Assembly: GCF_003287975.1 (NCBI RefSeq)
Contig: NZ_QMKQ01000008.1
Location: 1-64,000 of the forward strand
Direction: 5' to 3'
DNA from: Arthrobacter sp. AQ5-05
GTDB taxonomy: Bacteria > Actinomycetota > Actinomycetes > Actinomycetales > Micrococcaceae
DNA length: 64,000 bases
Below the pieces are notes generated by a model. The model was not told the DNA's origin, did not search any database, and was given only the letters and a program-made list of their open reading frames with translations. Position numbers and translations under genes: made by a program. This document shows positions 1-64,000 of this stretch, one piece after another. The stretch's first letter is position 1, and each line of letters starts with the position of its first letter.

Positions 1-322
1 CTTGTTTTCTGCACGCCGTTTTCAGTCCCTAGATTTTTGTACCTTAGTCAGTCAAAAATCCTAGGCAGGAAGCGGCGTGTGGACGTTAAGGCTCGCGGCT
101 CACGCCCACGGATATGTCAGTAGAGCCAAATTTCTTCCCGTTTCCCCGACCGGCTCCTTCCGCCAAGCAGAGCATGGAGTTCTCGCGGAACGTTCCTGGA
201 GAAAAACTGCCGGAATTTCCGGCGGCCCTGTACCCCAAAATGTCCTGGGCATGTGCTCTACTGGCACTATGGCCGCACGGCCGGAGCAAGACCGCCTTGG
301 GGGCGGGAAAGGCAGAGGGGAA
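1..322. other. Left-edge region without a recognisable gene
   Basis: I see no convincing coding signal here. The first 80 bases are AT-rich compared with the rest and hold an interrupted dyad: CTAGATTTTTG at 29-39 and CAAAAATCCTAG at 53-64, complementary except for one extra C. It could be an operator or the 3' hairpin of a gene beyond the window. Confidence 0.4.
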
Positions 323-571
323 ATGCCTGACCAATACGAGATCCTTGAAGAAACCATGCTGCTGGACAGGCCGACGCACACGGCAAGCCGGGCCGAGAAG
401 GACTTGATGTTGCGCGAGTTGAGGATTCTGGGCAGCAACGACCCGGATGAAGTGCTCAGCAACGTCAGCCAGATCCTCCGGCGCCCGTTCCAATCGCTGG
501 ACTCCATCCGTTCCTGCGATGCCCACAAGGTGATTGGGCATTGCCAGCGAGTGCGCCACCGGCAGTACTAG
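323..571 (+). CDS. Small hypothetical protein, 82 aa
   Basis: I do not recognise the family. The ATG at 323 has AGAGGGGAA just upstream. An in-frame ATG at 77 would give 164 aa, but the added part is low-complexity and looks non-coding. The 82-residue product begins MPDQYEILEE, has an acidic, probably helical N-terminal half and a basic C-terminus with two cysteines, and shows no signal peptide or membrane segment. It runs toward the aminotransferase on the other strand, and a strong hairpin sits between the two stops. It could be a real small protein or a chance frame. Confidence 0.4.
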   Translation: MPDQYEILEETMLLDRPTHTASRAEKDLMLRELRILGSNDPDEVLSNVSQILRRPFQSLDSIRSCDAHKVIGHCQRVRHRQY

Positions 572-581
572 CCCAAAGTCC

Positions 582-611
582 GCTGCCCGCCCCGGAGTCG
601 GGGCGGGCAGC
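582..611. terminator. Bidirectional hairpin terminator
   Basis: A perfect 12-bp stem, GCTGCCCGCCCC (582-593) with GGGGCGGGCAGC (600-611), encloses a 6-nt loop. It lies between two convergent stops. There is no clear U-tract, which is common in GC-rich actinobacteria. Confidence 0.65.
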
Positions 612-634
612 AGGCAGGCAATTGTTGATCGGCG

Positions 635-1732
635 CTACGCCTTGGCGATTGCTTCCTTCAGTGCGGCAAGGATCAGCGCGACAGAGCTCGGGTTGGCGTT
701 CGGGCCCATGAGCCCGATGCGCCACACCGTGCTGGCGTACTTGCCCACCCCACCACCGATCTCGATGTTGAAGCGCTCCAACAGGTAGCTACGAACCTTG
801 GCCGAGTCCACTCCCTCCGGGACATACACGGTGGTCAGCTGCGGAAGGCGGTGGCCCTCGGCGGCGAAGAGCGTCAAGCCCATCTCCTCCAGCCCGTCCT
901 GCAACGCCCGGCCCGCGGCCTGGTGGCGGGCGGTGACAGCTTCAATGCCTTCGGCCAGGATCCGGTCAATGCCCGCTTCCAGCGAGGCCACCATGCCCAC
1001 GGGCGCGGTGTGGTGGTAGGTGCGCCCGCCGCCGGCACCGCCGGTGGTGTATCCGCCGAGCAGTCCAAGATCCAGGTACCAGGACTGCGGCTTGCGAATG
1101 CGGCGTTCGAAAGCGCGCTCGGAAATGGTGAACGGGGCCAGACCCGGGGCCACCCCGATACACTTCTGCGTTCCGGCATAGGCGACATCCACGCCCCACT
1201 CATCGACCTTCACCGGCATCCCGCCGATCGAGGTGACGGCATCCATGATCAACAGGGCATCGCCCTTGATGGCGCCAAGCGCTGCCATGTCGGAGATGAC
1301 ACCGGTGCTGGTTTCGGCGTGCACTGCGGCAATGACCGTGGGGTTCGGGTGCGCATCGGCCACGCGCTGGGCGTCGACCGGGGTGCCGTACTCGTGGTCC
1401 ACGCGGACCACTTCGGCACCGGCGCGCGAGGCGACCTCGCACATGCGCTCACCAAAGAGGCCGTTGACGGCAATGACAGCAACGTCGCCGGCCTTGACGG
1501 TGTTCACGAACGAGGCTTCCATGCCGGCCGAACCGGTGGCACTCAGTGGCAGGGTGCGGGAATTCTCGGTTCCCCACAGGGTGCGCAAGCCGTCGCAGGT
1601 GCGGTCCATGCGGGCAATGAACGCCGGATCAAGGTGGCCCAGCAACGGCAAGCCAAGCGCAGCGGTCGCTTCAGGGTAGGGGTTGCACGGGCCTGGCCCG
1701 AAGAGGTGGCGAACTGGAACGATCTGGGTCAT
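635..1732 (-). CDS. Class V aminotransferase (serine/alanine-glyoxylate type)
   Basis: This is a 365-aa PLP enzyme of fold type I, class V. It likely moves an amino group from serine or alanine to glyoxylate or a similar 2-oxo acid in the cytoplasm. The N-terminal FGPGP motif, the central loop with SATGSAGMEA that holds the cofactor phosphate, the Asp of MDAVTSIGG and the Schiff-base lysine in AGTQKCIG are all visible, at normal spacing and full length. The gene is alone, ending at a strong hairpin and diverging from yceI. Exact substrate cannot be set from sequence; serine-glyoxylate, alanine-glyoxylate and related transaminases look alike. Confidence 0.85.
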   Translation of the reverse strand: MTQIVPVRHLFGPGPCNPYPEATAALGLPLLGHLDPAFIARMDRTCDGLRTLWGTENSRTLPLSATGSAGMEASFVNTVKAGDVAVIAVNGLFGERMCEVASRAGAEVVRVDHEYGTPVDAQRVADAHPNPTVIAAVHAETSTGVISDMAALGAIKGDALLIMDAVTSIGGMPVKVDEWGVDVAYAGTQKCIGVAPGLAPFTISERAFERRIRKPQSWYLDLGLLGGYTTGGAGGGRTYHHTAPVGMVASLEAGIDRILAEGIEAVTARHQAAGRALQDGLEEMGLTLFAAEGHRLPQLTTVYVPEGVDSAKVRSYLLERFNIEIGGGVGKYASTVWRIGLMGPNANPSSVALILAALKEAIAKA

Positions 1733-1990
1733 TTGATCTCTCTTTTCTCACTGCAATCGCGGAATGCCTCCAAGCCAGCTTATGCCGGACAGCCTCCCCG
1801 CGGGGCCATGTGAAGCCGCTGACCGCTGATTTCAGGCGCCCACCGAAGCCCAAGCTCCAAGGCGGCCGCGAGGGCTCCCCCGCACCATGCACCGCATATG
1901 TCCAAGATGTTCACCGCACATCAATCCGCAGTCCCCCCGGCCGTTACGGGCATGCGGCAGATTAAGGAATGTTTCACCGCCCAAAACAAA

Positions 1991-2022
1991 TGGTTGACAC
2001 GTCAACCATCGTATGGCATATT
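1991..2022 (+). promoter_or_regulatory. yceI promoter with overlapping palindromic operator
   Basis: A perfect inverted repeat TGGTTGAC-AC-GTCAACCA (1991-2008) contains a consensus -35 TTGACA (1994-1999). A plausible -10 CATATT follows at 2017-2022, spacer 17. The overlap suggests a dimeric repressor that blocks RNA polymerase. No candidate regulator gene is adjacent. The rest of the gap 1733-2083 shows nothing recognisable. Confidence 0.6.
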
Positions 2023-2083
2023 TATATGCATACACATGCAATCCGGTCACTTGCACCGACTTCCAACAGAAGGAATCTCCCCC

Positions 2084-2629
2084 ATGAGCTTTGAAATCAT
2101 CCCCGGCACCTGGAACCTCGACGCCTCGCACACCGAGGTTGGCTTCACGGTCCGCCACGCAGGCATCTCCAAGGTCCGCGGTGCCTTCACCGACGTCGAA
2201 GGAACCCTTACCGTCGGCGACTCGATCGCAGCTTCCAAGGTCGAGGCCACCGTGAAGACCGAGTCCTTCAACTCGAAGGACGCCAACCGCGATGCCCACG
2301 TCAAGGGCGAGGACTTCTTCAACGTCGAGCAGTTCCCGGAAATGACCTTCGTGTCCACCGGCGTTGCAGGTTCGCCCGATGATTTCGAACTCCAGGGCAA
2401 CCTGACCATCAAGGAAACCACCAAGCCGGTCAGCTTCAAGGTCGAGTTCGGCGGCATCGCCGTTGACCCGTTCGGCGCCACCCGCGCCGGGTTCTCCGCA
2501 ACCACGCAGATCTCCCGCAAGGAATTCGGCATCACCTGGAACGCGGCCCTCGAAGCCGGCGGCGTGCTGGTCAGCGACAAGGTCGTCATCAACATCGATT
2601 CCGCTTTCGTGTTGGCTTCGCAGAGCTAA
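2084..2629 (+). CDS. YceI family lipocalin-like protein
   Basis: The product has 181 residues and is a cytoplasmic version of YceI, a small beta-barrel that holds isoprenoid or other lipid chains. Family marks are the N-terminal PGTWNLDASHTEVGF, the following VRHAGISKVRG, the KGEDFFNVEQFPEMTF segment and the C-terminal SRKEFGITWN. I chose ATG 2084 because it starts at the domain edge and follows AGAAGGAA. An earlier in-frame start would put the promoter inside the gene. There is no signal peptide. Its operator suggests it is induced by a ligand or stress. A hairpin follows the stop. Confidence 0.9.
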   Translation: MSFEIIPGTWNLDASHTEVGFTVRHAGISKVRGAFTDVEGTLTVGDSIAASKVEATVKTESFNSKDANRDAHVKGEDFFNVEQFPEMTFVSTGVAGSPDDFELQGNLTIKETTKPVSFKVEFGGIAVDPFGATRAGFSATTQISRKEFGITWNAALEAGGVLVSDKVVINIDSAFVLASQS

Positions 2630-2643
2630 GCCTCGTCTTCCCT

Positions 2644-2679
2644 GTGTGGTGCCGTCCGCAATCGCGGTCGGCACCACAC
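2644..2679 (+). terminator. yceI terminator hairpin
   Basis: GTGTGGTGCCG (2644-2654) pairs with CGGCACCACAC (2669-2679), 11 bp. Inside it CCGC/GCGG (2656-2659/2664-2667) pairs further around a 4-nt loop. Confidence 0.6.
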
Positions 2680-2729
2680 GTGCTTAACCGCCGGCCCCGG
2701 AACGATACCGGTGGTTCGCCCCCGACCCG

Positions 2730-3314
2730 TTACAGGACTGGGCGGTACACCGCGATAATGACGCCGGTCGTCGTGGCCAGTGATTCGACCAGGTCAAGTT
2801 CGGCATTCGGCAGCCCGTCGCCGAAGAGGCGCGTGCCCCTCCCCAGCACCAGGGGGTGGATCAGCAGGGTGTATTCATCAACCAGGCCTGCCCCGATCAA
2901 TGAGCGCAGAAGGTTGCCGCTGCCCATCACCAGCAGGTCGGGGCCGGACTCCTGCTTCAGGCCGGCCACCGCCGACACCGCCTCACCGGGAAGGAGCACG
3001 GAGTTCTGCCACGACAGCGGGGCCTTGAGCGTGCGCGAGGCGACGTGCTTCGTCAGCTTGTTCAGCCGCTCGGTGTAGGGGTTGTCACCCTGGTTCGGCC
3101 AGTACGCGGCAAGGTCCTCGTAGGTGCGGCGTCCCAGCACCAGCTCCGCTTCCACGCCCAGGCCGCGGCCCAGGAACTCGCCCAGCACCGCATCGTTGTA
3201 CTTCACCGCCCAGCCGCCGCGCTCGAACCCATTTCGGGTGTCTTCGTCGGGTCGGCCGGGGGCCTGCATGACTCCGTCCAAGCTCAGGTTGTTCATGACC
3301 GTTAGCCTGCGCAT
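2730..3314 (-). CDS. Dihydrofolate reductase family protein (RibD C-terminal fold)
   Basis: A 194-aa protein of the DHFR/RibD-C superfamily, many of which are NADPH-dependent reductases of unknown substrate. The N-terminus MRRLTVMNNLSLDG matches the first strand with its SLDG motif. LVLGRRTYED and LLVMGSGNLLRSL mark the central nucleotide-binding part. The C-terminal strand RGTRLFGDG is typical. Start at 3314 follows GAAGGGAA and fits the domain edge; a longer frame upstream has no domain. The true substrate is unlikely to be dihydrofolate. It stands alone, convergent with yceI. Confidence 0.8.
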   Translation of the reverse strand: MRRLTVMNNLSLDGVMQAPGRPDEDTRNGFERGGWAVKYNDAVLGEFLGRGLGVEAELVLGRRTYEDLAAYWPNQGDNPYTERLNKLTKHVASRTLKAPLSWQNSVLLPGEAVSAVAGLKQESGPDLLVMGSGNLLRSLIGAGLVDEYTLLIHPLVLGRGTRLFGDGLPNAELDLVESLATTTGVIIAVYRPVL

Positions 3315-3601
3315 GGTTCCCTTCCCTCGATCCGGCCCGCGGCGCCCCGGCGCCAATGCCCCCCTGGCTTCGAGGCTACGCCTGGCGCACCGGCAACGAA
3401 ACAGCGGTGAACCACCCATTCGTTTCGGGCGGCTGTTGCCGCATCCCTGCCCTGCCTTCCCCTCACGGCAAGGGGCCTGTCTGGGCCGCGGATTGTCGAG
3501 GGCCCACAACGCCATGGATCCGCACCCGCTCCGTCCGCACGTCGGTGAGGTACCTTGGGAGCAGGCACGTCCTGAACTTCAAGAGCCTTACGGGGGAGGC
3601 G

Positions 3602-4501
3602 ATGATGAGTCCACAGCAGCGAGATCCGCTGAACCTGCCTGCCGAGGTCCACTTGGGAGAAGACCTGGATCTTTACGACGCCAAGATCGTCACGAACATC
3701 TCCGGACGCAGCGCACGGACGCGCAGGCGCCTGGCCAACGGCCGGGAGACCCTTGCCTTTCTTGACGCCGCCCTGGACCTGACCACGGAACTGTTCACTC
3801 CGGCGTTCTCCGAAGGACTTCTGGACAACGACGAGGAAGACGCGCGTCCCGTGATGTCATACCTCTCCCGCCGCAAGGTCCTGGCCAAGGCCCGGAACAA
3901 TTGCGGCGATGATTTCCCCCTCAGCGAGAACATGATGCGCCACCGTTGGAGCACCCACGGCGATTTCTTGGCTGACTTCGTGTCCTACGCCCTGGCCGAC
4001 AAGCACTGGAGCTTGCAGATCGCATTGTCGCGACATGCGAGGGAGCTGTTGACCGCGGGTGAGGATTTCGCCGCCGCCGTCCACCGCATCGCCTACGAGG
4101 ACCTCAAGCTCGTGCTCGAACTGCCTGCCTATCGGTTCCAGTTGCTGGCAGTGGCCACGGCACAGGCCGATTCGGCCTCCGCACAGGCCCTGGCGCGCAT
4201 GTACAAGAACCTCTCCCAGGTATGGATGTCCCTGTATGCCAGCGTCTTCGAGCACTACGGGTTCGAGTTCCGCCCCGGAGTGGGCATGAAGGAATTTTCG
4301 ATCCTGCTGCAAGCCATGGCGGAGGGCCTGGGACTGCGCCTGATCTCCGGCGTGGATGAGCCGTTGCTCGATCACGAACAACAGACGTCCCTGCTGGGGA
4401 CCGCCGCGCTGTCGCTGTTCCTGGCGCTGGTCGATCCGGGTGACGGGCTCACCCTGGAGCAGACCGCCGAGGCCGCCATGCACCGGCGGCGCAGAACCTA
4501 G
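3602..4501 (+). CDS. Hypothetical TetR-like helical protein, 299 aa
   Basis: Not a family I can name with certainty. The protein is nearly all helical. Residues near 90-125 contain a stretch (FPLSENMMRHRW...DFLADF) that resembles the recognition helix and following helix of TetR regulators, and a long helical C-terminal part could be a ligand/dimer domain. It is longer than most TetR proteins, with an extra acidic N-terminus. The start has GGGGGAGG six bases upstream and a double ATG (3602, 3605). No operon partner. A hairpin follows at 4534-4574. A transcription regulator is my best guess. Confidence 0.7.
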   Translation: MMSPQQRDPLNLPAEVHLGEDLDLYDAKIVTNISGRSARTRRRLANGRETLAFLDAALDLTTELFTPAFSEGLLDNDEEDARPVMSYLSRRKVLAKARNNCGDDFPLSENMMRHRWSTHGDFLADFVSYALADKHWSLQIALSRHARELLTAGEDFAAAVHRIAYEDLKLVLELPAYRFQLLAVATAQADSASAQALARMYKNLSQVWMSLYASVFEHYGFEFRPGVGMKEFSILLQAMAEGLGLRLISGVDEPLLDHEQQTSLLGTAALSLFLALVDPGDGLTLEQTAEAAMHRRRRT

Positions 4502-4533
4502 CCTCCGGTCGGCGTCGCATGCAGTTCCTGGAA

Positions 4534-4574
4534 CGCGGGGTGCCCGCTACCCCCAAGCAGCTCGGCACCCCGCG
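4534..4574 (+). terminator. Hairpin after the TetR-like gene
   Basis: CGCGGGGTGCC (4534-4544) and GGCACCCCGCG (4564-4574) form a perfect 11-bp stem around a 19-nt loop, 33 bases after the stop. Confidence 0.55.
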
Positions 4575-4942
4575 CAGGCCGCGGCATTGGTCGTCATCGG
4601 CAACAGGCCGCATCGATGTCGACCCGGGGATGAGCCCGGGTCTTCCCCGCCACCGGTCACACGGGGCCGGGGTTTCGATGCGCTCTGGCGCCTACGCCCA
4701 TGCGCAGGTGGTCCAGTTCCCAACTGGCAAGGCCATGTCTCCGCAAGTGGGACGGCTATCCCCCAAGATCCGCCCAGGCTTCCGCGACATGCGTTTGCCT
4801 GCGGGTCCGTGACCACGTATCCATCCAAGCAAAGACCGGCACCCGGTTCTACCCTCAACTGGGCCAACCCGGCCGGGTCCACCCAGCCGGGTGCCAGGGG
4901 GCCGGGCCGGGAGAAGCCCGGCGGAAGGCTCCGGGCACAACG
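4575..4942. other. Gap without a recognisable gene
   Basis: Short open frames exist on both strands but none has a family, a good ribosome site or a neighbour that explains it. Repeated GCCGGG words near 4870-4920 are the only visible structure. Confidence 0.5.
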
Positions 4943-4973
4943 ACGTGCGGGACCGGATCGCGGTCCCGCACGT
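4943..4973 (-). terminator. Terminator of the monooxygenase gene
   Basis: A perfect 12-bp stem ACGTGCGGGACC/GGTCCCGCACGT (4943-4954/4962-4973) with a 7-nt loop lies 11 bases past the stop on the minus strand. Confidence 0.65.
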
Positions 4974-4983
4974 GGAGTTGTTT

Positions 4984-6026
4984 CTACTTCTGGGCGAGCA
5001 ATCGCGCCACGCGCGGCTTGACCTCGGTGGCCAGCAGCGTGATCGACTCCAGCAGGTGTTCATGCGGGATGCCGCCCAGGTCCATCTGCAGGAAGTGGCG
5101 CATGTGGCCCAGGTGTCCGTGCAGGTGGGCGATGCGCTCGGCGACTTCGTCCGGGGCACCGACGTAGTAGGCACCCGGGGCGTCGGCCTGCGCCAGGTAG
5201 GCCCGCTTGTCCGGCGCAGGCCAGCCGCGCAGCTGACCCATTTCCACGTTGAGGTTGTGCCAGCCCGGGTGGAAGCGCTCCAGCGCCTCCTTCTTGGTCG
5301 GCGCCACGAAGCCCAGCGCACCGACGGAGACCTTCAGGGTCTCGGGCGCGTGGCCCGCGGCTGCGCCGGAGCGGCGGTAAAGCTCGGCCAGCGGGGCAAA
5401 GCGGTGCGGGGCCCCGCCAATGATGCCGTAGGAGACCGGCAGGCCAAGCTGCCCGGCACGGGCCGAGGAGCTGGCGTGCCGCCGGTGGCCAGCCAGATCG
5501 GCAGCGTGCCGGAGGCCGGGCGCGGCACCACGGCCAGGTTGTCGAGCGCCGGGCGCACGGTGCCGGACCAGGTGACGTTCTCGGTGGTCGCGTTGTTGAT
5601 GGTCATGAGCAGGTCGAGCTTCTCGGCGTAGAGCTCGTCGTATTCCTCCAGACTGTGCCCGAAGAGCGGGAAGGTCTCCACGGAGGAGCCGCGCCCGGCG
5701 GTGATTTCCACCCGCCCGCCGCCGGAAATCGCATCGGCGATGGCGAATTGCTGGAAGATGCGCACCGGGTCGTCGGTGCCGATGATGCTCGCGGCGCTGC
5801 CCAGGGTGATCTGCCCGGTGGCTGCCGCCGCGGCGGCGATCATGGCACCGGGCGAGGATGCGGGCATCGTGGCGGTGTGGTGCTCGCCGACCCCGAAGTA
5901 GTCAAGGCCCTGCGCATCGGCGTGCTTGATCGCTTCGAAGAGGTTCGCAATGGCCTCGGTCGTGGAACGCAGGGTTCCGTCGGTGTTGCGCTGGGTATCA
6001 CCAAAGCTGTAGGCGCCGATTTCCAT
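4984..6026 (-). pseudogene. Luciferase-like FMN monooxygenase, frameshifted
   Basis: The two parts together match one flavin-dependent bacterial-luciferase-like monooxygenase of about 347 aa (CE1758-type by its MEIGAYSFGDTQ start). The first frame (6026 down to about 5475) carries FGVGEHH, the TITLGSA-type strand, and ends sensibly at LPIWLATGGTP. The remaining conserved C-terminus, including the KRAYLAQ/YYVGAPDEVAERI part, continues in another frame to 4984. The break is at 5473-5474, where two bases stand in place of a codon. The total, 1043 bp, is one base short of a multiple of three. Either a real 1-nt deletion or a sequencing error. Confidence 0.85.
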
Positions 6027-6065
6027 GTGGATTCGTCTCTTTCGTTGAAGTTTGCGGGGAGCGTG

Positions 6066-6737
6066 TCAGGCGGTGACGAGGCTGGGGCGCAGCTTCATCG
6101 AAAGTTCATCGGCATTGAAGCGGCCGTTGAACACGTCCGTGCCCGGCTCGAAGGCCTTGCCGGAGGCAAGGTCCCCGGCATCCACGGCGTCGAAGCCGAG
6201 TGCGTCGATGAAGGCGGCGACATGTTCCTTGGCCGCCGCGTCGTTGGAGGCAATGGCCAGGGCGCGGCGGTCGGCGGTGCCGGGTGCAGCTGCGTCGGGT
6301 TCCATCTCGTGGTAACCGATGTGGTTGAAGGACTTCACGACCCGGGAGGCGGACAGGTGGGCCGCGACGACCTCGGAGGAGGAACGGTCATCAACCTCGA
6401 AGTCGGCAATGTCCCCGTCGGTGACGGACCAGTAGTTCATGGCGTCAACCACGACCCGGCCGGCGAGCGCCGCGGCGTTGACGGACTTGTACTTGTGCAG
6501 CGGAACGGCCACGACCACCAGGTCGGAGCCGGCAGCCTCGGCCGCATCGACGGCCTCTGCCCCGGGGGTCACGATCTCGATGATCAAGGCGTTCTCGGCC
6601 GCCGGCTTGGAGGTGGCGATTTTCACGCGGTACCCGGCCGCAACCGCCAGGCGGGCAATCGCCGTGCCCACGCGGCCCGCGCCCAGGATGCCAATGGTGC
6701 CGTGGGAGGCTGAATGCTCTTGTGCGCCGATGTCCAT
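6066..6737 (-). CDS. NADP-dependent oxidoreductase, F420 reductase-like (NAD-binding)
   Basis: A 223-aa Rossmann protein of the coenzyme-F420-dependent NADP oxidoreductase family. The dinucleotide fold is clear in the early GILGAGRVGTAIA, followed by the KIATSKP strand end. VVVAVPLHKYK and VVDAMNYW are typical of this family, as is the C-terminal dimer part with FNGRFNADELS. Many relatives do not bind F420, so the cofactor pair is open. Start at ATG 6737 has AGAAGGACAG upstream; an upstream in-frame ATG at 6770 would lie in the operator. It diverges from a MarR gene and shares a palindromic control region with it. Confidence 0.8.
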   Translation of the reverse strand: MDIGAQEHSASHGTIGILGAGRVGTAIARLAVAAGYRVKIATSKPAAENALIIEIVTPGAEAVDAAEAAGSDLVVVAVPLHKYKSVNAAALAGRVVVDAMNYWSVTDGDIADFEVDDRSSSEVVAAHLSASRVVKSFNHIGYHEMEPDAAAPGTADRRALAIASNDAAAKEHVAAFIDALGFDAVDAGDLASGKAFEPGTDVFNGRFNADELSMKLRPSLVTA

Positions 6738-6753
6738 CTGTCCTTCTCTCCAA

Positions 6754-6802
6754 AATATATGCTGTTGCACAGACTATATTACCAGCAGATCATCTGTGCA
6801 AC
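6754..6802. promoter_or_regulatory. Paired MarR operator in divergent promoter region
   Basis: GTTGCACAGA (6764-6773) and TCTGTGCAAC (6793-6802) form a perfect 10-bp inverted repeat with a 19-nt gap. The left arm is also the core of a 27-bp imperfect palindrome (6754-6780, 10 of 13 pairs, ends AATATA/TATATT). One arm faces each divergent promoter. Probable binding sites of the adjacent MarR protein. Confidence 0.65.
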
Positions 6803-6829
6803 TCCATATCATCGGGTATGATGGGTGCC

Positions 6830-7345
6830 ATGGCCACCACTGAGCACGCACCTCTTTCGCTGGACAAGCCGCTGCCGGGATTCATCCCGGGCGATCTCGC
6901 TTGGCACCTCGGCATGATCCTGCGTGGCCACCAAACCCACTTCGCGCAGGCCGTCGAGGAAATGCCCTGCTCGGTGCGCGGCTACCAGATGCTTTCCACC
7001 GTCGTCCACCATGATCCGGCCAACCAGCAGGCCCTGGGCGCGCACCTGGGCATCGACCGCACGGTGCTGACCTACCTCATCGACGACCTGGTCGAGGCCG
7101 GGCTGGTCGAACGCGTGCCCGCCCCCACGGATCGCCGGGCCCGGAAGATCGTTGCCACCCAGCAGGGGACCGAGATGCTATCCAGGCTCGAGTCGCGCGT
7201 CGCCGCCGCCGAGCAGACCCTGCTTGCCGGACTCGACGCCACGGAGAGCGCCCAGCTTGCCGGGCTGGTCTCCAAGCTCTCCATGGCCATCCACCGCGCG
7301 CAGCCGGGCGCGAATCCCTGCGAGGCCATGGACCACCTCGAGTAG
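6830..7345 (+). CDS. MarR family transcriptional regulator
   Basis: A 171-aa winged-helix dimer repressor. After a first dimerisation helix (PGDLAWHLGMILRGH) comes the DNA-reading helix-turn-helix around QQALGAHLGIDRTVLTYLIDDL. The wing is in VERVPAPTDRRARKIV, and a C-terminal helix pair follows. It very likely represses itself and the divergent oxidoreductase through the dyads at 6754-6802. ATG 6830 is preceded by TATGAT (6817-6822), which could be a -10 for a leaderless transcript. Nearby in-frame ATGs at 6818 and 6821 are alternatives. The effector is unknown. Confidence 0.88.
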   Translation: MATTEHAPLSLDKPLPGFIPGDLAWHLGMILRGHQTHFAQAVEEMPCSVRGYQMLSTVVHHDPANQQALGAHLGIDRTVLTYLIDDLVEAGLVERVPAPTDRRARKIVATQQGTEMLSRLESRVAAAEQTLLAGLDATESAQLAGLVSKLSMAIHRAQPGANPCEAMDHLE

Positions 7346-7432
7346 CCCTCCCCTGGGAGATTGCGGACACAGTATGCATGGTGGCGGTCACCATGGAAGT
7401 CCCGCAGGGCACCAACACCATAGACTCGTTCC

Positions 7433-7870
7433 ATGAACGAAGGCGACATTACATTCCACACCCGCAAATGGGTCCGTCCCGAAGACCTCAACGCCAACGG
7501 CACACTCTTCGGAGGCAGCCTGCTGCGCTGGATCGACGAGGAAGCGGCCATCTACGCGATCGTCCAGCTGGGCAACGGCTTTGCCGTCACCAAGTACATG
7601 TCGGAAATCAACTTCGTCTCCTCCGCCCAACAGGGCGACCTCATCGAGATGGGCCTGACCGCCACCCACTTCGGACGCACCTCGCTGACCATGCGCGCGG
7701 AGGTCCGCAACATGATCACCCGCCAGTCCATCCTGACGATCGAGAAGATCGTGTTCGTGAACATGGGCCCGGACGGCATTCCCACCCCGCACGGCTACTC
7801 GGAGATCACCTACGACCGCGACCGCATCCCCGGCGAGCACCTGAAGATCAAGCAGACCGACGAAGGCTAA
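7433..7870 (+). CDS. Acyl-CoA thioesterase (single hotdog, YciA-like)
   Basis: A 145-aa hotdog-fold thioesterase that hydrolyses acyl-CoA to free acid and CoA. The signature NANGTLFGGSLLRWIDEEAA covers the start of the long hotdog helix with the Gly-Gly and the Asp used in catalysis, and YMSEINFVSSAQQGD matches the second conserved block. Length is typical. There is no Shine-Dalgarno; TAGACT at 7421-7426 lies six bases before ATG 7433, so a leaderless transcript is likely. It stands alone between the MarR gene and two membrane genes of opposite direction. Confidence 0.88.
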   Translation: MNEGDITFHTRKWVRPEDLNANGTLFGGSLLRWIDEEAAIYAIVQLGNGFAVTKYMSEINFVSSAQQGDLIEMGLTATHFGRTSLTMRAEVRNMITRQSILTIEKIVFVNMGPDGIPTPHGYSEITYDRDRIPGEHLKIKQTDEG

Positions 7871-7895
7871 CAGCCGGCGCCGGCCTGCAGGAGGC

Positions 7896-8096
7896 CTATC
7901 CGCCCATCAGGAAGTGCCAGCCAACCCACCAGCAGAACAACACCAGCGTCAGCCGGGCGGCCCGGTTCTCCCACAGCATCCCCGCGATTTCCGAGAGCGG
8001 GACCCAGGAATCGGGCCACCGCCGCGGCAGCAGGAAGAGCACAAGGCCCAGCACCGGTGCCAGCAGATACCCGGTGATCGCAATGTCGCGGGTCAT
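7896..8096 (-). CDS. Small membrane protein, DUF6186-like, 66 aa
   Basis: The product MTRDIAITGYLL... has two hydrophobic segments (about 8-25 and 45-63) and the ending WWVGWHFL that I associate with DUF6186 proteins of actinobacteria. Its function is not known. The ATG at 8096 overlaps the stop of the upstream membrane gene by four bases (ATGA), so the two are translated together. A longer frame running through it from further upstream is a shadow. Confidence 0.65.
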   Translation of the reverse strand: MTRDIAITGYLLAPVLGLVLFLLPRRWPDSWVPLSEIAGMLWENRAARLTLVLFCWWVGWHFLMGG

Positions 8097-8734
8097 GGCC
8101 CGTCCGCCGTTTCCTTGCCGCGGCGCGCACGCAGCACCAGCGCACATGCCCCCAGCCAGATCAGCGTCGCCAGCCAGCGGGTGAACGGCTGCTGGAAGGC
8201 CGGCTCCACCAGGTCGGTCAGCGACGGATACGTGCTGGCCCCCTGCGGGTGGTAGTGGTCGCTGAAGAACATTCCAAGCTCCCAAGCGCACAGGTACAGG
8301 ACGACCAGCGACCAGGCCAGGGAGGTCCGCCGCACCGCCTTCCGGTGCGCGTGCTCCGGTGACGGCCGGTGCTCCGGCTGCCGCCACCCAAGCAACACCA
8401 TCACCGCACCCAGTGCCAGTAGCACGATCGCCAGCCAATTGCCCATCGGCACCATGGCCAAGGCCGTGCCCAGGAACACCACCGCCACCCAAATCCATGG
8501 ACCGGTCGCCGTCACCGCCGGCGACCGCCGCGGCCCGACCCGTTCGGGTTCCTTGCGCCCACGACGCTCCGAGAAGAGGATGGCAGCGGCGAGCGCCAGG
8601 TACGCGGCCCCGTCGATGGGTGCGCCACGGCCAAGGTGAAAGCCACCGGAAAGCACGAGGATGACCAACGAACCGGCCGTGCGCCTGCTCTGCAATGCGG
8701 CTCCAACGCTCTCGTCCCGCGATTCCTGCGCCAT
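8093..8734 (-). CDS. Hypothetical membrane protein, 213 aa
   Basis: I do not recognise a named family. Five or six hydrophobic segments are visible (for example AGSLVILVLSG, AAYLALAAAILF, WIWVAVVFLGTALAMV, WLAIVLLALGAVMVLLGW, SLAWSLVVLYLCAWELGMFF, LATLIWLGACALVL) joined by basic loops. FFSDHYHPQG follows the fifth segment and is probably outside the cell. The gene couples to the DUF6186-like gene by an ATGA overlap and diverges from a lipoprotein gene. Confidence 0.65.
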   Translation of the reverse strand: MAQESRDESVGAALQSRRTAGSLVILVLSGGFHLGRGAPIDGAAYLALAAAILFSERRGRKEPERVGPRRSPAVTATGPWIWVAVVFLGTALAMVPMGNWLAIVLLALGAVMVLLGWRQPEHRPSPEHAHRKAVRRTSLAWSLVVLYLCAWELGMFFSDHYHPQGASTYPSLTDLVEPAFQQPFTRWLATLIWLGACALVLRARRGKETADGP

Positions 8735-8878
8735 GCTCCCAGTCCATCACCGCGCTCCCGCAACAAACAGGGGCTTTGGGCCGCGGGCACTCGCGACACG
8801 TATGGGTAACTGTCAGTCCACTTGCGGTCGACGGTTACGACGATCCCAACCATCACCCACCTGCAGGGGAAAGCAGCA

Positions 8879-9433
8879 ATGATTCGATCGACGCAGACGG
8901 CCATCTTGTTCGCTGTCGGCGCCATGGCGCTCAGCGGCTGTGCGCTGCTTGGTGCCAGCGAAGCCCCGCGCGACGAGACCGGGAGCATTGACAAGAAAGC
9001 CAATGCCTATTCCATCCGGGTCGGCGACTGCATCAACGATCCCGGCGAAGGCGACGTCGACCGTGTCCCGGTGGTTCCCTGCTCGGAACCGCACGGGCTC
9101 GAGGTCTTTCATGAATTCGGCATCCAGACTGCAGGCTTCCCCGAGACTCAAGAGGCCATGGACGAGCTGACGTTTGATCAGTGCGACCCCGCGTTCAGGA
9201 CGCTTGCGGGGCGTTCATACGAGGAATCCCGTCTGAACTACACGTCGATGCAGCCCACCAAGAGCAGTTGGTTCGACGGCGACAGGCTCGTCCATTGCAT
9301 GCTCACCGATCCCGAGAGCCCCAAACTCACGGGCTCATTGGCAGGCGCCAACCAATGGCCCCGGCTACGACGCCTTCGTTGCCTGCCGGAAGACTCCCCC
9401 GCCCCACTGGACCCCGCTGCGCATGAGCCATAG
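8879..9433 (+). CDS. Lipoprotein with septum-formation-type domain
   Basis: A 184-aa exported lipoprotein. The signal peptide ends in the lipobox LSGC (Cys 20). The following domain with VGDCIND, VPCSEPHGLEVFHEF and the paired cysteines FDQC and VHCML is like the septum-formation domain found in actinobacterial lipoproteins and serine/threonine kinases; its exact role is not settled. Start at 8879 follows AGGGGAAAG. The last 25 residues (arginine- and proline-rich) do not look like the domain and lie over the end of the convergent gene, so the original stop may have been lost. Confidence 0.75.
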   Translation: MIRSTQTAILFAVGAMALSGCALLGASEAPRDETGSIDKKANAYSIRVGDCINDPGEGDVDRVPVVPCSEPHGLEVFHEFGIQTAGFPETQEAMDELTFDQCDPAFRTLAGRSYEESRLNYTSMQPTKSSWFDGDRLVHCMLTDPESPKLTGSLAGANQWPRLRRLRCLPEDSPAPLDPAAHEP

Positions 9434-9775
9434 TTCGCACGGCTTGATGGTCCCCAGCCGGACCTTGTGGCACTGCGGAATGTAGGTGTCGGCGGGGCTT
9501 CCGTCCTCCGCGTGCGGCCAGAGTTCGTCGTTGATGCGGAACACGTTGGCCAGGACCTCGCAGTCGCAGTAGCCGCCGAGTTCCGGGAACTTTCGTTCCA
9601 TCGCCGTGGCCCGGGGTGCACGCAGGTCCCGGTACGTCGTGCACCATTTCAACCCGTTGCACCCGTGGTCGAGCATGCGATTGACGTAGCAGGCCAGGCA
9701 TTCGTATCGCGGCGGCAGCAACCTCTTGACGACCTTGAGTGCGTCTTCAAGTTCCGTGACCGTGTATTGCTCCAT
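9365..9775 (-). CDS. DUF2695 family protein
   Basis: A 136-aa protein. GYCDCEVLANVF near residue 70 is the hallmark of DUF2695, a small family of unknown function. The N-terminus has a CLACYVNRML motif and a second cysteine pair (HGCNGLKWC), so several cysteines might bind metal, though this is not shown. The start has AAGGAG eight bases upstream. Its 3' end overlaps the 3' end of the convergent lipoprotein gene by 69 bp. Confidence 0.75.
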   Translation of the reverse strand: MEQYTVTELEDALKVVKRLLPPRYECLACYVNRMLDHGCNGLKWCTTYRDLRAPRATAMERKFPELGGYCDCEVLANVFRINDELWPHAEDGSPADTYIPQCHKVRLGTIKPCELWLMRSGVQWGGGVFRQATKAS

Positions 9776-9917
9776 GGTGGACTCCTTGGATCTGTGGAGT
9801 CTTCAGCATGGGCATTGGATGCTGCCGCCGCGCCGGCATGCGCCCCGGCTGTGTACAAGCGGAGCCGCCTGGGGCCGGGCAAGGCTGTGCGGAGAGGAGG
9901 CATTTCGCCGCAGGGAG

Positions 9918-11123
9918 TCAGGCGTTGGCCTGGAACCGCACGATTCGCTCGATGGCAGCGGTGACTGCGTCGTATCCGGCGGCGAAGCTCAGGCGCACGT
10001 GGCTGTGCCCATTGACCCGGTCAAAGTCGTTGCCTGGGACGATCGCCACGCCCTCGACTTCGAGCAACGCTGCGCAATAGGCAGCAGCATTCGCGTGGGA
10101 TCCAAGCTTTTCGCCCAAATCCGCGTACAGGTAGAAGGCTCCGTCGGCCGGAGCGCATTCGCCCCACCCCAGGCGCTCGATGGAATCCAGGACCGCGGCG
10201 CGGGTTCGGGCGAACTCGGCCACCCGGGCCTCGGCCTCGGCGTAGGACGCTTCGGTGAAGGCCTCCAGTGCGGCGTATTGGGCCGGGGCCGGAGGGCAGA
10301 GCGCCACGTTGCCGGCCAATGCGTCAACGGTGGCCAGCATGTCATCGGGCACCAGCGCCCAGCCCAGGCGCCAGCCGGTCATGCCCCAGTACTTGGAAAA
10401 GCTCGAGATCACGACGGTGTCGGTGTCCATTTCCCAGGCACTGACCGAACGGCGGGCCTCGCTGCCCGGCTCCGGGTAGTCGATGCCGTGGTAGATCTCG
10501 TCGCTGATCAACCGGACCCCGCGATCCTTGCACCAATCGGTGAGGGCAGAAAGCTCGTCCCCGGAGACCATGGTGCCCGTCGGGTTCGCCGGCGAGGCCA
10601 GCATCAGGCCATCGAGTTGCCCATGCTGCTGCCACGCCGCTTCAAGCAGTTCCACAGTGGGCTGGTAGCGGGAGTCCTGCCCGGCATCGAGCTCGATGAC
10701 GTCGATGCCCAGTGTGCGCAGGATATTGGCGTAGGCGGGGTAGCCGGGACGCGCCAACGCGACCCTGTCGCCGGCATTGAAGGCGGACAGGAACATCAGC
10801 AGGAAGGCGCCGGAACTGCCGGTGGTGACCGCAACGTTGTCCGCCGAAACCTCAATGTCGTACCAACGTTTGTAGTGCTTGGCGATCGCTTCGCGCAGGT
10901 CCCTGATACCCAGGGTCGGGGTGTAGGTCATGGGGGTCCCGGCGGTGTGGATCTGCGCGGCGCGCTGCGAAACGGCGCTCGGCGCGCCATCACCCGGCTC
11001 GCCTGCGCACAGGGAAATGACATCACGGTCTTCGGCCCGCAACTGGGCTACCCGATCCAGGATATTCATGACCTCAAACGCCGGAACCTTGGCCCGGTCC
11101 GCGACCTTCAAACTGCGCTGCAA
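9918..11123 (-). CDS. Class I PLP aminotransferase (aspartate aminotransferase-like)
   Basis: A 401-aa fold-type-I aminotransferase with all expected landmarks: GEPGDGAPS near the N-terminus, YTPTLGIRDLREAIA, the Asn-Pro-Thr-Gly of ASPANPTGT, the Asp-Glu of LISDEIYHGI, the Schiff-base lysine in SSFSKYWGMTGWRLGW and the substrate arginine in HVRLSF. It likely transfers amino groups between amino acids and 2-oxo acids. The start ATG 11123 aligns with the usual N-terminus. It is downstream of trxA on the same strand but separated by a terminator. Confidence 0.88.
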   Translation of the reverse strand: MQRSLKVADRAKVPAFEVMNILDRVAQLRAEDRDVISLCAGEPGDGAPSAVSQRAAQIHTAGTPMTYTPTLGIRDLREAIAKHYKRWYDIEVSADNVAVTTGSSGAFLLMFLSAFNAGDRVALARPGYPAYANILRTLGIDVIELDAGQDSRYQPTVELLEAAWQQHGQLDGLMLASPANPTGTMVSGDELSALTDWCKDRGVRLISDEIYHGIDYPEPGSEARRSVSAWEMDTDTVVISSFSKYWGMTGWRLGWALVPDDMLATVDALAGNVALCPPAPAQYAALEAFTEASYAEAEARVAEFARTRAAVLDSIERLGWGECAPADGAFYLYADLGEKLGSHANAAAYCAALLEVEGVAIVPGNDFDRVNGHSHVRLSFAAGYDAVTAAIERIVRFQANA

Positions 11124-11192
11124 TCTTCCTCCAGTGAACTTGTGCCTTCTTGCACTCCCCCAAGGGTGTCACAAGCAGCACCGGGACAGACC

Positions 11193-11229
11193 GAAGACCC
11201 CACCGGCAACGCATGCGAGTGGGGCCTTC
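11193..11229 (-). terminator. trxA terminator
   Basis: GAAG-A-CCCCAC (11193-11203) pairs with GTGGGG-C-CTTC (11219-11229), 10 pairs with one A/C mismatch and a 15-nt loop, just past the trxA stop. Confidence 0.5.
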
Positions 11230-11250
11230 GAATCTTGGTCGCGCCGGTGT

Positions 11251-11616
11251 TTACACCTGCGCTCCGGCTGCGATGTCCTTCTTGACCGCTTCCATGTCCA
11301 GTCCCTGGACCTGGCCGATCAGGTTCTCAAGGGCCTCTGCAGGCAGTGCGCCGGGCTGGGAGAACACGAGGATCCCGTCGCGGAACGCCATCAGCGTCGG
11401 GATGGAGGTGATGTTTGCTGCTGCCGCCAACTGCTGCTCGGCTTCGGTGTCGATCTTGCCGAAGGTGATGTCGGGGTACTTCTCGGAAGCCGCTTCGAAG
11501 ACCGGGGCGAAGTTGCGACAGGGACCGCACCACGCGGCCCAGAAGTCCACCAAGACCGTACCGCTGCCGGCGATGGTGGATTCAAAGTTTGCTGCGGTGA
11601 GTTCTACGGAAGCCAT
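11251..11616 (-). CDS. trxA: Thioredoxin
   Basis: A 121-aa thioredoxin with the catalytic WCGPC at about residues 30-34, the buried Asp of VLVDFWA and the cis-proline of SIPTLMAF. It reduces protein disulfides in the cytoplasm with electrons from thioredoxin reductase. The C-terminus is about 12 residues longer than a minimal thioredoxin. The start has GAAGGGAAGAA upstream. It diverges from a 38-residue Cys-rich gene, and the 130-bp region between them has two dyads that look like operators, so it may be a specialised, metal- or sulfur-responsive thioredoxin. Confidence 0.92.
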   Translation of the reverse strand: MASVELTAANFESTIAGSGTVLVDFWAAWCGPCRNFAPVFEAASEKYPDITFGKIDTEAEQQLAAAANITSIPTLMAFRDGILVFSQPGALPAEALENLIGQVQGLDMEAVKKDIAAGAQV

Positions 11617-11654
11617 GTGTGCTTCTTCCCTTCGAGAGGTTGCATCTGTCGCGG

Positions 11655-11701
11655 ATAGATTGGTCTATCGCAAATGGCATAACCATACCCGCAGGGGTAT
11701 T
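11655..11701. promoter_or_regulatory. Two operator-like dyads between trxA and the Cys-rich gene
   Basis: GATAGA-TTGG-TCTATC (11655-11670) and ATACCC-GCAG-GGGTAT (11686-11701) are perfect 6-bp inverted repeats with 4-nt centres. The second resembles the GC-centred operators of CsoR-type copper or persulfide sensors. Both lie where the two divergent promoters must be. Confidence 0.55.
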
Positions 11702-11745
11702 ATTCCTAGGAGTTCGTAGAAGCTTAATTCTCAAGGAGACACCAC

Positions 11746-11862
11746 ATGTGCAAGAAGATCACCTGCGTAGCCTGCGCCAAGCCGACTTGGGAAGGCTGCG
11801 GCGAGCACATCGAGGAAGCACTCGGTGATGTAGCCATGGCAGATCGCTGCACCTGCAAGTAA
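11746..11862 (+). CDS. Cys-rich small protein, 38 aa
   Basis: The frame encodes a 38-residue protein starting MCKKITCVAC, with six cysteines (MC, TC, AC, GC and the C-terminal RCTCK). A strong AAGGAG sits eight bases before ATG 11746. Short proteins with the pattern C-K-K/R-x-T-C-x-x-C and W-x-G-C-G-x-H are common in actinobacteria, often annotated only as hypothetical. The cysteine spacing suggests binding of zinc or copper, which is inference. Its divergent pairing with trxA and the CsoR-like dyad support a role in metal or thiol balance. Confidence 0.75.
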   Translation: MCKKITCVACAKPTWEGCGEHIEEALGDVAMADRCTCK

Positions 11863-11911
11863 TCACTGGTTTCGAGGGGATTGGCCCTGCCATTACCGGG
11901 CCTTCCCTTCC

Positions 11912-11924
11912 CCCCATTATGGGG
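11912..11924. terminator. Short hairpin between convergent stops
   Basis: CCCCAT-T-ATGGGG is a perfect 6-bp dyad between the Cys-rich gene and the end of the exported-protein operon. The loop of one base is too tight for a good RNA hairpin, so this is weak. Confidence 0.3.
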
Positions 11925-11933
11925 CGATACTGC

Positions 11934-12467
11934 TTAGACACATTTGTAACCAGTCAGTAATACGAGCAAGTATGTAGGTGCAATTCTGGCAAGCTGTTGG
12001 GGAGCATCCGACGCTTGCCACACAGTTCCCGGGGCTCCTGTGAAAGTGTGAATTGCCTGTACTCTGACGTTGAAGTGCTTTCCTCCCCCAAGCAGCCCTG
12101 AAATGATGCTTGGGAGAAGCCCGATCGAAAGATTGATGTGGGTTTCCAACAGGTCAGAAGATAAGATTTTCTCCACTCTTCCATCAGGGGAGACCGCCGA
12201 AACTCGGTATGTGACCTCCGCGTCAGGGAATGTCCCAACCGGATTCCAGGATATTTGAACCGCAGGTCCTCCTAGAAGACCATTGGGTATCGGTGCGCAA
12301 TTCACTGTCGTTCCCGTGATCGACGCTGCCCCAAGTTCGGCTGTTCCCGATTGTGAAGCCGTCCACCCAGCACTCGTCTCCCCGACCAAATGCGGAACAA
12401 CCGTCGCGGCCAACAGCAAGGTACCCGCGCCCAGCGCAGCGCCGCGCAGCAACCACGATCGTTTCAT
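11934..12467 (-). CDS. Exported protein of the SipW operon (third cargo), 177 aa
   Basis: The N-terminus MKRSWLLRGAALGAG... is a signal peptide followed by SAGWTASQSGTAELG, the W-x-x-S pattern also seen in the two other cargo proteins. The mature part is beta-rich (a fibronectin-like stretch WNPVGTFPDAEVTYRVSAVSPDG) with a hydrophobic glycine-rich insert IISGLLGGG. It has exactly two cysteines, one near residue 58 and one next to the last residue (YKCV), a likely disulfide. ATG 12467 overlaps the sipW stop (ATGA). Function unknown; surface fibre or matrix protein is a guess from the operon. Confidence 0.7.
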   Translation of the reverse strand: MKRSWLLRGAALGAGTLLLAATVVPHLVGETSAGWTASQSGTAELGAASITGTTVNCAPIPNGLLGGPAVQISWNPVGTFPDAEVTYRVSAVSPDGRVEKILSSDLLETHINLSIGLLPSIISGLLGGGKHFNVRVQAIHTFTGAPGTVWQASDAPQQLARIAPTYLLVLLTGYKCV

Positions 12468-13081
12468 CCTTTGGTTCCCGTTCTTTGGCTCCTCGGCCAA
12501 AACGCCCAAGTCACCAGACCCGCTGCGCCGAGCGTCATGCCACCGAGCACCCACGGTGAACCCAGCGAGACAATGACGGTGGCAAGATCCGGTAGGTGTC
12601 CCATGGTCTGACGTACCTCAACTACGTCGTAGGGCAACGGGTCAGGCTGCACATTGGCATCGCCCTTCATCTCAACGCGCCATTGGCCGTTGTCAATGGG
12701 TTCCACCGAAATGACCCGGTGTGTCACGGGCAGGTCTCCCGGACGATCCACTGTGATGATGTCCCCTGACTTCACCTCGGACGCGGAAATCTCCTGCATC
12801 AGGGCAACCGAACCAGCTGGAATCGTCGGTGACATTGATCCTGTCTTGAACATGATCAGTGAGACGTTGAATATCTGAGCTGCGATCACCAGCGCAATGC
12901 AGATTAACCCGGCGATGGCTGCCGTCCAAAGGAAGGCATCACCTATCAGCCGCAGGGTGCGCTTCGGGCCCCGTATTTGAGGGCCGGGATGGCCCATGTC
13001 GCGATGTCGCCTAAGCAAGGGGGGTCGCGGTCGTTCCATATCCGCTTTCCTTTCCGTGCCGGAGACCCGTGGTTCGCTCAT
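12464..13081 (-). CDS. sipW: Signal peptidase I, SipW/archaeal (Ser-His) type
   Basis: A 205-aa membrane protease of family S26B. A transmembrane segment (about 45-70) precedes the catalytic serine in TGSMSPTIPAGS; the second residue is His in VTHRV, where the usual bacterial enzyme has Lys, and GDAN follows. A second membrane helix lies near the C-terminus. It should remove signal peptides on the outer side of the membrane, and its position inside the cargo operon suggests it serves those proteins. Start 13081 overlaps the upstream stop (ATGA), but an internal ATG after a 14-residue polar stretch is possible. Confidence 0.88.
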   Translation of the reverse strand: MSEPRVSGTERKADMERPRPPLLRRHRDMGHPGPQIRGPKRTLRLIGDAFLWTAAIAGLICIALVIAAQIFNVSLIMFKTGSMSPTIPAGSVALMQEISASEVKSGDIITVDRPGDLPVTHRVISVEPIDNGQWRVEMKGDANVQPDPLPYDVVEVRQTMGHLPDLATVIVSLGSPWVLGGMTLGAAGLVTWAFWPRSQRTGTKG

Positions 13082-13671
13082 GTGTTTGTTCCCGTGAATG
13101 TCCAGACCAAGCTGGCAGTCGTTCCTTGCACCGCGCTCGGCGCGTCTGGCGACATCCGCACTTCAAGGCAATAGCGCACAGCAGTCGTTCCACCGGCCGG
13201 AACCGTTTGGTCAGCAACCAATGGTTTTTCCGCCACAGACTGGAACGTCGCCTCTGCCAGGGCTGAAGCATTGCAGGTGGATCCCCTTGGGATGACTTTG
13301 AACCTGGATTCAAGGACAGCGATCATCGCTTCGTCGCTTTTCGCATCCGTGGCTACTGGCCCAAGAACCACGGTTCCGCCGACACTCGATTCCGCGGTCG
13401 TGCGTACGTCAAGGTGCCCGAACCCGGAGGCCCCGGGTGTCAGGCCCGCAGTGCCAGCGACAAGCTTGGCAGGGTCCGCGGCCGGATGGCTCTGCCAGTC
13501 CGTGCCTTCGGTTTTGCTTTCCAACGCGAAGATGCCCGCTGTGAAAGTTGCCGTGGCATGCTGGGAGTCGGTCCAAGCGGCCAGGGTAGTCGCAGCACCG
13601 ATTCCCAGCACCAGCCCCCCAGCCAGTACAGCGGCGATCTTGCGGCTGGTATCCGCCTTCACTCTCGCCAT
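13078..13671 (-). CDS. SipW-dependent exported protein (second cargo), 197 aa
   Basis: The N-terminus carries a basic start, a hydrophobic core ending LAGGLVLGIGAATTLAAW and then TDSQHATATFTAG, the pattern of alternate-signal (SipW-type) exported proteins related to TasA. The mature part is beta-rich with two cysteines (STCNAS and RYCLEV), a predicted single disulfide. It starts three bases after the first cargo gene and overlaps sipW. It resembles the first cargo protein in layout, so the pair may come from an old duplication. Probable secreted or surface fibre component. Confidence 0.8.
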   Translation of the reverse strand: MARVKADTSRKIAAVLAGGLVLGIGAATTLAAWTDSQHATATFTAGIFALESKTEGTDWQSHPAADPAKLVAGTAGLTPGASGFGHLDVRTTAESSVGGTVVLGPVATDAKSDEAMIAVLESRFKVIPRGSTCNASALAEATFQSVAEKPLVADQTVPAGGTTAVRYCLEVRMSPDAPSAVQGTTASLVWTFTGTNT

Positions 13672-13674
13672 CGG

Positions 13675-14262
13675 CTAGGACTTTTGGGTCGCGACAATTT
13701 TCCACACAGCGGTCGATGCGCCATTCTGGGCAATTTCTTCGCCCGCGGTGACTTCGAAGCACAGGTTCACGGTCTCGCCAGCTGTGTCAGCGGCACCCTT
13801 GAGCAGATCCGCGGTGGCGGACCCGGACCCTCCGACCAAGGCCGTAGGCCCAACGAGCTCCAGGACCGCTTCGCCGGCGCACTCTGCGGTTGACGAGGTG
13901 TAGACACGCTGCCTCAGACCCTCAACGGGGTCACCCACAGCGGTATCAATGACGGCCGATCCGTCAAATGTCGTGGCTGAGTCCAGGCGGATCGCGAACC
14001 CTGCGCTGACGGTGTCGCCGGGTCCGATATTTGAAGCGTCGAGGCTGAAATCTAGGCTGGCAGCATCGCCTTCCGACGCGTGATGGCCGAAGCTGACTTC
14101 CCCGGGGGTCTTGCCCTCCAGAACAAAGGCACCGGTCGCGAACGAACCGGTGGCAAATTCAGAACTGTTCCATGCCGCCATCGTCAACACAGCCCCGACC
14201 CCGAGCACCAGCCCTCCGGCTAGCACTGCGCGTACCTTGCGTTTCTTTTCCTGCTGAGCCAT
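13675..14262 (-). CDS. SipW-dependent exported protein (first cargo), 195 aa
   Basis: First gene of the operon. ATG 14262 is preceded by AAGGGGGAG. The signal region reads RKVRAVLAGGLVLGVGAVLTMAAWNSSEFATG, in pieces nearly the same as the next protein, with the W-N/T-x-S motif after the hydrophobic core. The mature domain has repeated beta-strand patterns and two cysteines (AECAGE, NLCFEV), giving one expected disulfide. The N-terminus and the neighbouring signal peptidase support assignment to the alternate signal-mediated exported proteins. Its job is unknown. Confidence 0.8.
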   Translation of the reverse strand: MAQQEKKRKVRAVLAGGLVLGVGAVLTMAAWNSSEFATGSFATGAFVLEGKTPGEVSFGHHASEGDAASLDFSLDASNIGPGDTVSAGFAIRLDSATTFDGSAVIDTAVGDPVEGLRQRVYTSSTAECAGEAVLELVGPTALVGGSGSATADLLKGAADTAGETVNLCFEVTAGEEIAQNGASTAVWKIVATQKS

Positions 14263-14325
14263 TGCTCCCCCTTGCCAGAATTCTGCGGCGCATCCAGAAA
14301 TCCCCACCGGATCGCCATCGCCGAA

Positions 14326-14357
14326 GCGTCAGGAATTGATGAACCAATTTCTGACGC
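14326..14357. repeat. Inverted repeat upstream of the SipW operon
   Basis: GCGTCAGGAATT (14326-14337) and AATTTCTGACGC (14346-14357) are 12-bp arms with one mismatch and an 8-nt centre, 64 bases before the first cargo start. Operator, or shared terminator; no gene lies between 14263 and 14499. Confidence 0.5.
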
Positions 14358-14499
14358 TAACAGTGAACTCACCGCTAAACAGCACGCCACTAGGGTTTCG
14401 GCCAAGAGGTGGCCAATGGCCAAGGATGTCTGGACGGCCCGCGCTGACTTCTGGCTTGCCGGCTAGGCAAATCCTTCGGGCGGAAGACACATGGCCATG

Positions 14500-15330
14500 T
14501 CAATCGGCTACATTTCCATCGAGCCGGCGCAAGTAGTAGCGCATGGGAAAGTGCCGGATGACCCGCGGCAGGATGCGCATGGAGATCCTCGCGCAACGCA
14601 GCACCATGTTCATTCGACGTTGTTGGCGGGGACCGAAATCGAATCCATACATGGAGCGGACCTGCTCGGGCAGCAGCCCGATGGTCATCAGGCGCGCCAG
14701 CGGCATCGCTGCACGGATCCATAGGGGCGCATGCTTGGCGGCCAGCAGCTCGTGGGCGACGGCACGCACCGGTTCCCCCACCTGCAGATGGTCACGGGCC
14801 CGTTCCCAGCAAGCCGAGAAGTCCGCCCGCGTGGCCGGCCACAGATGTGCGGGCATGCCCAGCTCGGTCCCCAGTTGCGCATACTCGCGGTACAGCGCCT
14901 CGGCCGTGTCGTCGTCAAGCGGAGGGAACACCGCGTTCTGGATCTGCATCGCGGAGTCGTAGAGCGTGGCGGCAACCCACAACTGGAGCTTCGGGTCACG
15001 CGCCGAATACGCCGGATGCGATCCATCCTTCGCCGCCGGCGCCTTGACCTGCGCGTGGGCGGCGTGCACGATCTCCCGCACCTTGGCGCGGTGCGCGTCG
15101 GTGCCGTTGCTCAGTGCGTAGATGTAGGTCAGTGTGCCGTTGAGGCGGCCGAGCGGGTTGGCTGCGAAGTTCGAGTGCCTGGCCACGCCGTGGCCAACCC
15201 CCGGCATCGCCAGCTGCATGAGGACTGCGCGCCCGCCACCGAGCAGGTAGACACCTTCGGGGGCAAAGCGCGCGAGCACCGACTCGGGGCGCGTTTGTGC
15301 ACTTCCCGAATCCTTCGTACCCGCTGCCAT
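14500..15330 (-). CDS. MpaB/DUF2236 family oxygenase-like protein
   Basis: A 276-aa helical protein of the MpaB (DUF2236) family, whose studied members bind heme b, such as latex-clearing protein. Landmarks are the early EGVYLLGGGRAVLMQLAMPGVGHGV (in parts), FAANPLGRLNGTL, the SARDPKLQLWV block and the C-terminal LPRVIRHFPMRYYLRRL. Relatives usually have His in LWVHATL, while here the text is LWVAATL, so heme binding may differ. It follows the CMD-like gene by seven bases. Confidence 0.8.
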   Translation of the reverse strand: MAAGTKDSGSAQTRPESVLARFAPEGVYLLGGGRAVLMQLAMPGVGHGVARHSNFAANPLGRLNGTLTYIYALSNGTDAHRAKVREIVHAAHAQVKAPAAKDGSHPAYSARDPKLQLWVAATLYDSAMQIQNAVFPPLDDDTAEALYREYAQLGTELGMPAHLWPATRADFSACWERARDHLQVGEPVRAVAHELLAAKHAPLWIRAAMPLARLMTIGLLPEQVRSMYGFDFGPRQQRRMNMVLRCARISMRILPRVIRHFPMRYYLRRLDGNVAD

Positions 15331-15337
15331 GGTGCAG

Positions 15338-15817
15338 CTACTTCTTGCTCGGACGCACCGGGTGCTGGGACAGGATGGAGACGCGGTTGAAGGCGTTCAT
15401 GGCGATCGCTGCCCACTGGATCGCGGAGAACTGCGCGTCGTCCAACACCAACCGGGATGCGGCGAGCTCGGCGATCCTCGTCTCGGAATCCGGCAACGTG
15501 GTGGTCGCCTCGGCGACCGAGAGCGCCGCGGATTCCAGGTCGTCGAAGAGCGAGGTCTCGCGCCAGGTGGAGAGCACCGCCAGGCGCTGGGTGGTTTCGC
15601 CGGCCTCGAGCGCCATCCGCGAGTGCATGTCGAGGCAGAACGAGCAGCCGTTGATCTGGGAGATGCGCACATTGAGCAACTCAATGAGCCCGGTGCCCAG
15701 CCCGGCAGCCTCGGCGGCTTCCTTCACCTTGAGCGAGAGCCCGTTCAGGGCCTTCCAGCTCGCGGTGTCGGATTTGTCCAGAAAGAACGGTGCTGCCAAT
15801 GACACTTGTCGACTCAT
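15338..15817 (-). CDS. Carboxymuconolactone decarboxylase family (AhpD-like) protein
   Basis: A 159-aa helical protein of the AhpD/CMD family. The redox pair CSFC within NGCSFCLDMHS at about residues 57-60 and the following His match the alkylhydroperoxidase-D active site, so it probably reduces peroxides or acts as a thiol redox partner rather than as a decarboxylase. Start ATG 15817 fits the domain edge. It lies between rlmN and the MpaB-like gene, all on the minus strand and close together, so they may share a transcript. Confidence 0.85.
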   Translation of the reverse strand: MSRQVSLAAPFFLDKSDTASWKALNGLSLKVKEAAEAAGLGTGLIELLNVRISQINGCSFCLDMHSRMALEAGETTQRLAVLSTWRETSLFDDLESAALSVAEATTTLPDSETRIAELAASRLVLDDAQFSAIQWAAIAMNAFNRVSILSQHPVRPSKK

Positions 15818-15861
15818 TTCATCAAGGGCGCGAGCCGCGCCGAAAGGTGGTTCCTGCCAGC

Positions 15862-17187
15862 CTACTCGGCAGCGGCGAGCTGCCCGCAGGCCCCGTCGAT
15901 TTCCTTGCCACGGGTGTCGCGCAGCGTGGTGGGCACGCCGGCGGACTCGAGACGGTCGATGAACTCCGCCGTGACGTCGGCTTCGGAAGCGGTCCAGACC
16001 GAACCCGGGGTCGGGTTCAGCGGGATCGGGTTCACGTGCACCCAGCCTCGGCCACGGGCGTTGAGCTTGCGGGCCAGCAGGTCCGCGCGCCAGCCGTGGT
16101 CGTTCATGTCCTTGATCAGCGCGTACTCGATGGAGACGCGGCGTCCGGTCTTCACATAGTAGGCGTAGGCGGCATCCAGCGCCTCGTCGACCTTCCAGCG
16201 CGAGTTCACCGGGATCATCTCGTCACGCAGCTCGTCATCCGGCGCATGCAGCGACAGGGCGAAGGTGACCGGGACGCCCTCTTCGGCCAGCTTCTTGATG
16301 GCCGGAACCAGGCCAACGGTGGAGACCGTGATGCCACGGGCGCTCATGCCCAGGCCCTCGGGGGCCTCGGCGACCATGCGGTGCACGGCGTTCATGACGC
16401 GCTTGTAGTTGGCCAGGGGCTCGCCCATGCCCATGAAAACGATGTTGCCCACGCGCTCCTCGGGGTGCTTCTGGCCGCCCAGGCCGCCCTCGGCGATGAC
16501 GCGGTTGGCCTGGACGATCTGGTCCAGGATTTCGGCGGTGGACATGTTGCGGGTCAGGCCGGCCTGGCCGGTGGCGCAGAACGGGCAGTTCATGCCGCAG
16601 CCGCACTGCGAGGAGATGCACAGGGTGATGCGGTTGCTGTAACGCATCAGCACGGACTCGACCAGCGATCCGTCAAAGAGGCGCCAGAGGAACTTGATGG
16701 TGCGGCCATCGTCGGTGGCCAGCCGCTTGACCTCGGTCAAAAGCTTGGGGAACATGACCTCGGCGATCTCGGCGCGGCGGTCCTTGGGAAGGTCGCTCAT
16801 TAGCTCGGGATCGGTCGTGTAGTGCTGGAGGTAGTGCACCGAGAGCTGCTTGGCGCGGAAGCCGGGCAGGCCCAGTTCCTTGAGCTTCTCCGCACGCTCG
16901 GCCAGGGTGAGGTCGGCGAGGTGCACCGGAGGCTGGCTGACGCGGGCCTTGGCGGTGAACTGCAGCTGCGGGCGGCCATCCTCGCCCATGGCCTGCTTCC
17001 ACCCCTCGGCGGTGGGGCGCACCTGGGCACGGCCCTCGGCCTTGGCCCGGGATTCGGAGATGCGCATTTGCTGGGCGCCCTGAGCCGCGGCCTGGGCAGC
17101 GCGGCGTGCCTTTATGTCAGCTGCGGTCGGCGCAGCAGCGGCAGGCTCGGTCACTGGGGTAATTTCGGGGGAAGTCATCGTTTCCAT
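15862..17187 (-). CDS. rlmN: 23S rRNA (A2503-C2)/tRNA (A37-C2) methyltransferase RlmN
   Basis: A radical-SAM RNA methylase. The cluster motif CGMNCPFC (C-x3-C-x2-C), the GEPL of [11 protein letters not shown] and the C-terminal active-site Cys of ACGQL are all present. It adds a methyl to C2 of A2503 in 23S rRNA and of A37 in some tRNAs. The protein is 441 aa with an alanine-rich N-terminal tail of about 60 residues that RlmN cores lack. ATG 17187 has GGGAGA upstream; ATG 17178 is nearly as good. A far longer upstream frame overlaps two other genes and is not used. Confidence 0.92.
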
Positions 17188-17334
17188 TCTCCCATGTATG
17201 TCCAGGATCCGGGCGGTGAGATTGGGCACCACCCGACGCCCGGGTGCGCTTCCCGGTCCAAGCAGGGCACGACCGGGTCGTATCATGGGGACGTCAAACG
17301 TATCAGCAGGCCCAGGGGAAGGGAATGGAAAGCA

Positions 17335-17901
17335 GTGGACCGCGAGGAACTTCCCACCATCTTCAACCTTGCCTCGAGCGACCCTCGCAGCGAGTTGATC
17401 GACAGGTCGCAGCTCAGCGAGGAAACGCTTCAGCAGATCGATCGGATCATGGCCGAGATGGGTCGGCTGCGGGCGGTTGAGCGCAAGATCTCCCGTGCGT
17501 CGCAAAGCTACATGAAGCTGAACGAGACCGACATGCGGGCCATCAGGTTCCTGATCTCGGCCAAGCACACCGACTCCGCGGTGACCCCGGGCATGCTGGC
17601 CAAGCACCTGGGCATCAGCACCGCCTCGGTGACGAAGATGGTTGACCGGCTGGAGAAGGCGGGGCATGTGGTGCGCGCGGCACACCCCACCGACCGCCGG
17701 TCCCTGTGCATCACCGTGACCCCCGAGACGCACCTTGCCGCCCGCCAACAGGTCGGTCGGCACCACGCCGCGCGCTTCGGCGCGGCCGCGCGGCTGAGCC
17801 CCGCCGAACGCGAGGTGGTCATCCGGTTCCTCGCCGAAACGGCACTGGACCTCGAGGACAGCATCGGCTCGGTCGGCGAGACCAAGCCCCCCGAAGACTA
17901 G
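17335..17901 (+). CDS. MarR family transcriptional regulator
   Basis: A 188-aa winged-helix regulator. The recognition region is [30 protein letters not shown] and the wing [13 protein letters not shown], with dimer helices before and after. The GTG at 17335 is chosen because AGGGGAAGGGAA precedes it and the conserved part begins soon after. It diverges from rlmN and its last four bases overlap the convergent SDR gene. Targets are not evident. Confidence 0.85.
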
Positions 17902-19370
17902 GCCTCGTCCTTGGCCTCGAGCCCCTCGGCGGCAGTGGTGATGCGACGGGCCATGGAGGAGAAGATCACCCCGTGGAAGGGCAGGATCGCCAGCCAGTAG
18001 AGCCGGCCCGCCAAGCCCTCGGGGAAGAACACCGCACGCTGCCGGTAGCGGCTTCCGGTTTCGGTCGGTTCCACCGAGAGCTCCAGCCAGGCCCGCCCGG
18101 GAACCCGCATTTCCGCACGCAGGCGCAGCAGGCGATCGGGCACCAGCTCCTCCACGCGCCACCAGTCCACCGCGTCGCCCAGCGCCAGGGAGGTGCGGTT
18201 GCGCCGCCCGCGGCGCAGGCCCACTCCCCCGGCGAGCTTGTCCAGCAACCCGCGCAGCGCCCAGGCTCCGGGCAGCGAGTAGTAGCCGGTTTCCCCGCCG
18301 AGTGACGCGATGACCCGGAACAGCGCGGCGGGACTCGCGCTGGTTTCCCGCTCCCGGACATCGGTGAAGACGGTGTGCCCGGCCCATTGCGGATCCGAGG
18401 GCAGCGGCTCGGCCGGAGCTTCCAGGGCGTGTGCGGTCGTCCATGTGGTTTCCACGGTGTCATCGCGCATCTTGGCCAGCGCCAGCTCGACGGAGCGCCG
18501 GTATCCGGTCAGCCCCTCGGCGGGGCGGTCGATGACCGCATCGATGTCGCGGTTTCGCATCACGCAGTCGTGCTGCAGGGACTCGACCAGCGGAATGGCC
18601 AGCGAGCGCGGGATCGGGGTGACCAGGTTGACCCACTGGGCCGCCAGCCACGGCGTCAGCACCGGCAGCGCCAAGATGACCGGGCGGCGGATGCCCGCGG
18701 CATCGGCGTAAAGGCGCATCATGTCCCCGTAGCTGTGTGCCTCCGGCCCGCCGATGTCGTAGGTGCCGGACACTTCCGGCGGCAGGCCCGCGCATGCGCC
18801 CAGGTAGTGCAGGGCGTCGCGCACGGCGATGGGTTGGACCCGGTTCAGCACCCAGCGCGGGGCAGGCATCACCGGAAGCACGTCGGTGAGGTGACGAACC
18901 ATCTCGAAGCTGGCGGACCCGGAGCCGATGATCAGCCCGGCCTGCAGCGTGATGGTGGGAATGCCGCTGGATTCCAGGATCCGCCCGACCTCGACCCGTG
19001 AGGCGAGGTGGCGACTCAGCTCGCCCTCGGGATGCAGTCCCGAGAGATAGACCAGACGCCCGATTCCTGCGGATCGGGCCGCTTCCACGATGGTGTGGGC
19101 ACAGCGTTCCTCGACGGGGGCAAAATTGCTGGTGCCGCCCATGGAGTGGACCAGGTAGTAGAGGACCTCGGCTCCCTCACACAGTTGGGCGGCGGCCTGC
19201 GGATCGGTGAGGTCCCCCTCCACGATCTGCACCCGCGTTCCCCAGGGAACGTCGCGCAGGGCGTTGCCGCGGCGGGTGAGCACCCGCACGCTGTGGCCCT
19301 GTTCCAGCAGCAGCGGAACCAGTCGCCCGCCGATGTAGCCGGTGGCCCCGGTGACGGCGATGATGCTCAT
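17898..19370 (-). CDS. NmrA-like SDR with DUF2867 C-terminal domain
   Basis: A 490-aa two-domain protein. The N-terminal half is an atypical short-chain dehydrogenase fold with [11 protein letters not shown] and YYLVHSMGG, suggesting NAD(P) binding; the C-terminal half (about 330-490) with [23 protein letters not shown] is DUF2867, a helix-grip-like domain. The function is unknown, though such genes often sit with photolyase and carotenoid genes. Start ATG 19370 overlaps the TspO-like stop (ATGA). It is convergent with the MarR gene by four bases. Confidence 0.85.
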
Positions 19371-20179
19371 GCCGCCACCGCTGTCGCTGCGTTCCCGCGG
19401 ATCCTGCGCCTTGCGGCCGAAACGAGTGCGAAGAGCAGCAGGGCCCCGGCAGCGCAATAGGCGGCGGTCGCGACGGTGCCGGATTCCAGTCCACCGTCGC
19501 TGCGTCCCACTCCGATCCAGGCAATGCCCCACACCATGGCCAGGGCGGCCGCGATGCGGCCCCCGGAGAACGCGACCGTCAGGGCTCCGATGAGGGCGGC
19601 CACCACCACCAGGACGCAGGCCAGCGCCACGGTCCAGGTCGCCCCGGCACCCACGCCGAGGGAGGAGAGCCACGCGGCGATGTTCGCCACGGTGGCGACG
19701 CTGACCCAGCCCAGATACGGACCGAAGGTCAAACCCATGATCCAGCGCTCGGCACGCCCCTCGATCCGCGGCCGCATCAGCACGAAGATGCCGGCCAACA
19801 CGGCCAACAGAAACAGCATCACCACGACACTGGCGCCGAGCCAGCCCAGTTGCACCACGCCGATCCACAGCGCGTTGAGGACGGCCGAGCCGGCAGCCAG
19901 GGGGCGGATCCGACGCTGTGTGGCACTGCGGGCCGCCTCGGGAGTCAGCTGCCAGATCGCGTAGACGACGAGCCCGAGGTAGACCACGCTCCAGATCGAG
20001 AAGGCTCCGGTGCCCGGGGCCAGCAGTGTCGAGTCGGATCCGAGCCGACCGCCGGCGGCCTCGGCAATGGGCGTGCCGCCCAGCGCGCCGCTTCCGATGA
20101 AGGCCCCGGCGATGGCGGCGAACACTGCCGCTGCGCAGATGATCCGGCTCGCGATGGACGCCGGTGGTGTCGATTGCAT
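19367..20179 (-). CDS. TspO/MBR-related membrane protein
   Basis: A 270-aa membrane protein with about eight hydrophobic segments. The pattern IWSVVYLGLVVYAIWQ and LNALWIGVVQLGWL recalls the tryptophan-rich TspO/MBR family, which binds porphyrins, but it is longer than the usual 160 aa. ATG 20179 has AAAGGAAA at a good distance; a GTG at 20215 would add 12 residues. It couples to the SDR gene and diverges from the MarR-crt operon. A tie to porphyrin or light stress is inference from the family and location. Confidence 0.72.
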   Translation of the reverse strand: MQSTPPASIASRIICAAAVFAAIAGAFIGSGALGGTPIAEAAGGRLGSDSTLLAPGTGAFSIWSVVYLGLVVYAIWQLTPEAARSATQRRIRPLAAGSAVLNALWIGVVQLGWLGASVVVMLFLLAVLAGIFVLMRPRIEGRAERWIMGLTFGPYLGWVSVATVANIAAWLSSLGVGAGATWTVALACVLVVVAALIGALTVAFSGGRIAAALAMVWGIAWIGVGRSDGGLESGTVATAAYCAAGALLLFALVSAARRRIRGNAATAVAA

Positions 20180-20267
20180 GGATTCGGTTTCCTTTGCCTC
20201 GGGGAAAAAATGCACTGAATCTATCTGCCCTACTCGACAAACCCTATCTTGTTAACCGATGATGTAT

Positions 20268-20280
20268 CTAGCCAAGCTAG
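20268..20280. promoter_or_regulatory. Operator-like dyad in the crt/TspO divergent region
   Basis: CTAGC-CAA-GCTAG is a perfect 5-bp inverted repeat at 20268-20280 in a 120-bp AT-richer divergent region. It is a candidate binding site for the adjacent MarR regulator, 23 bases before its likely GTG. Confidence 0.45.
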
Positions 20281-20302
20281 TAATCAATCATTCGAGGCAT
20301 TC

Positions 20303-20803
20303 GTGATCCAGGTTTCCACCGGCGAGACATCCGGCCCGCACGCGGCCTCCGCACTGCTGCATTCGGTGCTCAGGCGCAACGCCGCGCTGGAGCATGCCCT
20401 ATGCCGCCACCTCGGCATCAACGAGACCGATTTCCAGGCCCTGCAGCACCTGATGCTCGACCATCCCATGACTCCCCGGGATCTGGCGGCGAAGCTGAAC
20501 ATCTCCAGCGCCGCCACCACCGCCTTGATTGACCGGATGAATGGACGCGGGTTCGTGATGCGCTTGGCCCACCCCACCGACCGGCGCAGCCTGTTGCTCA
20601 GGCCCAGCCCCCTGGCCGTGACCCGGACCATGGCCGCGCTGCGGCCGCTCTTCGACGACGCCGAACTCGCCATCCAGGGGCTGAACCCCGAGGGGCAACG
20701 CGCAGTGGTGCGCTACCTGGAACACATCCTCTCCGTCATGCAAACCCGGATCGATTCCCTCACCCCTCCGCCCGCCACCAAGAAACGGAACGAACGATCA
20801 TGA
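20303..20803 (+). CDS. MarR family regulator of the carotenoid operon (CrtR-like)
   Basis: A 166-aa winged-helix regulator with helix-turn-helix MTPRDLAAKLNISSAATTALIDRM and the wing [10 protein letters not shown]. Start GTG 20303 follows CGAGG; a TTG at 20249 would read through the dyad and is less likely. Its stop overlaps the crtE start (ATGA), so it is translationally linked to the pathway. In Corynebacterium glutamicum the MarR protein CrtR represses the crt operon and is released by geranylgeranyl diphosphate; the same role here is inference. Confidence 0.82.
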   Translation: MIQVSTGETSGPHAASALLHSVLRRNAALEHALCRHLGINETDFQALQHLMLDHPMTPRDLAAKLNISSAATTALIDRMNGRGFVMRLAHPTDRRSLLLRPSPLAVTRTMAALRPLFDDAELAIQGLNPEGQRAVVRYLEHILSVMQTRIDSLTPPPATKKRNERS

Positions 20804-21918
20804 GCCTGCCCAGCCAAAGTCCCGCGCAGACTTGCAGACCACGACCAGCCCCGGCAACGGACGCGCTCCAGCAGCCTGTCCGGCTCCACCTGGCGGCCGT
20901 CATCCAGGAGCATCGGGAAGCCGCCAGCGAATATTCGAAGGCCGCCGAAACACTCTGGACCCGCATCGGGCAGGCCCTGGAAGGAGGCAAGCTCACCCGG
21001 CCGCGGCTGGTGCTGCTGGGCCACGAGGCCTTCGCATCCCCCGCCGCCGGCGAAACCGAGTCCGCGGAGCGTCTTCAACGCGTCATCCAACTCGGCTGCG
21101 CCTTTGAGTTGCTCCACGGTTCGCTGTTGATGCACGACGACGTGATAGATCGCGATTTCACCCGCCGCGGGCGCCCCACCCTTTCGGCGTTGTACCGCGA
21201 CGATGCCCTGGCCCGGGGCAAGACCGCGCAGGACGCCGAACACGCGGGACACTCGGCCGCCATCATCGCCGGGGACCTGCTGCTGGCCGCCGCCATCAAG
21301 CTCGCCCGGTGCGCCGCCGATTCGCTGCCCGCTGCCGACGCCATCGAGAATTCCTTCCACCAGGCCATCCACCACGCCGCCGCCGGCGAGTTGGAGGACC
21401 TGCTCTTCTCCCTGGACCCCGTTCCGGCACAGGTACACGAGGTGCTGCGCATGGAGAAGCTGAAGACCGCCGCGTACTCGTTCCAGGTGCCGCTGCACAC
21501 CGGGGCGCTGCTGGCCGGTGCCGATGCCGCCGGGGCCGCGGCCCTGGCCAACATCGGCAGCCAGCTGGGAGTCGCCTACCAGCTCATCGACGACATCCTG
21601 GGGACCTTCGGCGATCCCGAGCAGACGGGGAAGTCCATCGAGTCGGACCTGCGCGAAGGCAAAAGCACCATCCTCACGGCCATGGCCGCGGCCACTCCCG
21701 GATTCAGCGCCCATCTGCAGCTTTTCCGTGATCCGGATGCGGACGTCCCGGCCATGCGCTCGGCACTGGAAGCCGCCGGCGCGGAGCGCTTCGCCCGGCA
21801 ACTGGCGCATGACCTGTGCGCCGGAGCAACTTCGGCCTCGCGCACGCTCAACCTGCCCGTGAACGTCAGTGCCGAGCTCGAGGAATTTGCCGACCTGATC
21901 CTGAACCGGGGTGCCTAG
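20800..21918 (+). CDS. crtE: Geranylgeranyl diphosphate synthase
   Basis: A 372-aa all-helical trans-prenyltransferase that lengthens farnesyl or dimethylallyl diphosphate to the C20 chain used by CrtB. The first aspartate-rich motif is LMHDDVIDRD and the second is LIDDILGTFGD; GKLTRPRL gives the lysine and arginine for IPP. FELLHGSLL just before the first motif agrees with a C20 product. It starts the ATGA-coupled run crtE-crtB-crtI-crtYe-crtYf-crtEb. Confidence 0.93.
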   Translation: MSLPSQSPAQTCRPRPAPATDALQQPVRLHLAAVIQEHREAASEYSKAAETLWTRIGQALEGGKLTRPRLVLLGHEAFASPAAGETESAERLQRVIQLGCAFELLHGSLLMHDDVIDRDFTRRGRPTLSALYRDDALARGKTAQDAEHAGHSAAIIAGDLLLAAAIKLARCAADSLPAADAIENSFHQAIHHAAAGELEDLLFSLDPVPAQVHEVLRMEKLKTAAYSFQVPLHTGALLAGADAAGAAALANIGSQLGVAYQLIDDILGTFGDPEQTGKSIESDLREGKSTILTAMAAATPGFSAHLQLFRDPDADVPAMRSALEAAGAERFARQLAHDLCAGATSASRTLNLPVNVSAELEEFADLILNRGA

Positions 21919-21921
21919 GAC

Positions 21922-22854
21922 ATGAACCATCACACCATGGCGGGAACCGGCGGGCCCACCGCCCTGCAACGCTATTCGGCCACGGCCAGCAGCAGCGCCC
22001 GGGTGGTCATCACCCGGTACTCCACGTCCTTCTCGCTGGCCTGCCGCCTGCTGGGCAGCCCGGCCCGCGAGCACATCTCCAACATCTACGCCCTGGTGCG
22101 CCTGGCCGACGAGGTCGTCGACGGGGTCGCCCGCGAGGCGGGTCTCGAAGCCCGGGAGGTCGCCGCGGCGCTCGAACAACTCGAGGCCGAAACCGAGGCG
22201 GCGCTGGCCAGCGGCTACAGCACCAACTTGATCGTGCACGCTTTCGCCTGCACCGCCCGGTCCCAGGGCATCGACACCGAGCTGACCCGCCCGTTCTTCG
22301 CCTCGATGCGCAGCGACCTGCAGGTCGCCAGCCACGACGCGGACACCCTGAAGGGCTACATCTACGGATCGGCGGAAGTCGTGGGTCTCATGTGCCTGCG
22401 GGTGTTCGGCTCCATGCCGGGCGCCCCGACCGGGCACCAGGCGGAAACCGAGGCCGCCGCCCGGCGCCTGGGTGCGGCCTTCCAGAAGGTCAATTTCCTG
22501 CGCGATCTTGCTGCCGACACCTCCGAACTGGGACGCAGCTACTTCCCGGGGCTGGATCCGCTGGCCTTCTCCGACGGGCACAAGAACGCCCTGGTGCGGG
22601 AGATCCGCGCGGACCTGGACGCCGCGGCCCTTGGAATCGAGCATCTGGCGCCTGGAGCCGCCCGCGCCGTGGCGATGGCCCACGGGCTGTTCAGCGAGCT
22701 GAACCACCGGCTCGAACGCACCCCCGCCACCGAGCTCATGACCCGGCGGATCTCGGTACCGCCCGGACGCAAGGCACTGATCGCGCTGCGCACTGCCCTG
22801 GGCCGGCGCCCCACCACCGCCACCGCCAACGCGGCGACCAAAGGACGACCATGA
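21922..22854 (+). CDS. crtB: Phytoene synthase
   Basis: A 310-aa squalene/phytoene synthase. It joins two geranylgeranyl diphosphates head to head to give C40 phytoene. The two diphosphate-binding motifs are LADEVVDG and RDLAADTSE, and SFSLACRLLG and FQKVNFLRD are further family marks. It starts three bases after the crtE stop, and its stop overlaps crtI. Confidence 0.93.
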   Translation: MNHHTMAGTGGPTALQRYSATASSSARVVITRYSTSFSLACRLLGSPAREHISNIYALVRLADEVVDGVAREAGLEAREVAAALEQLEAETEAALASGYSTNLIVHAFACTARSQGIDTELTRPFFASMRSDLQVASHDADTLKGYIYGSAEVVGLMCLRVFGSMPGAPTGHQAETEAAARRLGAAFQKVNFLRDLAADTSELGRSYFPGLDPLAFSDGHKNALVREIRADLDAAALGIEHLAPGAARAVAMAHGLFSELNHRLERTPATELMTRRISVPPGRKALIALRTALGRRPTTATANAATKGRP

Positions 22855-24479
22855 AAAACACACCAACCAACACCGGACGCGCGGTGGTGGTCATCGGCGG
22901 AGGATTCTCCGGCCTGGCCACCGCCGGCCTGCTGGCCGCCTCCGGCCACCGGGTGACCCTGCTGGAAAAGCAGGAAGGGCTCGGCGGCCGCGCCGGACGA
23001 CTGCGGCGCGCAGGATTCAGCTTCGACACCGGACCCTCCTGGTACCTGATGCCGGAGGTCATCGAGCATTGGTTCGAACTCATGGGAACCTCCACCCAGA
23101 ACGAGCTGGATCTGGTGGACCTGCCCATCGGCTACCGCACTTGGTTCCAGAGCGACTACACGCCGCTGGACATGCCATCCGGTGCCGGGGCCCGGGAAGC
23201 CTTCGAATCCCTGCAGCCAGGTGCGGGAGCCGCGCTGGAGAAATACCTGGAAAAGGCCGCCGAGAGCCACGACCTGGCCCTGGAACATTTCCTCTATGCC
23301 GATCTTTCCGACCCCGCTTCCGTACTCGACCCCCGGCTGCTGCCACTGCTGCCCAGGCTCGCGCCGCTGCTGGCCGGCTCCCTGGAGTCCTTCGTGGCCA
23401 AGCGATTCAGCGATCCGCGGCTGCGCCAGATCCTGGGCTATCCCGCGGTGTTCCTGGGTTCGAGCCCCAAACGCACCCCGGCGCTCTACCAGCTGATGAG
23501 CCACCTGGACCTGACCCAGGGCGTGAAGTACCCCATGGGCGGCTTCGCGCAGCTGGTCGATGCCATGGCCGCGCTCTGCAAGGATGCCGGGGTGCAGATC
23601 ATCACCGGGGCCGAGGTCACCGGAATCGAGGTCTCCGGCACCGGTGCGAACGCCCGGGCCCGGGGCGTGCGCTGGATCCAGGAAGGCACGGAACGGCATC
23701 TGGAGGCGGAGACCGTGGTGGGAGCCGCGGACCTGCACCACCTGGAGACCGGACTGCTCCCGCCGGAGCATCGCTCATCCTCAGCGGCCAGTTGGAAACG
23801 GCGCGATCCGGGACCCAGCGCCGTACTGCTCTGCCTGGGCATCGCCGGCAAGCTCCCGAGGCTCAGCCACCACAATCTGTTGTTCACCGCCGATTGGGAC
23901 GACAACTTCGGGCGCATCCACCGAGGGGAGGACCTCGCGGAGGAAACCAGCCTGTACGTCTGCATGCCCAGCGCGACCGATCCCTCCGTGGCACCGGCGG
24001 ACCACGAGAACCTGTTCATCCTGGTTCCGTCCCCGGCCCTGCCCGCGTGGGGAACCGGCGGCCCCGATGGCACCGGCTCCGCGCAGGTGGAGGCCGTCGC
24101 CGATGCGGCCCTGGACCAGCTGGCCGCCTGGGTCGGGATCGAGGACCTGCGTGAGCGCGTCGTGGTGCGCCAGAGCTTTGGCCCCGGAGATTTCGCACAG
24201 AACGTCAATGCCTGGCAGGGCGGGGCGCTGGGGCTGGCCCACACGCTGGGCCAGTCGGCCTTCTTCCGTCCCTCGAACCACAGCTCGAAGGTCCGCGGGC
24301 TGCACTACGCCGGCAGCTCGGTGCGTCCGGGGATCGGCATCCCGATGTGCCTGATCAGTGCCGAAATCATTGCCAAGAAAGTCAACGGGATCACGGGGAA
24401 GGGGCCCATCGACCCCGGCCGCCCGGCATGGGCGGCCGCAGCCCCGCGCACCGCATCCGCCCGGGAGGCACGCCCGTGA
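22851..24479 (+). CDS. crtI: Phytoene desaturase
   Basis: A 542-aa FAD-dependent desaturase that turns phytoene into lycopene in four steps at the membrane. The FAD fold VVIGGGFSGLATAGLLA at the N-terminus, the GGRAGRLRRAGFSFDTGPSW block (in pieces), and the C-terminal HYAGSSVRPGIGIPMCL are typical of CrtI. ATG 22851 overlaps the crtB stop. A longer frame starting inside crtE is a shadow. Confidence 0.94.
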   Translation: MKNTPTNTGRAVVVIGGGFSGLATAGLLAASGHRVTLLEKQEGLGGRAGRLRRAGFSFDTGPSWYLMPEVIEHWFELMGTSTQNELDLVDLPIGYRTWFQSDYTPLDMPSGAGAREAFESLQPGAGAALEKYLEKAAESHDLALEHFLYADLSDPASVLDPRLLPLLPRLAPLLAGSLESFVAKRFSDPRLRQILGYPAVFLGSSPKRTPALYQLMSHLDLTQGVKYPMGGFAQLVDAMAALCKDAGVQIITGAEVTGIEVSGTGANARARGVRWIQEGTERHLEAETVVGAADLHHLETGLLPPEHRSSSAASWKRRDPGPSAVLLCLGIAGKLPRLSHHNLLFTADWDDNFGRIHRGEDLAEETSLYVCMPSATDPSVAPADHENLFILVPSPALPAWGTGGPDGTGSAQVEAVADAALDQLAAWVGIEDLRERVVVRQSFGPGDFAQNVNAWQGGALGLAHTLGQSAFFRPSNHSSKVRGLHYAGSSVRPGIGIPMCLISAEIIAKKVNGITGKGPIDPGRPAWAAAAPRTASAREARP

Positions 24480-24835
24480 CCTACCTGCTGATCCTGTTGG
24501 CACTGATCGCCTGCATGGGCGCCCTGGATGCCAGGTACCGGCTGTTCGTCTTCGCCAGGCCACTGCCCGCCGCACTGGCCCTGGCCGGCGGCACCGCGGT
24601 GTTCCTGCTCTGGGACGTGATCGCCATCGATCTGGGGATCTTCCTGCACCGCGAGTCGGGGCTGATGACCGGGGTGATGCTCGCTGACCAGCTGCCGCTG
24701 GAGGAGGCCTTCTTCCTGTTCTTCCTCTGCTACAACACGATGGTGCTGTTCACCGGCGCCATGGCCCTCGGGACACGGCGCTCCGCGGCGACCCGTCCCT
24801 CCGCAACCGTTCCGGCCCCGGAGGAACGATCATGA
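24476..24835 (+). CDS. crtYe: Lycopene cyclase subunit CrtYe (C50 epsilon-cyclase)
   Basis: A 119-aa membrane protein with three hydrophobic helices and the PLEEAFFLFF motif of the split lycopene-cyclase family. Together with CrtYf it closes the epsilon rings on the C50 chain to give decaprenoxanthin. The GTG at 24476 overlaps the crtI stop (GTGA), and the product begins MTYLLILLALIA. Ring type (epsilon or gamma) cannot be told from sequence alone. Confidence 0.88.
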   Translation: MTYLLILLALIACMGALDARYRLFVFARPLPAALALAGGTAVFLLWDVIAIDLGIFLHRESGLMTGVMLADQLPLEEAFFLFFLCYNTMVLFTGAMALGTRRSAATRPSATVPAPEERS

Positions 24836-25188
24836 GCTTCGCCCACCTGTCCCTCTGTTTCATACTTGGCTCCCTGGCGCTCTTCGCCGTGGCGCTGCGC
24901 GTGCGCGGAGTGAGGCTGCGCGACATCGCCCCCGCGGCCGGGCTCACCCTGGCGGTGCTGCTGGTGCTGACCGCGGTGTTCGACAACGTGATGATCGGCT
25001 CCGGCCTCTTTGACTACAACAGCCAAACCCTGCTGGGCATCCGCGTCGGCCTGGCCCCGCTGGAGGACTTCAGCTACCCGTTCTGCGCGGCGCTTGTCGT
25101 CCCGGCCCTGTGGTGGCTGGCCGGGGGCTCTCACTCCGGTGCCACGCCGAAGCCGACCTCCCCCCACGACTCCGGAAAGGAAGGCTGA
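24832..25188 (+). CDS. crtYf: Lycopene cyclase subunit CrtYf
   Basis: The partner subunit, 118 aa with three hydrophobic helices. The DYNSQTLLGIRVGLAPLEDFSY region holds the conserved P-L-E-D of the family, matching the PLEE in CrtYe. Both halves are needed for activity in characterised actinobacteria. ATG 24832 overlaps crtYe (ATGA). Confidence 0.88.
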   Translation: MSFAHLSLCFILGSLALFAVALRVRGVRLRDIAPAAGLTLAVLLVLTAVFDNVMIGSGLFDYNSQTLLGIRVGLAPLEDFSYPFCAALVVPALWWLAGGSHSGATPKPTSPHDSGKEG

Positions 25189-25190
25189 GC

Positions 25191-26048
25191 GTGCTGCGCG
25201 AACTGCTGGCGACCTCCCGGCCCGTCTCCTGGGTCAACACGGCCTACCCCTTTGCCGCCGCCTACCTGCTGACCGCCGGGCGGATCGACTGGCTCGCGGT
25301 GGTGGGAACGCTCTTCTTCCTCATTCCCTACAACCTGGCCATGTACGGGATCAACGACGTCTTCGACCACGAGTCGGACCTGCTGAACCCGCGCAAGGGC
25401 GGCGCGGAAGGCGCGGTGGTGGACCGTAGCCGGCACACCGGAATCCTGGTGGCCTGCGCGGTGGCCTGCGTGCCGTTCCTGGCGGTGCTGGGAGTCGCAG
25501 GTTCCTGGCCGGCGAACCTGGTGCTGCTGCTTTCGATGGCTGCGGTCATCGCCTACAGCGCCCCGCATCTGCGCTTCAAGGAGCGTCCCTTCCTGGACTC
25601 GCTGACCTCCAGCACGCACTTCGTCTCCCCCGCGCTCTACGGCCTGGTGTTGGCCGGGGCGCACTTCGACTTCGCCCTCGTGGCGATCCTGCTGGCCTTC
25701 TTCCTCTGGGGCATGGCCTCGCACGCCTTTGGCGCGGTCCAGGACATCGTGCCCGACCGCGCCGCGTCCCTGGCCTCCATCGGCACGGTGCTGGGGGCCA
25801 GGTGGACCGTCCGCTTCGCCGCGGCCGCCTACCTCGGAGCCGGCGCGCTGCTGCTGACCACTGGCTGGCCCGGTCCGCTGGCTGCGTTGCTGGCGCTGCC
25901 CTACCTGGCCAACGTGCTGCCCTACACGCGGCTGCGGAACGAGGATTCCGCCGCGGCCAACGCCGGCTGGCGGCGCTTCCTGTGGCTGAACTACGCCACC
26001 GGGTTCTTCGTCACCATGCTGCTGATTTGGCATGTCCTGGGCCGCTAG
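25191..26048 (+). CDS. crtEb: Lycopene elongase (UbiA-type prenyltransferase)
   Basis: A 285-aa UbiA-fold membrane prenyltransferase that adds two C5 units to lycopene to make the C50 flavuxanthin. The two aspartate motifs NDVFDHESD and DIVPDRAAS are clear, along with about eight membrane helices. GTG 25191 follows AAAGGAAGG and starts two bases past the crtYf stop; it gives the expected N-terminus MLRELLATSRPVSWVN. This gene is the reason to predict a C50 rather than a C40 pigment. Confidence 0.9.
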   Translation: MLRELLATSRPVSWVNTAYPFAAAYLLTAGRIDWLAVVGTLFFLIPYNLAMYGINDVFDHESDLLNPRKGGAEGAVVDRSRHTGILVACAVACVPFLAVLGVAGSWPANLVLLLSMAAVIAYSAPHLRFKERPFLDSLTSSTHFVSPALYGLVLAGAHFDFALVAILLAFFLWGMASHAFGAVQDIVPDRAASLASIGTVLGARWTVRFAAAAYLGAGALLLTTGWPGPLAALLALPYLANVLPYTRLRNEDSAAANAGWRRFLWLNYATGFFVTMLLIWHVLGR

Positions 26049-26085
26049 GTCCGCACCCGACCCAAAGAGCCCGAAGGACCGGAAC

Positions 26086-27498
26086 ATGAACACACCCACT
26101 TCCCTGATGTGGTTTCGCGACGACTTGCGCGTCACCGACAACCCGGCCCTGTCCGCCGCCATGGCCGCGGGGCCGGGGGTTGCCCTGTTCATCCTCGACG
26201 AGCAGTCCCCCGGGATCCGGCCGCTGGGCGGCGCGGCCAAGTGGTGGCTGCACCACGCCCTGAATGAACTGCGTGATTCCCTGGCAGGGCTCGGCGTGCC
26301 GCTGCTGCTCTACCGCGGGGCCGCGACCAATATCCTCCCGGGGCTGCTGGCCACCGGTTCCTTCAGCGCGTTGCACTTCAACCGCCGCTACGGCGGGCCC
26401 GAACGCGCGGTGGACACCGCGGCCAAGGCGTTGGCGGCCGCGGCGGGAATCGAGGTCCACAGCCATGCCGGCACCCTGCTGCACGAGCCGTGGACCGTGT
26501 CGACGCAAGGCGGCACTAACTTCAAGGTGTTCACGCCCTTCTTCAACGCGCTGCAGGCCCTGCCGCTTCGCCGGGCGCTGCCGCGGCCCGCCGCACAACA
26601 CGCCCCGGCGATCTCCCTGCCCGCGGAGGAGCTTGCCGCGTGGGACCTGTTGCCGACGCATCCGGACTGGTCGCAGGGGCTGGCGGCCACCTGGGTTCCC
26701 GGCGAAGCGGCGGCGCGCGACCGCCTGGACACGGTGCTTCGGGACATCGCCGGGGACTACGACCACACCCGCGACCGGCCCGACACCGACGGCACCTCCC
26801 GGTTCTCGCCCGCCCTGCGCTGGGGACATCTGGGACCGGTCGAGGTGTGGGAGGCCCTGGGGTCCGTCCTCGCCGAGCATCCCGACCGGGCAGCGGGGGC
26901 GCGGGCCATGCTGCGGCAACTGGCGTGGCGCGACTTCTGCTGGAACCTGCTCTACCACCACCCGGATCTGGCCACGCGAAACCTGCGCGCCGAGTTCGAC
27001 GCGTTTGCGTGGGGCTGGCCGCCCGCCGGCGAACCTGCCGGAGAACAGGAGGCGGGGATGGCACGCCACCTCGAGGCCTGGCACACCGGACAGACCGGCT
27101 TCGGCCTGGTGGACGCCGGCATGAAACAGCTCTGGGAAACCGGTTGGATGCACAACCGGGTCCGCATGGTCACCGCGAGCTTCCTGGTCAAGAACCTGGG
27201 CATCCACTGGCGGGTGGGCGAGGAATGGTTCTGGGACACGCTCGTGGACGCGGACGCCGCCTCCAACCCGGCCAATTGGCAGTGGGTCGCCGGGTCCGGA
27301 GCCGACGCGTCCCCGTTCTTCCGGGTCTTCAACCCACTGCTGCAGGCGCGGAAGTTCGATCCCCGCGGCGCCTACGTCGCCCGATTCGCCCCGATCGCCC
27401 CGGGAGAGCCGGTCGTGGACCTCATGGCCTCCCGCGCCGACGCCCTGGCGGCTTACGCGTGCATGAAGGGGAATCCCCCTCCGAAAGGAGCCCGCTGA
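26086..27498 (+). CDS. phr: Deoxyribodipyrimidine photolyase
   Basis: A 470-aa cryptochrome/photolyase family protein that repairs UV-made pyrimidine dimers with light. LMWFRDDLRVTDNPAL opens the antenna domain, and the FAD domain shows LAWRDFCW, TGFGLVDAGMKQLWETGWMHNR (in parts), WRVGEEWFWDTLVD and NPANWQWVAGSG. ATG 26086 starts 37 bases after crtEb, so it may be read with the carotenoid genes. Grouping pigment and photolyase under one control is common in light-induced bacteria. Confidence 0.93.
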   Translation: MNTPTSLMWFRDDLRVTDNPALSAAMAAGPGVALFILDEQSPGIRPLGGAAKWWLHHALNELRDSLAGLGVPLLLYRGAATNILPGLLATGSFSALHFNRRYGGPERAVDTAAKALAAAAGIEVHSHAGTLLHEPWTVSTQGGTNFKVFTPFFNALQALPLRRALPRPAAQHAPAISLPAEELAAWDLLPTHPDWSQGLAATWVPGEAAARDRLDTVLRDIAGDYDHTRDRPDTDGTSRFSPALRWGHLGPVEVWEALGSVLAEHPDRAAGARAMLRQLAWRDFCWNLLYHHPDLATRNLRAEFDAFAWGWPPAGEPAGEQEAGMARHLEAWHTGQTGFGLVDAGMKQLWETGWMHNRVRMVTASFLVKNLGIHWRVGEEWFWDTLVDADAASNPANWQWVAGSGADASPFFRVFNPLLQARKFDPRGAYVARFAPIAPGEPVVDLMASRADALAAYACMKGNPPPKGAR

Positions 27499-27558
27499 TT
27501 GCCCGCCACATGCCTTCCCCCAGTGCTTTGCCCGGCGTGGGGGCGTAGCGTGGGTTCC

Positions 27559-29103
27559 ATGGACACGACACTGCTTCACACTGACGTTCTGGTGGTCGGC
27601 GCCGGGCCCACTGGCCTGATGGCGGGGGCATGGCTGCAAAAATTCGGGATCGACGCCAAGATCGTGGACCTGAAATCCGGCCCGACCAAGGAATCCCGGG
27701 CGCTGGCGCTGCAGGCGCGCAGCATGGAGATCTACCGCCAGCTCGGGCTGGCCGACCAGGTAAAGACCCGCGCCATCCCCACCGGGGAACTGCGCCCCGG
27801 CATCGGGTCCCGCAGCTTCAAGAGCATCAAGCTCAACCGGCTCGGCTACGCCCAGACGCACTACGCGGGCCTGACCATGCTGGAACAAAGCGCCAACGAG
27901 GAACTGCTTGCCGAGCACCTCAAGAACGGCGGCCACGAGGTCATGTGGGGGCACGGCTACGAATCCTTCGAGGACACCGGGGACCGGATGCTGATCAAGT
28001 GCACCGGGCCGGAAGGCCCGGTGCATATTTCCGCCCGCTACGTGATCGCCGCGGACGGCGCATCTTCCCCCCTGCGCGAATCCTTCGACATCGCCTTCGA
28101 GGGAACGACCGACGACGAGGTCTTCTACGTGCTCGACGCGCAGGGGGTCTCGGGCATGGGCTCGGGCATCAACCTGCGTTTTTCCGACGAGAACTTCATG
28201 CTGGGATTCCCCATGGGCAACGACCCGAACGGCGGTGAGCGCCGCCGGCTGCTGGGCATCCTGCACGAGCCCAAGGATTCCGGCCGGAAAAAACCCGACG
28301 TGGACGAGGAGCGGGCGCGGGCCAGCCTGCGCCAGGAGTTCGGGGTCCGGTACCGGGATGCCGCGTGGTTTGCGACCTACCGGGTGCACCACCGGGTCGC
28401 CGAGCACTTCAGCCAGGACCGGGTCTTCCTGGTCGGGGACGCCGCGCACATCCACTCCCCCGTTGGGGCCCAGGGCATGAACACCGGACTGCAGGACGCA
28501 CACAATCTGGTGTGCAAGCTGGCCGATGTGTTCTCCGGCCGCATGCCCGAGTCCTACCTCCAGCGCTACGAGGCCGAGCGCCGTCCCGTGGCCTTGCGCC
28601 TGGTTTCCACCACCGACAAGCTCTTCAGCGCCGCAACCTCCAGCTCGTTGCTGGCCCGCACGGTGCGCACCCGTGCGCTGCCGCTCTTCTGGCCGGCGGC
28701 GGTGCGCCTGGTGGGCAGGATCTCCGCCGGGCGCCGCTTCTTCGGTTACCTCTCGCAGATCCGCATCCACTACTGGATGGATGACCGGTCAAAGGACCGC
28801 GCCACCCTGGCCACCGGCTTTGCCCGCACCCGGCGCCGCGGCAAGGTGCTGGGCCGCCGGCTGCCCTGGGTGTCCAACCGATCCGGAGCCGCACCGGACA
28901 ACTTCGAGGTGCTCAACGACGCCTGCTGGCAGGTGCACATCTACGGGCCCGCAGGCAGGGACCGCGGGGAGGAACTGGCCAGCGAATACGGGGTGCCGCT
29001 GCACGAGTTCGCGGCCGCCCCCAAGCGCCTGTTGCCCAACGGCTCGGTGGTGCTGGTGCGCCCGGACATGTTCGTCGCGCACTTCGAGCAGGTCCCGGCC
29101 TGA
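27559..29103 (+). CDS. FAD-dependent aromatic-hydroxylase-type monooxygenase
   Basis: A 514-aa group A flavin monooxygenase (PheA/TfdB/UbiH-like). It has the FAD fold LVVGAGPTGLMAGAWL, the DG motif VIAADGASSPLRE and the GD motif FLVGDAAHIHSPVGAQGMN. It uses NAD(P)H and oxygen to hydroxylate a ring or similar compound; substrate unknown. The C-terminal 120 residues form a thioredoxin-like extension usual for this group. No ribosome site is seen; TAGCGT at 27546-27551 may be a -10 giving a leaderless mRNA. It might modify the carotenoid or be unrelated. Confidence 0.85.
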   Translation: MDTTLLHTDVLVVGAGPTGLMAGAWLQKFGIDAKIVDLKSGPTKESRALALQARSMEIYRQLGLADQVKTRAIPTGELRPGIGSRSFKSIKLNRLGYAQTHYAGLTMLEQSANEELLAEHLKNGGHEVMWGHGYESFEDTGDRMLIKCTGPEGPVHISARYVIAADGASSPLRESFDIAFEGTTDDEVFYVLDAQGVSGMGSGINLRFSDENFMLGFPMGNDPNGGERRRLLGILHEPKDSGRKKPDVDEERARASLRQEFGVRYRDAAWFATYRVHHRVAEHFSQDRVFLVGDAAHIHSPVGAQGMNTGLQDAHNLVCKLADVFSGRMPESYLQRYEAERRPVALRLVSTTDKLFSAATSSSLLARTVRTRALPLFWPAAVRLVGRISAGRRFFGYLSQIRIHYWMDDRSKDRATLATGFARTRRRGKVLGRRLPWVSNRSGAAPDNFEVLNDACWQVHIYGPAGRDRGEELASEYGVPLHEFAAAPKRLLPNGSVVLVRPDMFVAHFEQVPA

Positions 29104-29107
29104 TGCC

Positions 29108-30286
29108 TCAGCCGCTGACCGCCACCACGTCGGCCAGTGCCTTCTCCTTGAGGGCGAGCGCCGCGGCGGTGGTCCGGATGAAGACCACCAGCCAGCCAAA
29201 GACGATGCCCACCACCGCCAGCTCGAACGCCGTGAGGTTGTAGTACGCCAACGGCTGCCAGAGCAAAGCCGCGCCCACCAGCCCCAGGAAGCAGGCGAAG
29301 GACAGCAGGTGGAAGATCCAGGGGAACCCCGGCAGCCAGAAGGCGGCTCCCAGGAGCAGCACCACGATGAATCCCGCCGCGATCCTCACGATGACCGAGT
29401 GCACCGGGGCCGCCACGTTGACCGGAACCAGCCCGATGCCGATGACGCAGGCACCCAGGCCCAGCAGGCAGGTGCGCACCACCGCGGGCCGCGGCCGGAA
29501 GAACCTGGGACGGGGCTTGCCCTGGGCACGGGCGAACTCGTCGTGGATGAGGGCCAGCAGCCTGACGTTGCGCACGATGAACGCGGTCAGGGTGCTGAGC
29601 ACCAGTCCGGAGATCACCAGGGTGAGGTTGAAGGTCCAGAACGAGGTGAGTCCCGAGGACCGGGTTCCCAGCGAGGAAAACATCGACCTCCACCAATAGG
29701 GGTTACTGGCCGCCAGCATGCTGATGAAAACGCCCGTCACCAGGAAAACGGCCAGCAGCCCGGAGAGGTTCAGGGCGTTGAGCCTGGCCGCGGAGACCAG
29801 CGCCGCATACCCCGCGATCCCGGCAAAGATGCCCACCATGAGGCTTCCGGCGAACCTGTCCACGGTCAGCCCCAGGAAGGCGTCCTGGAACACCCGGAAG
29901 ATGATGATCGCTGCCATGGCGCAGATGGCGGCATGGATGAGCACGAGCGCAACGGCGTTGACGATCCGGCGGTAGCGGGGAAACTCGAGCAGCCACACCT
30001 GGGTCTGCAGCAGGAAGCGCTGGTATCCAATGATGGCGCCGGCGGTGGCGGCCAGTGAAGCAAGAATCGCGGCGAAGACGCCCACCGAGCGGAAGCCAGC
30101 CAGATCGGGACGGTAGCCGACGAATCCGATGAGGCCCGCCACGATGCCCGCCACGGTGCAGCCCAGTCCCAGCCATAGCGCCCAGCTCTCCACACGAAAC
30201 TGGATTTCGGCGGATGGGGCTTGGGTTCTCGGTCCTGATTCGCTGTCCACCCTTTTGATTCTTCCATTCTTTGGGCGGCCTTCCAT
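29108..30286 (-). CDS. DUF998-like multi-pass membrane protein
   Basis: A 392-aa protein with about 11 membrane helices. The second half has ASNPYWWRSMFSSLG and FWTFNLTLVISGL, which fit DUF998, a membrane family of unknown role; the first half has five helices with no match I can name. ATG 30286 follows GAAGG; an upstream in-frame ATG at 30331 is possible. The stop is four bases from the convergent monooxygenase stop. Confidence 0.68.
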   Translation of the reverse strand: MEGRPKNGRIKRVDSESGPRTQAPSAEIQFRVESWALWLGLGCTVAGIVAGLIGFVGYRPDLAGFRSVGVFAAILASLAATAGAIIGYQRFLLQTQVWLLEFPRYRRIVNAVALVLIHAAICAMAAIIIFRVFQDAFLGLTVDRFAGSLMVGIFAGIAGYAALVSAARLNALNLSGLLAVFLVTGVFISMLAASNPYWWRSMFSSLGTRSSGLTSFWTFNLTLVISGLVLSTLTAFIVRNVRLLALIHDEFARAQGKPRPRFFRPRPAVVRTCLLGLGACVIGIGLVPVNVAAPVHSVIVRIAAGFIVVLLLGAAFWLPGFPWIFHLLSFACFLGLVGAALLWQPLAYYNLTAFELAVVGIVFGWLVVFIRTTAAALALKEKALADVVAVSG

Positions 30287-30340
30287 GGGACCTTCGGCCC
30301 ACCGGAGGCATGTCTGCGCAAAATAAACCATCTCTCACTA

Positions 30341-30374
30341 TTGACACATGCTCAGAAACTGCACATGATATATT
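30341..30374 (+). promoter_or_regulatory. Strong SigA-type promoter, likely leaderless
   Basis: A consensus TTGACA (30341-30346) is followed at 17-19 bases by CATGATAT/GATATA, and ATG 30376 comes within a few bases of the expected start point. No Shine-Dalgarno is present. Confidence 0.6.
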
Positions 30375-30375
30375 T

Positions 30376-30738
30376 ATGAACAAGAAGAAGCGCACCCAGA
30401 TCGATGAAGCCCGACAGCTGCTGGAGGATGTTCCCTCCGAGCCGCTGGCAGCGGTCGAACGACTGGGCGAGGTCCGCGAACTGATCGATGCCGCACTGAA
30501 CGAGGAGATGGCCAAGGCCGCCCTCGAGGGCGCATCGATCCGTTCGGTGGCCGTCCGCGCCGGGCTATCGCCCAACGCGGTCCCCCCGCGGCTGGCCCGC
30601 ACCTCGCAGCTGTCCAGCTACACGGACGCCGGCGGCAAGGTGTCAAGCTCCTCCATCGAGCGGGCCCGCTACGACTCGGAAACCGGGCGCCCCGCGCCCA
30701 CCGAACCGATGACCTTCAAACCCCGGCGCACCAACTAG
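30376..30738 (+). CDS. Putative HTH protein, 120 aa
   Basis: I cannot name the family. The protein is soluble, with a charged helical N-terminus (RQLLEDVPSEPLAAVERLGEVRELIDA) and a short helix-turn-helix-like segment IRSVAVRAGLSPNAVPPRL at about 55-75, followed by a polar tail. It is the first gene of a three-gene set with a VWA protein and a phosphatase and has a consensus promoter of its own. It may be a regulator or an adaptor of that set. Confidence 0.68.
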   Translation: MNKKKRTQIDEARQLLEDVPSEPLAAVERLGEVRELIDAALNEEMAKAALEGASIRSVAVRAGLSPNAVPPRLARTSQLSSYTDAGGKVSSSSIERARYDSETGRPAPTEPMTFKPRRTN

Positions 30739-30775
30739 CCATAACCCTCACGCCACCCAACGAAAGGCACGTGCC

Positions 30776-31429
30776 ATGTCCAACCAAGACACCGCCATGC
30801 TGGTCTTCCTGCTCGACCGCTCCGGCTCCATGCACGACATCAAGCACGACATCGAGGGCGGCCTGAACGCCTACGTCGAGAAGCAGAAGGCCGAGGCGGG
30901 CAGCGCCACCGCGTCCCTGCACCAATTCGACAACGAGTACGAGGACGTCTATGTGGACCTTCCGCTGGAGGACGTGCCCACCTTCACCCTGGAACCCCGC
31001 GGCTCCACGGCCCTGTTCGACTCGATCGCCACGACCATCACCAACACCCGCAAGCGCATTGCCGCCATGCCCGCCAACCGGCGCCCGGGCATCGTGCACC
31101 TGAACATCGCCAGCGACGGACACGAGAACGCTTCCACCCGATACAGCCGCCGGGCCATCCGGGACATGGTCCAAACCCAGCAGGAGGTCGACCACTGGAT
31201 CATTTCCTACATGGGCTGCGACCAGGACGCCGTCGAAATCGGCACCAGCCTGGGCATCGACCCCGAGCGCTCCCTGACCTACACCCGGGAAACCGCCGCC
31301 GAAGCCATGGACGCCTACAGCCAGATGACCAGCAAGGCCCGCGGCGCCACCCGGCTCGGCGCGGACTGGGACCAGATCCGCACCGAGACCGTCTTCACCG
31401 CACGCCAGCGCAAGGCCACGGGCAAGTAA
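30776..31429 (+). CDS. VWA domain protein
   Basis: A 217-aa stand-alone von Willebrand factor A domain. The metal-binding MIDAS motif DRSGSM (about 14-19), the threonine of GSTALFDSI and the Asp of ASDGHEN form the usual metal site. There is no signal peptide, so it acts in the cytoplasm, probably binding a protein partner. It lies one base before a dual-specificity phosphatase gene. Confidence 0.85.
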   Translation: MSNQDTAMLVFLLDRSGSMHDIKHDIEGGLNAYVEKQKAEAGSATASLHQFDNEYEDVYVDLPLEDVPTFTLEPRGSTALFDSIATTITNTRKRIAAMPANRRPGIVHLNIASDGHENASTRYSRRAIRDMVQTQQEVDHWIISYMGCDQDAVEIGTSLGIDPERSLTYTRETAAEAMDAYSQMTSKARGATRLGADWDQIRTETVFTARQRKATGK

Positions 31430-31430
31430 C

Positions 31431-32033
31431 ATGCGCGCCAACTTGGGGTGGGTGACCGCAGACCTTGCCGTCGGCGGGGACCTGGACGTCGACGACGACG
31501 TCATGGTGCAGCAAATGGTCGAGATCCTTGACGCGGGGATCACCCACGTGGTGGATCTGCGCAGTGAGGCCAACGACGCCGAGATCTGGAAACACGTGCA
31601 TGTCAATTACCGTTGGCTGGGGACCGACGACGCCGACGGGCACGTGGTGCCGCCGGAAATCTTCGACAAGGGCGTGCGCTTCGCCCGGCTCGCGGCGCGC
31701 GAGAGCGGAAAAGTGCTGGCGCATTGCCACATGGGCATCAACCGCGGACCGTCCATGGGCTTCGCGATCCTGCTGGATCGCGGATACCCGCCCATCGAGG
31801 CCTTCAACATGATCCGCGCCGCGCGACCGCAGGCCTTCGTCGCCTACGCGCAGGATGCGCTCGCCGCCCACATTGCGCGACAGCGGGCCAAGGGCCTTGC
31901 CGTGGCTGGCGAACAACAGCAGGCCCGCGCCCTGCAGAAGCACATGGACCAGGCGCTCACCCCCAGCGCCGTCGGGCGCATCCGCCATGTGATGCGCGAA
32001 CACCGCCGCCGGGACCTGGGCTTTACGGCCTAG
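31431..32033 (+). CDS. Dual-specificity protein phosphatase
   Basis: A 200-aa cysteine phosphatase. The P-loop HCHMGINRGPS has the Cys-x5-Arg signature, and the Asp of TDDADG upstream may be the general acid. It would remove phosphate from Ser/Thr/Tyr residues or a small molecule. It starts two bases after the VWA stop and is surely co-transcribed. The C-terminal 50 residues are basic and helical. Confidence 0.85.
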   Translation: MRANLGWVTADLAVGGDLDVDDDVMVQQMVEILDAGITHVVDLRSEANDAEIWKHVHVNYRWLGTDDADGHVVPPEIFDKGVRFARLAARESGKVLAHCHMGINRGPSMGFAILLDRGYPPIEAFNMIRAARPQAFVAYAQDALAAHIARQRAKGLAVAGEQQQARALQKHMDQALTPSAVGRIRHVMREHRRRDLGFTA

Positions 32034-32049
32034 GTTTGCCGTGCCACGG

Positions 32050-32079
32050 CCGGCGAACGCCGCAGGTGGCGCTCGCCGG
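32050..32079. terminator. Terminator between phosphatase and uvrA paralogue
   Basis: CCGGCGA-A-CGCC (32050-32061) pairs with GGCG-C-TCGCCGG (32068-32079), 11 pairs plus one mismatch, loop of six. It sits exactly between two convergent stops. Confidence 0.6.
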
Positions 32080-34617
32080 TCACGGTGTGCTTACGTGCCC
32101 CGACCCCAGCCGCGCGGCCAGGTAGGGAGCGGTCCTGGACTCCGGGTGTACAGCCAGCTCCCGCGGGGTCCCGGTGGCAACGATCTTCCCGCCCTTGTCT
32201 CCCCCGTCGGGGCCCAGGTCGATGACCCAGTCGGCGGCGGCCACCACGTCCATGTGGTGTTCGACCACGACCACGGTGTTCTTCTCCTCGACCAATCGGT
32301 GCAGCTGGCCCAGCAACAATTGCACGTCCGCCGGGTGCAGGCCGGTGGTGGGCTCGTCAAGCAGGTAGAGCGTGTGCCCGCGCCGGGCGCGCTGCAGCTC
32401 GGTGGCCAGCTTGATGCGCTGCGCCTCGCCGCCGGAGAGCTCCGGCGCCGGCTGCCCCAGGGCAAGGTAGCCCAATCCCACGTCGCGCAACGTCTGAAGC
32501 GAGCGCGCGGCGGCCGGGATCCCGGCCAGGAACTCCGCGGCGTCATCGACGCTCAGGGCCAGGACCTCGGCGATGTTCTTGCCCACGTAGGTGACCTCGA
32601 GGGTCTCGGGGTTGTAGCGCGAGCCGTGGCATTCCGGGCACGGCCCGTAGCTTCCGGGCAGGAAGAGCAGCTCCACCTCCAGGTAGCCCTCGCCGAGGCA
32701 GGTCTCGCAGCGCCCGCCGGCCACGTTGAAGGAGAAGCGCCCGGCCCCGTAGCCGCGCCGCTTGGCCAGCGGCGTGTCCGCGAAAGCCTTGCGCACCGCG
32801 TCGAACAGGCCGGTGTAGGTGGCAAGGTTCGAGCGCGGGGTGCGGCCGATGGGCTTTTGGTCCATGGCCACGATCCGCTCGATCCGCTGCGCCCCGCGCA
32901 CCTCGCGCACCGTGGCCAAGTCCGCATCTGCTTCCGCCCCCGGGACCTCGGGCCCGGAGGTTTCGGCGGATCCGTTGCGCCGGCTGCCGCCCAACGTGCC
33001 CGCCAGCCCGTGCGCCAACGCCCGGCTGACCAGGGAGGACTTGCCCGATCCGGACACCCCGGTGACGGCGCTGAGCACGCCCAGCGGGAAGCGCGCATCC
33101 AGGTCCGCCAGGTTGTGCAGGGAAATCCCGTCCAGCTCCAGCCAGTGCTCGGCAACCCGCGGCGCCCGCGCCACCGCGGCATCCGTGCGGGGCTCCAGGA
33201 ACCGCCGGGTCACCGATTCGGTGACTGCCAAGAGCCCTGCCACCGGACCGCTGTAGAGCACCTTGCCTCCCCCGGCACCGGCGCCGGGGCCCACGTCGAC
33301 CACCCAATCCGCCCGGGCAACCACCTCCATGTTGTGTTCCACCACGAAGACCGAGTTCCCGGACGCCTTCAGCGCCTCGAGCACCTCAAGCAGCGGCCGC
33401 GCATCGGCCGGATGCAGGCCGGCCGAGGGCTCGTCGAGCACATAGATGACCCCGAAGAGGCCCGAGCGCAGCTGTGTGGCAATGCGCAGGCGCTGCATCT
33501 CCCCTGGCGAGAGCGTCGGGGTTCCGCGGTCAAGGCTCAGGTAGCCCAGGCCCAGATTGGCCAGCACCTCGATGCGTCCCAGCAGGTCGGCGGCGATCGA
33601 GGCGGCGACCCCGCCGGCAAGGTCTCCCGAGGCCTCCTTGCGGGGGTCGGCCAGCGGCCGCAGCACCACGGCCAGGTCGTCAAGCGCGGTGGCGTTGAAG
33701 CCGGCAATGTCCAGGGACGCCACCGTGACAGCCAGCGCCTCGGGGCGGAAGCCGGTGCCATGGCATTGCGGGCAGGGCCCGGAGCGCATGAAGCGCAGCG
33801 CCTTGGCACGCATCGAATCGGACTTCGAATCGGCCACGGTGTGCAGCACGTAGCGCCGCGCGCTCCAGAAGCGGCCCTGGTAGGGTTTGGCGACCCTGTC
33901 GCGCTCGGGCGTCACCTGAACCACGGGCTGTTCGTCGGTGAACAGCAGCCAGTCGCGCACCTTCTTCGGCAGCTGGCGGAAGGGCACATCCACGTCGTGG
34001 CCCAGGTGCGAGGTGATGTCGCGCAGGTTCTTGCCCTGCCAGGCACCGGGCCACGCGGCAATCGCACCCTCGCGGATGCTCAAGGACTGGTCGGGGACCA
34101 GCGAATCCTCGGTGACGGTGTGGGCTACGCCCAGCCCGTGGCAGTGCGGGCAGGCTCCCACCGCGGTGTTCGGCGAAAAGGAATCCGAATCCAGGCGCGG
34201 CGCGCCGGCCGGATAGTCCCCGGCACGGGAGAAGAGCATCCGCACCGAGTTCGACAGCGTGGTCAGCGTGCCGACGGTGGAGCGGGAGCTGGCGGTGCCG
34301 CGGCGCTGCTGCAGGGCCACGGCCGGGGGCAGGCCGGAGATGAACTCGACCTTCGGCGTGTGGCCCTGGGCGATGAGCCGGCGCGCATAGGGCGCCACGG
34401 ATTCCAGGAACCGTCGCTGCGCCTCGGCGAAGATCGTGCCGAAGGCCAGCGAGGACTTCCCGGACCCGGAGACCCCGGTGAAGGCGACGATGGCATCGCG
34501 CGGGATGCGCACCTCGACGTCGCGCAGGTTGTTCTCGTTGGCGCCGCGCACGTGGACGAATCCGTCATGCGTGCCCGGTGCCGGGGTGTATTCGGTGTCC
34601 TGGCCAATGCTGTTCAC
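32080..34617 (-). CDS. UvrA paralogue (excinuclease ABC subunit A-like ATPase)
   Basis: An 845-aa double ABC ATPase of the UvrA family. Both P-loops ([13 protein letters not shown] and [13 protein letters not shown]), both signatures ([12 protein letters not shown] and [12 protein letters not shown]) and zinc-binding pairs (CPHC, CPQC, and CETC with CPEC) are present. It is about 100 residues shorter than housekeeping UvrA and seems to lack part of the insert that binds UvrB, so it is more likely a UvrA2/DrrC-type drug- or damage-binding paralogue. GTG 34617 is used; ATG 34677 would add 20 residues. A 1069-codon antisense frame here is a shadow. Confidence 0.88.
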
Positions 34618-34758
34618 CTTCCCCACCCTAGGGCCAGCTTGCGCCGGAGCTCCACCCGCACCGCTGTTTCGGCGCATTCCACCGGCCGTGTTGCCATGGC
34701 CGGGACCGGCGCGTCGCATAAAGTTTTTCACAAACCGTCCCCGGCAAGAGGAATCGTC

Positions 34759-35250
34759 ATGGCCAAGCACAGCACACCGTCTTCGAAGACCGAGGACAGC
34801 GACGAGGAACTGCACCGCAAGTGGAATGAGCTGCTCCAGGAGATGCGGGTCATGCAGACCGGCGCGCAGATCCTGGCCGCCTTCCTGGTGGTACTTCCCT
34901 TCCAGTCCCGCTTCGACACCCTGGAGGTGCCCGATGAGAGGTTCTACCTGGTGCTGCTGGTCGCCTCGGCCCTGGTGATCCTCCTGCTGGTCACTCCCGT
35001 GGCCGTGCACCGGCACTTCTTCGGCCAGCAGCTCAAGGCCACCACCGTCCACCTGGGCCACATCATTTCGAGGCTCGTCGTCGTGGGGGTGGGCGTACTG
35101 GTGGCAGGGTGCGTCTGGTTTGTCGTCCAGGTCCTGCACGGCTGGCAGACGGGCCTGATCGTGGGAGGGATCCTGATGGCGACCGCCCTCTTCCTGCTGC
35201 TCGTCCTGCCGCGGATCGTCACCCCGCGATCGACGCTTCCGGTGGAATGA
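34759..35250 (+). CDS. DUF6328 family membrane protein
   Basis: A 163-aa protein with an acidic N-terminus (SKTEDSDEELHRKWNELLQEMRV) and four membrane helices. The LLQEMRVMQTGAQILAAFLVVLPFQ block marks DUF6328, a family of unknown role common in actinobacteria. ATG 34759 follows AAGAGGAA. It diverges from the uvrA paralogue. Confidence 0.8.
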   Translation: MAKHSTPSSKTEDSDEELHRKWNELLQEMRVMQTGAQILAAFLVVLPFQSRFDTLEVPDERFYLVLLVASALVILLLVTPVAVHRHFFGQQLKATTVHLGHIISRLVVVGVGVLVAGCVWFVVQVLHGWQTGLIVGGILMATALFLLLVLPRIVTPRSTLPVE

Positions 35251-35410
35251 ACGGCGGGCCGGGCCTGGGACGGGATTCAACCCATCGTTGTTTGCTGTTC
35301 GCGAAAACCCCGGGCGTTTCGTTCCCGGTGCGTGATACGTTGCTGTCACCGCTACATCACATGGGTATCCACGGAAGACTGCCCGGCAGTCGATGATCGA
35401 GGAGGCAGTT

Positions 35411-35965
35411 ATGGCAGCAAAAACCAACGCAGGATTCACCGTCCCGGGCCTGAGCCTGGCCAATGGCCACAAGGTCGCCAACGCGCTGCAGATGCGGATC
35501 CACGCATTCAACGACCTGCAGCTGACCCTGAAGCACGCACACTGGAACGTGGTGGGGCGCGACTTCATCGGCGTCCACGAAATGCTCGACCCGCAGATCG
35601 ACCTGGTCCGCGCCATGATCGACGCACTTGCCGAACGCATGGCCACCATGGGCGTTGCACCCAACGGACTGCCCGGTGCCCTGGTTGCGGCGCGCAGCTG
35701 GGACGACTACGACATCGGACGGGCCAGCACCACCGAGCACCTTGCCGCCCTGGATCTGGTCTACACCGGGGTCATCACCTCCATGCGCAAGACCATCGAG
35801 GAAATCGGCAAGCTGGACCCGATCACCGAGGACATCCTCATTGGCCAGACCGGTCAGCTGGAGCAGTTCCAGTGGTTCATGCGCTCGCACCTGGAAAACA
35901 GCGCGGGCGAACTCTCCAACGCTTCGGCCCGCACCGAGAAGGGTGCCGCCAAGAAGGCCAAGTAG
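35411..35965 (+). CDS. dps: Dps-type DNA-binding ferritin-like protein
   Basis: A 184-aa Dps. The ferroxidase motif KHAHWNVVGRDFIGVHEMLD (residues for iron binding on two subunits) is plain. It stores iron, removes peroxide and coats DNA in stress. The lysine-rich tail KGAAKKAK could touch DNA. ATG 35411 has GGAGG at seven bases. A strong hairpin follows the stop. Confidence 0.93.
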   Translation: MAAKTNAGFTVPGLSLANGHKVANALQMRIHAFNDLQLTLKHAHWNVVGRDFIGVHEMLDPQIDLVRAMIDALAERMATMGVAPNGLPGALVAARSWDDYDIGRASTTEHLAALDLVYTGVITSMRKTIEEIGKLDPITEDILIGQTGQLEQFQWFMRSHLENSAGELSNASARTEKGAAKKAK

Positions 35966-35980
35966 CACCGGCCCCACGAC

Positions 35981-36025
35981 ACGGAAGGGGGATCCTGGAG
36001 CCATGCTCTTGGGTCCCCCTTCCGT
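35981..36025 (+). terminator. dps terminator
   Basis: ACGGAAGGGGGA (35981-35992) and TCCCCCTTCCGT (36014-36025) make a perfect 12-bp stem that can add two more G-C pairs inside, loop about 15-21 bases. Confidence 0.65.
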
Positions 36026-36164
36026 CGTCTCGCACCGACACGAATCCGGCAGCGGGGCCCTCCCTCCGCGTGCACCCTTGACCGTCGAATGCGACGCTGG
36101 CAGTCTCGTAGCCAGGGAGCCGGCCGAACCCCGCCCGGCAGATGCCGCCAAGGTCGGGAGTGCA

Positions 36165-36803
36165 ATGGATATGGAAACGAACCGGGAATCCCCCAAGACC
36201 GAGGACCTGCGCATCGTGCCGGCCAACCAGGCGAGCAGCACGGACCTCGATCTGGTCTTCGGCTCCAGGGGAACCGCGTGGGATTGCCAATGCCAGTGGT
36301 TCCAGAATCCCGGCAAGGCTTTCGATGCGCTCTCCGTTCAGGAGCGCGCGCACGACTTGCGCACCCAGACCCTCTGCGGGATGCCTGATGCACCAAGCAC
36401 CAGCGGGTTGGTCGCATACCTGGGAGACGAGCCCGTGGGCTGGTGCGCCGTCGAGCCGCGCACCGCCTACCCGCGGCTGCGCACCTCGCGCGTCACCTAT
36501 GGCGGCCGCGACGAGGACACGGACGATGCCGGTGTGTGGGCGGCGGTCTGTTTTGTCACCCGCACCGGGTTCCGGCGCCGCGGGGTCAGCCGCGCCCTGG
36601 CCGCGGCGGCCGTGGATTTTGCCCGGTCCCGCGGGGCCCGGGCACTTGAGGGCTACCCGCTGCTGCTGCCCGAGGGCAAGTCCCCGATGTGGGGCGAACT
36701 GTATGTGGGCAGCCGAGCCATCTTCGCCGACGCCGGTTTCCGCGAGGTCGGCCACCCGACCCCGCGTCGCTTCGTCATGCGCATCGATTTCGAGAAGCCG
36801 TAG
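36165..36803 (+). CDS. GNAT family N-acetyltransferase
   Basis: A 212-aa acetyl-CoA-dependent acyltransferase. The fold is seen in GWCAVEPRTAYPRL, VWAAVCFVTRTGFRRRGVSRALAAAA (in parts, with the R-R-x-G-V for CoA) and AIFADAGFREVG. CQCQWF near residue 43 is a mark of one actinobacterial GNAT group. Acceptor unknown. Start 36165 follows a weak GGGAG; ATG 36171 is an alternative. Confidence 0.82.
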   Translation: MDMETNRESPKTEDLRIVPANQASSTDLDLVFGSRGTAWDCQCQWFQNPGKAFDALSVQERAHDLRTQTLCGMPDAPSTSGLVAYLGDEPVGWCAVEPRTAYPRLRTSRVTYGGRDEDTDDAGVWAAVCFVTRTGFRRRGVSRALAAAAVDFARSRGARALEGYPLLLPEGKSPMWGELYVGSRAIFADAGFREVGHPTPRRFVMRIDFEKP

Positions 36804-36824
36804 CGGGCCGGGGCGGCCACGCCG

Positions 36825-38030
36825 CTACTGCCCGGCGCGGGTCTGCAGCACCTCCAGCGCTGCGGCGTCGATCTTGGCCCGGAAACTCGGGCTGGCCTTG
36901 GCCGCGGAGACCAGCGCCTGGTGGATGGTCGGGATGGCAGCGGCATTCACGCAGAGCATCATGGTGCCGCCGGCGTTGAAGAAGTTCTTGGCCCGGGTCG
37001 CATGGCTCCACGGCGAGAGCTGCTTGGCGTTGCACATGTCATCGGAGATCACGATCCCGGTGAACCCCAGGTCGTGGCGCAGCATGGTCTTGATGATGGT
37101 GGAGGAAAACGGTCCGACGTGGCTCGGGTCGATCTGCGTGTAGATCGCGTTGGAGACCATGACCCAGCGGGTCCCGTACGACATCGCCCGGATGAACGGG
37201 TTGCGGTAGACGCTGTAGCGGGTGGTGATGGTGTCCTTCACGTTCGTGGAGGTGTCGGTGTTCTTGGTGACCCTGCCAAGCCCCGGGAAGTGTTTGGCCA
37301 CCGGGGCGATCCCTCCGGCACGCATCCCGGACACAAACGCAGCGACCTCGTCGGCGACGTGCCAGGAGGTGTACCCGAATTCGCGGTACCAGTATCCGAT
37401 GGGCAGGTTGTAGGGGGCGAAGGCCGCAGAGGGAACGGTGTCCGCGACAGGCGCCAGGTCCACGTTCAGGCCCGCGGCGTGCAGTTGCTTGGCCCAGGTG
37501 GTGGCCGCGGCCTTCAGGGTCGCGGGCGACCAGGTTCCCTGGTGCAGGGCGGTGGGCATGGTGGAGAACCCCGGGCCCTTGAGGACCTGGACGTAGCCGC
37601 CCTCCTGGTCGGTGGCGATGAAGCGCTTTTGCCCGCCGGTGGTCGTCAGCGACACGGTGGCGTTGATCTTGTTGACCACGGCCTTGGTGGCGGTGACCCC
37701 GGAGTAGCTGCGGCCCTTGAGAAACACGTTGCCGATCTTGTTCTTCGTGAGGATCGACAGGTCCGTGGCGCTGGCTCCGGTGGCCGGCACCCCCATCATC
37801 AGCACCTGTCCGACTCGCTGGTCAAGACTCAGCGTGGCCAAGGTCTGGGACGGGGTCGGTGCTGACACGTTCACCGCGGCGCGTTGCACGCCGGCGGTGG
37901 CGACCGCCGAACCGGGCGTTGCCAGGGGCGGGGCCAACGGCGAAAGGCCCACCGCCAGCGCGAGGGCCAGGGCTCCGGTCGCTGCCGCCCGTGCGGCGGA
38001 ACGAGGGGTGGATGATGAATGCCCGCGCAT
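36825..38030 (-). CDS. Secreted glycoside hydrolase family 3 (NagZ-like)
   Basis: A 401-aa exported enzyme with an Ala-rich signal peptide (about 1-45). The barrel shows ATDQEGGYVQVL, the KHFPGLGRV loop and the nucleophile Asp in GIVISDDM. Family members cut terminal N-acetylglucosamine or similar sugars from wall fragments. Classical NagZ has KHFPGHG and a following Asp-Ser-His; here it is PGLG and NTDTSTN, as in a secreted actinobacterial subgroup, so the acid/base residue may differ. Convergent with the GNAT gene. Confidence 0.85.
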   Translation of the reverse strand: MRGHSSSTPRSAARAAATGALALALAVGLSPLAPPLATPGSAVATAGVQRAAVNVSAPTPSQTLATLSLDQRVGQVLMMGVPATGASATDLSILTKNKIGNVFLKGRSYSGVTATKAVVNKINATVSLTTTGGQKRFIATDQEGGYVQVLKGPGFSTMPTALHQGTWSPATLKAAATTWAKQLHAAGLNVDLAPVADTVPSAAFAPYNLPIGYWYREFGYTSWHVADEVAAFVSGMRAGGIAPVAKHFPGLGRVTKNTDTSTNVKDTITTRYSVYRNPFIRAMSYGTRWVMVSNAIYTQIDPSHVGPFSSTIIKTMLRHDLGFTGIVISDDMCNAKQLSPWSHATRAKNFFNAGGTMMLCVNAAAIPTIHQALVSAAKASPSFRAKIDAAALEVLQTRAGQ

Positions 38031-38323
38031 GGCGAACGCCTCGATTCGAAGGAAACTGACGCAATTCTAGTCTTCAGACTGAACGTTTGACCCGTCGTTT
38101 GCTGTGGTCTTCCTCCGGTACGCTCTCCCGCCCGGGCTGGGCAACCACGTGGGCTGGCCGGCGGCACGAAAGCCCGGCTTTCCACGCCGTCCCCCCGATG
38201 CCGGCGGCCGTGATGGAGACGTTCCCCCGATCGCTCCGGGGGATGTTTTCCGCGGCCTTGGCGTTCCGGCGGAAGCACCTGGTTTCCGGCCATCTGCAAT
38301 GATAGGGGAAAAGGAGATACTTG

Positions 38324-39166
38324 ATGGGCAAGATCGAAACTCCCGGCGGCGTCGAACAGGTTTCCCGCCCCGTCTATTTCCTCTCGGACAGCACCGGAAT
38401 CACCGCGGAAACGCTCGGCAATACGCTGCTCACCCAGTTCCCCCAGAGCACCTTCGACCGCACCACCATTCCGTTCATCACCAGCGTCGAGCAGGCGCAG
38501 GCGGTGGTGAGCACCGTTGATGCGGTGGCCGCCCAGGGGGTCTTGCCGATCGTTTTTTCCACGGTGGTCGGCGGCGACATCCGGTTGACCCTGGCCGCCT
38601 GCCGGGCCACCGTGGTTGATTTGATCGGGACGCATATCTGGCAACTCGAGGGGGCGCTGGGCGCAGCTGCCAGTGGCAAGCCGGGACAGGCGCACGGACT
38701 GGGGAATGCCGCCAGGTACCAATCGAGGATGACCGCCGTCGAGTATGCCATGGAGCACGACGACGGCCAGAGCCTGCGGGCCCTGGAAAAGGCCCAGGTC
38801 ATCCTGGTGGCCCCGTCACGCTGCGGGAAAACACCAACCACCATGTACCTGGCACTGCAACACGGCATCTTCGCGGCAAATTTCCCGCTGGTGGAGGAGG
38901 ACTTCGAGCGGGAGGGGCTGCCCGAGCCCCTGAAGCCGTTTGCGGAGAAATGTTTCGGACTTACTTCCACGCCGCAGCGGCTGAGCCAGATCCGCACCGA
39001 ACGCCGGCGGGACTCCGCATACGCCTCGTTGCGGCAGTGCAGCTACGAGCTGCGCAGCGCCGAGCTCATGTATCTCACCCACGGGATTCCCTACCTGAAT
39101 TCGGCAAGCGTGTCGGTGGAGGAGATGGCCGCGACCATCCTGCAGAAGATGCGCCTGAAGCACTAG
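38324..39166 (+). CDS. ppsR: PEP synthase regulatory kinase/pyrophosphorylase
   Basis: A 280-aa DUF299 protein. It uses ADP to phosphorylate and phosphate to reactivate a threonine next to the catalytic His of PEP synthase (or PPDK). VYFLSDSTGITAETLGN at the start and the P-loop-like APSRCGKTPTTMYLA at about 165 are the two marks. ATG 38324 has AAAGGAG eight bases upstream. Its target ppsA lies 153 bp downstream, fixing the choice between PEP synthase and PPDK. Confidence 0.9.
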   Translation: MGKIETPGGVEQVSRPVYFLSDSTGITAETLGNTLLTQFPQSTFDRTTIPFITSVEQAQAVVSTVDAVAAQGVLPIVFSTVVGGDIRLTLAACRATVVDLIGTHIWQLEGALGAAASGKPGQAHGLGNAARYQSRMTAVEYAMEHDDGQSLRALEKAQVILVAPSRCGKTPTTMYLALQHGIFAANFPLVEEDFEREGLPEPLKPFAEKCFGLTSTPQRLSQIRTERRRDSAYASLRQCSYELRSAELMYLTHGIPYLNSASVSVEEMAATILQKMRLKH

Positions 39167-39319
39167 GACGGAAATCCGCCAAGTCAATATGGTGCACATC
39201 ACCTAGCAAGAAGCCGCAGGAACCTGTCACAGTGGACAGGAACGCCTCCATGCTCGGCCATCGGCCGCGCACCGGAGGCAGCAGCACCGCATGTCAGCAT
39301 TTGCAAAGGAGCAATGACC

Positions 39320-41716
39320 ATGACAACAGACATCCAATGGTTCTCGGAACTCGGACTCGACGACCTGGACCAGGTGGGCGGCAAGAACGCCTCCCTCGGC
39401 GAGATGGTGCAGAACCTGACCTCGGCCGGTGTCCAGGTGCCCGACGGCTTCGCCACCACCGCCGACGCCTATCGCGCATTCCTTGCCGATTCGGGGCTGG
39501 ACCGCAGGATCGTTGCGCGGATGGAGGGCCTGGATGTCGAGGACGTCACCGCCTTGGCCGCCGCCGGCCAGGAAATTCGCGAGATGATGCGCCGGACCCC
39601 GTTCCTTCCGGCCTTCGAGGCCCAGGTCCGCGCCGCCTACCAGGAACTGGTGGCCAAGCACGGCGGATCCGCGGATCTGTCCTGGGCCGTGCGTTCCAGC
39701 GCCACCGCCGAGGACCTGCCCGATGCCTCGTTCGCCGGACAGCAGGAAACCTTCCTGAACATCCGCGGGATCGAGAACATCCTGCTGGCCATCAAGGACG
39801 TGTTTGCCTCCCTCTACAACGACCGCGCCATCGCCTACCGCGTGCACCACAAGTTCGAGCACGCCGAGGTCGCCCTCTCCGCCGGGATCCAGCGCATGGT
39901 GCGCTCGGATGTGGGGGCCTCGGGCGTCATGTTCACCATGGACACCGAATCGGGATTCCAGGACGCGGTCTTCGTGACCTCCTCCTACGGCCTGGGCGAG
40001 GCCGTGGTCCAGGGTGCGGTGAACCCCGATGAGTTCTACGTCTACAAGCCGGCCCTGCGTGCCGGGCGCCCGGCCATCCTCAAGCGCGGGCTGGGCGAGA
40101 AGGCGTTGCAGATGGTGTACACAACAAGCGAAGAGGTCGGGCGCACCATTGATTTTGTGCCGGTGGAAGCCTCGCTGCGCAACCGTTTCAGCATCACCGA
40201 CGCGGATGTCGAAAAGCTTGCGGCCCACGCACTGGCCATCGAGGAGCACTACGGGCGCCCCATGGACATCGAGTGGGGCAAGGACGGGATCGACGGGGAA
40301 ATCTATGTCCTGCAGGCACGCCCGGAGACCGTGCAGTCCCGCCGCGCCGCCGGCCGGCTGAGCCGCTTCAAGCTCAACGAGAGCGGCCCGGTGCTCGCCG
40401 AGGGCCGCGCCATCGGCCAGCGCATCGGCTCCGGGGCCGTGCGCATCCTGAGCTCCATCGACCAGATGGCCGGATTCAAGACCGGCGACGTGCTGGTCGC
40501 GGACATGACCGACCCGGACTGGGAACCGATCATGAAGCGTGCCTCGGCCATCGTCACCAACCGCGGCGGGCGCACCTGCCATGCGGCGATCATCGCCCGC
40601 GAGTTGGGCATCCCGGCGGTGGTGGGCACCGGAAACGTCACCGAGGAGCTCGCCGACGGCACCGAGGTCACCGTCTCCTGCGCCCAGGGCGAGACCGGAT
40701 TCATCTACGCGGGGCTGCTGGACTACAGCCTCGAGGAAACCGAGATCGCCACGCTGCCCGAGGCGCCGGTGAAGGTCATGATGAACGTCGGCACCCCGGA
40801 ACAGGCCTTCGCCTTCTCCCAGCTGCCCAACGACGGGGTGGGCCTGGCCCGACTCGAATTCATCATCAACCGGCAGATCGGCATCCACCCCAAGGCGCTG
40901 CTGAACCTCGAGGACCAGCCGACAGGGATTGCCGTGGAAATCCGCGAGCTGATTTCCGCCTACGACGGCCCCCGCGACTACTACGTCAAGCGCCTGGCCG
41001 AGGGCGTGGCGACGATTGCTGCAGCGTTCGCACCGAAGCCGGTGATCGTGCGGATGTCCGATTTCAAGTCCAACGAGTACGCAAACATGGTCGGCGGACG
41101 GGCCTACGAGCCGCACGAGGAAAACCCGATGCTCGGCTTCCGCGGGGCCTCGCGCTACCTGGAACCGTCCTTCCGGGACTGCTTCGACCTTGAATGCGAG
41201 GCGCTGTCCTTTGTCCGCAACGAGATGGGGCTGACCAACGTCAAGCTGATGATCCCGTTTGTGCGCACCCTGGCCGAGGGCCGCGGGGTCATCGACCTGC
41301 TCGCCGAGAACGGGTTGCGCCGCGGCGAGAACGGGCTCGAGGTCATCATGATGTGCGAGCTGCCGTCCAACGCGCTGCTCGCCGATGAATTCCTTGACCA
41401 CTTCGACGGTTTCTCGATCGGGTCCAACGACATGACCCAGCTGGTGCTGGGCCTGGACCGGGATTCGGCCATCGTCTCCGGCGGTTTCGATGAGCGCAAC
41501 CCGGCGGTCAAGAAGATGCTCAGCATGGCCATCGCGGCCTGTCGGGCGCGGGGCAAGTACGTGGGGATCTGCGGACAGGGGCCCAGCGACCACGCGGACT
41601 TCGCGCAGTGGCTGGTCGACGAGGGCATCGATTCGATGTCGTTGAACCCGGACACCGTGGTTGACACCTGGCTGCGCCTGGCCGGCACGGCCGCCGAAAC
41701 GCCGGCCATTCGGTAG
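39320..41716 (+). CDS. ppsA: Phosphoenolpyruvate synthase
   Basis: A 798-aa enzyme making PEP from pyruvate, ATP and water for gluconeogenesis. The ATP-grasp start [10 protein letters not shown], the phospho-His in [14 protein letters not shown], with its adjacent Thr as the PpsR target, and the C-terminal catalytic Cys in CGQGPS are seen. ATG 39320 has AAAGGAG at the right distance; ATG 39314 is too close to it. The preceding gene encodes its regulator. Two hairpins follow. Confidence 0.94.
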
Positions 41717-41734
41717 CACGCTCGGGAAACGACG

Positions 41735-41857
41735 CCTTGCCTCGCGCCCCTGGCATGGCAAGGGTCGGGCGAAAACGCCAGGAACCGTGGCCAGTGGGCT
41801 GGGATTGCGCTGGAATGAGCCACAGGGACAGGACCCCGGGATGAGCTAGATCCCGGG
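41735..41857 (+). terminator. Two hairpins after ppsA
   Basis: CCTTGCC/GGCAAGG (41735-41741/41757-41763) and CCCGGGAT/ATCCCGGG (41835-41842/41850-41857, loop 7) are both perfect. The second is the better terminator. Confidence 0.5.
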
Positions 41858-42373
41858 TTCGGCCGCCGCTGTTGAGTGGTTCCTTCCAGCGCAGCGAAGT
41901 CCGTGCCGAAACCATGGCTGCGCCCACCGTGCCTGTCAGCGAGGCCTCCGGGGTAGGCAATACATTCATGAGGCAGCACTGCAGGGGCAGACTTCGTGCT
42001 TTGGGCATGCACTGCATTCCCCATCATGGGTTCGGGTCCGAGGAGACCGCCTTGCTGCGGTTTCCTCGGAGGTGATCGGGAGGCTGCCTGCACGAGGGTC
42101 ACTCATGCGGCCTGTCTGCTTCCCCGCCGGCCACGAGTTCGACTCGTACTCCATCCAGGTCTGCAGAGCACGCCGCTGCCCGGAGTGGAGGCGACACCGC
42201 ACGACCAAGTCGTACAGCCCGGCTCTAATCGTGCCGGCAGTGGGAGTCTCGTCCGGCCACGGCATCGGGGTCTTGTTTCCAGTGCGAAATCAAGACCCAC
42301 TCCTTGGACTGGCGTCTGGGCACGATATCGCAAGCGTGGCTTTCCCCACTGGCCGGGACCCGGACCCCGGTGC
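41858..42373. other. Gap without a recognisable gene
   Basis: About 500 bases with no frame that has a family, a ribosome site and codon use like the neighbours. A minus-strand frame (42265-41966) has a semi-plausible start and a Cys-rich end (GECSACPKHEVCPC) but no further support. The region may be a decayed gene. Confidence 0.45.
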
Positions 42374-43117
42374 TTAGAGCCGTCCGGCAGTGACGACCCG
42401 CTTCAGGAATTGCTGGGTTCGTTCCTCCTGGGGATTTTCAAACAGTTCCTCCGCCGTCCCCCGTTCAAGGATTTTTCCCTGATGCAGGAAACAAACCTGT
42501 GAGGCCACTTCTCGGGCAAAACCCATCTCGTGGGTGGCCAAGAGCATGGTCAGCCCGCCCACTGCCAGTTCCCTGATCATCTCGAGCACGTCGCCGACAA
42601 GTTCCGGGTCCAGCGCTGCAGTGATTTCATCGAGCAGGAGAACCTGCGGGTCCATCGCCATGGCACGAACAATCGCAACGCGCTGTTGCTGGCCGCCGGA
42701 CAAGGCATCGGGGTAGGACCCGGCCTTCTGACGCAGGCCAATCTTGTCCAGAAGCTCGATGGCCCGCTGTTCGGCTGCGTCCTTCGAAATTCCCCCGATC
42801 ATGGTGGGTGCCAGCGTGATGTTCTTCAGCACCGTCATGTGGGGAAACAAGTTGTAGGACTGGAAGACGATGCCCACGTTCCGCCTCAGGACATTCAGGT
42901 TCACGCCCAGGCCGGTGACTTGGTCGCCATCGACCAGGATCTCGCCGGATTCAATGGTTTCCAGCGCGTTGATGCACCGCAGCAGCGTGGATTTCCCAGA
43001 ACCCGAGGCGCCGATGAGACAGACGACCTCGTGGCGGGCCACTTCCAGGGAAATCCCCTTGAGGATCTGGACGGATCCATAGGACTTATGCAGGTCTCGT
43101 ATTTGCAGATATGACAT
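42374..43117 (-). CDS. Polar amino acid ABC transporter, ATP-binding protein
   Basis: A 247-aa GlnQ/HisP-type ATPase. Walker A GASGSGKST, signature LSGGQQQRVAI, Walker B VLLLDEITAALDPE and the switch His in LLATHEMGFA are complete. It drives import by the permease seven bases upstream and the lipoprotein before that. The three genes form a minus-strand operon with the solute-binding gene first. Confidence 0.92.
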   Translation of the reverse strand: MSYLQIRDLHKSYGSVQILKGISLEVARHEVVCLIGASGSGKSTLLRCINALETIESGEILVDGDQVTGLGVNLNVLRRNVGIVFQSYNLFPHMTVLKNITLAPTMIGGISKDAAEQRAIELLDKIGLRQKAGSYPDALSGGQQQRVAIVRAMAMDPQVLLLDEITAALDPELVGDVLEMIRELAVGGLTMLLATHEMGFAREVASQVCFLHQGKILERGTAEELFENPQEERTQQFLKRVVTAGRL

Positions 43118-43124
43118 GTTTTTC

Positions 43125-44243
43125 CTAGTTCGATCCTGAACGCTGACGGGCTTGATCCTTTTCGATCATCCTGTCGACGAAGCGGGACTGCGGAATGGTG
43201 ATGAGCACGAAGACAATGGCGACCACGGTGACGGGTGAAAGGTTGAAGACTGCCGATCCGACGAGGCGCGACTGGGTAAAGGCATCGATGACACCCATGA
43301 CTCCAATCAAGGCAGTGTCCTTTTGGAGCCCGATGAAATCGTTGAGCAACGGCGGGATGACGCGGCGGACCGCCTGGGGAATGATTACGGTGCGCAAGGC
43401 CTGCGGGTACGACAGCCCCAGCGAGCGGGCGGCCGCCCACTGACTGCGATGAATGGAATCCAGCCCTGCTCGGTAAACCTCCGCGACGTAGGCGCTGTAG
43501 GTGAGGGTTAGCGCAAAGATGGCCAGTACGATCGGTGGGAGATCCTTGAAAAATGGCACCTCGGCAAGAGACAAACCGAACCCCACCAGGTACAGGACGA
43601 TAATGCCGGGGATGGCGCGGAATACGTCGGTGTAAAGGACTGCCAGGAAGCGCAGGGGTCGTCCGGCCCTGCCCGGAAGCATTCGCATGATGGCGATCAC
43701 CAGACCGAGCACCAACACCAGCACCTCGGCACCAATGGCCACCTGGACGTTGACCCAGAATGCGCGCAACACATCAGACCAAGCCTGGGCGATGAATTCG
43801 GGACGAAGGAATGTCCGGGCAATGGCGCCGTCGTTGGTGCTGACAAACGCGACCAGCAACGCGAGGACGACAATCGCAACCGAGTATCCGAGGCTTGTGA
43901 GTGCGGATTCGCGGCCAAGAGCGGCATGGTGTCTGGCGATGACGATGCCGTTGTCCTGCAGGGCGTTACGGGACTTGCGGGCGCTTCTGAGCGCTTGGAC
44001 CGTGGGCAGCAGGGGCAGCCAGGTCGCGAGCCAGAGGACCACGAACACTGCCTTGGTGAACGCGCCGGCGGGCTGGGGATACATATAGGCGTAAAGCCAC
44101 GCAAGTGCGTAGAAGGACGTCACCGCGGTAAGGATGACTACGATGACCGACGCCGCCGTCAGCGGCACCACCGCCGGGGGTTGTGCCTGCGGCGGTTGAA
44201 GGCGCGCGTCGTACGTGTCTTGGGTGGGCGTCACGTTGATCAT
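43125..44243 (-). CDS. Polar amino acid ABC transporter, permease
   Basis: A 372-aa membrane protein. The C-terminal 200 residues form the HisM/GlnP-type permease domain with VLYTDVFRAIPGIIVLYL, and the ATPase-contact EAA-like loop WAAARSLGLSYPQALRTVIIPQA. The first 150 residues add about three extra helices not needed in minimal permeases. ATG 44243 overlaps the upstream stop (ATGA). One permease probably forms a homodimer. Confidence 0.9.
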   Translation of the reverse strand: MINVTPTQDTYDARLQPPQAQPPAVVPLTAASVIVVILTAVTSFYALAWLYAYMYPQPAGAFTKAVFVVLWLATWLPLLPTVQALRSARKSRNALQDNGIVIARHHAALGRESALTSLGYSVAIVVLALLVAFVSTNDGAIARTFLRPEFIAQAWSDVLRAFWVNVQVAIGAEVLVLVLGLVIAIMRMLPGRAGRPLRFLAVLYTDVFRAIPGIIVLYLVGFGLSLAEVPFFKDLPPIVLAIFALTLTYSAYVAEVYRAGLDSIHRSQWAAARSLGLSYPQALRTVIIPQAVRRVIPPLLNDFIGLQKDTALIGVMGVIDAFTQSRLVGSAVFNLSPVTVVAIVFVLITIPQSRFVDRMIEKDQARQRSGSN

Positions 44244-45115
44244 GGGATCTCGAACACCGGAACCTTGGCGGGATCGCCGCCGAGCGTGGGGCCCAGCCAG
44301 GAGGCGGACAGTTTTTCCAGCGTCCCGTCCACTTCCATGGCGGCGATGGCTTCATCCATGGCGGAGGCATTGGGTGAATCCTTCGGGTAGATGGCCCCGT
44401 ATTGTTCTCCCGTCTGGTACTGCCCAACGACCTCCATGGCGCCCGCGGAACCGCTGGCAAATCCAAGCATGATGGCGGTGTCCTGGATGGCTGCATCGAT
44501 TTGGCCCGATGCCACTCCCGTGACCATCGCGTCGGTTTCCTGGAAGACGCGCGCCGGCGTGCCGGGCTTCAGCTTCTCCTGGGCGAAAGGCACTGCCGTC
44601 GTACCCAGCGCGACACCAATGGTCTTGGACTGGATGTTCTCCGCGCTGACGTCGGATCCCTTCTTGACCAGCACCGAAACGTTGGAGTCATAGTACGGCT
44701 CGGAAAACTGGACGACCTTTTGGCGCTCAGGCGTAATGGACACCTGCGCCATGGCGATGTCGAATCCGTCAGTTTGTCCGGCCGCCAGCGCGTCGAAGGA
44801 GGCATTCGCCACCTTGAGCTTGCCAAGGCCCGCGCGATGGGCGATGTTTGCCGCGAGGCAGTACTCATAGCCTCCGGTGATCTTGTCCGGCGAGACGCCC
44901 TTCCACCAACCGGGGGAAGGCAGGTTCGTTTGCACGGTAAAAGTGTCAGGGGTGACGGGGTTGAGCTTGATGGACCCGGCCGCGCCGTACACCTCGCACT
45001 CGCCGAAGGCTGCGTCTGCCCCATCCTTCGCCTGGGTTGCCCCTCCGCATCCGGTCAATGCCAAGGTGGACGCTGCAGCTAGCGCCACCAATGTTCCTAA
45101 TCGTTGTCTGGCCAT
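44240..45115 (-). CDS. ABC transporter solute-binding lipoprotein (amino-acid type)
   Basis: A 291-aa family 3 substrate-binding lipoprotein. The signal peptide ends in the lipobox LTGCGG. The mature domain includes GGYEYCLAANIAHRAGL, FDIAMAQVSITPERQKVVQFSEPYYDS (in pieces) and DAMVTGVASGQIDAAI, typical of polar amino-acid binders. The usual carboxylate-binding Arg is not at its common place, so the ligand may be unusual. First gene of the transporter operon; an 18-bp palindrome lies 40 bases upstream. Confidence 0.9.
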   Translation of the reverse strand: MARQRLGTLVALAAASTLALTGCGGATQAKDGADAAFGECEVYGAAGSIKLNPVTPDTFTVQTNLPSPGWWKGVSPDKITGGYEYCLAANIAHRAGLGKLKVANASFDALAAGQTDGFDIAMAQVSITPERQKVVQFSEPYYDSNVSVLVKKGSDVSAENIQSKTIGVALGTTAVPFAQEKLKPGTPARVFQETDAMVTGVASGQIDAAIQDTAIMLGFASGSAGAMEVVGQYQTGEQYGAIYPKDSPNASAMDEAIAAMEVDGTLEKLSASWLGPTLGGDPAKVPVFEIP

Positions 45116-45155
45116 GGAAATCTCTCACCCTTCGATCGCTTGCATTGTTCGACTT

Positions 45156-45173
45156 ACTGAACGGCTATACAGC
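45156..45173. promoter_or_regulatory. TetR operator, copy 1 (transporter/TetR side)
   Basis: ACTGAACGGCTATACAGC matches the reverse complement of copy 2 at 15 of 18 positions. It lies in the 157-bp divergent region between the solute-binding gene and the TetR gene and could control both. Confidence 0.7.
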
Positions 45174-45272
45174 TAATACGTAGACTGTGCCGTGCGTCAC
45201 GTCCGTTGTCAATGAAACGACAGAACATTTCCCTTCGCACCGGCACCAGTCGATTGAAGATAGAGTGCCGGT

Positions 45273-45902
45273 ATGACCAGGAAAACTGCACAGGCGCGCC
45301 GCGTTGAGGTGCTTGGGGAAACCGTTCGCCAAATTCGGGCCGGGGGAATGTCGGCCCTGCGCGTTGCGGATGTGGCTGCAGCCATGGACGTCAGCGCGGC
45401 ATTGATCATCTACCACTTTGAAACCAAGGAAAAGCTTCTGGCCGAAGCCCTGATGTATGCCGCCGAAAGCGATTTGCGAAAGCTGGGCCGAATCATGCGC
45501 GAACCCGGGACTCCGGCCACCAGGGTCATGGCCGCACTGGAATGGTATGCGCCCACAGGTCGCGCCAGGGGCTGGCAACTGTGGATTGACGCGTGGTCCT
45601 TTTCCATGCGTGACAAGGTGTTGGCAAAGGTTCTCGTTGACCTGCAGGGGCAGTGGACGGACGCGATCGGGGGCGCCATCGACGAAGGTGTTGCCGAAGG
45701 CGTTTTCACGACCGAAAACTCCCGCGACGCAGCCACACGGCTGACCTCGATGCTGGATGGCTTGGCGGTGCGGATGCTCGTGCACCAGGAGCGCATCGGG
45801 CGCCTCGAGCTGCATGCCTGGCTGGCCCGGCAGGTGGAGCTGGAGCTCGGCGAAACGGCCCGCAAGGCCATCGCCTGCGGGGTCAATAATTCAATCCCTT
45901 GA
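45273..45902 (+). CDS. TetR family transcriptional regulator
   Basis: A 209-aa dimeric repressor. The N-terminal helix-turn-helix is VADVAAAMDVSAALIIYHFETKEKLL, in parts the classic TetR recognition helix (IIYHF). The C-terminal domain resembles BetI-type regulators. TAGAGT at 45261-45266 lies six bases before ATG 45273 with no Shine-Dalgarno, so a leaderless mRNA is likely. It stands between the transporter and the catabolic run, each with a matching palindrome, and is the obvious controller. The ligand may be the amino compound or a CoA ester. Confidence 0.9.
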   Translation: MTRKTAQARRVEVLGETVRQIRAGGMSALRVADVAAAMDVSAALIIYHFETKEKLLAEALMYAAESDLRKLGRIMREPGTPATRVMAALEWYAPTGRARGWQLWIDAWSFSMRDKVLAKVLVDLQGQWTDAIGGAIDEGVAEGVFTTENSRDAATRLTSMLDGLAVRMLVHQERIGRLELHAWLARQVELELGETARKAIACGVNNSIP

Positions 45903-45924
45903 CAGGGTCCCGAGCGCCATGCAG

Positions 45925-45942
45925 ACTGAATAGCCATTCAGT
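45925..45942. promoter_or_regulatory. TetR operator, copy 2 (catabolic operon)
   Basis: ACTGAAT-AGCC-ATTCAGT is a perfect palindrome with 7-bp arms, 32 bases before the GTG of the dehydrogenase gene. Copy 1 matches it at 15 of 18 positions in the reverse orientation. Confidence 0.75.
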
Positions 45943-45974
45943 AAGAATCAAATGCATGGACTAGGAGTCGCCCC

Positions 45975-47186
45975 GTGTCGGTCGTGGTCGAGAAGAAAAA
46001 GCAGGACCTCAAAACGTCATCCTTGCTGGAGGTGTCATGGACCGACCCGGTCACCGGCGCCCAGGGGTTTCTGGTGATCGACCGCCTGGTGCGGGGCGTT
46101 TGCAGCGGTGGGCTGCGCATGCGCAAGGGCTGCACCCTGGAGGAAGTGCGCGGGTTGGCCCAGGGCATGACGCTGAAGGAAAGCCTGCATTACAACCCGA
46201 ACGGCCGCTACGTCCCCCTTGGAGGTGCCAAGGGCGGCATCGACTGCGACCCGCACGATCCGCAGATGCGGGGGGTGCTCAAGCGCTACCTCCAGGGAAT
46301 CGGAGCCCTCCTTCGGGCTCACTGGACCATGGGCGAAGACCTCGGCCTCCAGCAGAAGCTCATCGACGAGGTGATTCAGGAACTGGGGCTGGAAAGTTCT
46401 ATCCAGGCCGTGTACCCGTTGCTTTCGGACCCTGAAGAGGCCATCGCACGGCTGCGCCAGGCCTTCGGCATCGATGTTGACGGGGTGGGCCTCGGGGAAT
46501 TGGTGGGCGGGCTGGGCGTTGCCGAGTCCGTGCTCACGGCGTTGGACCAGCTCGGCCGGCCTCGTGTCGGTTCCCGCGTGGTCATCCAGGGCTTTGGCTC
46601 CATGGGCGGCGCCACGGCACGGTACCTGAATCAGGCCGGGATGCTCGTGGTGGGAATCGCCGACGCCAACGGCGTCATGGCCAACCCGAACGGGCTGGAC
46701 GTGGAAGCGCTCCTGAAGTCGCGCAATTCCTTTGGCGAGATCGACCGGGCGGGCTTGCGTCCAGAGGACGTGGAACTGCCGCGTGGACAGTGGCTCGCCG
46801 TCGAAACCGATGTCCTGGTGCCGGCGGCGATCTCGTACTGCATCACCGCTGAGAACCAACACGAGGTTGCGGCTTCCGTGATTGTCGAGGCCGCCAACAT
46901 GCCCGTGCTCCGGGAGGCCGAGGACTTGTTGACGGCCCGCGGCATCCAGGTGGTTCCCGACTTTGTTTCCAACTCCGCCACCAATGCGTGGTGGTGGTGG
47001 ACGCTCTTTGGCGACCTCGAGGCCGACCTCGGGCAGTCTGAGCACAAGATCCGCAGCGAAATGAGCCGAATAGTCACCGACATGTTTGGCCGTGCGGACA
47101 CCGACGGCGTCACCCTCCGAGATGCCGCACTGGCCTTCACGCAGGACCAGCTGCGCGACATCGACGCGCAGTTCGGGTTGGCATGA
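45975..47186 (+). CDS. Divergent Glu/Leu/Phe/Val dehydrogenase family protein
   Basis: A 403-aa amino-acid dehydrogenase homologue, expected to turn an amino acid into a 2-oxo acid with NAD(P). VPLGGAKGGIDCD holds the substrate lysines and GFGSMGGATARYL the Rossmann loop. The Asp of MGEDLGL stands where relatives have PAPDVGT, and VSNSATNAWWWWTLFG replaces the usual Asn-Ala-Gly-Gly-Val block, so the pocket must differ from that of glutamate or leucine enzymes. GTG 45975 has AGGAG at eight bases. First gene of the catabolic run. Confidence 0.82.
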   Translation: MSVVVEKKKQDLKTSSLLEVSWTDPVTGAQGFLVIDRLVRGVCSGGLRMRKGCTLEEVRGLAQGMTLKESLHYNPNGRYVPLGGAKGGIDCDPHDPQMRGVLKRYLQGIGALLRAHWTMGEDLGLQQKLIDEVIQELGLESSIQAVYPLLSDPEEAIARLRQAFGIDVDGVGLGELVGGLGVAESVLTALDQLGRPRVGSRVVIQGFGSMGGATARYLNQAGMLVVGIADANGVMANPNGLDVEALLKSRNSFGEIDRAGLRPEDVELPRGQWLAVETDVLVPAAISYCITAENQHEVAASVIVEAANMPVLREAEDLLTARGIQVVPDFVSNSATNAWWWWTLFGDLEADLGQSEHKIRSEMSRIVTDMFGRADTDGVTLRDAALAFTQDQLRDIDAQFGLA

Positions 47187-49228
47187 TCCCCCCGGATTCC
47201 TCCCTCGCCCCGTTCCGCAATCCGCGCTCCGTGGCAATTGTCGGGGCCTCGGACGACCACGCCAAGTGGGGCTACTGGTTGGCTCGCGGGGCGTTGACGG
47301 GGCGCCCCGAGCGTGCGGTGTTCCTGGTCAACGCAAAGGTCAACTTCGTTCAGGGCGAGAAGGCCTACCCCAAGGTTTCTTCCCTGCCGGAAGTTCCGGA
47401 ACTCGTGGTGCTGAGCATCCCAGCACGGTTCGTTGCCGAGGTCGTCGAGGACGCCTTGGCCGCGGGGTCCAAGGCATTTTTGGGCATCACCGCCGGAGTC
47501 CCCGGTGAGGAGTCCTTGAAGAGACGGATCAGCGAGAAGGGAGCCAGAATCATCGGGCCCAACAGCCTTGGTTTGTTCGACGCCGCCTCGAAATTGCAGC
47601 TGGCGTGGGGTCACTTCACCCCCGGTCATCTGGCCATCGTCTCCCAGAGCGGTCAGCTGGGATCTGAACTGGCCATCCTGGGTGCCCGGGCCGGCTTGGG
47701 AGTCTCCCGCTTCGTTTCCGTGGGCAACCAGCTGGATGTCAATGCAGCCGAGATCCTCGGCGACCTGGCGGACCACGAGGAAACCAAGATCGTGGCCCTG
47801 TACCTGGAAAGCTTTTGCGGCGGCGCCCGGCTTGTCGAAACAATCCGCGCCCTCACCCTGGCAGGGAAGACCACGCTGGTGCTCACCACCGGCGCTTCCG
47901 ACGGGAGCCAGCGACTGGCCAGGTCGCACACGGGTTCGCTGACTTCCGCACTGGTCACCGTGGACGCTGCCTGCCGCGCCGCGGGGGCCATTCGCGTCAA
48001 CACCCCTGCCGAGCTCATCAACCTCGCACGGTACCTAAGCGTCGCGGACAAGCCCGCGGGCCGCCGCACCGCGCTCATCAGCGACAGCGGTGGGCAAGGA
48101 GGGATCGCCGCGGACGTCGCGGCGCGGACAGGGCTGCAGGGCACGGTCTTTTCCGACGCCCTCCAGCGAAGGCTCGCAGCCATCCTTCCGGCGGGCGCAG
48201 CGGTGTGCAACCCCGTCGACCTGGCCGGTGCCGGCGAGGCAAACCTCCACGTCTACGCCGATGTGGTCGAGGCGCTGAAGGACTCGGGCGAAGTGGATGC
48301 GGTGGTGCTCTCCGGCTACTTCGGGCGCTACGGGGAAGACACCCCGGCGCTCGGACTCCTCGAGCTGGAGGTCGCGGACCGGCTTGCGGCACTGGCCGAC
48401 GGTTCATGCCTCGCTCTGGCCGTGCACAGCCTCAGCGACAGCTCCCCCGTCGTCGGGCGATTGTGGGAGCGTGGCGTCCCGTGCTACCCGGGCATCGAAT
48501 TTGCCCTAGAGGCCCTGGCCTCGGCGGCCCGGCTTGCCGAGGCACCGGGACGCCCGCTCAGTGCAACTGCGCGCACGGTCCGGGAGCCGGACCCCGGCTA
48601 CTGGTCGGCGCGCGGGCTGCTGGCCGAGCTGGGAATCGACGCGCCGGCAGGCATGCTGGCACTGAACCGCGAAGACGTATCCCGGGCCGGGCGGATGTTG
48701 ACGTATCCGCTGGTGTTGAAGGCCGGTTGGCTGGAACACAAGAGCGAGCACGGCGGCGTGAAGCTGGGTCTGGGTTCGGCCGAGCAGTTGCTCGCGGCTT
48801 TCGATGAGATGCATCGACTCCTGGGTGACGGACAGTATGTCGTGGAGGAACAGGACATGCGGGAGAACACAGTCGAGGTGCTCGTGGGTGCCCGCCGGGA
48901 CAGGGATTTCGGTGCGGTGATCACCGTCGGAGCCGGTGGAACCGAAACCGAACTCCACAAGGACATCAGCGTGGAACTTGCCCCCGTGGACGAAGCCACC
49001 GCCCTGACGATGATCGGCAGGCTCAAGTGCCTGCCGCTGCTCCAAGGGTGGCGCGGACGGCCAGCCACCGACATCGCGGCCCTGGCCCGGATCGTGGTTG
49101 CGGTTTCCGAGGCTGTCGCGGCGACCGAAAGCATCACGGAATTTGAAGTAAACCCCATCCGAGTGGCCGCGTCCGGCGCACTGGCTGTAGACGCGCTGGT
49201 GCTGTCCAAGGCCACGGCAAGAGTATGA
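47183..49228 (+). CDS. NDP-forming acyl-CoA synthetase (acetate-CoA ligase family)
   Basis: A 681-aa single-chain enzyme with a CoA-binding domain (VAIVGASDDHAKWG), a succinyl-CoA-ligase-like domain with the phospho-His in ARSHTGSL at about residue 252, and a C-terminal ATP-grasp domain (YPLVLKAGWLEHKSEHGGV). It makes an acyl-CoA from an acid and ATP, or the reverse. ATG 47183 overlaps the dehydrogenase stop. It likely activates the acid formed in this pathway. Confidence 0.88.
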   Translation: MIPPDSSLAPFRNPRSVAIVGASDDHAKWGYWLARGALTGRPERAVFLVNAKVNFVQGEKAYPKVSSLPEVPELVVLSIPARFVAEVVEDALAAGSKAFLGITAGVPGEESLKRRISEKGARIIGPNSLGLFDAASKLQLAWGHFTPGHLAIVSQSGQLGSELAILGARAGLGVSRFVSVGNQLDVNAAEILGDLADHEETKIVALYLESFCGGARLVETIRALTLAGKTTLVLTTGASDGSQRLARSHTGSLTSALVTVDAACRAAGAIRVNTPAELINLARYLSVADKPAGRRTALISDSGGQGGIAADVAARTGLQGTVFSDALQRRLAAILPAGAAVCNPVDLAGAGEANLHVYADVVEALKDSGEVDAVVLSGYFGRYGEDTPALGLLELEVADRLAALADGSCLALAVHSLSDSSPVVGRLWERGVPCYPGIEFALEALASAARLAEAPGRPLSATARTVREPDPGYWSARGLLAELGIDAPAGMLALNREDVSRAGRMLTYPLVLKAGWLEHKSEHGGVKLGLGSAEQLLAAFDEMHRLLGDGQYVVEEQDMRENTVEVLVGARRDRDFGAVITVGAGGTETELHKDISVELAPVDEATALTMIGRLKCLPLLQGWRGRPATDIAALARIVVAVSEAVAATESITEFEVNPIRVAASGALAVDALVLSKATARV

Positions 49229-49239
49229 AGGAGAACATC

Positions 49240-50046
49240 ATGATCGTCCCGGACATCAGCACCGAATTCCGCGACAAGGTGGCAGTGGTAACCGGAGGAG
49301 GCTCGGGCATTGGCCGCGCCATCGCCCAACGCTATGCGGCAGCAGGCGGCAAGGTCGTCGTGTTGGGGCGCCGCGAGGAACCGCTGCAGGAAACCGTCCG
49401 GCTCATCACCGAAGCGGGCGGGCAAGCCGGCCACGTTTCCTGCGATGTGCGCGACGCCCAGGGCATGGCCGAGGCCATCGATGCGGTGGCAGCCGAGGAA
49501 GGCCGCCTGGATGCCCTGGTGAACAATGCGGCAGGCAACTTCATTGCCGCCGGCGAAGACCTGAGCCCCAACGGGTGGAAGGCGGTGATCGACATCGTCC
49601 TGAACGGCACCTTCTACGCCACCCATGCTGCCGCCCAGCACATGCTGGCGGCGGGCTCGGGCAGCATCCTGAACGTCATCGCCACCTATGCCTGGCACGG
49701 CCACCCCGGCACGGTCCACAGCGCCGCGGCCAAGGGCGGCGTCGTCGCCATGACCCGCACCCTGGCCGTGGAATGGGCCGCCCGCGGCGTGCGCGTCAAC
49801 TGCATTGCACCGGGTCCGACCGAGACCGAGGGCGCCGGTGCCGCCCTGTGGGGCACCGAAGCCGCGCGCGCCAGGGTCTTGGGCGGAGTCCCCGCCGGGC
49901 GTTTCGCCAGCCCCGCGGAGATCGCCGAGTCGGCCTCCTACCTGTTGGGCCCCCGCGCCGACTACATCACCGGTGAGGTCATGGTGGTCGACGGAGGGCA
50001 GTGGCTGGGCAAGTCCGTCTACACCGCCTCGGGGGCCAACGCATGA
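49240..50046 (+). CDS. 2,4-dienoyl-CoA reductase-type SDR
   Basis: A 268-aa short-chain dehydrogenase. TGGGSGIGRAIA binds the cofactor. NNAAGNF and the active-site area GTVHSAAAKGGV, which lacks the usual catalytic Tyr but keeps Ser/Lys, are marks of the dienoyl-CoA/enoyl-CoA reductase branch (YkuF/DECR). It may remove an extra double bond or reduce an enoyl-CoA. ATG 49240 has GGAG at a good distance; ATG 49225 overlaps the previous stop and would add five residues. Confidence 0.83.
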   Translation: MIVPDISTEFRDKVAVVTGGGSGIGRAIAQRYAAAGGKVVVLGRREEPLQETVRLITEAGGQAGHVSCDVRDAQGMAEAIDAVAAEEGRLDALVNNAAGNFIAAGEDLSPNGWKAVIDIVLNGTFYATHAAAQHMLAAGSGSILNVIATYAWHGHPGTVHSAAAKGGVVAMTRTLAVEWAARGVRVNCIAPGPTETEGAGAALWGTEAARARVLGGVPAGRFASPAEIAESASYLLGPRADYITGEVMVVDGGQWLGKSVYTASGANA

Positions 50047-51656
50047 GCCCCATGACCGGCGGGCAGGCGCTGATCGCTGCCCTCGCCGCCCACGGCGTCG
50101 ACACGATCTTCGGCATCCCGGGCACCCACAACCTGGCGGCCTATGCGGCCATGCCGGCCTACGGCATCACCCATGTCTCCACGCGCCACGAACAGGGTGC
50201 AGGCTATGCGGCCGACGGCTATGCCCGGTCCTCGGGACGACCCGGGGTGGTGGTGACCACCACCGGTCCGGCAATCCTCAACGCCGCGGCGGCCGCCGCG
50301 CAGTCCTACTCGGATTCCGTGCCGGTGCTGTTCATCTCCCCCGGGATGCCGTTGCGCCACCCGGGGCGCGGCAACGGGCTGCTGCACGAGATCAAGAACC
50401 AAGGCGCCGCACTGGATGCGGTCGTGGCCTACAGCCACCGAGTCACTTCGGTCGCGGAGATCCCGCTGGCCGTTGCTCAGGCGTTTGCCTTCATGGGCAC
50501 CGGCAGGCCGCGCCCCGTCCACCTGGAAGTCCCTCTTGACCTGCTCGACGAGGTCGCCGAGATTTCCATCGTGCCACCGGTCGCCGCCGGCTTGTTGGGT
50601 GCTCCCCCCGCAGCCGTGGCAGCAGCCGCCGCGGCGCTGTCCGCCGGCCAACGCCCACTGGTCCTGGTCGGCGGCGGGGCATCCCGGGCCGCCGACCAAG
50701 TCAAGGCCGTTGCAGAGGCACTGGGCGCCCCGGTCCTGGCCACAACCAACGGCAAGGGCATCCTGCCCGAGGACCACGAGCTGGCCGTCGGCGCCGGGCT
50801 GCAGCATCCCAGCGTGATGGCAGCAGTCGGTGACGCCGACATCGTCTTGGCCATCGGAACGGAACTTGCACCATCCGATTGGTGGCTCGGGCTGCCGTCG
50901 TTGGAAGGCAAGCTGGTCCGCATCGACATCGATGCGACCGCCATCAGCACCAACGCCGTCCCCAGCCACGGGCTGGTCGGTGACAGCGCAGCAGTGTTGG
51001 AGTCGCTGATGATGCACCTTGCAGCCGGAAGCGACGATCCCAACCGCACCGCCATCAAGCGCACCGCGGCGCTGCGCGAGGGCTTCACTGCAGATGCCCG
51101 TGCCGAGGGCGGACCGTGGCTGGAGATCGTCGCGGCGATCGAGGCCGCCCTGCCGCGCGATGCCATCGTGGCCGGCGACAGCGCCATGGCCTGCTACTAC
51201 GGCGCGCTGTCCAACCTGCCCCTGCACCGCCCCAACGCTTTCCTGTATCCCACGGGCGTGGGCACCCTGGGCTACGGGCTGCCCGCGGGGATCGGGGCAA
51301 AGGTCGCCAACCCCGATGCCCCGGTGCTGGTCTTGCAGGGGGACGGCGGCATCATGTTCACCATCGCCGAGCTTGCCACCGCCGCCGAGCTGGGCATCGC
51401 CCTTCCCATCGTTGTCGTGGACAACGGAGGGTATGGGGAAATCCACAACGAAATGGTCGACCGCGGCTCACCGGTGCATTCCGTGGCTCTGGGCCACCCG
51501 GATTTCCCTGCCTTGGCACGCTCAATGGGATGCCACGGGGTAGCCGTGGCCAACGCCGATGAACTCGCCGCAGGCATCAAGGTCGCGCTCGATTCGGACA
51601 GGCCCACATTGCTGCACATCCGTGAGCACAGCCGCGCCTCGGAGGGCATGGGCTAG
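50043..51656 (+). CDS. ThDP-dependent 2-oxo acid decarboxylase, AruI-like
   Basis: A 537-aa three-domain ThDP enzyme. The activating Glu is in STRHEQGAGYAADGYAR. The ThDP motif begins at GDGG near residue 440 and ends at VDNGGYGE. GNGLLHEIKNQ is close to the corresponding LHE block of AruI, the 5-guanidino-2-oxopentanoate decarboxylase of the arginine transaminase route. It would decarboxylate the 2-oxo acid made by the first enzyme. A 2-hydroxyacyl-CoA lyase role is the main alternative. ATG 50043 overlaps the SDR stop. Confidence 0.8.
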   Translation: MSPMTGGQALIAALAAHGVDTIFGIPGTHNLAAYAAMPAYGITHVSTRHEQGAGYAADGYARSSGRPGVVVTTTGPAILNAAAAAAQSYSDSVPVLFISPGMPLRHPGRGNGLLHEIKNQGAALDAVVAYSHRVTSVAEIPLAVAQAFAFMGTGRPRPVHLEVPLDLLDEVAEISIVPPVAAGLLGAPPAAVAAAAAALSAGQRPLVLVGGGASRAADQVKAVAEALGAPVLATTNGKGILPEDHELAVGAGLQHPSVMAAVGDADIVLAIGTELAPSDWWLGLPSLEGKLVRIDIDATAISTNAVPSHGLVGDSAAVLESLMMHLAAGSDDPNRTAIKRTAALREGFTADARAEGGPWLEIVAAIEAALPRDAIVAGDSAMACYYGALSNLPLHRPNAFLYPTGVGTLGYGLPAGIGAKVANPDAPVLVLQGDGGIMFTIAELATAAELGIALPIVVVDNGGYGEIHNEMVDRGSPVHSVALGHPDFPALARSMGCHGVAVANADELAAGIKVALDSDRPTLLHIREHSRASEGMG

Positions 51657-51762
51657 GCCTGCTTCAACGCCGGTCCCGGGCGCTGCGCCGCGGGCATTCC
51701 GCATGGAACTGCCACTGAAACACACCAACTAGAACCGATCCAAGCACCAGAGGAGAAACAAC

Positions 51763-52920
51763 ATGGCTAAGAACAATGTCGAATACTGGCCGCTGAGCGA
51801 CGAGCAGCGCGCAATTGTGGACCTGTGCAAGGATTTCGCCACAAATGAGATTCGGCCGCGGGGACGCGAAGTCGATGAGGCGGACACCGTTCCGCCCGTG
51901 GACATCTTCCGGAAGGCAGCAGAAATCGGCATTACCGATTTCATGTTGCCGGAGGAATACGGAGGCGGAGGATACACCGACGTCTTTACCCAGTGCCTGG
52001 TCCAGGAACAGCTCTGTTGGGGCGACCCCGGAATCGGCAACTTCATCTGCGCGAATGGCTTCTTTGCCGATCCGGTCCTGGCCCTGGGCTCCGAACTCCA
52101 GAAGAAGCGGTGGCTGTCCTCGCTGACCGGACCCGACGCACTGTTCACTTCGTTGGCCACGACGGAGCCGGGTTCCGGTTCCGACTCGGCTTCCATCGTG
52201 ACCCGTGCCGACAAGGTTCCGGGAGGTTACTCGATCAATGGGCAGAAGTCCTGGATATCAAATGCAGGATTGGCGGACCAGTACGTGGTGTTCGCCAAGA
52301 CCGATCCTTCCGAGCGTTCCAAGGGCGTCACCGCTTTCCTGCTGAAAAAAGGCACCCCGGGAATGAGCTTCGGTGAACCCATGAAGAAGATGGGCCAGCG
52401 GGCGATCGTTTGCCGCGAGATCTTCTTCGACAATGTGTTTGTTCCCGAGGAAGACCGTTTGGGCGATGAAGGGCAGGGCTTCTACGGCCTGATGAAGACC
52501 TTCGATGTCTCCCGCGTTGTGCTTGCCGCAGCGGCGACCGGCGCCGCCCGGGCGGCCTACGAGTATGCACTGGAATACGCCCGCACCCGGACACAATTCG
52601 GCAAGCCGATCATCGAGCACCAGGCGGTGGCATTCCGCCTGGCTGACATGGCTACCCGCATTGAGTCCTCGTGGCTGATGACACTGCACGCTGCCCGACA
52701 ACTGGATGCGGGGGAAGACGTGAATGGTCTGGCCGCGATGGCCAAATTGCAGGCTTCCGAAACGGCCATGTTCTGCACGTGGGCAGCGGTGCAAACACTC
52801 GGCGGCTGGGGCTACTCCCGCGAATACCCGGTGGAGCAGTGGATGCGTGACGTCAAACTGGAGGAAATCGAAGAAGGCACCTCGGACATCATGCGCCTGG
52901 TGATCTCCCGCAACCTCTAG
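51763..52920 (+). CDS. Acyl-CoA dehydrogenase
   Basis: A 385-aa FAD acyl-CoA dehydrogenase. TTEPGSGSDSA binds FAD and substrate, RTQFGKPI is in the C-terminal helical domain, and the catalytic Glu is in EEIEEGTSDIMRL. It oxidises an acyl-CoA to the 2-enoyl-CoA and gives electrons to the ETF encoded next to it. ATG 51763 follows AGAGGAGAAA. A 106-bp gap before it may hold an internal promoter. Confidence 0.92.
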   Translation: MAKNNVEYWPLSDEQRAIVDLCKDFATNEIRPRGREVDEADTVPPVDIFRKAAEIGITDFMLPEEYGGGGYTDVFTQCLVQEQLCWGDPGIGNFICANGFFADPVLALGSELQKKRWLSSLTGPDALFTSLATTEPGSGSDSASIVTRADKVPGGYSINGQKSWISNAGLADQYVVFAKTDPSERSKGVTAFLLKKGTPGMSFGEPMKKMGQRAIVCREIFFDNVFVPEEDRLGDEGQGFYGLMKTFDVSRVVLAAAATGAARAAYEYALEYARTRTQFGKPIIEHQAVAFRLADMATRIESSWLMTLHAARQLDAGEDVNGLAAMAKLQASETAMFCTWAAVQTLGGWGYSREYPVEQWMRDVKLEEIEEGTSDIMRLVISRNL

Positions 52921-52979
52921 CATCCCCATCCATGGTTTCGGTTCCGAAGCCCGGTCATTGAAAGACAAGGAAAAGCAGC

Positions 52980-53747
52980 GTGAAAATTGCAGTGTTGGTA
53001 AAGCAGGTGCCTGACACAGGCGAACAGCGCACCCTCGACCCCATCACGGGGTTGGTGGATCGCCGCGGCGAAAACGTGCTTGACGAGATCAACGAGCGAG
53101 CCCTGGAAGTGGCATTGCGCTACAAGGATGCCAACAAGGGAACTGAGGTGGTCGTCGTTTCCATGGGCCCGGACACACTCACGAAGGGGCTGCGGAAGGC
53201 ACTTTCAATGGGTGCGGATGCGGCACTTCAGGTCCTCGACGATGCCCTGGCCGGGGCCGACGCCGGACGCACGGCCGCGGTCCTGGCCTGCGCCGTGCGT
53301 TCGCTGGCGGTCGATGTGGTGGTGGCCGGGAACGAATCCACGGATGGCCGCAGCGGTGTTGTCCCGGCCATGGTGGCCGAGCACCTGTCGTTGCCGTTGC
53401 TCAGCGCCCTTGACGCTGTTGAGCTGTCGGAAGTCGAGGTCTTGGGACAGCGCAGCACGGCAACCGGGTCGCTGCGGGCCAGCGTCCCGCTGCCGGCAGT
53501 CATCTCCGTCACCGAGCGCTCTGCCGAGGCCCGGTTCCCCAGCTTCAAGGGAATCATGACAGCCAAACGCAAGGTGTTGACGGTGATGTCGGTTGCCCAA
53601 TTGGGGCAATTGCCTGGCAATACGGGCCAGACCAGCATCCTGTCCACGCTGCGCAGCCCGGCCCGGCCCGCAGGGCGACGGATCGTCGATGAAGGAAACG
53701 CCGGCCACGAGTTGGCCCAGTTCCTGCGCTCCGGCAGCTTGATCTAG
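52980..53747 (+). CDS. etfB: Electron transfer flavoprotein beta subunit
   Basis: A 255-aa Etf[18 protein letters not shown] opens the AMP-binding domain, and [26 protein letters not shown]-like ([11 protein letters not shown]) and [13 protein letters not shown] blocks follow. GTG 52980 has AAGGAAAAG upstream. With EtfA it carries electrons from the acyl-CoA dehydrogenase. Its tail of about 30 residues is longer than normal. Confidence 0.92.
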
Positions 53748-53764
53748 TAGAAAGACGGACCATC

Positions 53765-54736
53765 ATGAAGAATGTCTTGACCCTGATTGAAACCACCGAC
53801 ACGTCAGAACTTGGAAACACGACCGCGGGCTTGTTGGGCGCGGCGTCCAGGATCGGCAACCCCGTCGCCGTGGTTGCCGTGGCCCCCGGCCATGGCTCCG
53901 CGTTGGTCGGTCAGCTCGGAGCCCTCGGAGCAACCCATGTGATCCTTGCCGAGTGCGAGGGAACCGGAAGCCTCCTGGTTGCCCCGGAACTCGAGGCCCT
54001 TTCGGCGGCCGCACGGCAAGTGGATCCGGTGGCCGTGATTGCCGCGAACTCGGTGGCCGGGCGTGATGTGGCTGCCCGGTTCGCCGTTCGGGCGGGTGCA
54101 GGACTCCTTGCAGACGTTGTTGCCGTGGACACGGACGGGGACGCCATCGTGGCAACCCATTCCGTCCTGGGCGGTGACTACACCGTGAAGGCCACCATCA
54201 CCTCCGGCCCCGCAGTCATCACCGTCCGCCAGGGCGCCATCAAGGATATTGCCCCCGCCGCAACGCCAACGTCCGCCACCGTGATAGTCACCCCGGGAAG
54301 CACCGCGGCAACCATCCTCTCCACCACACTGGAGACCACCGGCAGCAATCGGCCGGAGTTGCGTGGCGCCACACGCGTGGTGGCTGGCGGAAGAGGACTT
54401 GGCTCCGCGGAGAACTTCATCCTTGTCGATGAATTGGCGGACAAATTGGGTGCCGCGGTGGGTGCATCGCGCGCCGCGGTGGACGCCGGCTATGTGGAAC
54501 AAGGTGCCCAAGTGGGCCAGACCGGGGTCAGTGTGTCCCCAGACCTCTACATCGCGCTGGGCATTTCGGGGGCGATCCAGCACCGTGCCGGCATGCAGAC
54601 CGCCAAGACCATCGTGGCGATCAATTCCGATGCCTCGGCACCCATCTTCGACGTGGCCGACTTCGGCGTCGTGGGCGATGTTCTCACCGTGGTGCCCCAG
54701 CTGATCAGTGCGCTCGGTGCGCAATCCGACTCATGA
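53765..54736 (+). CDS. etfA: Electron transfer flavoprotein alpha subunit
   Basis: A 323-aa EtfA. The C-terminal FAD domain shows [50 protein letters not shown] (in pieces) and IVAINSD. It starts 17 bases after etfB and its stop overlaps the next gene (ATGA), which encodes a membrane cytochrome b. Confidence 0.92.
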
Positions 54737-55662
54737 CGCTGCTCAAGTCCCGTCCGCCCGGAAGAGGCAGCAAGACACGTGCGATGCTCACTGCGGGTGC
54801 CGGGGTCGCGCTGTTGGTCCTTCTGGTCCTGGCTGCCAAGTGGTTGCGTGGGTTCGAGGGTGTCCAGGATTTCTTGGCGGAGTACACCGGGCATTCAGCG
54901 CTGCCCGAAGGAGCACCGGTGGGGTTGCCGGGCTGGCTGCGCTGGCAACATTTCCTGAACGGTTTCTTCCTGCTGTTGATGGTGCGCACCGGTTGGTTGG
55001 TGCACACCACCACCCGGCCGGCCGCGTACTGGACCCGGAAAAATAAGGGCCTGTTGCGCACCAAGGGGGCGCCCAAGAAGATCAGCCTCGATCTGTGGCT
55101 CCACCTGACCTTGGACATGCTGTGGGTGTTGAACGGAATGGTGTTCGCGGTGTTTTTGCTGGCCACCGGCCAATGGATGCGGATCGTCCCCACCAGCTGG
55201 GATATTTTCCCCAACGCTCTCTCGGCCTTGCTGCAATACGCCTCGTTGGAGTGGCCGTTGGAACAAGGCTGGGTCAATTACAACGCCATGCAGGTCCTGG
55301 CCTACTTCCTGACGGTGTTCATTGCTGCGCCGTTGGCACTTGCCTCGGGCCTAAGGATGTCTCCGGCCTGGCCAAAGAACGCCCCGCTGCTGAACCGGGT
55401 GTTCCCCATCGGGGCATCCCGCGCCATCCATTTGCCGGTCATGTTCTACTTCGTGGGGTTTGTGGTGGTGCATGTGGCCTTGGTTCTTGCCACCGGAGCC
55501 GTGGCGAACCTGAACCACATGTATGCCGGAGGCACGGACGGCAGTTGGGCAGGAGTCGCGGTGTTTGCGCTCTCCCTTGTCCTGATGGTTGCCGGGTGGT
55601 TCATGGCACGCCCGCTGTTCATTCGCCCCATTGCATCCCTGACGGGAAATCTCAGCCGTTGA
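54733..55662 (+). CDS. Membrane cytochrome b561-like protein coupled to ETF
   Basis: A 309-aa protein with six hydrophobic segments. Histidines at helix starts or cores ([33 protein letters not shown]) fit two b hemes as in the cytochrome b561/hydrogenase-b family. It overlaps etfA by four bases. No ETF:quinone oxidoreductase gene is near. I infer that it takes electrons from this ETF, directly or through a partner, to the quinone pool; this is not shown for the family. Confidence 0.75.
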
Positions 55663-55699
55663 GCCCCGGCACGTCAACATCCTCGAGAAGGAGGGAACC

Positions 55700-56884
55700 A
55701 TGAAAGACGGCGACAAGATCGTGATCCTCGATGGCGCGCGAACCCCCATTGGCAGCTTCGGGGGATCGCTCAAGGACCTCGATGCCCACGAACTCGGTGC
55801 CGTGGCCGTCCGAGCCGCGATCCAACGTGCAGGGATCGCCGGCCGGGAGGTCGAGGAAGTTGTCATGGGGTGCATCGGACAGGTCGGATCCGATGCCTAC
55901 AATGCCCGGAGGGTGGCCCTTGCCGCCGGGCTGTCCGAGTCCACGCCCGCCTACACGGTGAACAGGCTGTGCGGGAGTGGATTGCAGGCGGTGTGGTCGG
56001 CTGCGATGCAAATGCGCTGGAGCGGCCTGGACTTCACCATAGCCGGCGGCAACGAGTCGATGACCCGCATGCCGTTCTACGATTTTGCAGCCAGGGCCGG
56101 CTATCGCTTGGGCGACCGCACCTTGGTGGATGGCACCGTGGCCATGCTGACGGATCCGTTCAATAACATCCACATGGGCGTCACGGCCGAAAACGTCGCC
56201 CGGACCTACGGGGTCTCCCGCCAGGACCAGGATGAGTTTGCATTGGAATCCCAACGCCGGGCCGCTACGGATGCCGCCCGCGCGGTCTTCGCCGAAGAGA
56301 TCACCCCCGTCAACGTTGGCGGGCGCAACCCCCGCACCATTTCCGTTGATGAGCACCCGCGGCCAGAGACCACCGCGGAGTCGTTGGCAGGATTGCGGTC
56401 GGTGTTCGAGCGGGAAGGAACGGTCACCGCGGGAAACGCCTCCGGGGTCAACGACGGTGGAGCCGCCGTAGTGCTTGCCCGCGCCGGCGCGGCCTCCGAC
56501 CGCGGCCTGAAGGGGCTCGCGAGCCTGGAGGCGGTGACCACCGCGGCACTGGATCCGGCGCTGATGGGTTATGCCCCGACGCTGGCCCTGCACAAGCTCT
56601 TCGACGAAACGGGGATGACGCCGGCGGACATCGACATCGTGGAACTCAACGAGGCCTTTGCCGCCCAGGCCGTCGCCGTCATGCGCGACGCGAAACTGGA
56701 TCCGGAGAAAACCAACCCATATGGAGGTGCCATTGCGCTGGGCCATCCCGTGGGGGCCACGGGCGCCATGTTGAGTCTGCGGATTGCCAAGGACCTGGTG
56801 CGCCGTGACCTGGAATTCGGCGTTGTCACGATGTGCATCGGAGGAGGTCAAGCCCTGGCAGCCTTGTTCCGCCGCGCATCCTGA
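55700..56884 (+). CDS. Acetyl-CoA C-acyltransferase (thiolase)
   Basis: A 394-aa thiolase. The acylated Cys is at 91 in NRLCGSGLQ, the His in GHPVGATG and the second Cys in CIGGGQAL. It splits a 3-oxoacyl-CoA with CoA to acetyl-CoA and a shorter acyl-CoA, the last step of this pathway. ATG 55700 follows AGAAGGAGGGAA. Confidence 0.93.
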   Translation: MKDGDKIVILDGARTPIGSFGGSLKDLDAHELGAVAVRAAIQRAGIAGREVEEVVMGCIGQVGSDAYNARRVALAAGLSESTPAYTVNRLCGSGLQAVWSAAMQMRWSGLDFTIAGGNESMTRMPFYDFAARAGYRLGDRTLVDGTVAMLTDPFNNIHMGVTAENVARTYGVSRQDQDEFALESQRRAATDAARAVFAEEITPVNVGGRNPRTISVDEHPRPETTAESLAGLRSVFEREGTVTAGNASGVNDGGAAVVLARAGAASDRGLKGLASLEAVTTAALDPALMGYAPTLALHKLFDETGMTPADIDIVELNEAFAAQAVAVMRDAKLDPEKTNPYGGAIALGHPVGATGAMLSLRIAKDLVRRDLEFGVVTMCIGGGQALAALFRRAS

Positions 56885-56958
56885 TCGGCGGCAATCGACG
56901 TCCAAGCCGGTGTGCAATACATGTCGCGTACGCCGCAACTTTCACTGTAAGGATGGAT

Positions 56959-57729
56959 ATGACTTTCGAGAACATTTTGGTCCGGTTCGAAGGCCCTTTG
57001 ATGTGGCTGACGTTGAACCGGCCCGCCGAGGCCAACGCCATCAGCATCGCCATGGGGCAGGAATTCTGCGCGGCGATTGAGCAGGCCGAGCGGGACCCTG
57101 CGATCCACGTCGTCATCCTCCAAGGCAATGGCAGGTTCTTCTGTGCCGGCGGAGACGTCGCCATGATGGACGCGGCAGAAGATCCCGCGGTGTTCCTGAA
57201 GGAACTGGCCGAAACCATGCACTTCGGGCTGCTGCGGCTGGCGAGGTCCAGGCTGATCACCATTGCCGCCGTCGACGGCTACGCGGCCGGCGCGGGATTG
57301 GGACTGGTGCTGAATGCCGACGTGGTGCTGGCATCGGAAAGGGCAGGTTTCCTCAGCGCCTACGGAAGCATCGGCCTGACTCCTGATTGTGGCGTCTCCT
57401 ACCTGCTCCCGCAGGTGGTTGGTCCGCGACGGGCAGCCCATATGGCCCTGTTGGGACGATCGGTCAATGCGGAAGAAGGGCTTGCCTGGGGGCTTGTCAC
57501 CGAAGTCGTTACGCAGGGCGATCTTGTCGCGCGAGCCCGTGACTTGGGCGAATTTCTGGGAACGGCCGCCACCCAGATGCTCGGACCCACCAAGAAACTC
57601 TTGTCTGCAGGCATCAGCGAAGCCTACGCCAGGCACCTGGACGACGAAGCCGAAACCATTTTTGCCATGATTTCCCTGCCCGACACCCGGCGGCGCATCG
57701 GGGAGTTCCTGGCCCGCAGTAAACGATAG
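56959..57729 (+). CDS. Enoyl-CoA hydratase/isomerase family protein
   Basis: A 256-aa crotonase. [13 protein letters not shown] opens the fold, the oxyanion hole is in [11 protein letters not shown] and [12 protein letters not shown], and the glutamates expected in hydratases are replaced near [16 protein letters not shown] by Asp/Cys, as in some isomerases and in PaaG-type proteins. ATG 56959 has AAGG at seven bases; ATG 56953 is too close to it. It ends the run. Confidence 0.87.
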
Positions 57730-57953
57730 GAGTCTTTAGGTGCAGCCCTGGCGTGTGGGTGGTAGTGAAACCATCTGGGCGGTTCCGCCCCGCTGCTCTT
57801 GGACCGCCAATACGCTGCAAGCTTCCGGGGTCCGCACCGGGTTGGCCGTTTGCGGCGAGGAAGTCTCCATGGCTGCGCCAATCCTCGAGGACTGGCTGGG
57901 GAATCAGATCTCATCCGGTAGAACACCAGCCGGACGGTTCGATGGAACATTGG

Positions 57954-58400
57954 CTAGTTGCGTGCCGCGGTGCGTCCGCCGAAGTCGTCGGCGATGTTCT
58001 TTGCGGTCCGGCGCATCAGCGGCAGCATCTCTTCGGTGATCGAGGCGGAGCCGATGCGACCGGGCTGCACCGAGACGTTCAGCGCACCGAGCAGCTGGGC
58101 GCCCCGGTACACGGGAACCGCCAGCCCGCGCAGCCCCTCGTCCAGTTCCTGCGCCACCAGGGACCAGCCCTGCGCGCGCACCAGGTCCAGTTCGGCACGC
58201 AGGTGCCCGATGCCGGCCACGGTCTTGGAGGTGTGGTTCCGCAGCTGGGCGTTGGCCAGGGATTCCTCGCGCGCCGCCTCGGGCAGTTCGACGACCAGCA
58301 CCCGGCCCATCGAGGTGGCCCAGACCGGAAGCCGGTTGCCGTCGGTCTCCAGATACCCCGGGTCCACCAGGGTCAGCAGGAAGCAGCGGGCCGCGGCGCG
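57954..58400 (-). pseudogene. IclR family regulator, C-terminal fragment
   Basis: The text from [16 protein letters not shown] through [20 protein letters not shown] to the end is the effector domain of a PcaR-type IclR regulator. The N-terminal DNA-binding domain (about 90-110 residues) is missing; upstream of about 58400 the frame turns into antisense of the transporter gene. The upper limit is approximate. This looks like a deletion that joined two once-divergent genes. Confidence 0.8.
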
Positions 58401-58429
58401 AAATCCGTGCCCGGCACCGGGGGCAGGAC

Positions 58430-59734
58430 GCCGGTCAGAACCGCCTTGGTCAGCTTCATGGGCAGTGCTGTGGAATACTACGACTTCTTCATCTTCGGCT
58501 CCGCAGCCGCGCTGATCTTCCCCCACGTGTTCTTCCCCGGCGCCGATGCCAACTCCGCGGTCATGTCACTGGCGACCTTCGGCTTCGCCTACGTCGCCCG
58601 CCCCATCGGCGCGGTGATCCTGGGCCACTTCGGAGACAGGATCGGGCGGCAAAAGGTCCTGATGTTCACGCTGGTGCTGATGGGCGCGGCGACCTTCATG
58701 ATCGGCTGCCTGCCAACCTTCGACCAGGTGGGCTGGCTGGCCCCGATCCTGCTGGTGCTCGCGCGCCTGCTGCAGGGCCTCTCTGCCGCCGGAGAGCAGG
58801 CCGGTGCCTCCTCGCTGACCCTGGAACACGCGCCGGATGACCGCCGTTCCTCTTCACCTCCTGGACGCTGACCGGCACCCGGGGCGGCCGGATCCTCGCC
58901 GCGCTGATCTTCATTCCCGTGGTTGCCATGCCCGAGGAGTTCAAATACACCATCGGCTGGCGCATCCCGTTCTGGCTCTCCGCGGTGGTCGTCATCGTCA
59001 CCTTCTTCTTCCGCCGCTCACTGCACGAGACCCCGGAATTCGAGAATGCCAAGAAGAACAACGAGATCGCCAAGCTGCCCCTCGGCGTGCTGATCCGCTT
59101 CCACTGGCGCGACGTGCTGCGCGTGGTGTTCTGCGCCTTCATCGCCGCGGTCTCCATCGTCTACGGCACCCTGGCCATCTCCTATGGCAAGTCGATCGGG
59201 CACATGGACGAATCGGTCACGCTGTGGCTGGTGGTTGCCGGCAACGTCGGGGCACTGTTCACCCAGCCGTTCTTCGGCAAGCTGGCCGATCGGATCGGCC
59301 GCAAGCCGGTGTTCATCTACGGCGCACTGTCATCCGCCGCGTTCATGCCCTTCTACCTGCGTTCCATGGAAACCGACAACACCGTGATGCAGTTCGGTCT
59401 CTCACTGCTGGTCTTCTCCTGCGCCTACGCCGCGGCCAACGCCGTCTGGCCCTCCTTCTACGCGGAGATGTTCTCCTCGCAGGTCCGCTTCTCCGGCCTG
59501 GCCATCGGCACCCAGCTCGGCTTCCTGATGGCCGACTTCGCGCCCTCCATCGTCGCGGCCCTCGGCGGCCTGGAGCCCGGCGGCTGGGTGGTCATCAGCT
59601 TGTTCACCCTGGTGATCGCGCTGGTTGCCTCGGTCTCCGCGCTGACCGCCAAGGAAACCTACCGCGTGCCCACGCACCTGCTGGGCCGCACCGCGCACAA
59701 GGTCGAAAACGCCTCCGGCGCCCAGGTGCAGTAG
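58430..59734 (+). pseudogene. MHS-family MFS transporter, truncated and frameshifted
   Basis: A metabolite:H+ symporter. [26 protein letters not shown] and [14 protein letters not shown] are typical of the first half, and the second half from about 58853 on (IPFWLSAVV, NVGALFTQPFFGKLADRIGRKP in parts) is in another frame. One base is missing at 58851-58852, so the first frame stops at 58871. The first 15-20 residues are also lost at the junction with the IclR fragment. Left limit approximate. Confidence 0.82.
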
Positions 59735-59767
59735 CGCAACCGCGCACCACAACCCAGGCCCCGGTGC

Positions 59768-60082
59768 CTCGCCGACCGCAAGGGAATTGTTGGCATGTTG
59801 CGCATCGGCCGCGACCAGCCCGTACCCCGGCTGCGGATCCGAGAGCGGCAGGATGCCGTTGCCGAAGTCGAGTTCGGCATGCGAAACGGTGGAGCTGCCG
59901 TCCTCCTTCGAGGCACCTGGCATCACCGAGAGCACGGTGGCGCCGAAGACCTCCCGGTAGAACTCAATGGCTGCCCGTGCCGGCTCGACGACGATGAACG
60001 GTGTCAGCGCCGTATGGCCGTTCGGCACCCCGTTGGTCGTGTGCTTGCCGGTTGCTGCCGTGGTTGGTGGCTCCGGGGACAT
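59768..60082 (-). pseudogene. VOC/glyoxalase family protein, truncated
   Basis: A PhnB-like VOC protein with HTALTPFIVVEPARAAIEFY and HAELDFGNGILPLSDP begins at ATG 60082 after AAAGGAAGG. About 105 residues match and then the homology stops near NNSLAVGE, without the last strands (about 40 aa); the frame then runs antisense to the transporter. Right side looks normal. Confidence 0.72.
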
Positions 60083-60250
60083 GAGCAGCCTTCCTTTGGT
60101 GGCTTGGATGGTTGCTCGCCGCTCCATTGGATTCCTCGGGCAGGTCCGTGGTCTTGAAGGAATCCGACAGGGTTCCTTGCCGATTCGTGTTCCGGGTCGT
60201 TGTCCGCCGTCCTGCCCGCGGCGACATATCTTCGTGTTCGATTCGCTGAC

Positions 60251-61603
60251 ATGGAAGAATCCGATCATCTGACCAACGAAGGACCCGTTCCATTGACCTT
60301 GACCGAACCGAGCCCCCAACGCACCGCCAGCGGCAACGCCGCCTGGATCGTGGTGGTGGTTGCCGGCATCACCGCTGCCCTGCATATCTGGAAACTGCCC
60401 GCGGCACTTCCGAGGATCCAGGAGGACCTGGGCCTGTCCCTGCTTGCCGCCGGGGTGTTGCTGGGCATCGTGCAGGTGGCCGGCATGGTCGGCGGCCTGG
60501 CGGTGTCGTTGCTGGCCGAGGTCATCGGCGAGCGCCGGACCCTGTTGTTGGGATTGGTCTTCCTGGGTGCCGGCTCGGTCTTTGGCGCCCTGTCCATCGG
60601 CGCGAACACCCTGCTGGCTTCGCGGGCCCTTGAGGGCGTCGGGTTCATTGTGGCCACCGTGGTGGGGCCGGGCCTGATCCGCCGCCATGCACCGTTTCGC
60701 CGCGTCAACCTGGCCGTCGGTTGCTGGAGCGCCTATCAGGGCACCGCGACCTTCGTGGGACTGATCGCCAGCGCATATTTCCTGCAGGTCGGGACGTGGC
60801 AGGCATGGTGGTGGGTCATGGCCGCCGTCAGCATGGTGCCGATCCCGCTGGTGCTGCGCCTGGTCCCGAAGGACCAACCCGCCGGCGCCGGGGGTGCCAG
60901 GGCCGCCGCCGGACGCATCGGCATCACCGCCCGTTCGTCCAAGTTGTGGATCGCCGGGGTGGTCTTCGGCTGCTACACCGTCCAGTGGATGGCCGTGGTC
61001 GGGTTCCTGCCCACGCTCTACGGCGACAGCGGATTGAGCGGCACGCACGCCGGGGTGTTGTCGGCCGTTGTCGGCGGGCTCAACGGGGTCGGCGCCATCA
61101 TCACCGGCATGCTGCTCCAGCGCGGTGCCCCGGCCCGCGCCCTGTTGTTCCTGTCCTTCGTGCTGATGGCCGCGGCGGGCCTGGCGACCTTTGCCGTTGA
61201 CTGGTCGCCGGTTCCCGGCGGGCTGGCCTGGCAGGTCGCCTGCGTCGGGTTCTTCTCCTTCTCCGGGGCCATGATCCCGGCGACCATGACCCGGATGGCG
61301 GTGGACCTGGCGCCGGAAGGCGGTTCGGCCCCGGCGGCCATGGGCTTGATGCAGCAGATCTACAACGTCGGCAATTTCAGCGGCCCGATGATCGTGGCCT
61401 GGCTGGCCATGAGCACCGGCGGCTGGTCTTCGACCTGGTGTATGACCAGCGCCTTCGCCGTCCTGGGCATTATCCTGTCAGCGGTCCTGATCGGTCGGCG
61501 CGGCGGCATGCATTTCTCCCATGCCCAGAACCACATCGTCCCGCAGACCACCAGGCCTGCGGATCTACTTTCGGCCCGAGAGCAGCCGCCGGCTACCCCT
61601 TGA
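60251..61603 (+). CDS. MFS transporter, CynX/NimT-like
   Basis: A 450-aa major-facilitator protein with 12 membrane helices. LAEVIGERRTLLLGL is the cytoplasmic loop between helices 2 and 3, and the central basic loop RAAAGRIGITARSSK divides the halves. ATG 60251 has no ribosome site; TTG 60293 with GAAGGA upstream may be the true start. Substrate unknown; relatives export or import small anions and drugs. Its stop overlaps the convergent permease gene by 11 bases. Confidence 0.82.
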   Translation: MEESDHLTNEGPVPLTLTEPSPQRTASGNAAWIVVVVAGITAALHIWKLPAALPRIQEDLGLSLLAAGVLLGIVQVAGMVGGLAVSLLAEVIGERRTLLLGLVFLGAGSVFGALSIGANTLLASRALEGVGFIVATVVGPGLIRRHAPFRRVNLAVGCWSAYQGTATFVGLIASAYFLQVGTWQAWWWVMAAVSMVPIPLVLRLVPKDQPAGAGGARAAAGRIGITARSSKLWIAGVVFGCYTVQWMAVVGFLPTLYGDSGLSGTHAGVLSAVVGGLNGVGAIITGMLLQRGAPARALLFLSFVLMAAAGLATFAVDWSPVPGGLAWQVACVGFFSFSGAMIPATMTRMAVDLAPEGGSAPAAMGLMQQIYNVGNFSGPMIVAWLAMSTGGWSSTWCMTSAFAVLGIILSAVLIGRRGGMHFSHAQNHIVPQTTRPADLLSAREQPPATP

Positions 61604-62411
61604 CGGCTCCGCCCATGAGCCCGGAGATGAACTGCTTCTGGAAGAGCAGGAAGACAATGAGCAACGGCAGGGTTGCCAGCAACGAACCGAGCATCAACCC
61701 CGAGTAGTCCACCCGGGAGAGCCCCACCATGGTGTTCAGCGCCACCGGCAGCGTGTATTTTTCCTCGCTGTTGAGCATCAGCAGCGGCCAGATGAAGGAG
61801 TTCCACTGGCTGATGAAGGTGTAGATCACCAAGGCGGCCAGCTGCGGCCGGGCCACCGGCAGCACGATCCGGTAGAACGTCTTGATCTCGCTCGCCCCGT
61901 CGATCCGCGCGGACTCGATGAGGCTGTCGGGGAATTCGAGGAAGGCTTGGCGCATCAAGAAGATGCCGAAGGCGTTGGCCAGGAACGGCAGGATGAGTGC
62001 CTGGAAGCTGTTGATCCATCCAACGCTGGCCATCATCTGGAACAGCGGCACCAGCAGCACCTGGCCGGGAATCATCATGGTCAGCAGCACCCCGCCGAGC
62101 ATCAGGCCCCGCCCGCGGAACCGGTACTTCGCCAGCCCATACCCGCACATGGCACTGACGATGCAGGAGAAGACGGTGTAGAGGGTGGCCACCAGCACGC
62201 TGTTGAGCATGACCCGCGCGAAGCCGGTCTCCTCCTGAAGCCGGGCCAGGTTGGTCCACAGCTCGCCGCCAGGCAGGAAGGGCATCGGCGTGGAGAATAT
62301 CTCCGCCGTCGTGTGGGTCGAGGCGATGACCATCCATAGGAACGGGACCAGGCTCACTGCGGCTCCGATGGCCAGCAGCACATAGAGCGGGGAACGGCGC
62401 AGGGTCTGCAT
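61593..62411 (-). CDS. Sugar ABC transporter permease 2 (MalG-type)
   Basis: A 272-aa carbohydrate-type inner permease (CUT1). Six membrane helices, and the EAA loop ESARIDGASEIKTFYRIVLPVARP (in parts) that touches the ATPase. ATG 62411 overlaps the previous stop by one base (TGATG). It forms the channel with the next gene's product. Confidence 0.92.
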   Translation of the reverse strand: MQTLRRSPLYVLLAIGAAVSLVPFLWMVIASTHTTAEIFSTPMPFLPGGELWTNLARLQEETGFARVMLNSVLVATLYTVFSCIVSAMCGYGLAKYRFRGRGLMLGGVLLTMMIPGQVLLVPLFQMMASVGWINSFQALILPFLANAFGIFLMRQAFLEFPDSLIESARIDGASEIKTFYRIVLPVARPQLAALVIYTFISQWNSFIWPLLMLNSEEKYTLPVALNTMVGLSRVDYSGLMLGSLLATLPLLIVFLLFQKQFISGLMGGAVKG

Positions 62412-63352
62412 CACGATTTTTCCCTCATGATTCGGAATTGGACGACGGAGATGACGGCGATGATGGCCACGACCAGCCAGGCGATGGCCGAGGCATAGCC
62501 GAAGTCGAACTGCTGGAAGCCGACCTTGTAGAGGTACAGCACCGGGGTCAGGGTCGCATTGTTGGGTCCTCCCCCGGTCAGGATGAAGTTCTCGTCGAAA
62601 AGCTGCAGCGCGCCGATCGTCGAGGTGATGCTGCTGAACAGGATCACCGGGCGCAATTGCGGAACGACGATCCTGGAGAACACCGCCCAGCGGCCTGCGC
62701 CGTCGATCCTGGCGGCCTCGTACTGCTCCGCGGGGATCGCCTGCAGGCCTGCCAAGATGATGATCATGTTGTATCCGGTCCAACGCCAGGTGATGGAGGC
62801 GATCAGCGCCACCCGCGCCCAGCCCTCGGAGTTGAGCCAGTCGATCGGATCCATCCCGACCATGCCCAGCAGCTGGTTGGCCGCTCCCCCGTCGGTGGCC
62901 AGCATGACCCGGAAGACCAGCGAGTAGGCCACCAAGGTGGTGACCGCGGGCAGGAAGTAAATGGCCCGGAACCCGGTCCGGAAGCGCACCCAGCTCTGGT
63001 TCAGGATGTAGGCCAGACCGATTGCGATGCACACCATCAGCGGCACCTGGATGACCAGGATCAAGAAGACGTTGAACAGGCTTTGGGCCACCAGCGGATC
63101 GTCGAGCAATCGTTGGTACTGGGCCAGGCCCACCCAGCTGGTTTCGCCGCCGGAAATCGACTGGAAGCTTTGGATGAACGATGAGACCAGCGGATAGATG
63201 AAGAACAGGGCGAAAAGGGCGAGCGCCGGGGCGATGAAGAAATAGCCGGGACGGTGGCGGCGGGCGGCCCGCCGCGCCGCCCGGCCTGCTGCGGAGCGGG
63301 CCGTGGAGCGGCCCTCCTTCGGTGCGGAGGGCCGCGTCAACGTGGCGGTCAT
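62411..63352 (-). CDS. Sugar ABC transporter permease 1 (MalF-type)
   Basis: A 313-aa CUT1 permease with a basic Arg/Ala-rich N-terminal tail, six helices and the EAA loop EAARIDGAGRWAVFSRIVVPQLRP (in parts). It starts two bases after the binding-protein gene stop. No ATPase gene follows, so a shared MsmK-type ATPase elsewhere is expected. Confidence 0.92.
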   Translation of the reverse strand: MTATLTRPSAPKEGRSTARSAAGRAARRAARRHRPGYFFIAPALALFALFFIYPLVSSFIQSFQSISGGETSWVGLAQYQRLLDDPLVAQSLFNVFLILVIQVPLMVCIAIGLAYILNQSWVRFRTGFRAIYFLPAVTTLVAYSLVFRVMLATDGGAANQLLGMVGMDPIDWLNSEGWARVALIASITWRWTGYNMIIILAGLQAIPAEQYEAARIDGAGRWAVFSRIVVPQLRPVILFSSITSTIGALQLFDENFILTGGGPNNATLTPVLYLYKVGFQQFDFGYASAIAWLVVAIIAVISVVQFRIMREKS

Positions 63353-63354
63353 GG

Positions 63355-64000
63355 TTACTGCGCGATCTTGCGGCCGGTGGCGGTGGCGATCTGCTCGGCG
63401 GCGGATTTCAGCTCGGTCGCCGGGTCTGCCCCGTTGAGCACGGTCGAGACGACGGCGTTGGCCACGATGTCCCCTGCCTTGGCACTGTCCACGTTGGTGA
63501 TGCCGGCGGGGATCTTGGCCGTCTGCTCGGCGAAGAGCTGGTAGACCTTCTGGCCGCCGAAGTACTCCTGCGGTTCGGCGAAGAGCGGGTCGGTGAATGC
63601 CGGCAGGTAGGACGGGAACAGGCCTTCGTCCTTCATCATCGAGACCTGGTTTTCCTTGTTGGCCAGCACGTATTTGACGAACGAGCCTGCCAGCCCGGGG
63701 TTCTTGGCCTGGGTGGGCACGGCCAAGGTCGAACCGCCATTGTTGGAGGTGGTTCCTCCGCCGTCAGTGAACGCCGGCAGCGGCTGCACGCCGTATTTCC
63801 CGGAGAGTTCCGGGGCTTCGCCGGTCAGCGTGCCGATCCACCAAACTGCCTCGGGGTTGGTTGCCGACTTGCCGTCCTTGGCCGCGGTGACCTGCCCGTC
63901 CCAGCCCTTGACGTTGTGCAGCAGGCCCTTGTCGTTCATGGTCTTCATCAGGGTCAGCGCCTGCACCGCCTCCGGCGAGTTCAGGTCAATGTCGCCCACG
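63355..64000 (-). CDS. Sugar ABC transporter substrate-binding protein, C-terminal part
   Basis: At least 214 residues of an extracellular solute-binding protein family 1. The visible part includes VWWIGTLTGEAPELSGKYGVQPLPAF (in parts), GGSTLAVPTQAKNPGLAGSFVKYVL (in parts) and QEYFGGQKVYQLFAEQ. The N-terminus and signal peptide lie beyond the window, so this is a partial gene; a GTG at the edge is probably internal. Confidence 0.9.
   Translation of the reverse strand, partial: VGDIDLNSPEAVQALTLMKTMNDKGLLHNVKGWDGQVTAAKDGKSATNPEAVWWIGTLTGEAPELSGKYGVQPLPAFTDGGGTTSNNGGSTLAVPTQAKNPGLAGSFVKYVLANKENQVSMMKDEGLFPSYLPAFTDPLFAEPQEYFGGQKVYQLFAEQTAKIPAGITNVDSAKAGDIVANAVVSTVLNGADPATELKSAAEQIATATGRKIAQ

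Follow-up and report, generated by a model that had tools for sequence, protein, structure and literature searches.

Ten plus-strand open reading frames (ORFs) lie in one row at 45975-57729 of the window, the 64,000-nucleotide stretch of Arthrobacter sp. AQ5-05 DNA analysed here, and belong to a conserved actinobacterial module. We tentatively interpret this module as a horizontally spread catabolic operon that may burn an amino acid, most likely L-lysine, via CoA thioesters. Gene content, co-occurrence and active-site residues were observed; from these we infer every reaction, the substrate and the loss of ammonia. The route looks undescribed: fat-burning-type chemistry would turn an amino acid (lysine being the likeliest) or a related amine into fuel molecules. 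The gene set itself is well supported.

Gene content and order

The ten proteins were named by NCBIfam and Pfam profile searches. The cluster and its upstream neighbours are as follows.

42374-43117, minus strand: amino-acid-type ABC importer ATPase (ORF; homologue near the cluster in Brevibacterium loci L087, L088 and L127 and Nocardioides locus L128)
43125-44243, minus strand: amino-acid-type ABC importer permease (ORF; homologues in L087, L088, L127 and L128)
44240-45115, minus strand: amino-acid-type substrate-binding lipoprotein (PDB sequence matches; homologues in L087, L088, L127 and L128)
45273-45902, plus strand: TetR-type regulator (ORF, named by eye)
45975-47186, plus strand: ELFV (Glu/Leu/Phe/Val) dehydrogenase, predicted lysine-type 2-dehydrogenase, the substrate being putative (PF00208/PF02812)
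47183-49228, plus strand: NDP-forming acyl-CoA ligase, CoA-binding and ATP-grasp parts in a single chain (PF13380, PF13607, PF13549)
49225-50046, plus strand: 2,4-dienoyl-CoA reductase-type SDR (NCBIfam PRK07677 and active-site alignment)
50043-51656, plus strand: TPP-dependent 2-oxo acid decarboxylase (best NCBIfam model PRK07524)
51763-52920, plus strand: acyl-CoA dehydrogenase (ACAD) with a Glu370-Glu371 pair, predicted 5-aminovaleryl-CoA dehydrogenase (Pfam)
52980-53747, plus strand: electron transfer flavoprotein beta, EtfB (PF01012)
53765-54736, plus strand: electron transfer flavoprotein alpha, EtfA (PF00766 and PF01012)
54733-55662, plus strand: cytochrome b561-like membrane protein, candidate ETF electron acceptor (PF01292, below gathering score)
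55700-56884, plus strand: thiolase, nearest named family BktB (NCBIfam PRK09051)
56953-57729, plus strand: crotonase-fold enzyme, probable PaaG-type isomerase, start codon uncertain (PDB alignment)

Four of the nine junctions in the row overlap by 4 nt (47183-47186, 49225-49228, 50043-50046 and 54733-54736, from ORF coordinates), in agreement with an earlier note on this DNA that had described ten same-strand genes, several of them coupled. The amino-acid-type importer placed by that note next to the set is indeed there (42374-45115, minus strand), upstream of the ten genes together with the TetR-type gene. The families also stand as the note gave them, and they form an ordered catabolic set, except that the crotonase is of the isomerase type, not a hydratase, and the cytochrome b561-like gene had been left unnamed. 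The ACAD has its own ETF, as claimed, the EtfB and EtfA genes following it directly (Pfam). None of the ten proteins carries a 3-hydroxyacyl-CoA dehydrogenase or aldehyde dehydrogenase domain (Pfam); the former activity had been reported missing from the set and is encoded elsewhere in this genome.

Conservation among actinobacteria

Named genomes scanned with the window's ACAD yielded 73 loci, and co-occurrence was counted in 71 of them. The NDP-forming ligase was found in 63 of these 71 loci, the 2-oxo acid decarboxylase in 49 and the amino acid dehydrogenase in 43. The module occurs in relatives of Arthrobacter, Brevibacterium, Rhodococcus, Gordonia, Mycolicibacterium, Nocardioides and Streptomyces, and because the same families recur jointly in many genera, the cluster is more than a product of chance. 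Thus, the genes of the proposed catabolic set stay together in relatives and are not always apart. In Brevibacterium, an order-mate genus, the arrangement TetR-ELFV-ligase-TPP-ACAD is seen in 8 of 12 loci taken from 13 matches, and Brevibacterium, Kribbella, Nocardia and others have a TetR homologue ahead of the amino acid dehydrogenase gene. Counting against the proposed operon, none of the 8 more distant ELFV matches fetched (of 12) came with other cluster genes.

Linkage was counted in the 40 non-Brevibacterium loci longer than 15 kb, where the ligase is present in 39, the TPP enzyme in 25, the SDR in 23, ELFV and amine oxidase in 20 each, and aldehyde dehydrogenase in 16. TPP enzyme and ELFV co-occur in this subset (both in 19 loci, TPP alone in 6, ELFV alone in 1, neither in 14; P = 4e-5, uncorrected for relatedness), and either a TPP enzyme or an amine oxidase is present in 38 of the 40.

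Proposed route

Lysine would be imported by the ABC importer and oxidatively deaminated by the ELFV enzyme to 2-oxo-6-aminohexanoate, which the TPP enzyme would decarboxylate to 5-aminopentanal; relatives may also obtain this aldehyde from an amine through an amine oxidase. An aldehyde dehydrogenase, encoded in the cluster of some relatives and presumably elsewhere in this genome, would produce 5-aminovalerate, and the NDP-forming ligase would convert it into 5-aminovaleryl-CoA. Alpha,beta-dehydrogenation could then fall to the Glu-Glu ACAD, working with EtfAB and the b-type cytochrome, and ammonia loss would leave 2,4-pentadienoyl-CoA, to be reduced by the dienoyl-CoA reductase to 3-pentenoyl-CoA and shifted by the PaaG-type isomerase to 2-pentenoyl-CoA. 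Fatty-acid enzymes encoded outside the cluster would then hydrate and oxidise this product, and thiolysis would give acetyl-CoA and propionyl-CoA, so that the route to acetyl-CoA suggested earlier probably has two end products. The unsaturated carbon chain that had been suspected need not be present in the substrate, as it could arise within the pathway through loss of the terminal amine. On chemical grounds, a 2,4-dienoyl-CoA can arise by simple elimination only if the chain has five carbons and carries its nitrogen at C5. Against this route, a gene for ammonia elimination was not identified. No lysine 6-aminotransferase-family match above the cut-off was found in this genome; as 14 control genomes lacked one as well, this favours the route only weakly.

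Amino acid dehydrogenase and importer

The ELFV enzyme belongs to its superfamily by both Pfam domains and by Lys68, Lys86 and Asp122, which we take to be catalytic and which are kept in 42 of 43 relatives (the remaining one has a gap). Ser or Gly, again in 42 of 43 with one gap, occupies the column where glutamate dehydrogenase has a Lys that presumably binds the side-chain carboxylate; with this Lys replaced in those 42, the enzyme does not classify as a glutamate dehydrogenase. Trp340 is found in 43 of 43 relatives, and position 69 is Glu or Asp in 42. A route from 2-aminoadipate to glutaryl-CoA was rejected, since ELFV lacks the carboxylate-binding Lys and the ACAD pocket has an extra Glu. 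PDB sequence matches of the lipoprotein (44240-45115) include glutamine-, arginine- and Lys/Arg/Orn-binding proteins; reading of the protein revealed no clear cationic-side-chain signature, which counts against lysine.

The aldehyde stage

The TPP enzyme scores 494.9 bits, below the cut-off of 500, against PRK07524 (5-guanidino-2-oxopentanoate decarboxylase, AruI type), and the Glu of its RHEQGAG motif, presumably the TPP-activating residue, is found in 49 of 49 relatives. That its nearest named model comes from an arginine pathway counts against lysine. The aldehyde dehydrogenase, missing from the set according to the earlier note, is indeed absent from the window's cluster, but 17 of 71 relatives carry it inside theirs (at least 50% identity); this genome holds only more distant relatives of it (best 40%), which counts against the proposed step. 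The single clustered aldehyde dehydrogenase scanned (L059) matches an aminobutyraldehyde dehydrogenase model best (402 of 615 bits), with betaine aldehyde dehydrogenase third and all scores below cut-off. A monoamine oxidase is found within or close to the cluster in 20 of 71 loci. The one amine oxidase aligned (L077) scores best as monoamine oxidase (306 bits), then as cyclohexylamine oxidase (256) and putrescine oxidase (250); it has Val, two columns from a gap, at the column of putrescine oxidase Glu324, which we take to be the diamine-binding Glu, and this argues against cadaverine. Given an aldehyde dehydrogenase and an amine oxidase in or near relatives' clusters, the amino acid and amine routes seem to converge on a single aldehyde. 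Genes for PotD-like proteins occur in 5 of 71 loci; the nearest solved protein to the single one searched (L105) is titled polyamine-binding and the third is a GABA sensor. This match and the L059 scores would both suit a cationic acyl chain.

Acyl-CoA dehydrogenase and later enzymes

The Glu370-Glu371 pair of the ACAD, in which an additional Glu precedes the catalytic one, is present in 69 of 73 loci; two are unreadable and two differ, and the latter hold no other cluster family at the co-occurrence thresholds used. The pair is absent from all 10 ACAD paralogues of this genome readable in the alignment (3 more were unreadable) and from the five PDB alignments printed. The conserved extra Glu would fit a cationic acyl chain. 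A more specific proposal, which we regard as doubtful, is that this ACAD acts as an aerobic two-step 5-aminovaleryl-CoA dehydrogenase/ammonia-lyase yielding 2,4-pentadienoyl-CoA and, with the dienoyl-CoA reductase, constitutes a new, transaminase-free way of removing terminal nitrogen (from lysine, cadaverine or 5-aminovalerate) that is widespread in actinobacteria. The cytochrome b561-like protein scores 23.7 bits with PF01292 (gathering score 30.1), and its gene adjoins etfA in 21 of the 30 loci returned, window included.

The SDR had been called dienoyl-CoA reductase-like. It misses the curated model cut-off (PRK07677, 293 bits against 318), whereas its active site agrees with the name: aligned with human DECR1 (1w6u), it has Tyr/Ser/Lys in place of YxxxK, which we take to be the DECR1 active-site residues, plus NNAAGNF, and this pattern is found in 26 of 26 relatives. 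An ordinary 3-hydroxyacyl-CoA dehydrogenase was rejected on this pattern. Six loci encode a FabK-like reductase, every one without the SDR (both in 0, SDR alone in 23, FabK-like alone in 6 and neither in 11 of the 40-locus subset, P = 0.003; 0, 26, 6 and 41 of all 73, P = 0.08); neither gene was found in 22 Brevibacterium loci (L114 and L129 are cut) or in those 11 of the 40 others, which counts against the proposed route.

The supposed enoyl-CoA hydratase is more likely a PaaG-type isomerase. PaaG-type entry 4fzw_C is its second-best PDB match; Gly and Tyr stand where 5zai has Glu, so both hydratase glutamates are gone, and its GLTPDCG (GLIPDCG in 4fzw_C) keeps the Asp of the PaaG-type GLxPDCG motif, these Glu and Asp residues being presumably the catalytic ones. 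None of the 73 loci showed this crotonase, and the thiolase (at least 75% identity) was present in only 2 of 71; both results count against the proposed route. The thiolase scores 456.9 of 565 bits with BktB (PRK09051) and also 428.3 of 725, both below cut-off.

Alternative substrates

N-methyl-lysines or trimethyllysine, processed to 5-(methylamino)- or 5-trimethylammonio-valeryl-CoA from which the methylated amine leaves, are an unlikely alternative to which several neighbours point. In four Streptomyces loci, ELFV has N-methyl oxidase-like neighbours, which suggest N-methylated substrates: N-methyl-L-tryptophan oxidase-like genes flank ELFV on both sides in L090, L092 and L184, and a solA gene lies on one side in L187. 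Next to the ACAD of L090 is a protein that scores above the cut-off of the S-(hydroxymethyl)mycothiol dehydrogenase model; its relatives are 92% identical in L092 and 39-41% in L061, L063 and L121. The Trp-rich ELFV motif and the resemblance of the aldehyde dehydrogenase to betaine aldehyde dehydrogenase would also fit, but this window has no such genes and few of the loci do (5 of 71 in the case of mycothiol-type dehydrogenase relatives). Arginine or agmatine, quite unlikely in our estimate, would run through 2-ketoarginine, 4-guanidinobutanal and 4-guanidinobutyryl-CoA to beta-oxidation. For the TPP enzyme, 5-guanidino-2-oxopentanoate decarboxylase is the closest model and also the annotation of its two Streptomyces plasmid relatives; the acidic ACAD pocket would suit guanidinium, and agmatine could feed the amine oxidase. 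However, no 2,4-dienoyl-CoA arises from a C4 chain that bears its nitrogen on C4, which leaves the dienoyl reductase and its FabK-like stand-in without a role, and one ureohydrolase motif had no match among the ORFs of the window and the 73 loci (74 stretches). This genome has its two agmatinase-family genes away from the cluster, and one of them overlaps a further TPP-family gene, so that a guanidino route may run elsewhere. We therefore rank arginine below lysine. The motif search for specific neighbour enzymes in the clusters yielded little.

It is improbable that the substrates are a neutral amino acid, of the branched-chain or methionine type, and the corresponding monoamine, degraded by ordinary beta-oxidation while the SDR serves something else. 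The L077 enzyme scores best as monoamine oxidase and lacks the putrescine oxidase Glu, and the ELFV family name covers leucine and valine enzymes, but the conserved Glu in the acyl pocket and the conserved dienoyl reductase active site are hard to place, methionine and branched-chain routes giving that reductase no role. Very improbable is a C4 route from ornithine or putrescine to 4-aminobutyryl-CoA: the binding protein resembling a GABA sensor, which is linked in 5 of 71 loci and was searched for one of them, would agree with it, but a dienoyl-CoA cannot form from such a chain, and GABA is normally transaminated.

Relation to known pathways

AruH/AruI form the arginine 2-oxo acid decarboxylase pathway. 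There too, the 2-oxo acid of a basic amino acid is decarboxylated by the same TPP subfamily, followed by an aldehyde dehydrogenase; that pathway uses a transaminase and passes its product to a ureohydrolase, whereas the cluster has a dehydrogenase and its product would go to a CoA thioester and the ACAD. Auxiliary beta-oxidation pairs 2,4-dienoyl-CoA reductase with enoyl-CoA isomerase, resembling the DECR1-like SDR and isomerase-type crotonase here; the cluster pair, however, sits among amino acid genes and not in a fatty acid operon. Clostridium viride fermentation includes a pentadienoyl-CoA step, and its dehydratase is akin to ACAD. As outlined in part of PMC8473912, this 5-aminovalerate fermentation likewise removes a terminal group from a C5 chain en route to an unsaturated C5-CoA, but it is anaerobic, removes nitrogen first to give 5-hydroxyvalerate and ends in valerate. 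An excerpt of PMC7900509 describes engineered E. coli converting lysine via 2-keto-6-aminocaproate to 5-aminovalerate, the same three initial conversions as proposed here (deamination, decarboxylation, aldehyde oxidation), with an artificial set of lysine oxidase, keto acid decarboxylase and aldehyde dehydrogenase and with 5-aminovalerate as the intended product. A search of one literature library returned no paper on 5-aminovaleryl-CoA in lysine degradation, pentadienoyl-CoA or aminovaleryl-CoA.

If correct, the lysine reading would mean that lysine, or a basic amino acid or amine, is degraded through CoA thioesters by beta-oxidation logic. It would provide natural enzymes for making 5-aminovalerate, a nylon-5 building block, from lysine, so far achieved with an artificial set according to that excerpt (PMC7900509). 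It would also assign functions to genes that carry, for example on Streptomyces plasmids, the annotations '5-guanidino-2-oxopentanoate decarboxylase', 'acetate--CoA ligase family protein' and 'Glu/Leu/Phe/Val dehydrogenase'.

Gene content of the cluster

In the window, which covers the first 64 kb of contig C8, the cluster at 45975–57729 comprises ten genes, all on the forward strand, which by NCBIfam and Pfam matches encode, in order, a Glu/Leu/Phe/Val-type amino acid dehydrogenase (ELFV), a single-chain NDP-forming acyl-CoA ligase, a short-chain dehydrogenase/reductase (SDR), a TPP-dependent member of the 2-oxo acid decarboxylase family (TPP), an acyl-CoA dehydrogenase (ACAD), EtfB, EtfA, a cytochrome b561-like protein, a thiolase and a crotonase. 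Neighbouring genes overlap by 4 bases at four of the nine junctions (47183, 49225, 50043 and 54733). Upstream are a TetR-type gene and, divergently oriented, an ABC importer of the amino-acid type; apparent gene remnants (57753–59734) directly follow the cluster. Flanking features, named by eye, are:

38321–41716, + strand, upstream: PEP synthase-regulatory-protein-like gene and PEP synthase-like gene
57954–58526, − strand: short IclR-type ORF
to 58871 and 58919–59734: MFS transporter that seems to be divided between two frames

Active sites of the encoded enzymes

The ACAD carries Glu at position 370, immediately before the catalytic Glu, as it does in 69 of the 73 loci found by an ACAD-alignment scan of named genomes; the column holds Gly in locus L124 and Tyr in L130, neither of which has any other cluster family at the thresholds of the co-occurrence count, and is unreadable in L114 (cut) and L115 (broken). 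The aligned residue in five printed PDB alignments is Tyr in four, one of them with Thr at the catalytic position, and Phe in one. None of the 10 readable ACAD paralogues of the Arthrobacter genome has an equivalent of Glu370 (three more are unreadable). A carboxylate buried in the acyl pocket suggests that the acyl chain is cationic. The residues compared in the ACAD, SDR, crotonase and ELFV are assigned the roles that they have in the reference enzymes.

Among 43 ELFV sequences, Lys68, Lys86 and Asp122 are each retained in 42 (one gap each) and Trp340 in all; the column of the glutamate-binding Lys holds Ser (36) or Gly (6), and residue 69 is Glu (39) or Asp (3), with one gap in either column. 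Aligned with human DECR1, the SDR matches Tyr, Ser, Lys and NNAAGNF and lacks YxxxK; these DECR1-type features recur in 26 of 26 SDR loci, and the NCBIfam score is 293 bits, below the cut-off of 318. Both hydratase Glu columns of the crotonase are altered, and the Asp of the PaaG-type GLxPDCG motif is retained. The closest named model of the thiolase is BktB, with a score under the cut-off, and that of the TPP enzyme is AruI, the arginine-pathway decarboxylase.

Further TPP-family genes were seen elsewhere. Of two agmatinase-family genes outside the cluster in the Arthrobacter genome, one overlaps another TPP-family gene end to start (contig C10, L182:7500–10210, − strand), a pair that likely belongs to a separate guanidino-acid route. 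On the window's own contig (C8, L058:5281–7946), a TPP-family gene 41% identical to that of the cluster precedes a 2-hydroxyacid dehydrogenase homologue (43%). On a plasmid of Arthrobacter sp. ERGS1:01 (L186), the neighbourhood of a 42% relative includes a gene annotated as 'C-terminal binding protein', and a 39.6%-identical one on a Shinella plasmid (L185) adjoins an oxidoreductase closest to the FadH/OYE model (547 of 793 bits), with an aminotransferase, two ETF pairs and folD/purU as neighbours.

Distribution of the cluster

The gene set is conserved, yet its distribution is patchy. Of 297 genomes sampled from the order, 26 have an ELFV relative (E ≤ 1e-60): the genome of the window and 25 from other families. 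The ACAD (E ≤ 1e-120), searched for in 15 genomes of the genus, was present only in the one that contains the window. Twelve of the 13 ELFV matches in another genus of the order, which we infer to be Brevibacterium, were examined: TetR, ELFV, ligase, TPP and ACAD genes stand together in eight, and the other four have ELFV and TPP without ligase or ACAD in the stretch examined. More distant ELFV matches (8 of 12 examined) had no other cluster genes. The 73 ACAD loci come from genera including Arthrobacter, Specibacter, Nocardioides, Aeromicrobium, Gordonia, Kribbella, Rhodococcus, Prescottella, Nocardia, Mycolicibacterium, Mycobacterium, Streptomyces, Streptacidiphilus, Leucobacter, Pimelobacter and Brevibacterium, and from several MAGs. 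The Etf, cytochrome and thiolase genes are present as well in Arthrobacter psychrochitiniphilus (L059) and Specibacter (L060); in the former, TPP and ACAD flank an aldehyde dehydrogenase gene and a 2-hydroxyacid dehydrogenase homologue. Two Streptomyces plasmids carry the cluster core. Patchy occurrence in distant genera, together with these plasmid copies, suggests spread by horizontal transfer.

Co-occurrence was counted at identity thresholds of our choosing in 71 of the 73 loci (L124 and L130 set aside), with short contigs lowering these counts, and in a 40-locus subset obtained by removing 22 Brevibacterium loci and then nine not longer than 15 kb.

Gene families at the ACAD loci (71 loci; 40-locus subset where counted)
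Ligase: 63; 39
TPP: 49; 25
ELFV: 43; 20
SDR: 26; 23
Amine oxidase: 20; 20
NCS1-type permease: 19; 19
Aldehyde dehydrogenase: 17; 16
FabK-like reductase: 6; 6
Mycothiol-type dehydrogenase: 5
PotD-like binding protein: 5
Window-type binding protein: 4
2-hydroxyacid dehydrogenase: 3
Thiolase, EtfA, cytochrome: 2 each

In the subset, TPP and ELFV are associated (both 19, TPP only 6, ELFV only 1, neither 14; P = 4e-5, treating loci as independent though the genomes are related), and 38 of the 40 loci have TPP or oxidase (seven of them both), L063 and L115 having neither. Thus, one acid-to-CoA branch, made up of aldehyde dehydrogenase, ligase, ACAD and reductase, seems to receive its input from two sides: an amino acid branch (ELFV and TPP) and an amine branch (oxidase and permease). 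The FabK-like reductase (in L066, 225 bits with the FabK model, cut-off 453) occurs at six loci, every one without SDR (subset: both 0, SDR only 23, FabK-like only 6, neither 11, P = 0.003; all 73 loci: 0, 26, 6 and 41, P = 0.08; loci treated as independent).

Proposed substrate and route

A dienoyl-CoA reductase, or its FabK-like stand-in, beside an enoyl isomerase would make most sense if a 2,4-dienoyl-CoA intermediate forms. Derived from a saturated amino-acyl-CoA made by the cluster, such an intermediate would need nitrogen on C5, and the anatomy of the cluster points to lysine as the most likely candidate substrate. Deamination and decarboxylation would yield the C5 acid 5-aminovalerate; its CoA thioester would be dehydrogenated to 5-amino-2-pentenoyl-CoA and lose the amine to give 2,4-pentadienoyl-CoA, which reduction, isomerisation, hydration, oxidation and thiolysis would convert to propionyl-CoA and acetyl-CoA, products that agree with a BktB-like thiolase. 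For the aldehyde dehydrogenase of L059, the highest-scoring model is that of aminobutyraldehyde (402 of 615 bits), betaine aldehyde dehydrogenase being third, and the solved protein nearest to the PotD-like binding protein of L105 is titled polyamine-binding, a GABA sensor being third. Also on the side of lysine are the two agmatinase-family genes outside the cluster and, weakly, the lysine 6-aminotransferase family, which gave nothing over its cut-off in the Arthrobacter genome, nor in any of 14 control genomes.

The enzyme families are familiar; their combination was not found described in the open-access literature searched, which gave no paper on aminovaleryl-CoA or pentadienoyl-CoA. Clostridium viride is described as converting 5-aminovalerate via 5-hydroxyvalerate to valerate (PMC8473912), and an engineered enzyme set carries out the first three of the proposed conversions (PMC7900509).

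Several observations count against lysine: AruI as the nearest model of the TPP enzyme, the 22 Brevibacterium loci (two of them cut) without SDR, FabK-like or aldehyde dehydrogenase matches, and the crotonase, for which no match was shown at the 73 loci (E ≤ 1e-6; E ≤ 1e-15). No ammonia-lyase gene was found, and the closest relative of the clustered aldehyde dehydrogenase in the Arthrobacter genome is 40% identical. The amine oxidase of L077, the sole one aligned, lacks the diamine-binding Glu of putrescine oxidase and best matches monoamine oxidase (306 bits), cyclohexylamine oxidase (256) and putrescine oxidase (250) in the PDB; cyclic amines such as piperidine would, speculatively, reconcile it with the route. 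N-methylated substrates are pointed to by N-methyl-L-tryptophan oxidase-like genes adjoining ELFV in four Streptomyces loci and by S-(hydroxymethyl)mycothiol dehydrogenase adjoining ACAD in L090 and L092, with distant relatives (39–41%) in L061, L063 and L121.

Missing steps and electron transfer

The genome has 3-hydroxyacyl-CoA dehydrogenase domains (PF02737) at several sites, with the best one at C8:105198, on the window's contig; a true hydratase would come from fatty acid oxidation too. No ETFQO_UQ-bd domain was found in the Arthrobacter genome, and only two of 14 control genomes have one. Relatives of the cytochrome b561-like gene (54733–55662) were found (E ≤ 1e-30) in 143 of the 197 family genomes searched, and etfA adjoins the gene in 21 of 30 loci listed, the window's included; the cytochrome may be an ETF-to-quinone link in this bacterial family. 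Another ACAD, cytochrome and EtfAB set lies on contig C15 of the same strain (L183:8263–17030); its neighbours include an amino acid permease homologue (39%) and, judged by eye, a putrescine oxidase-like ORF.
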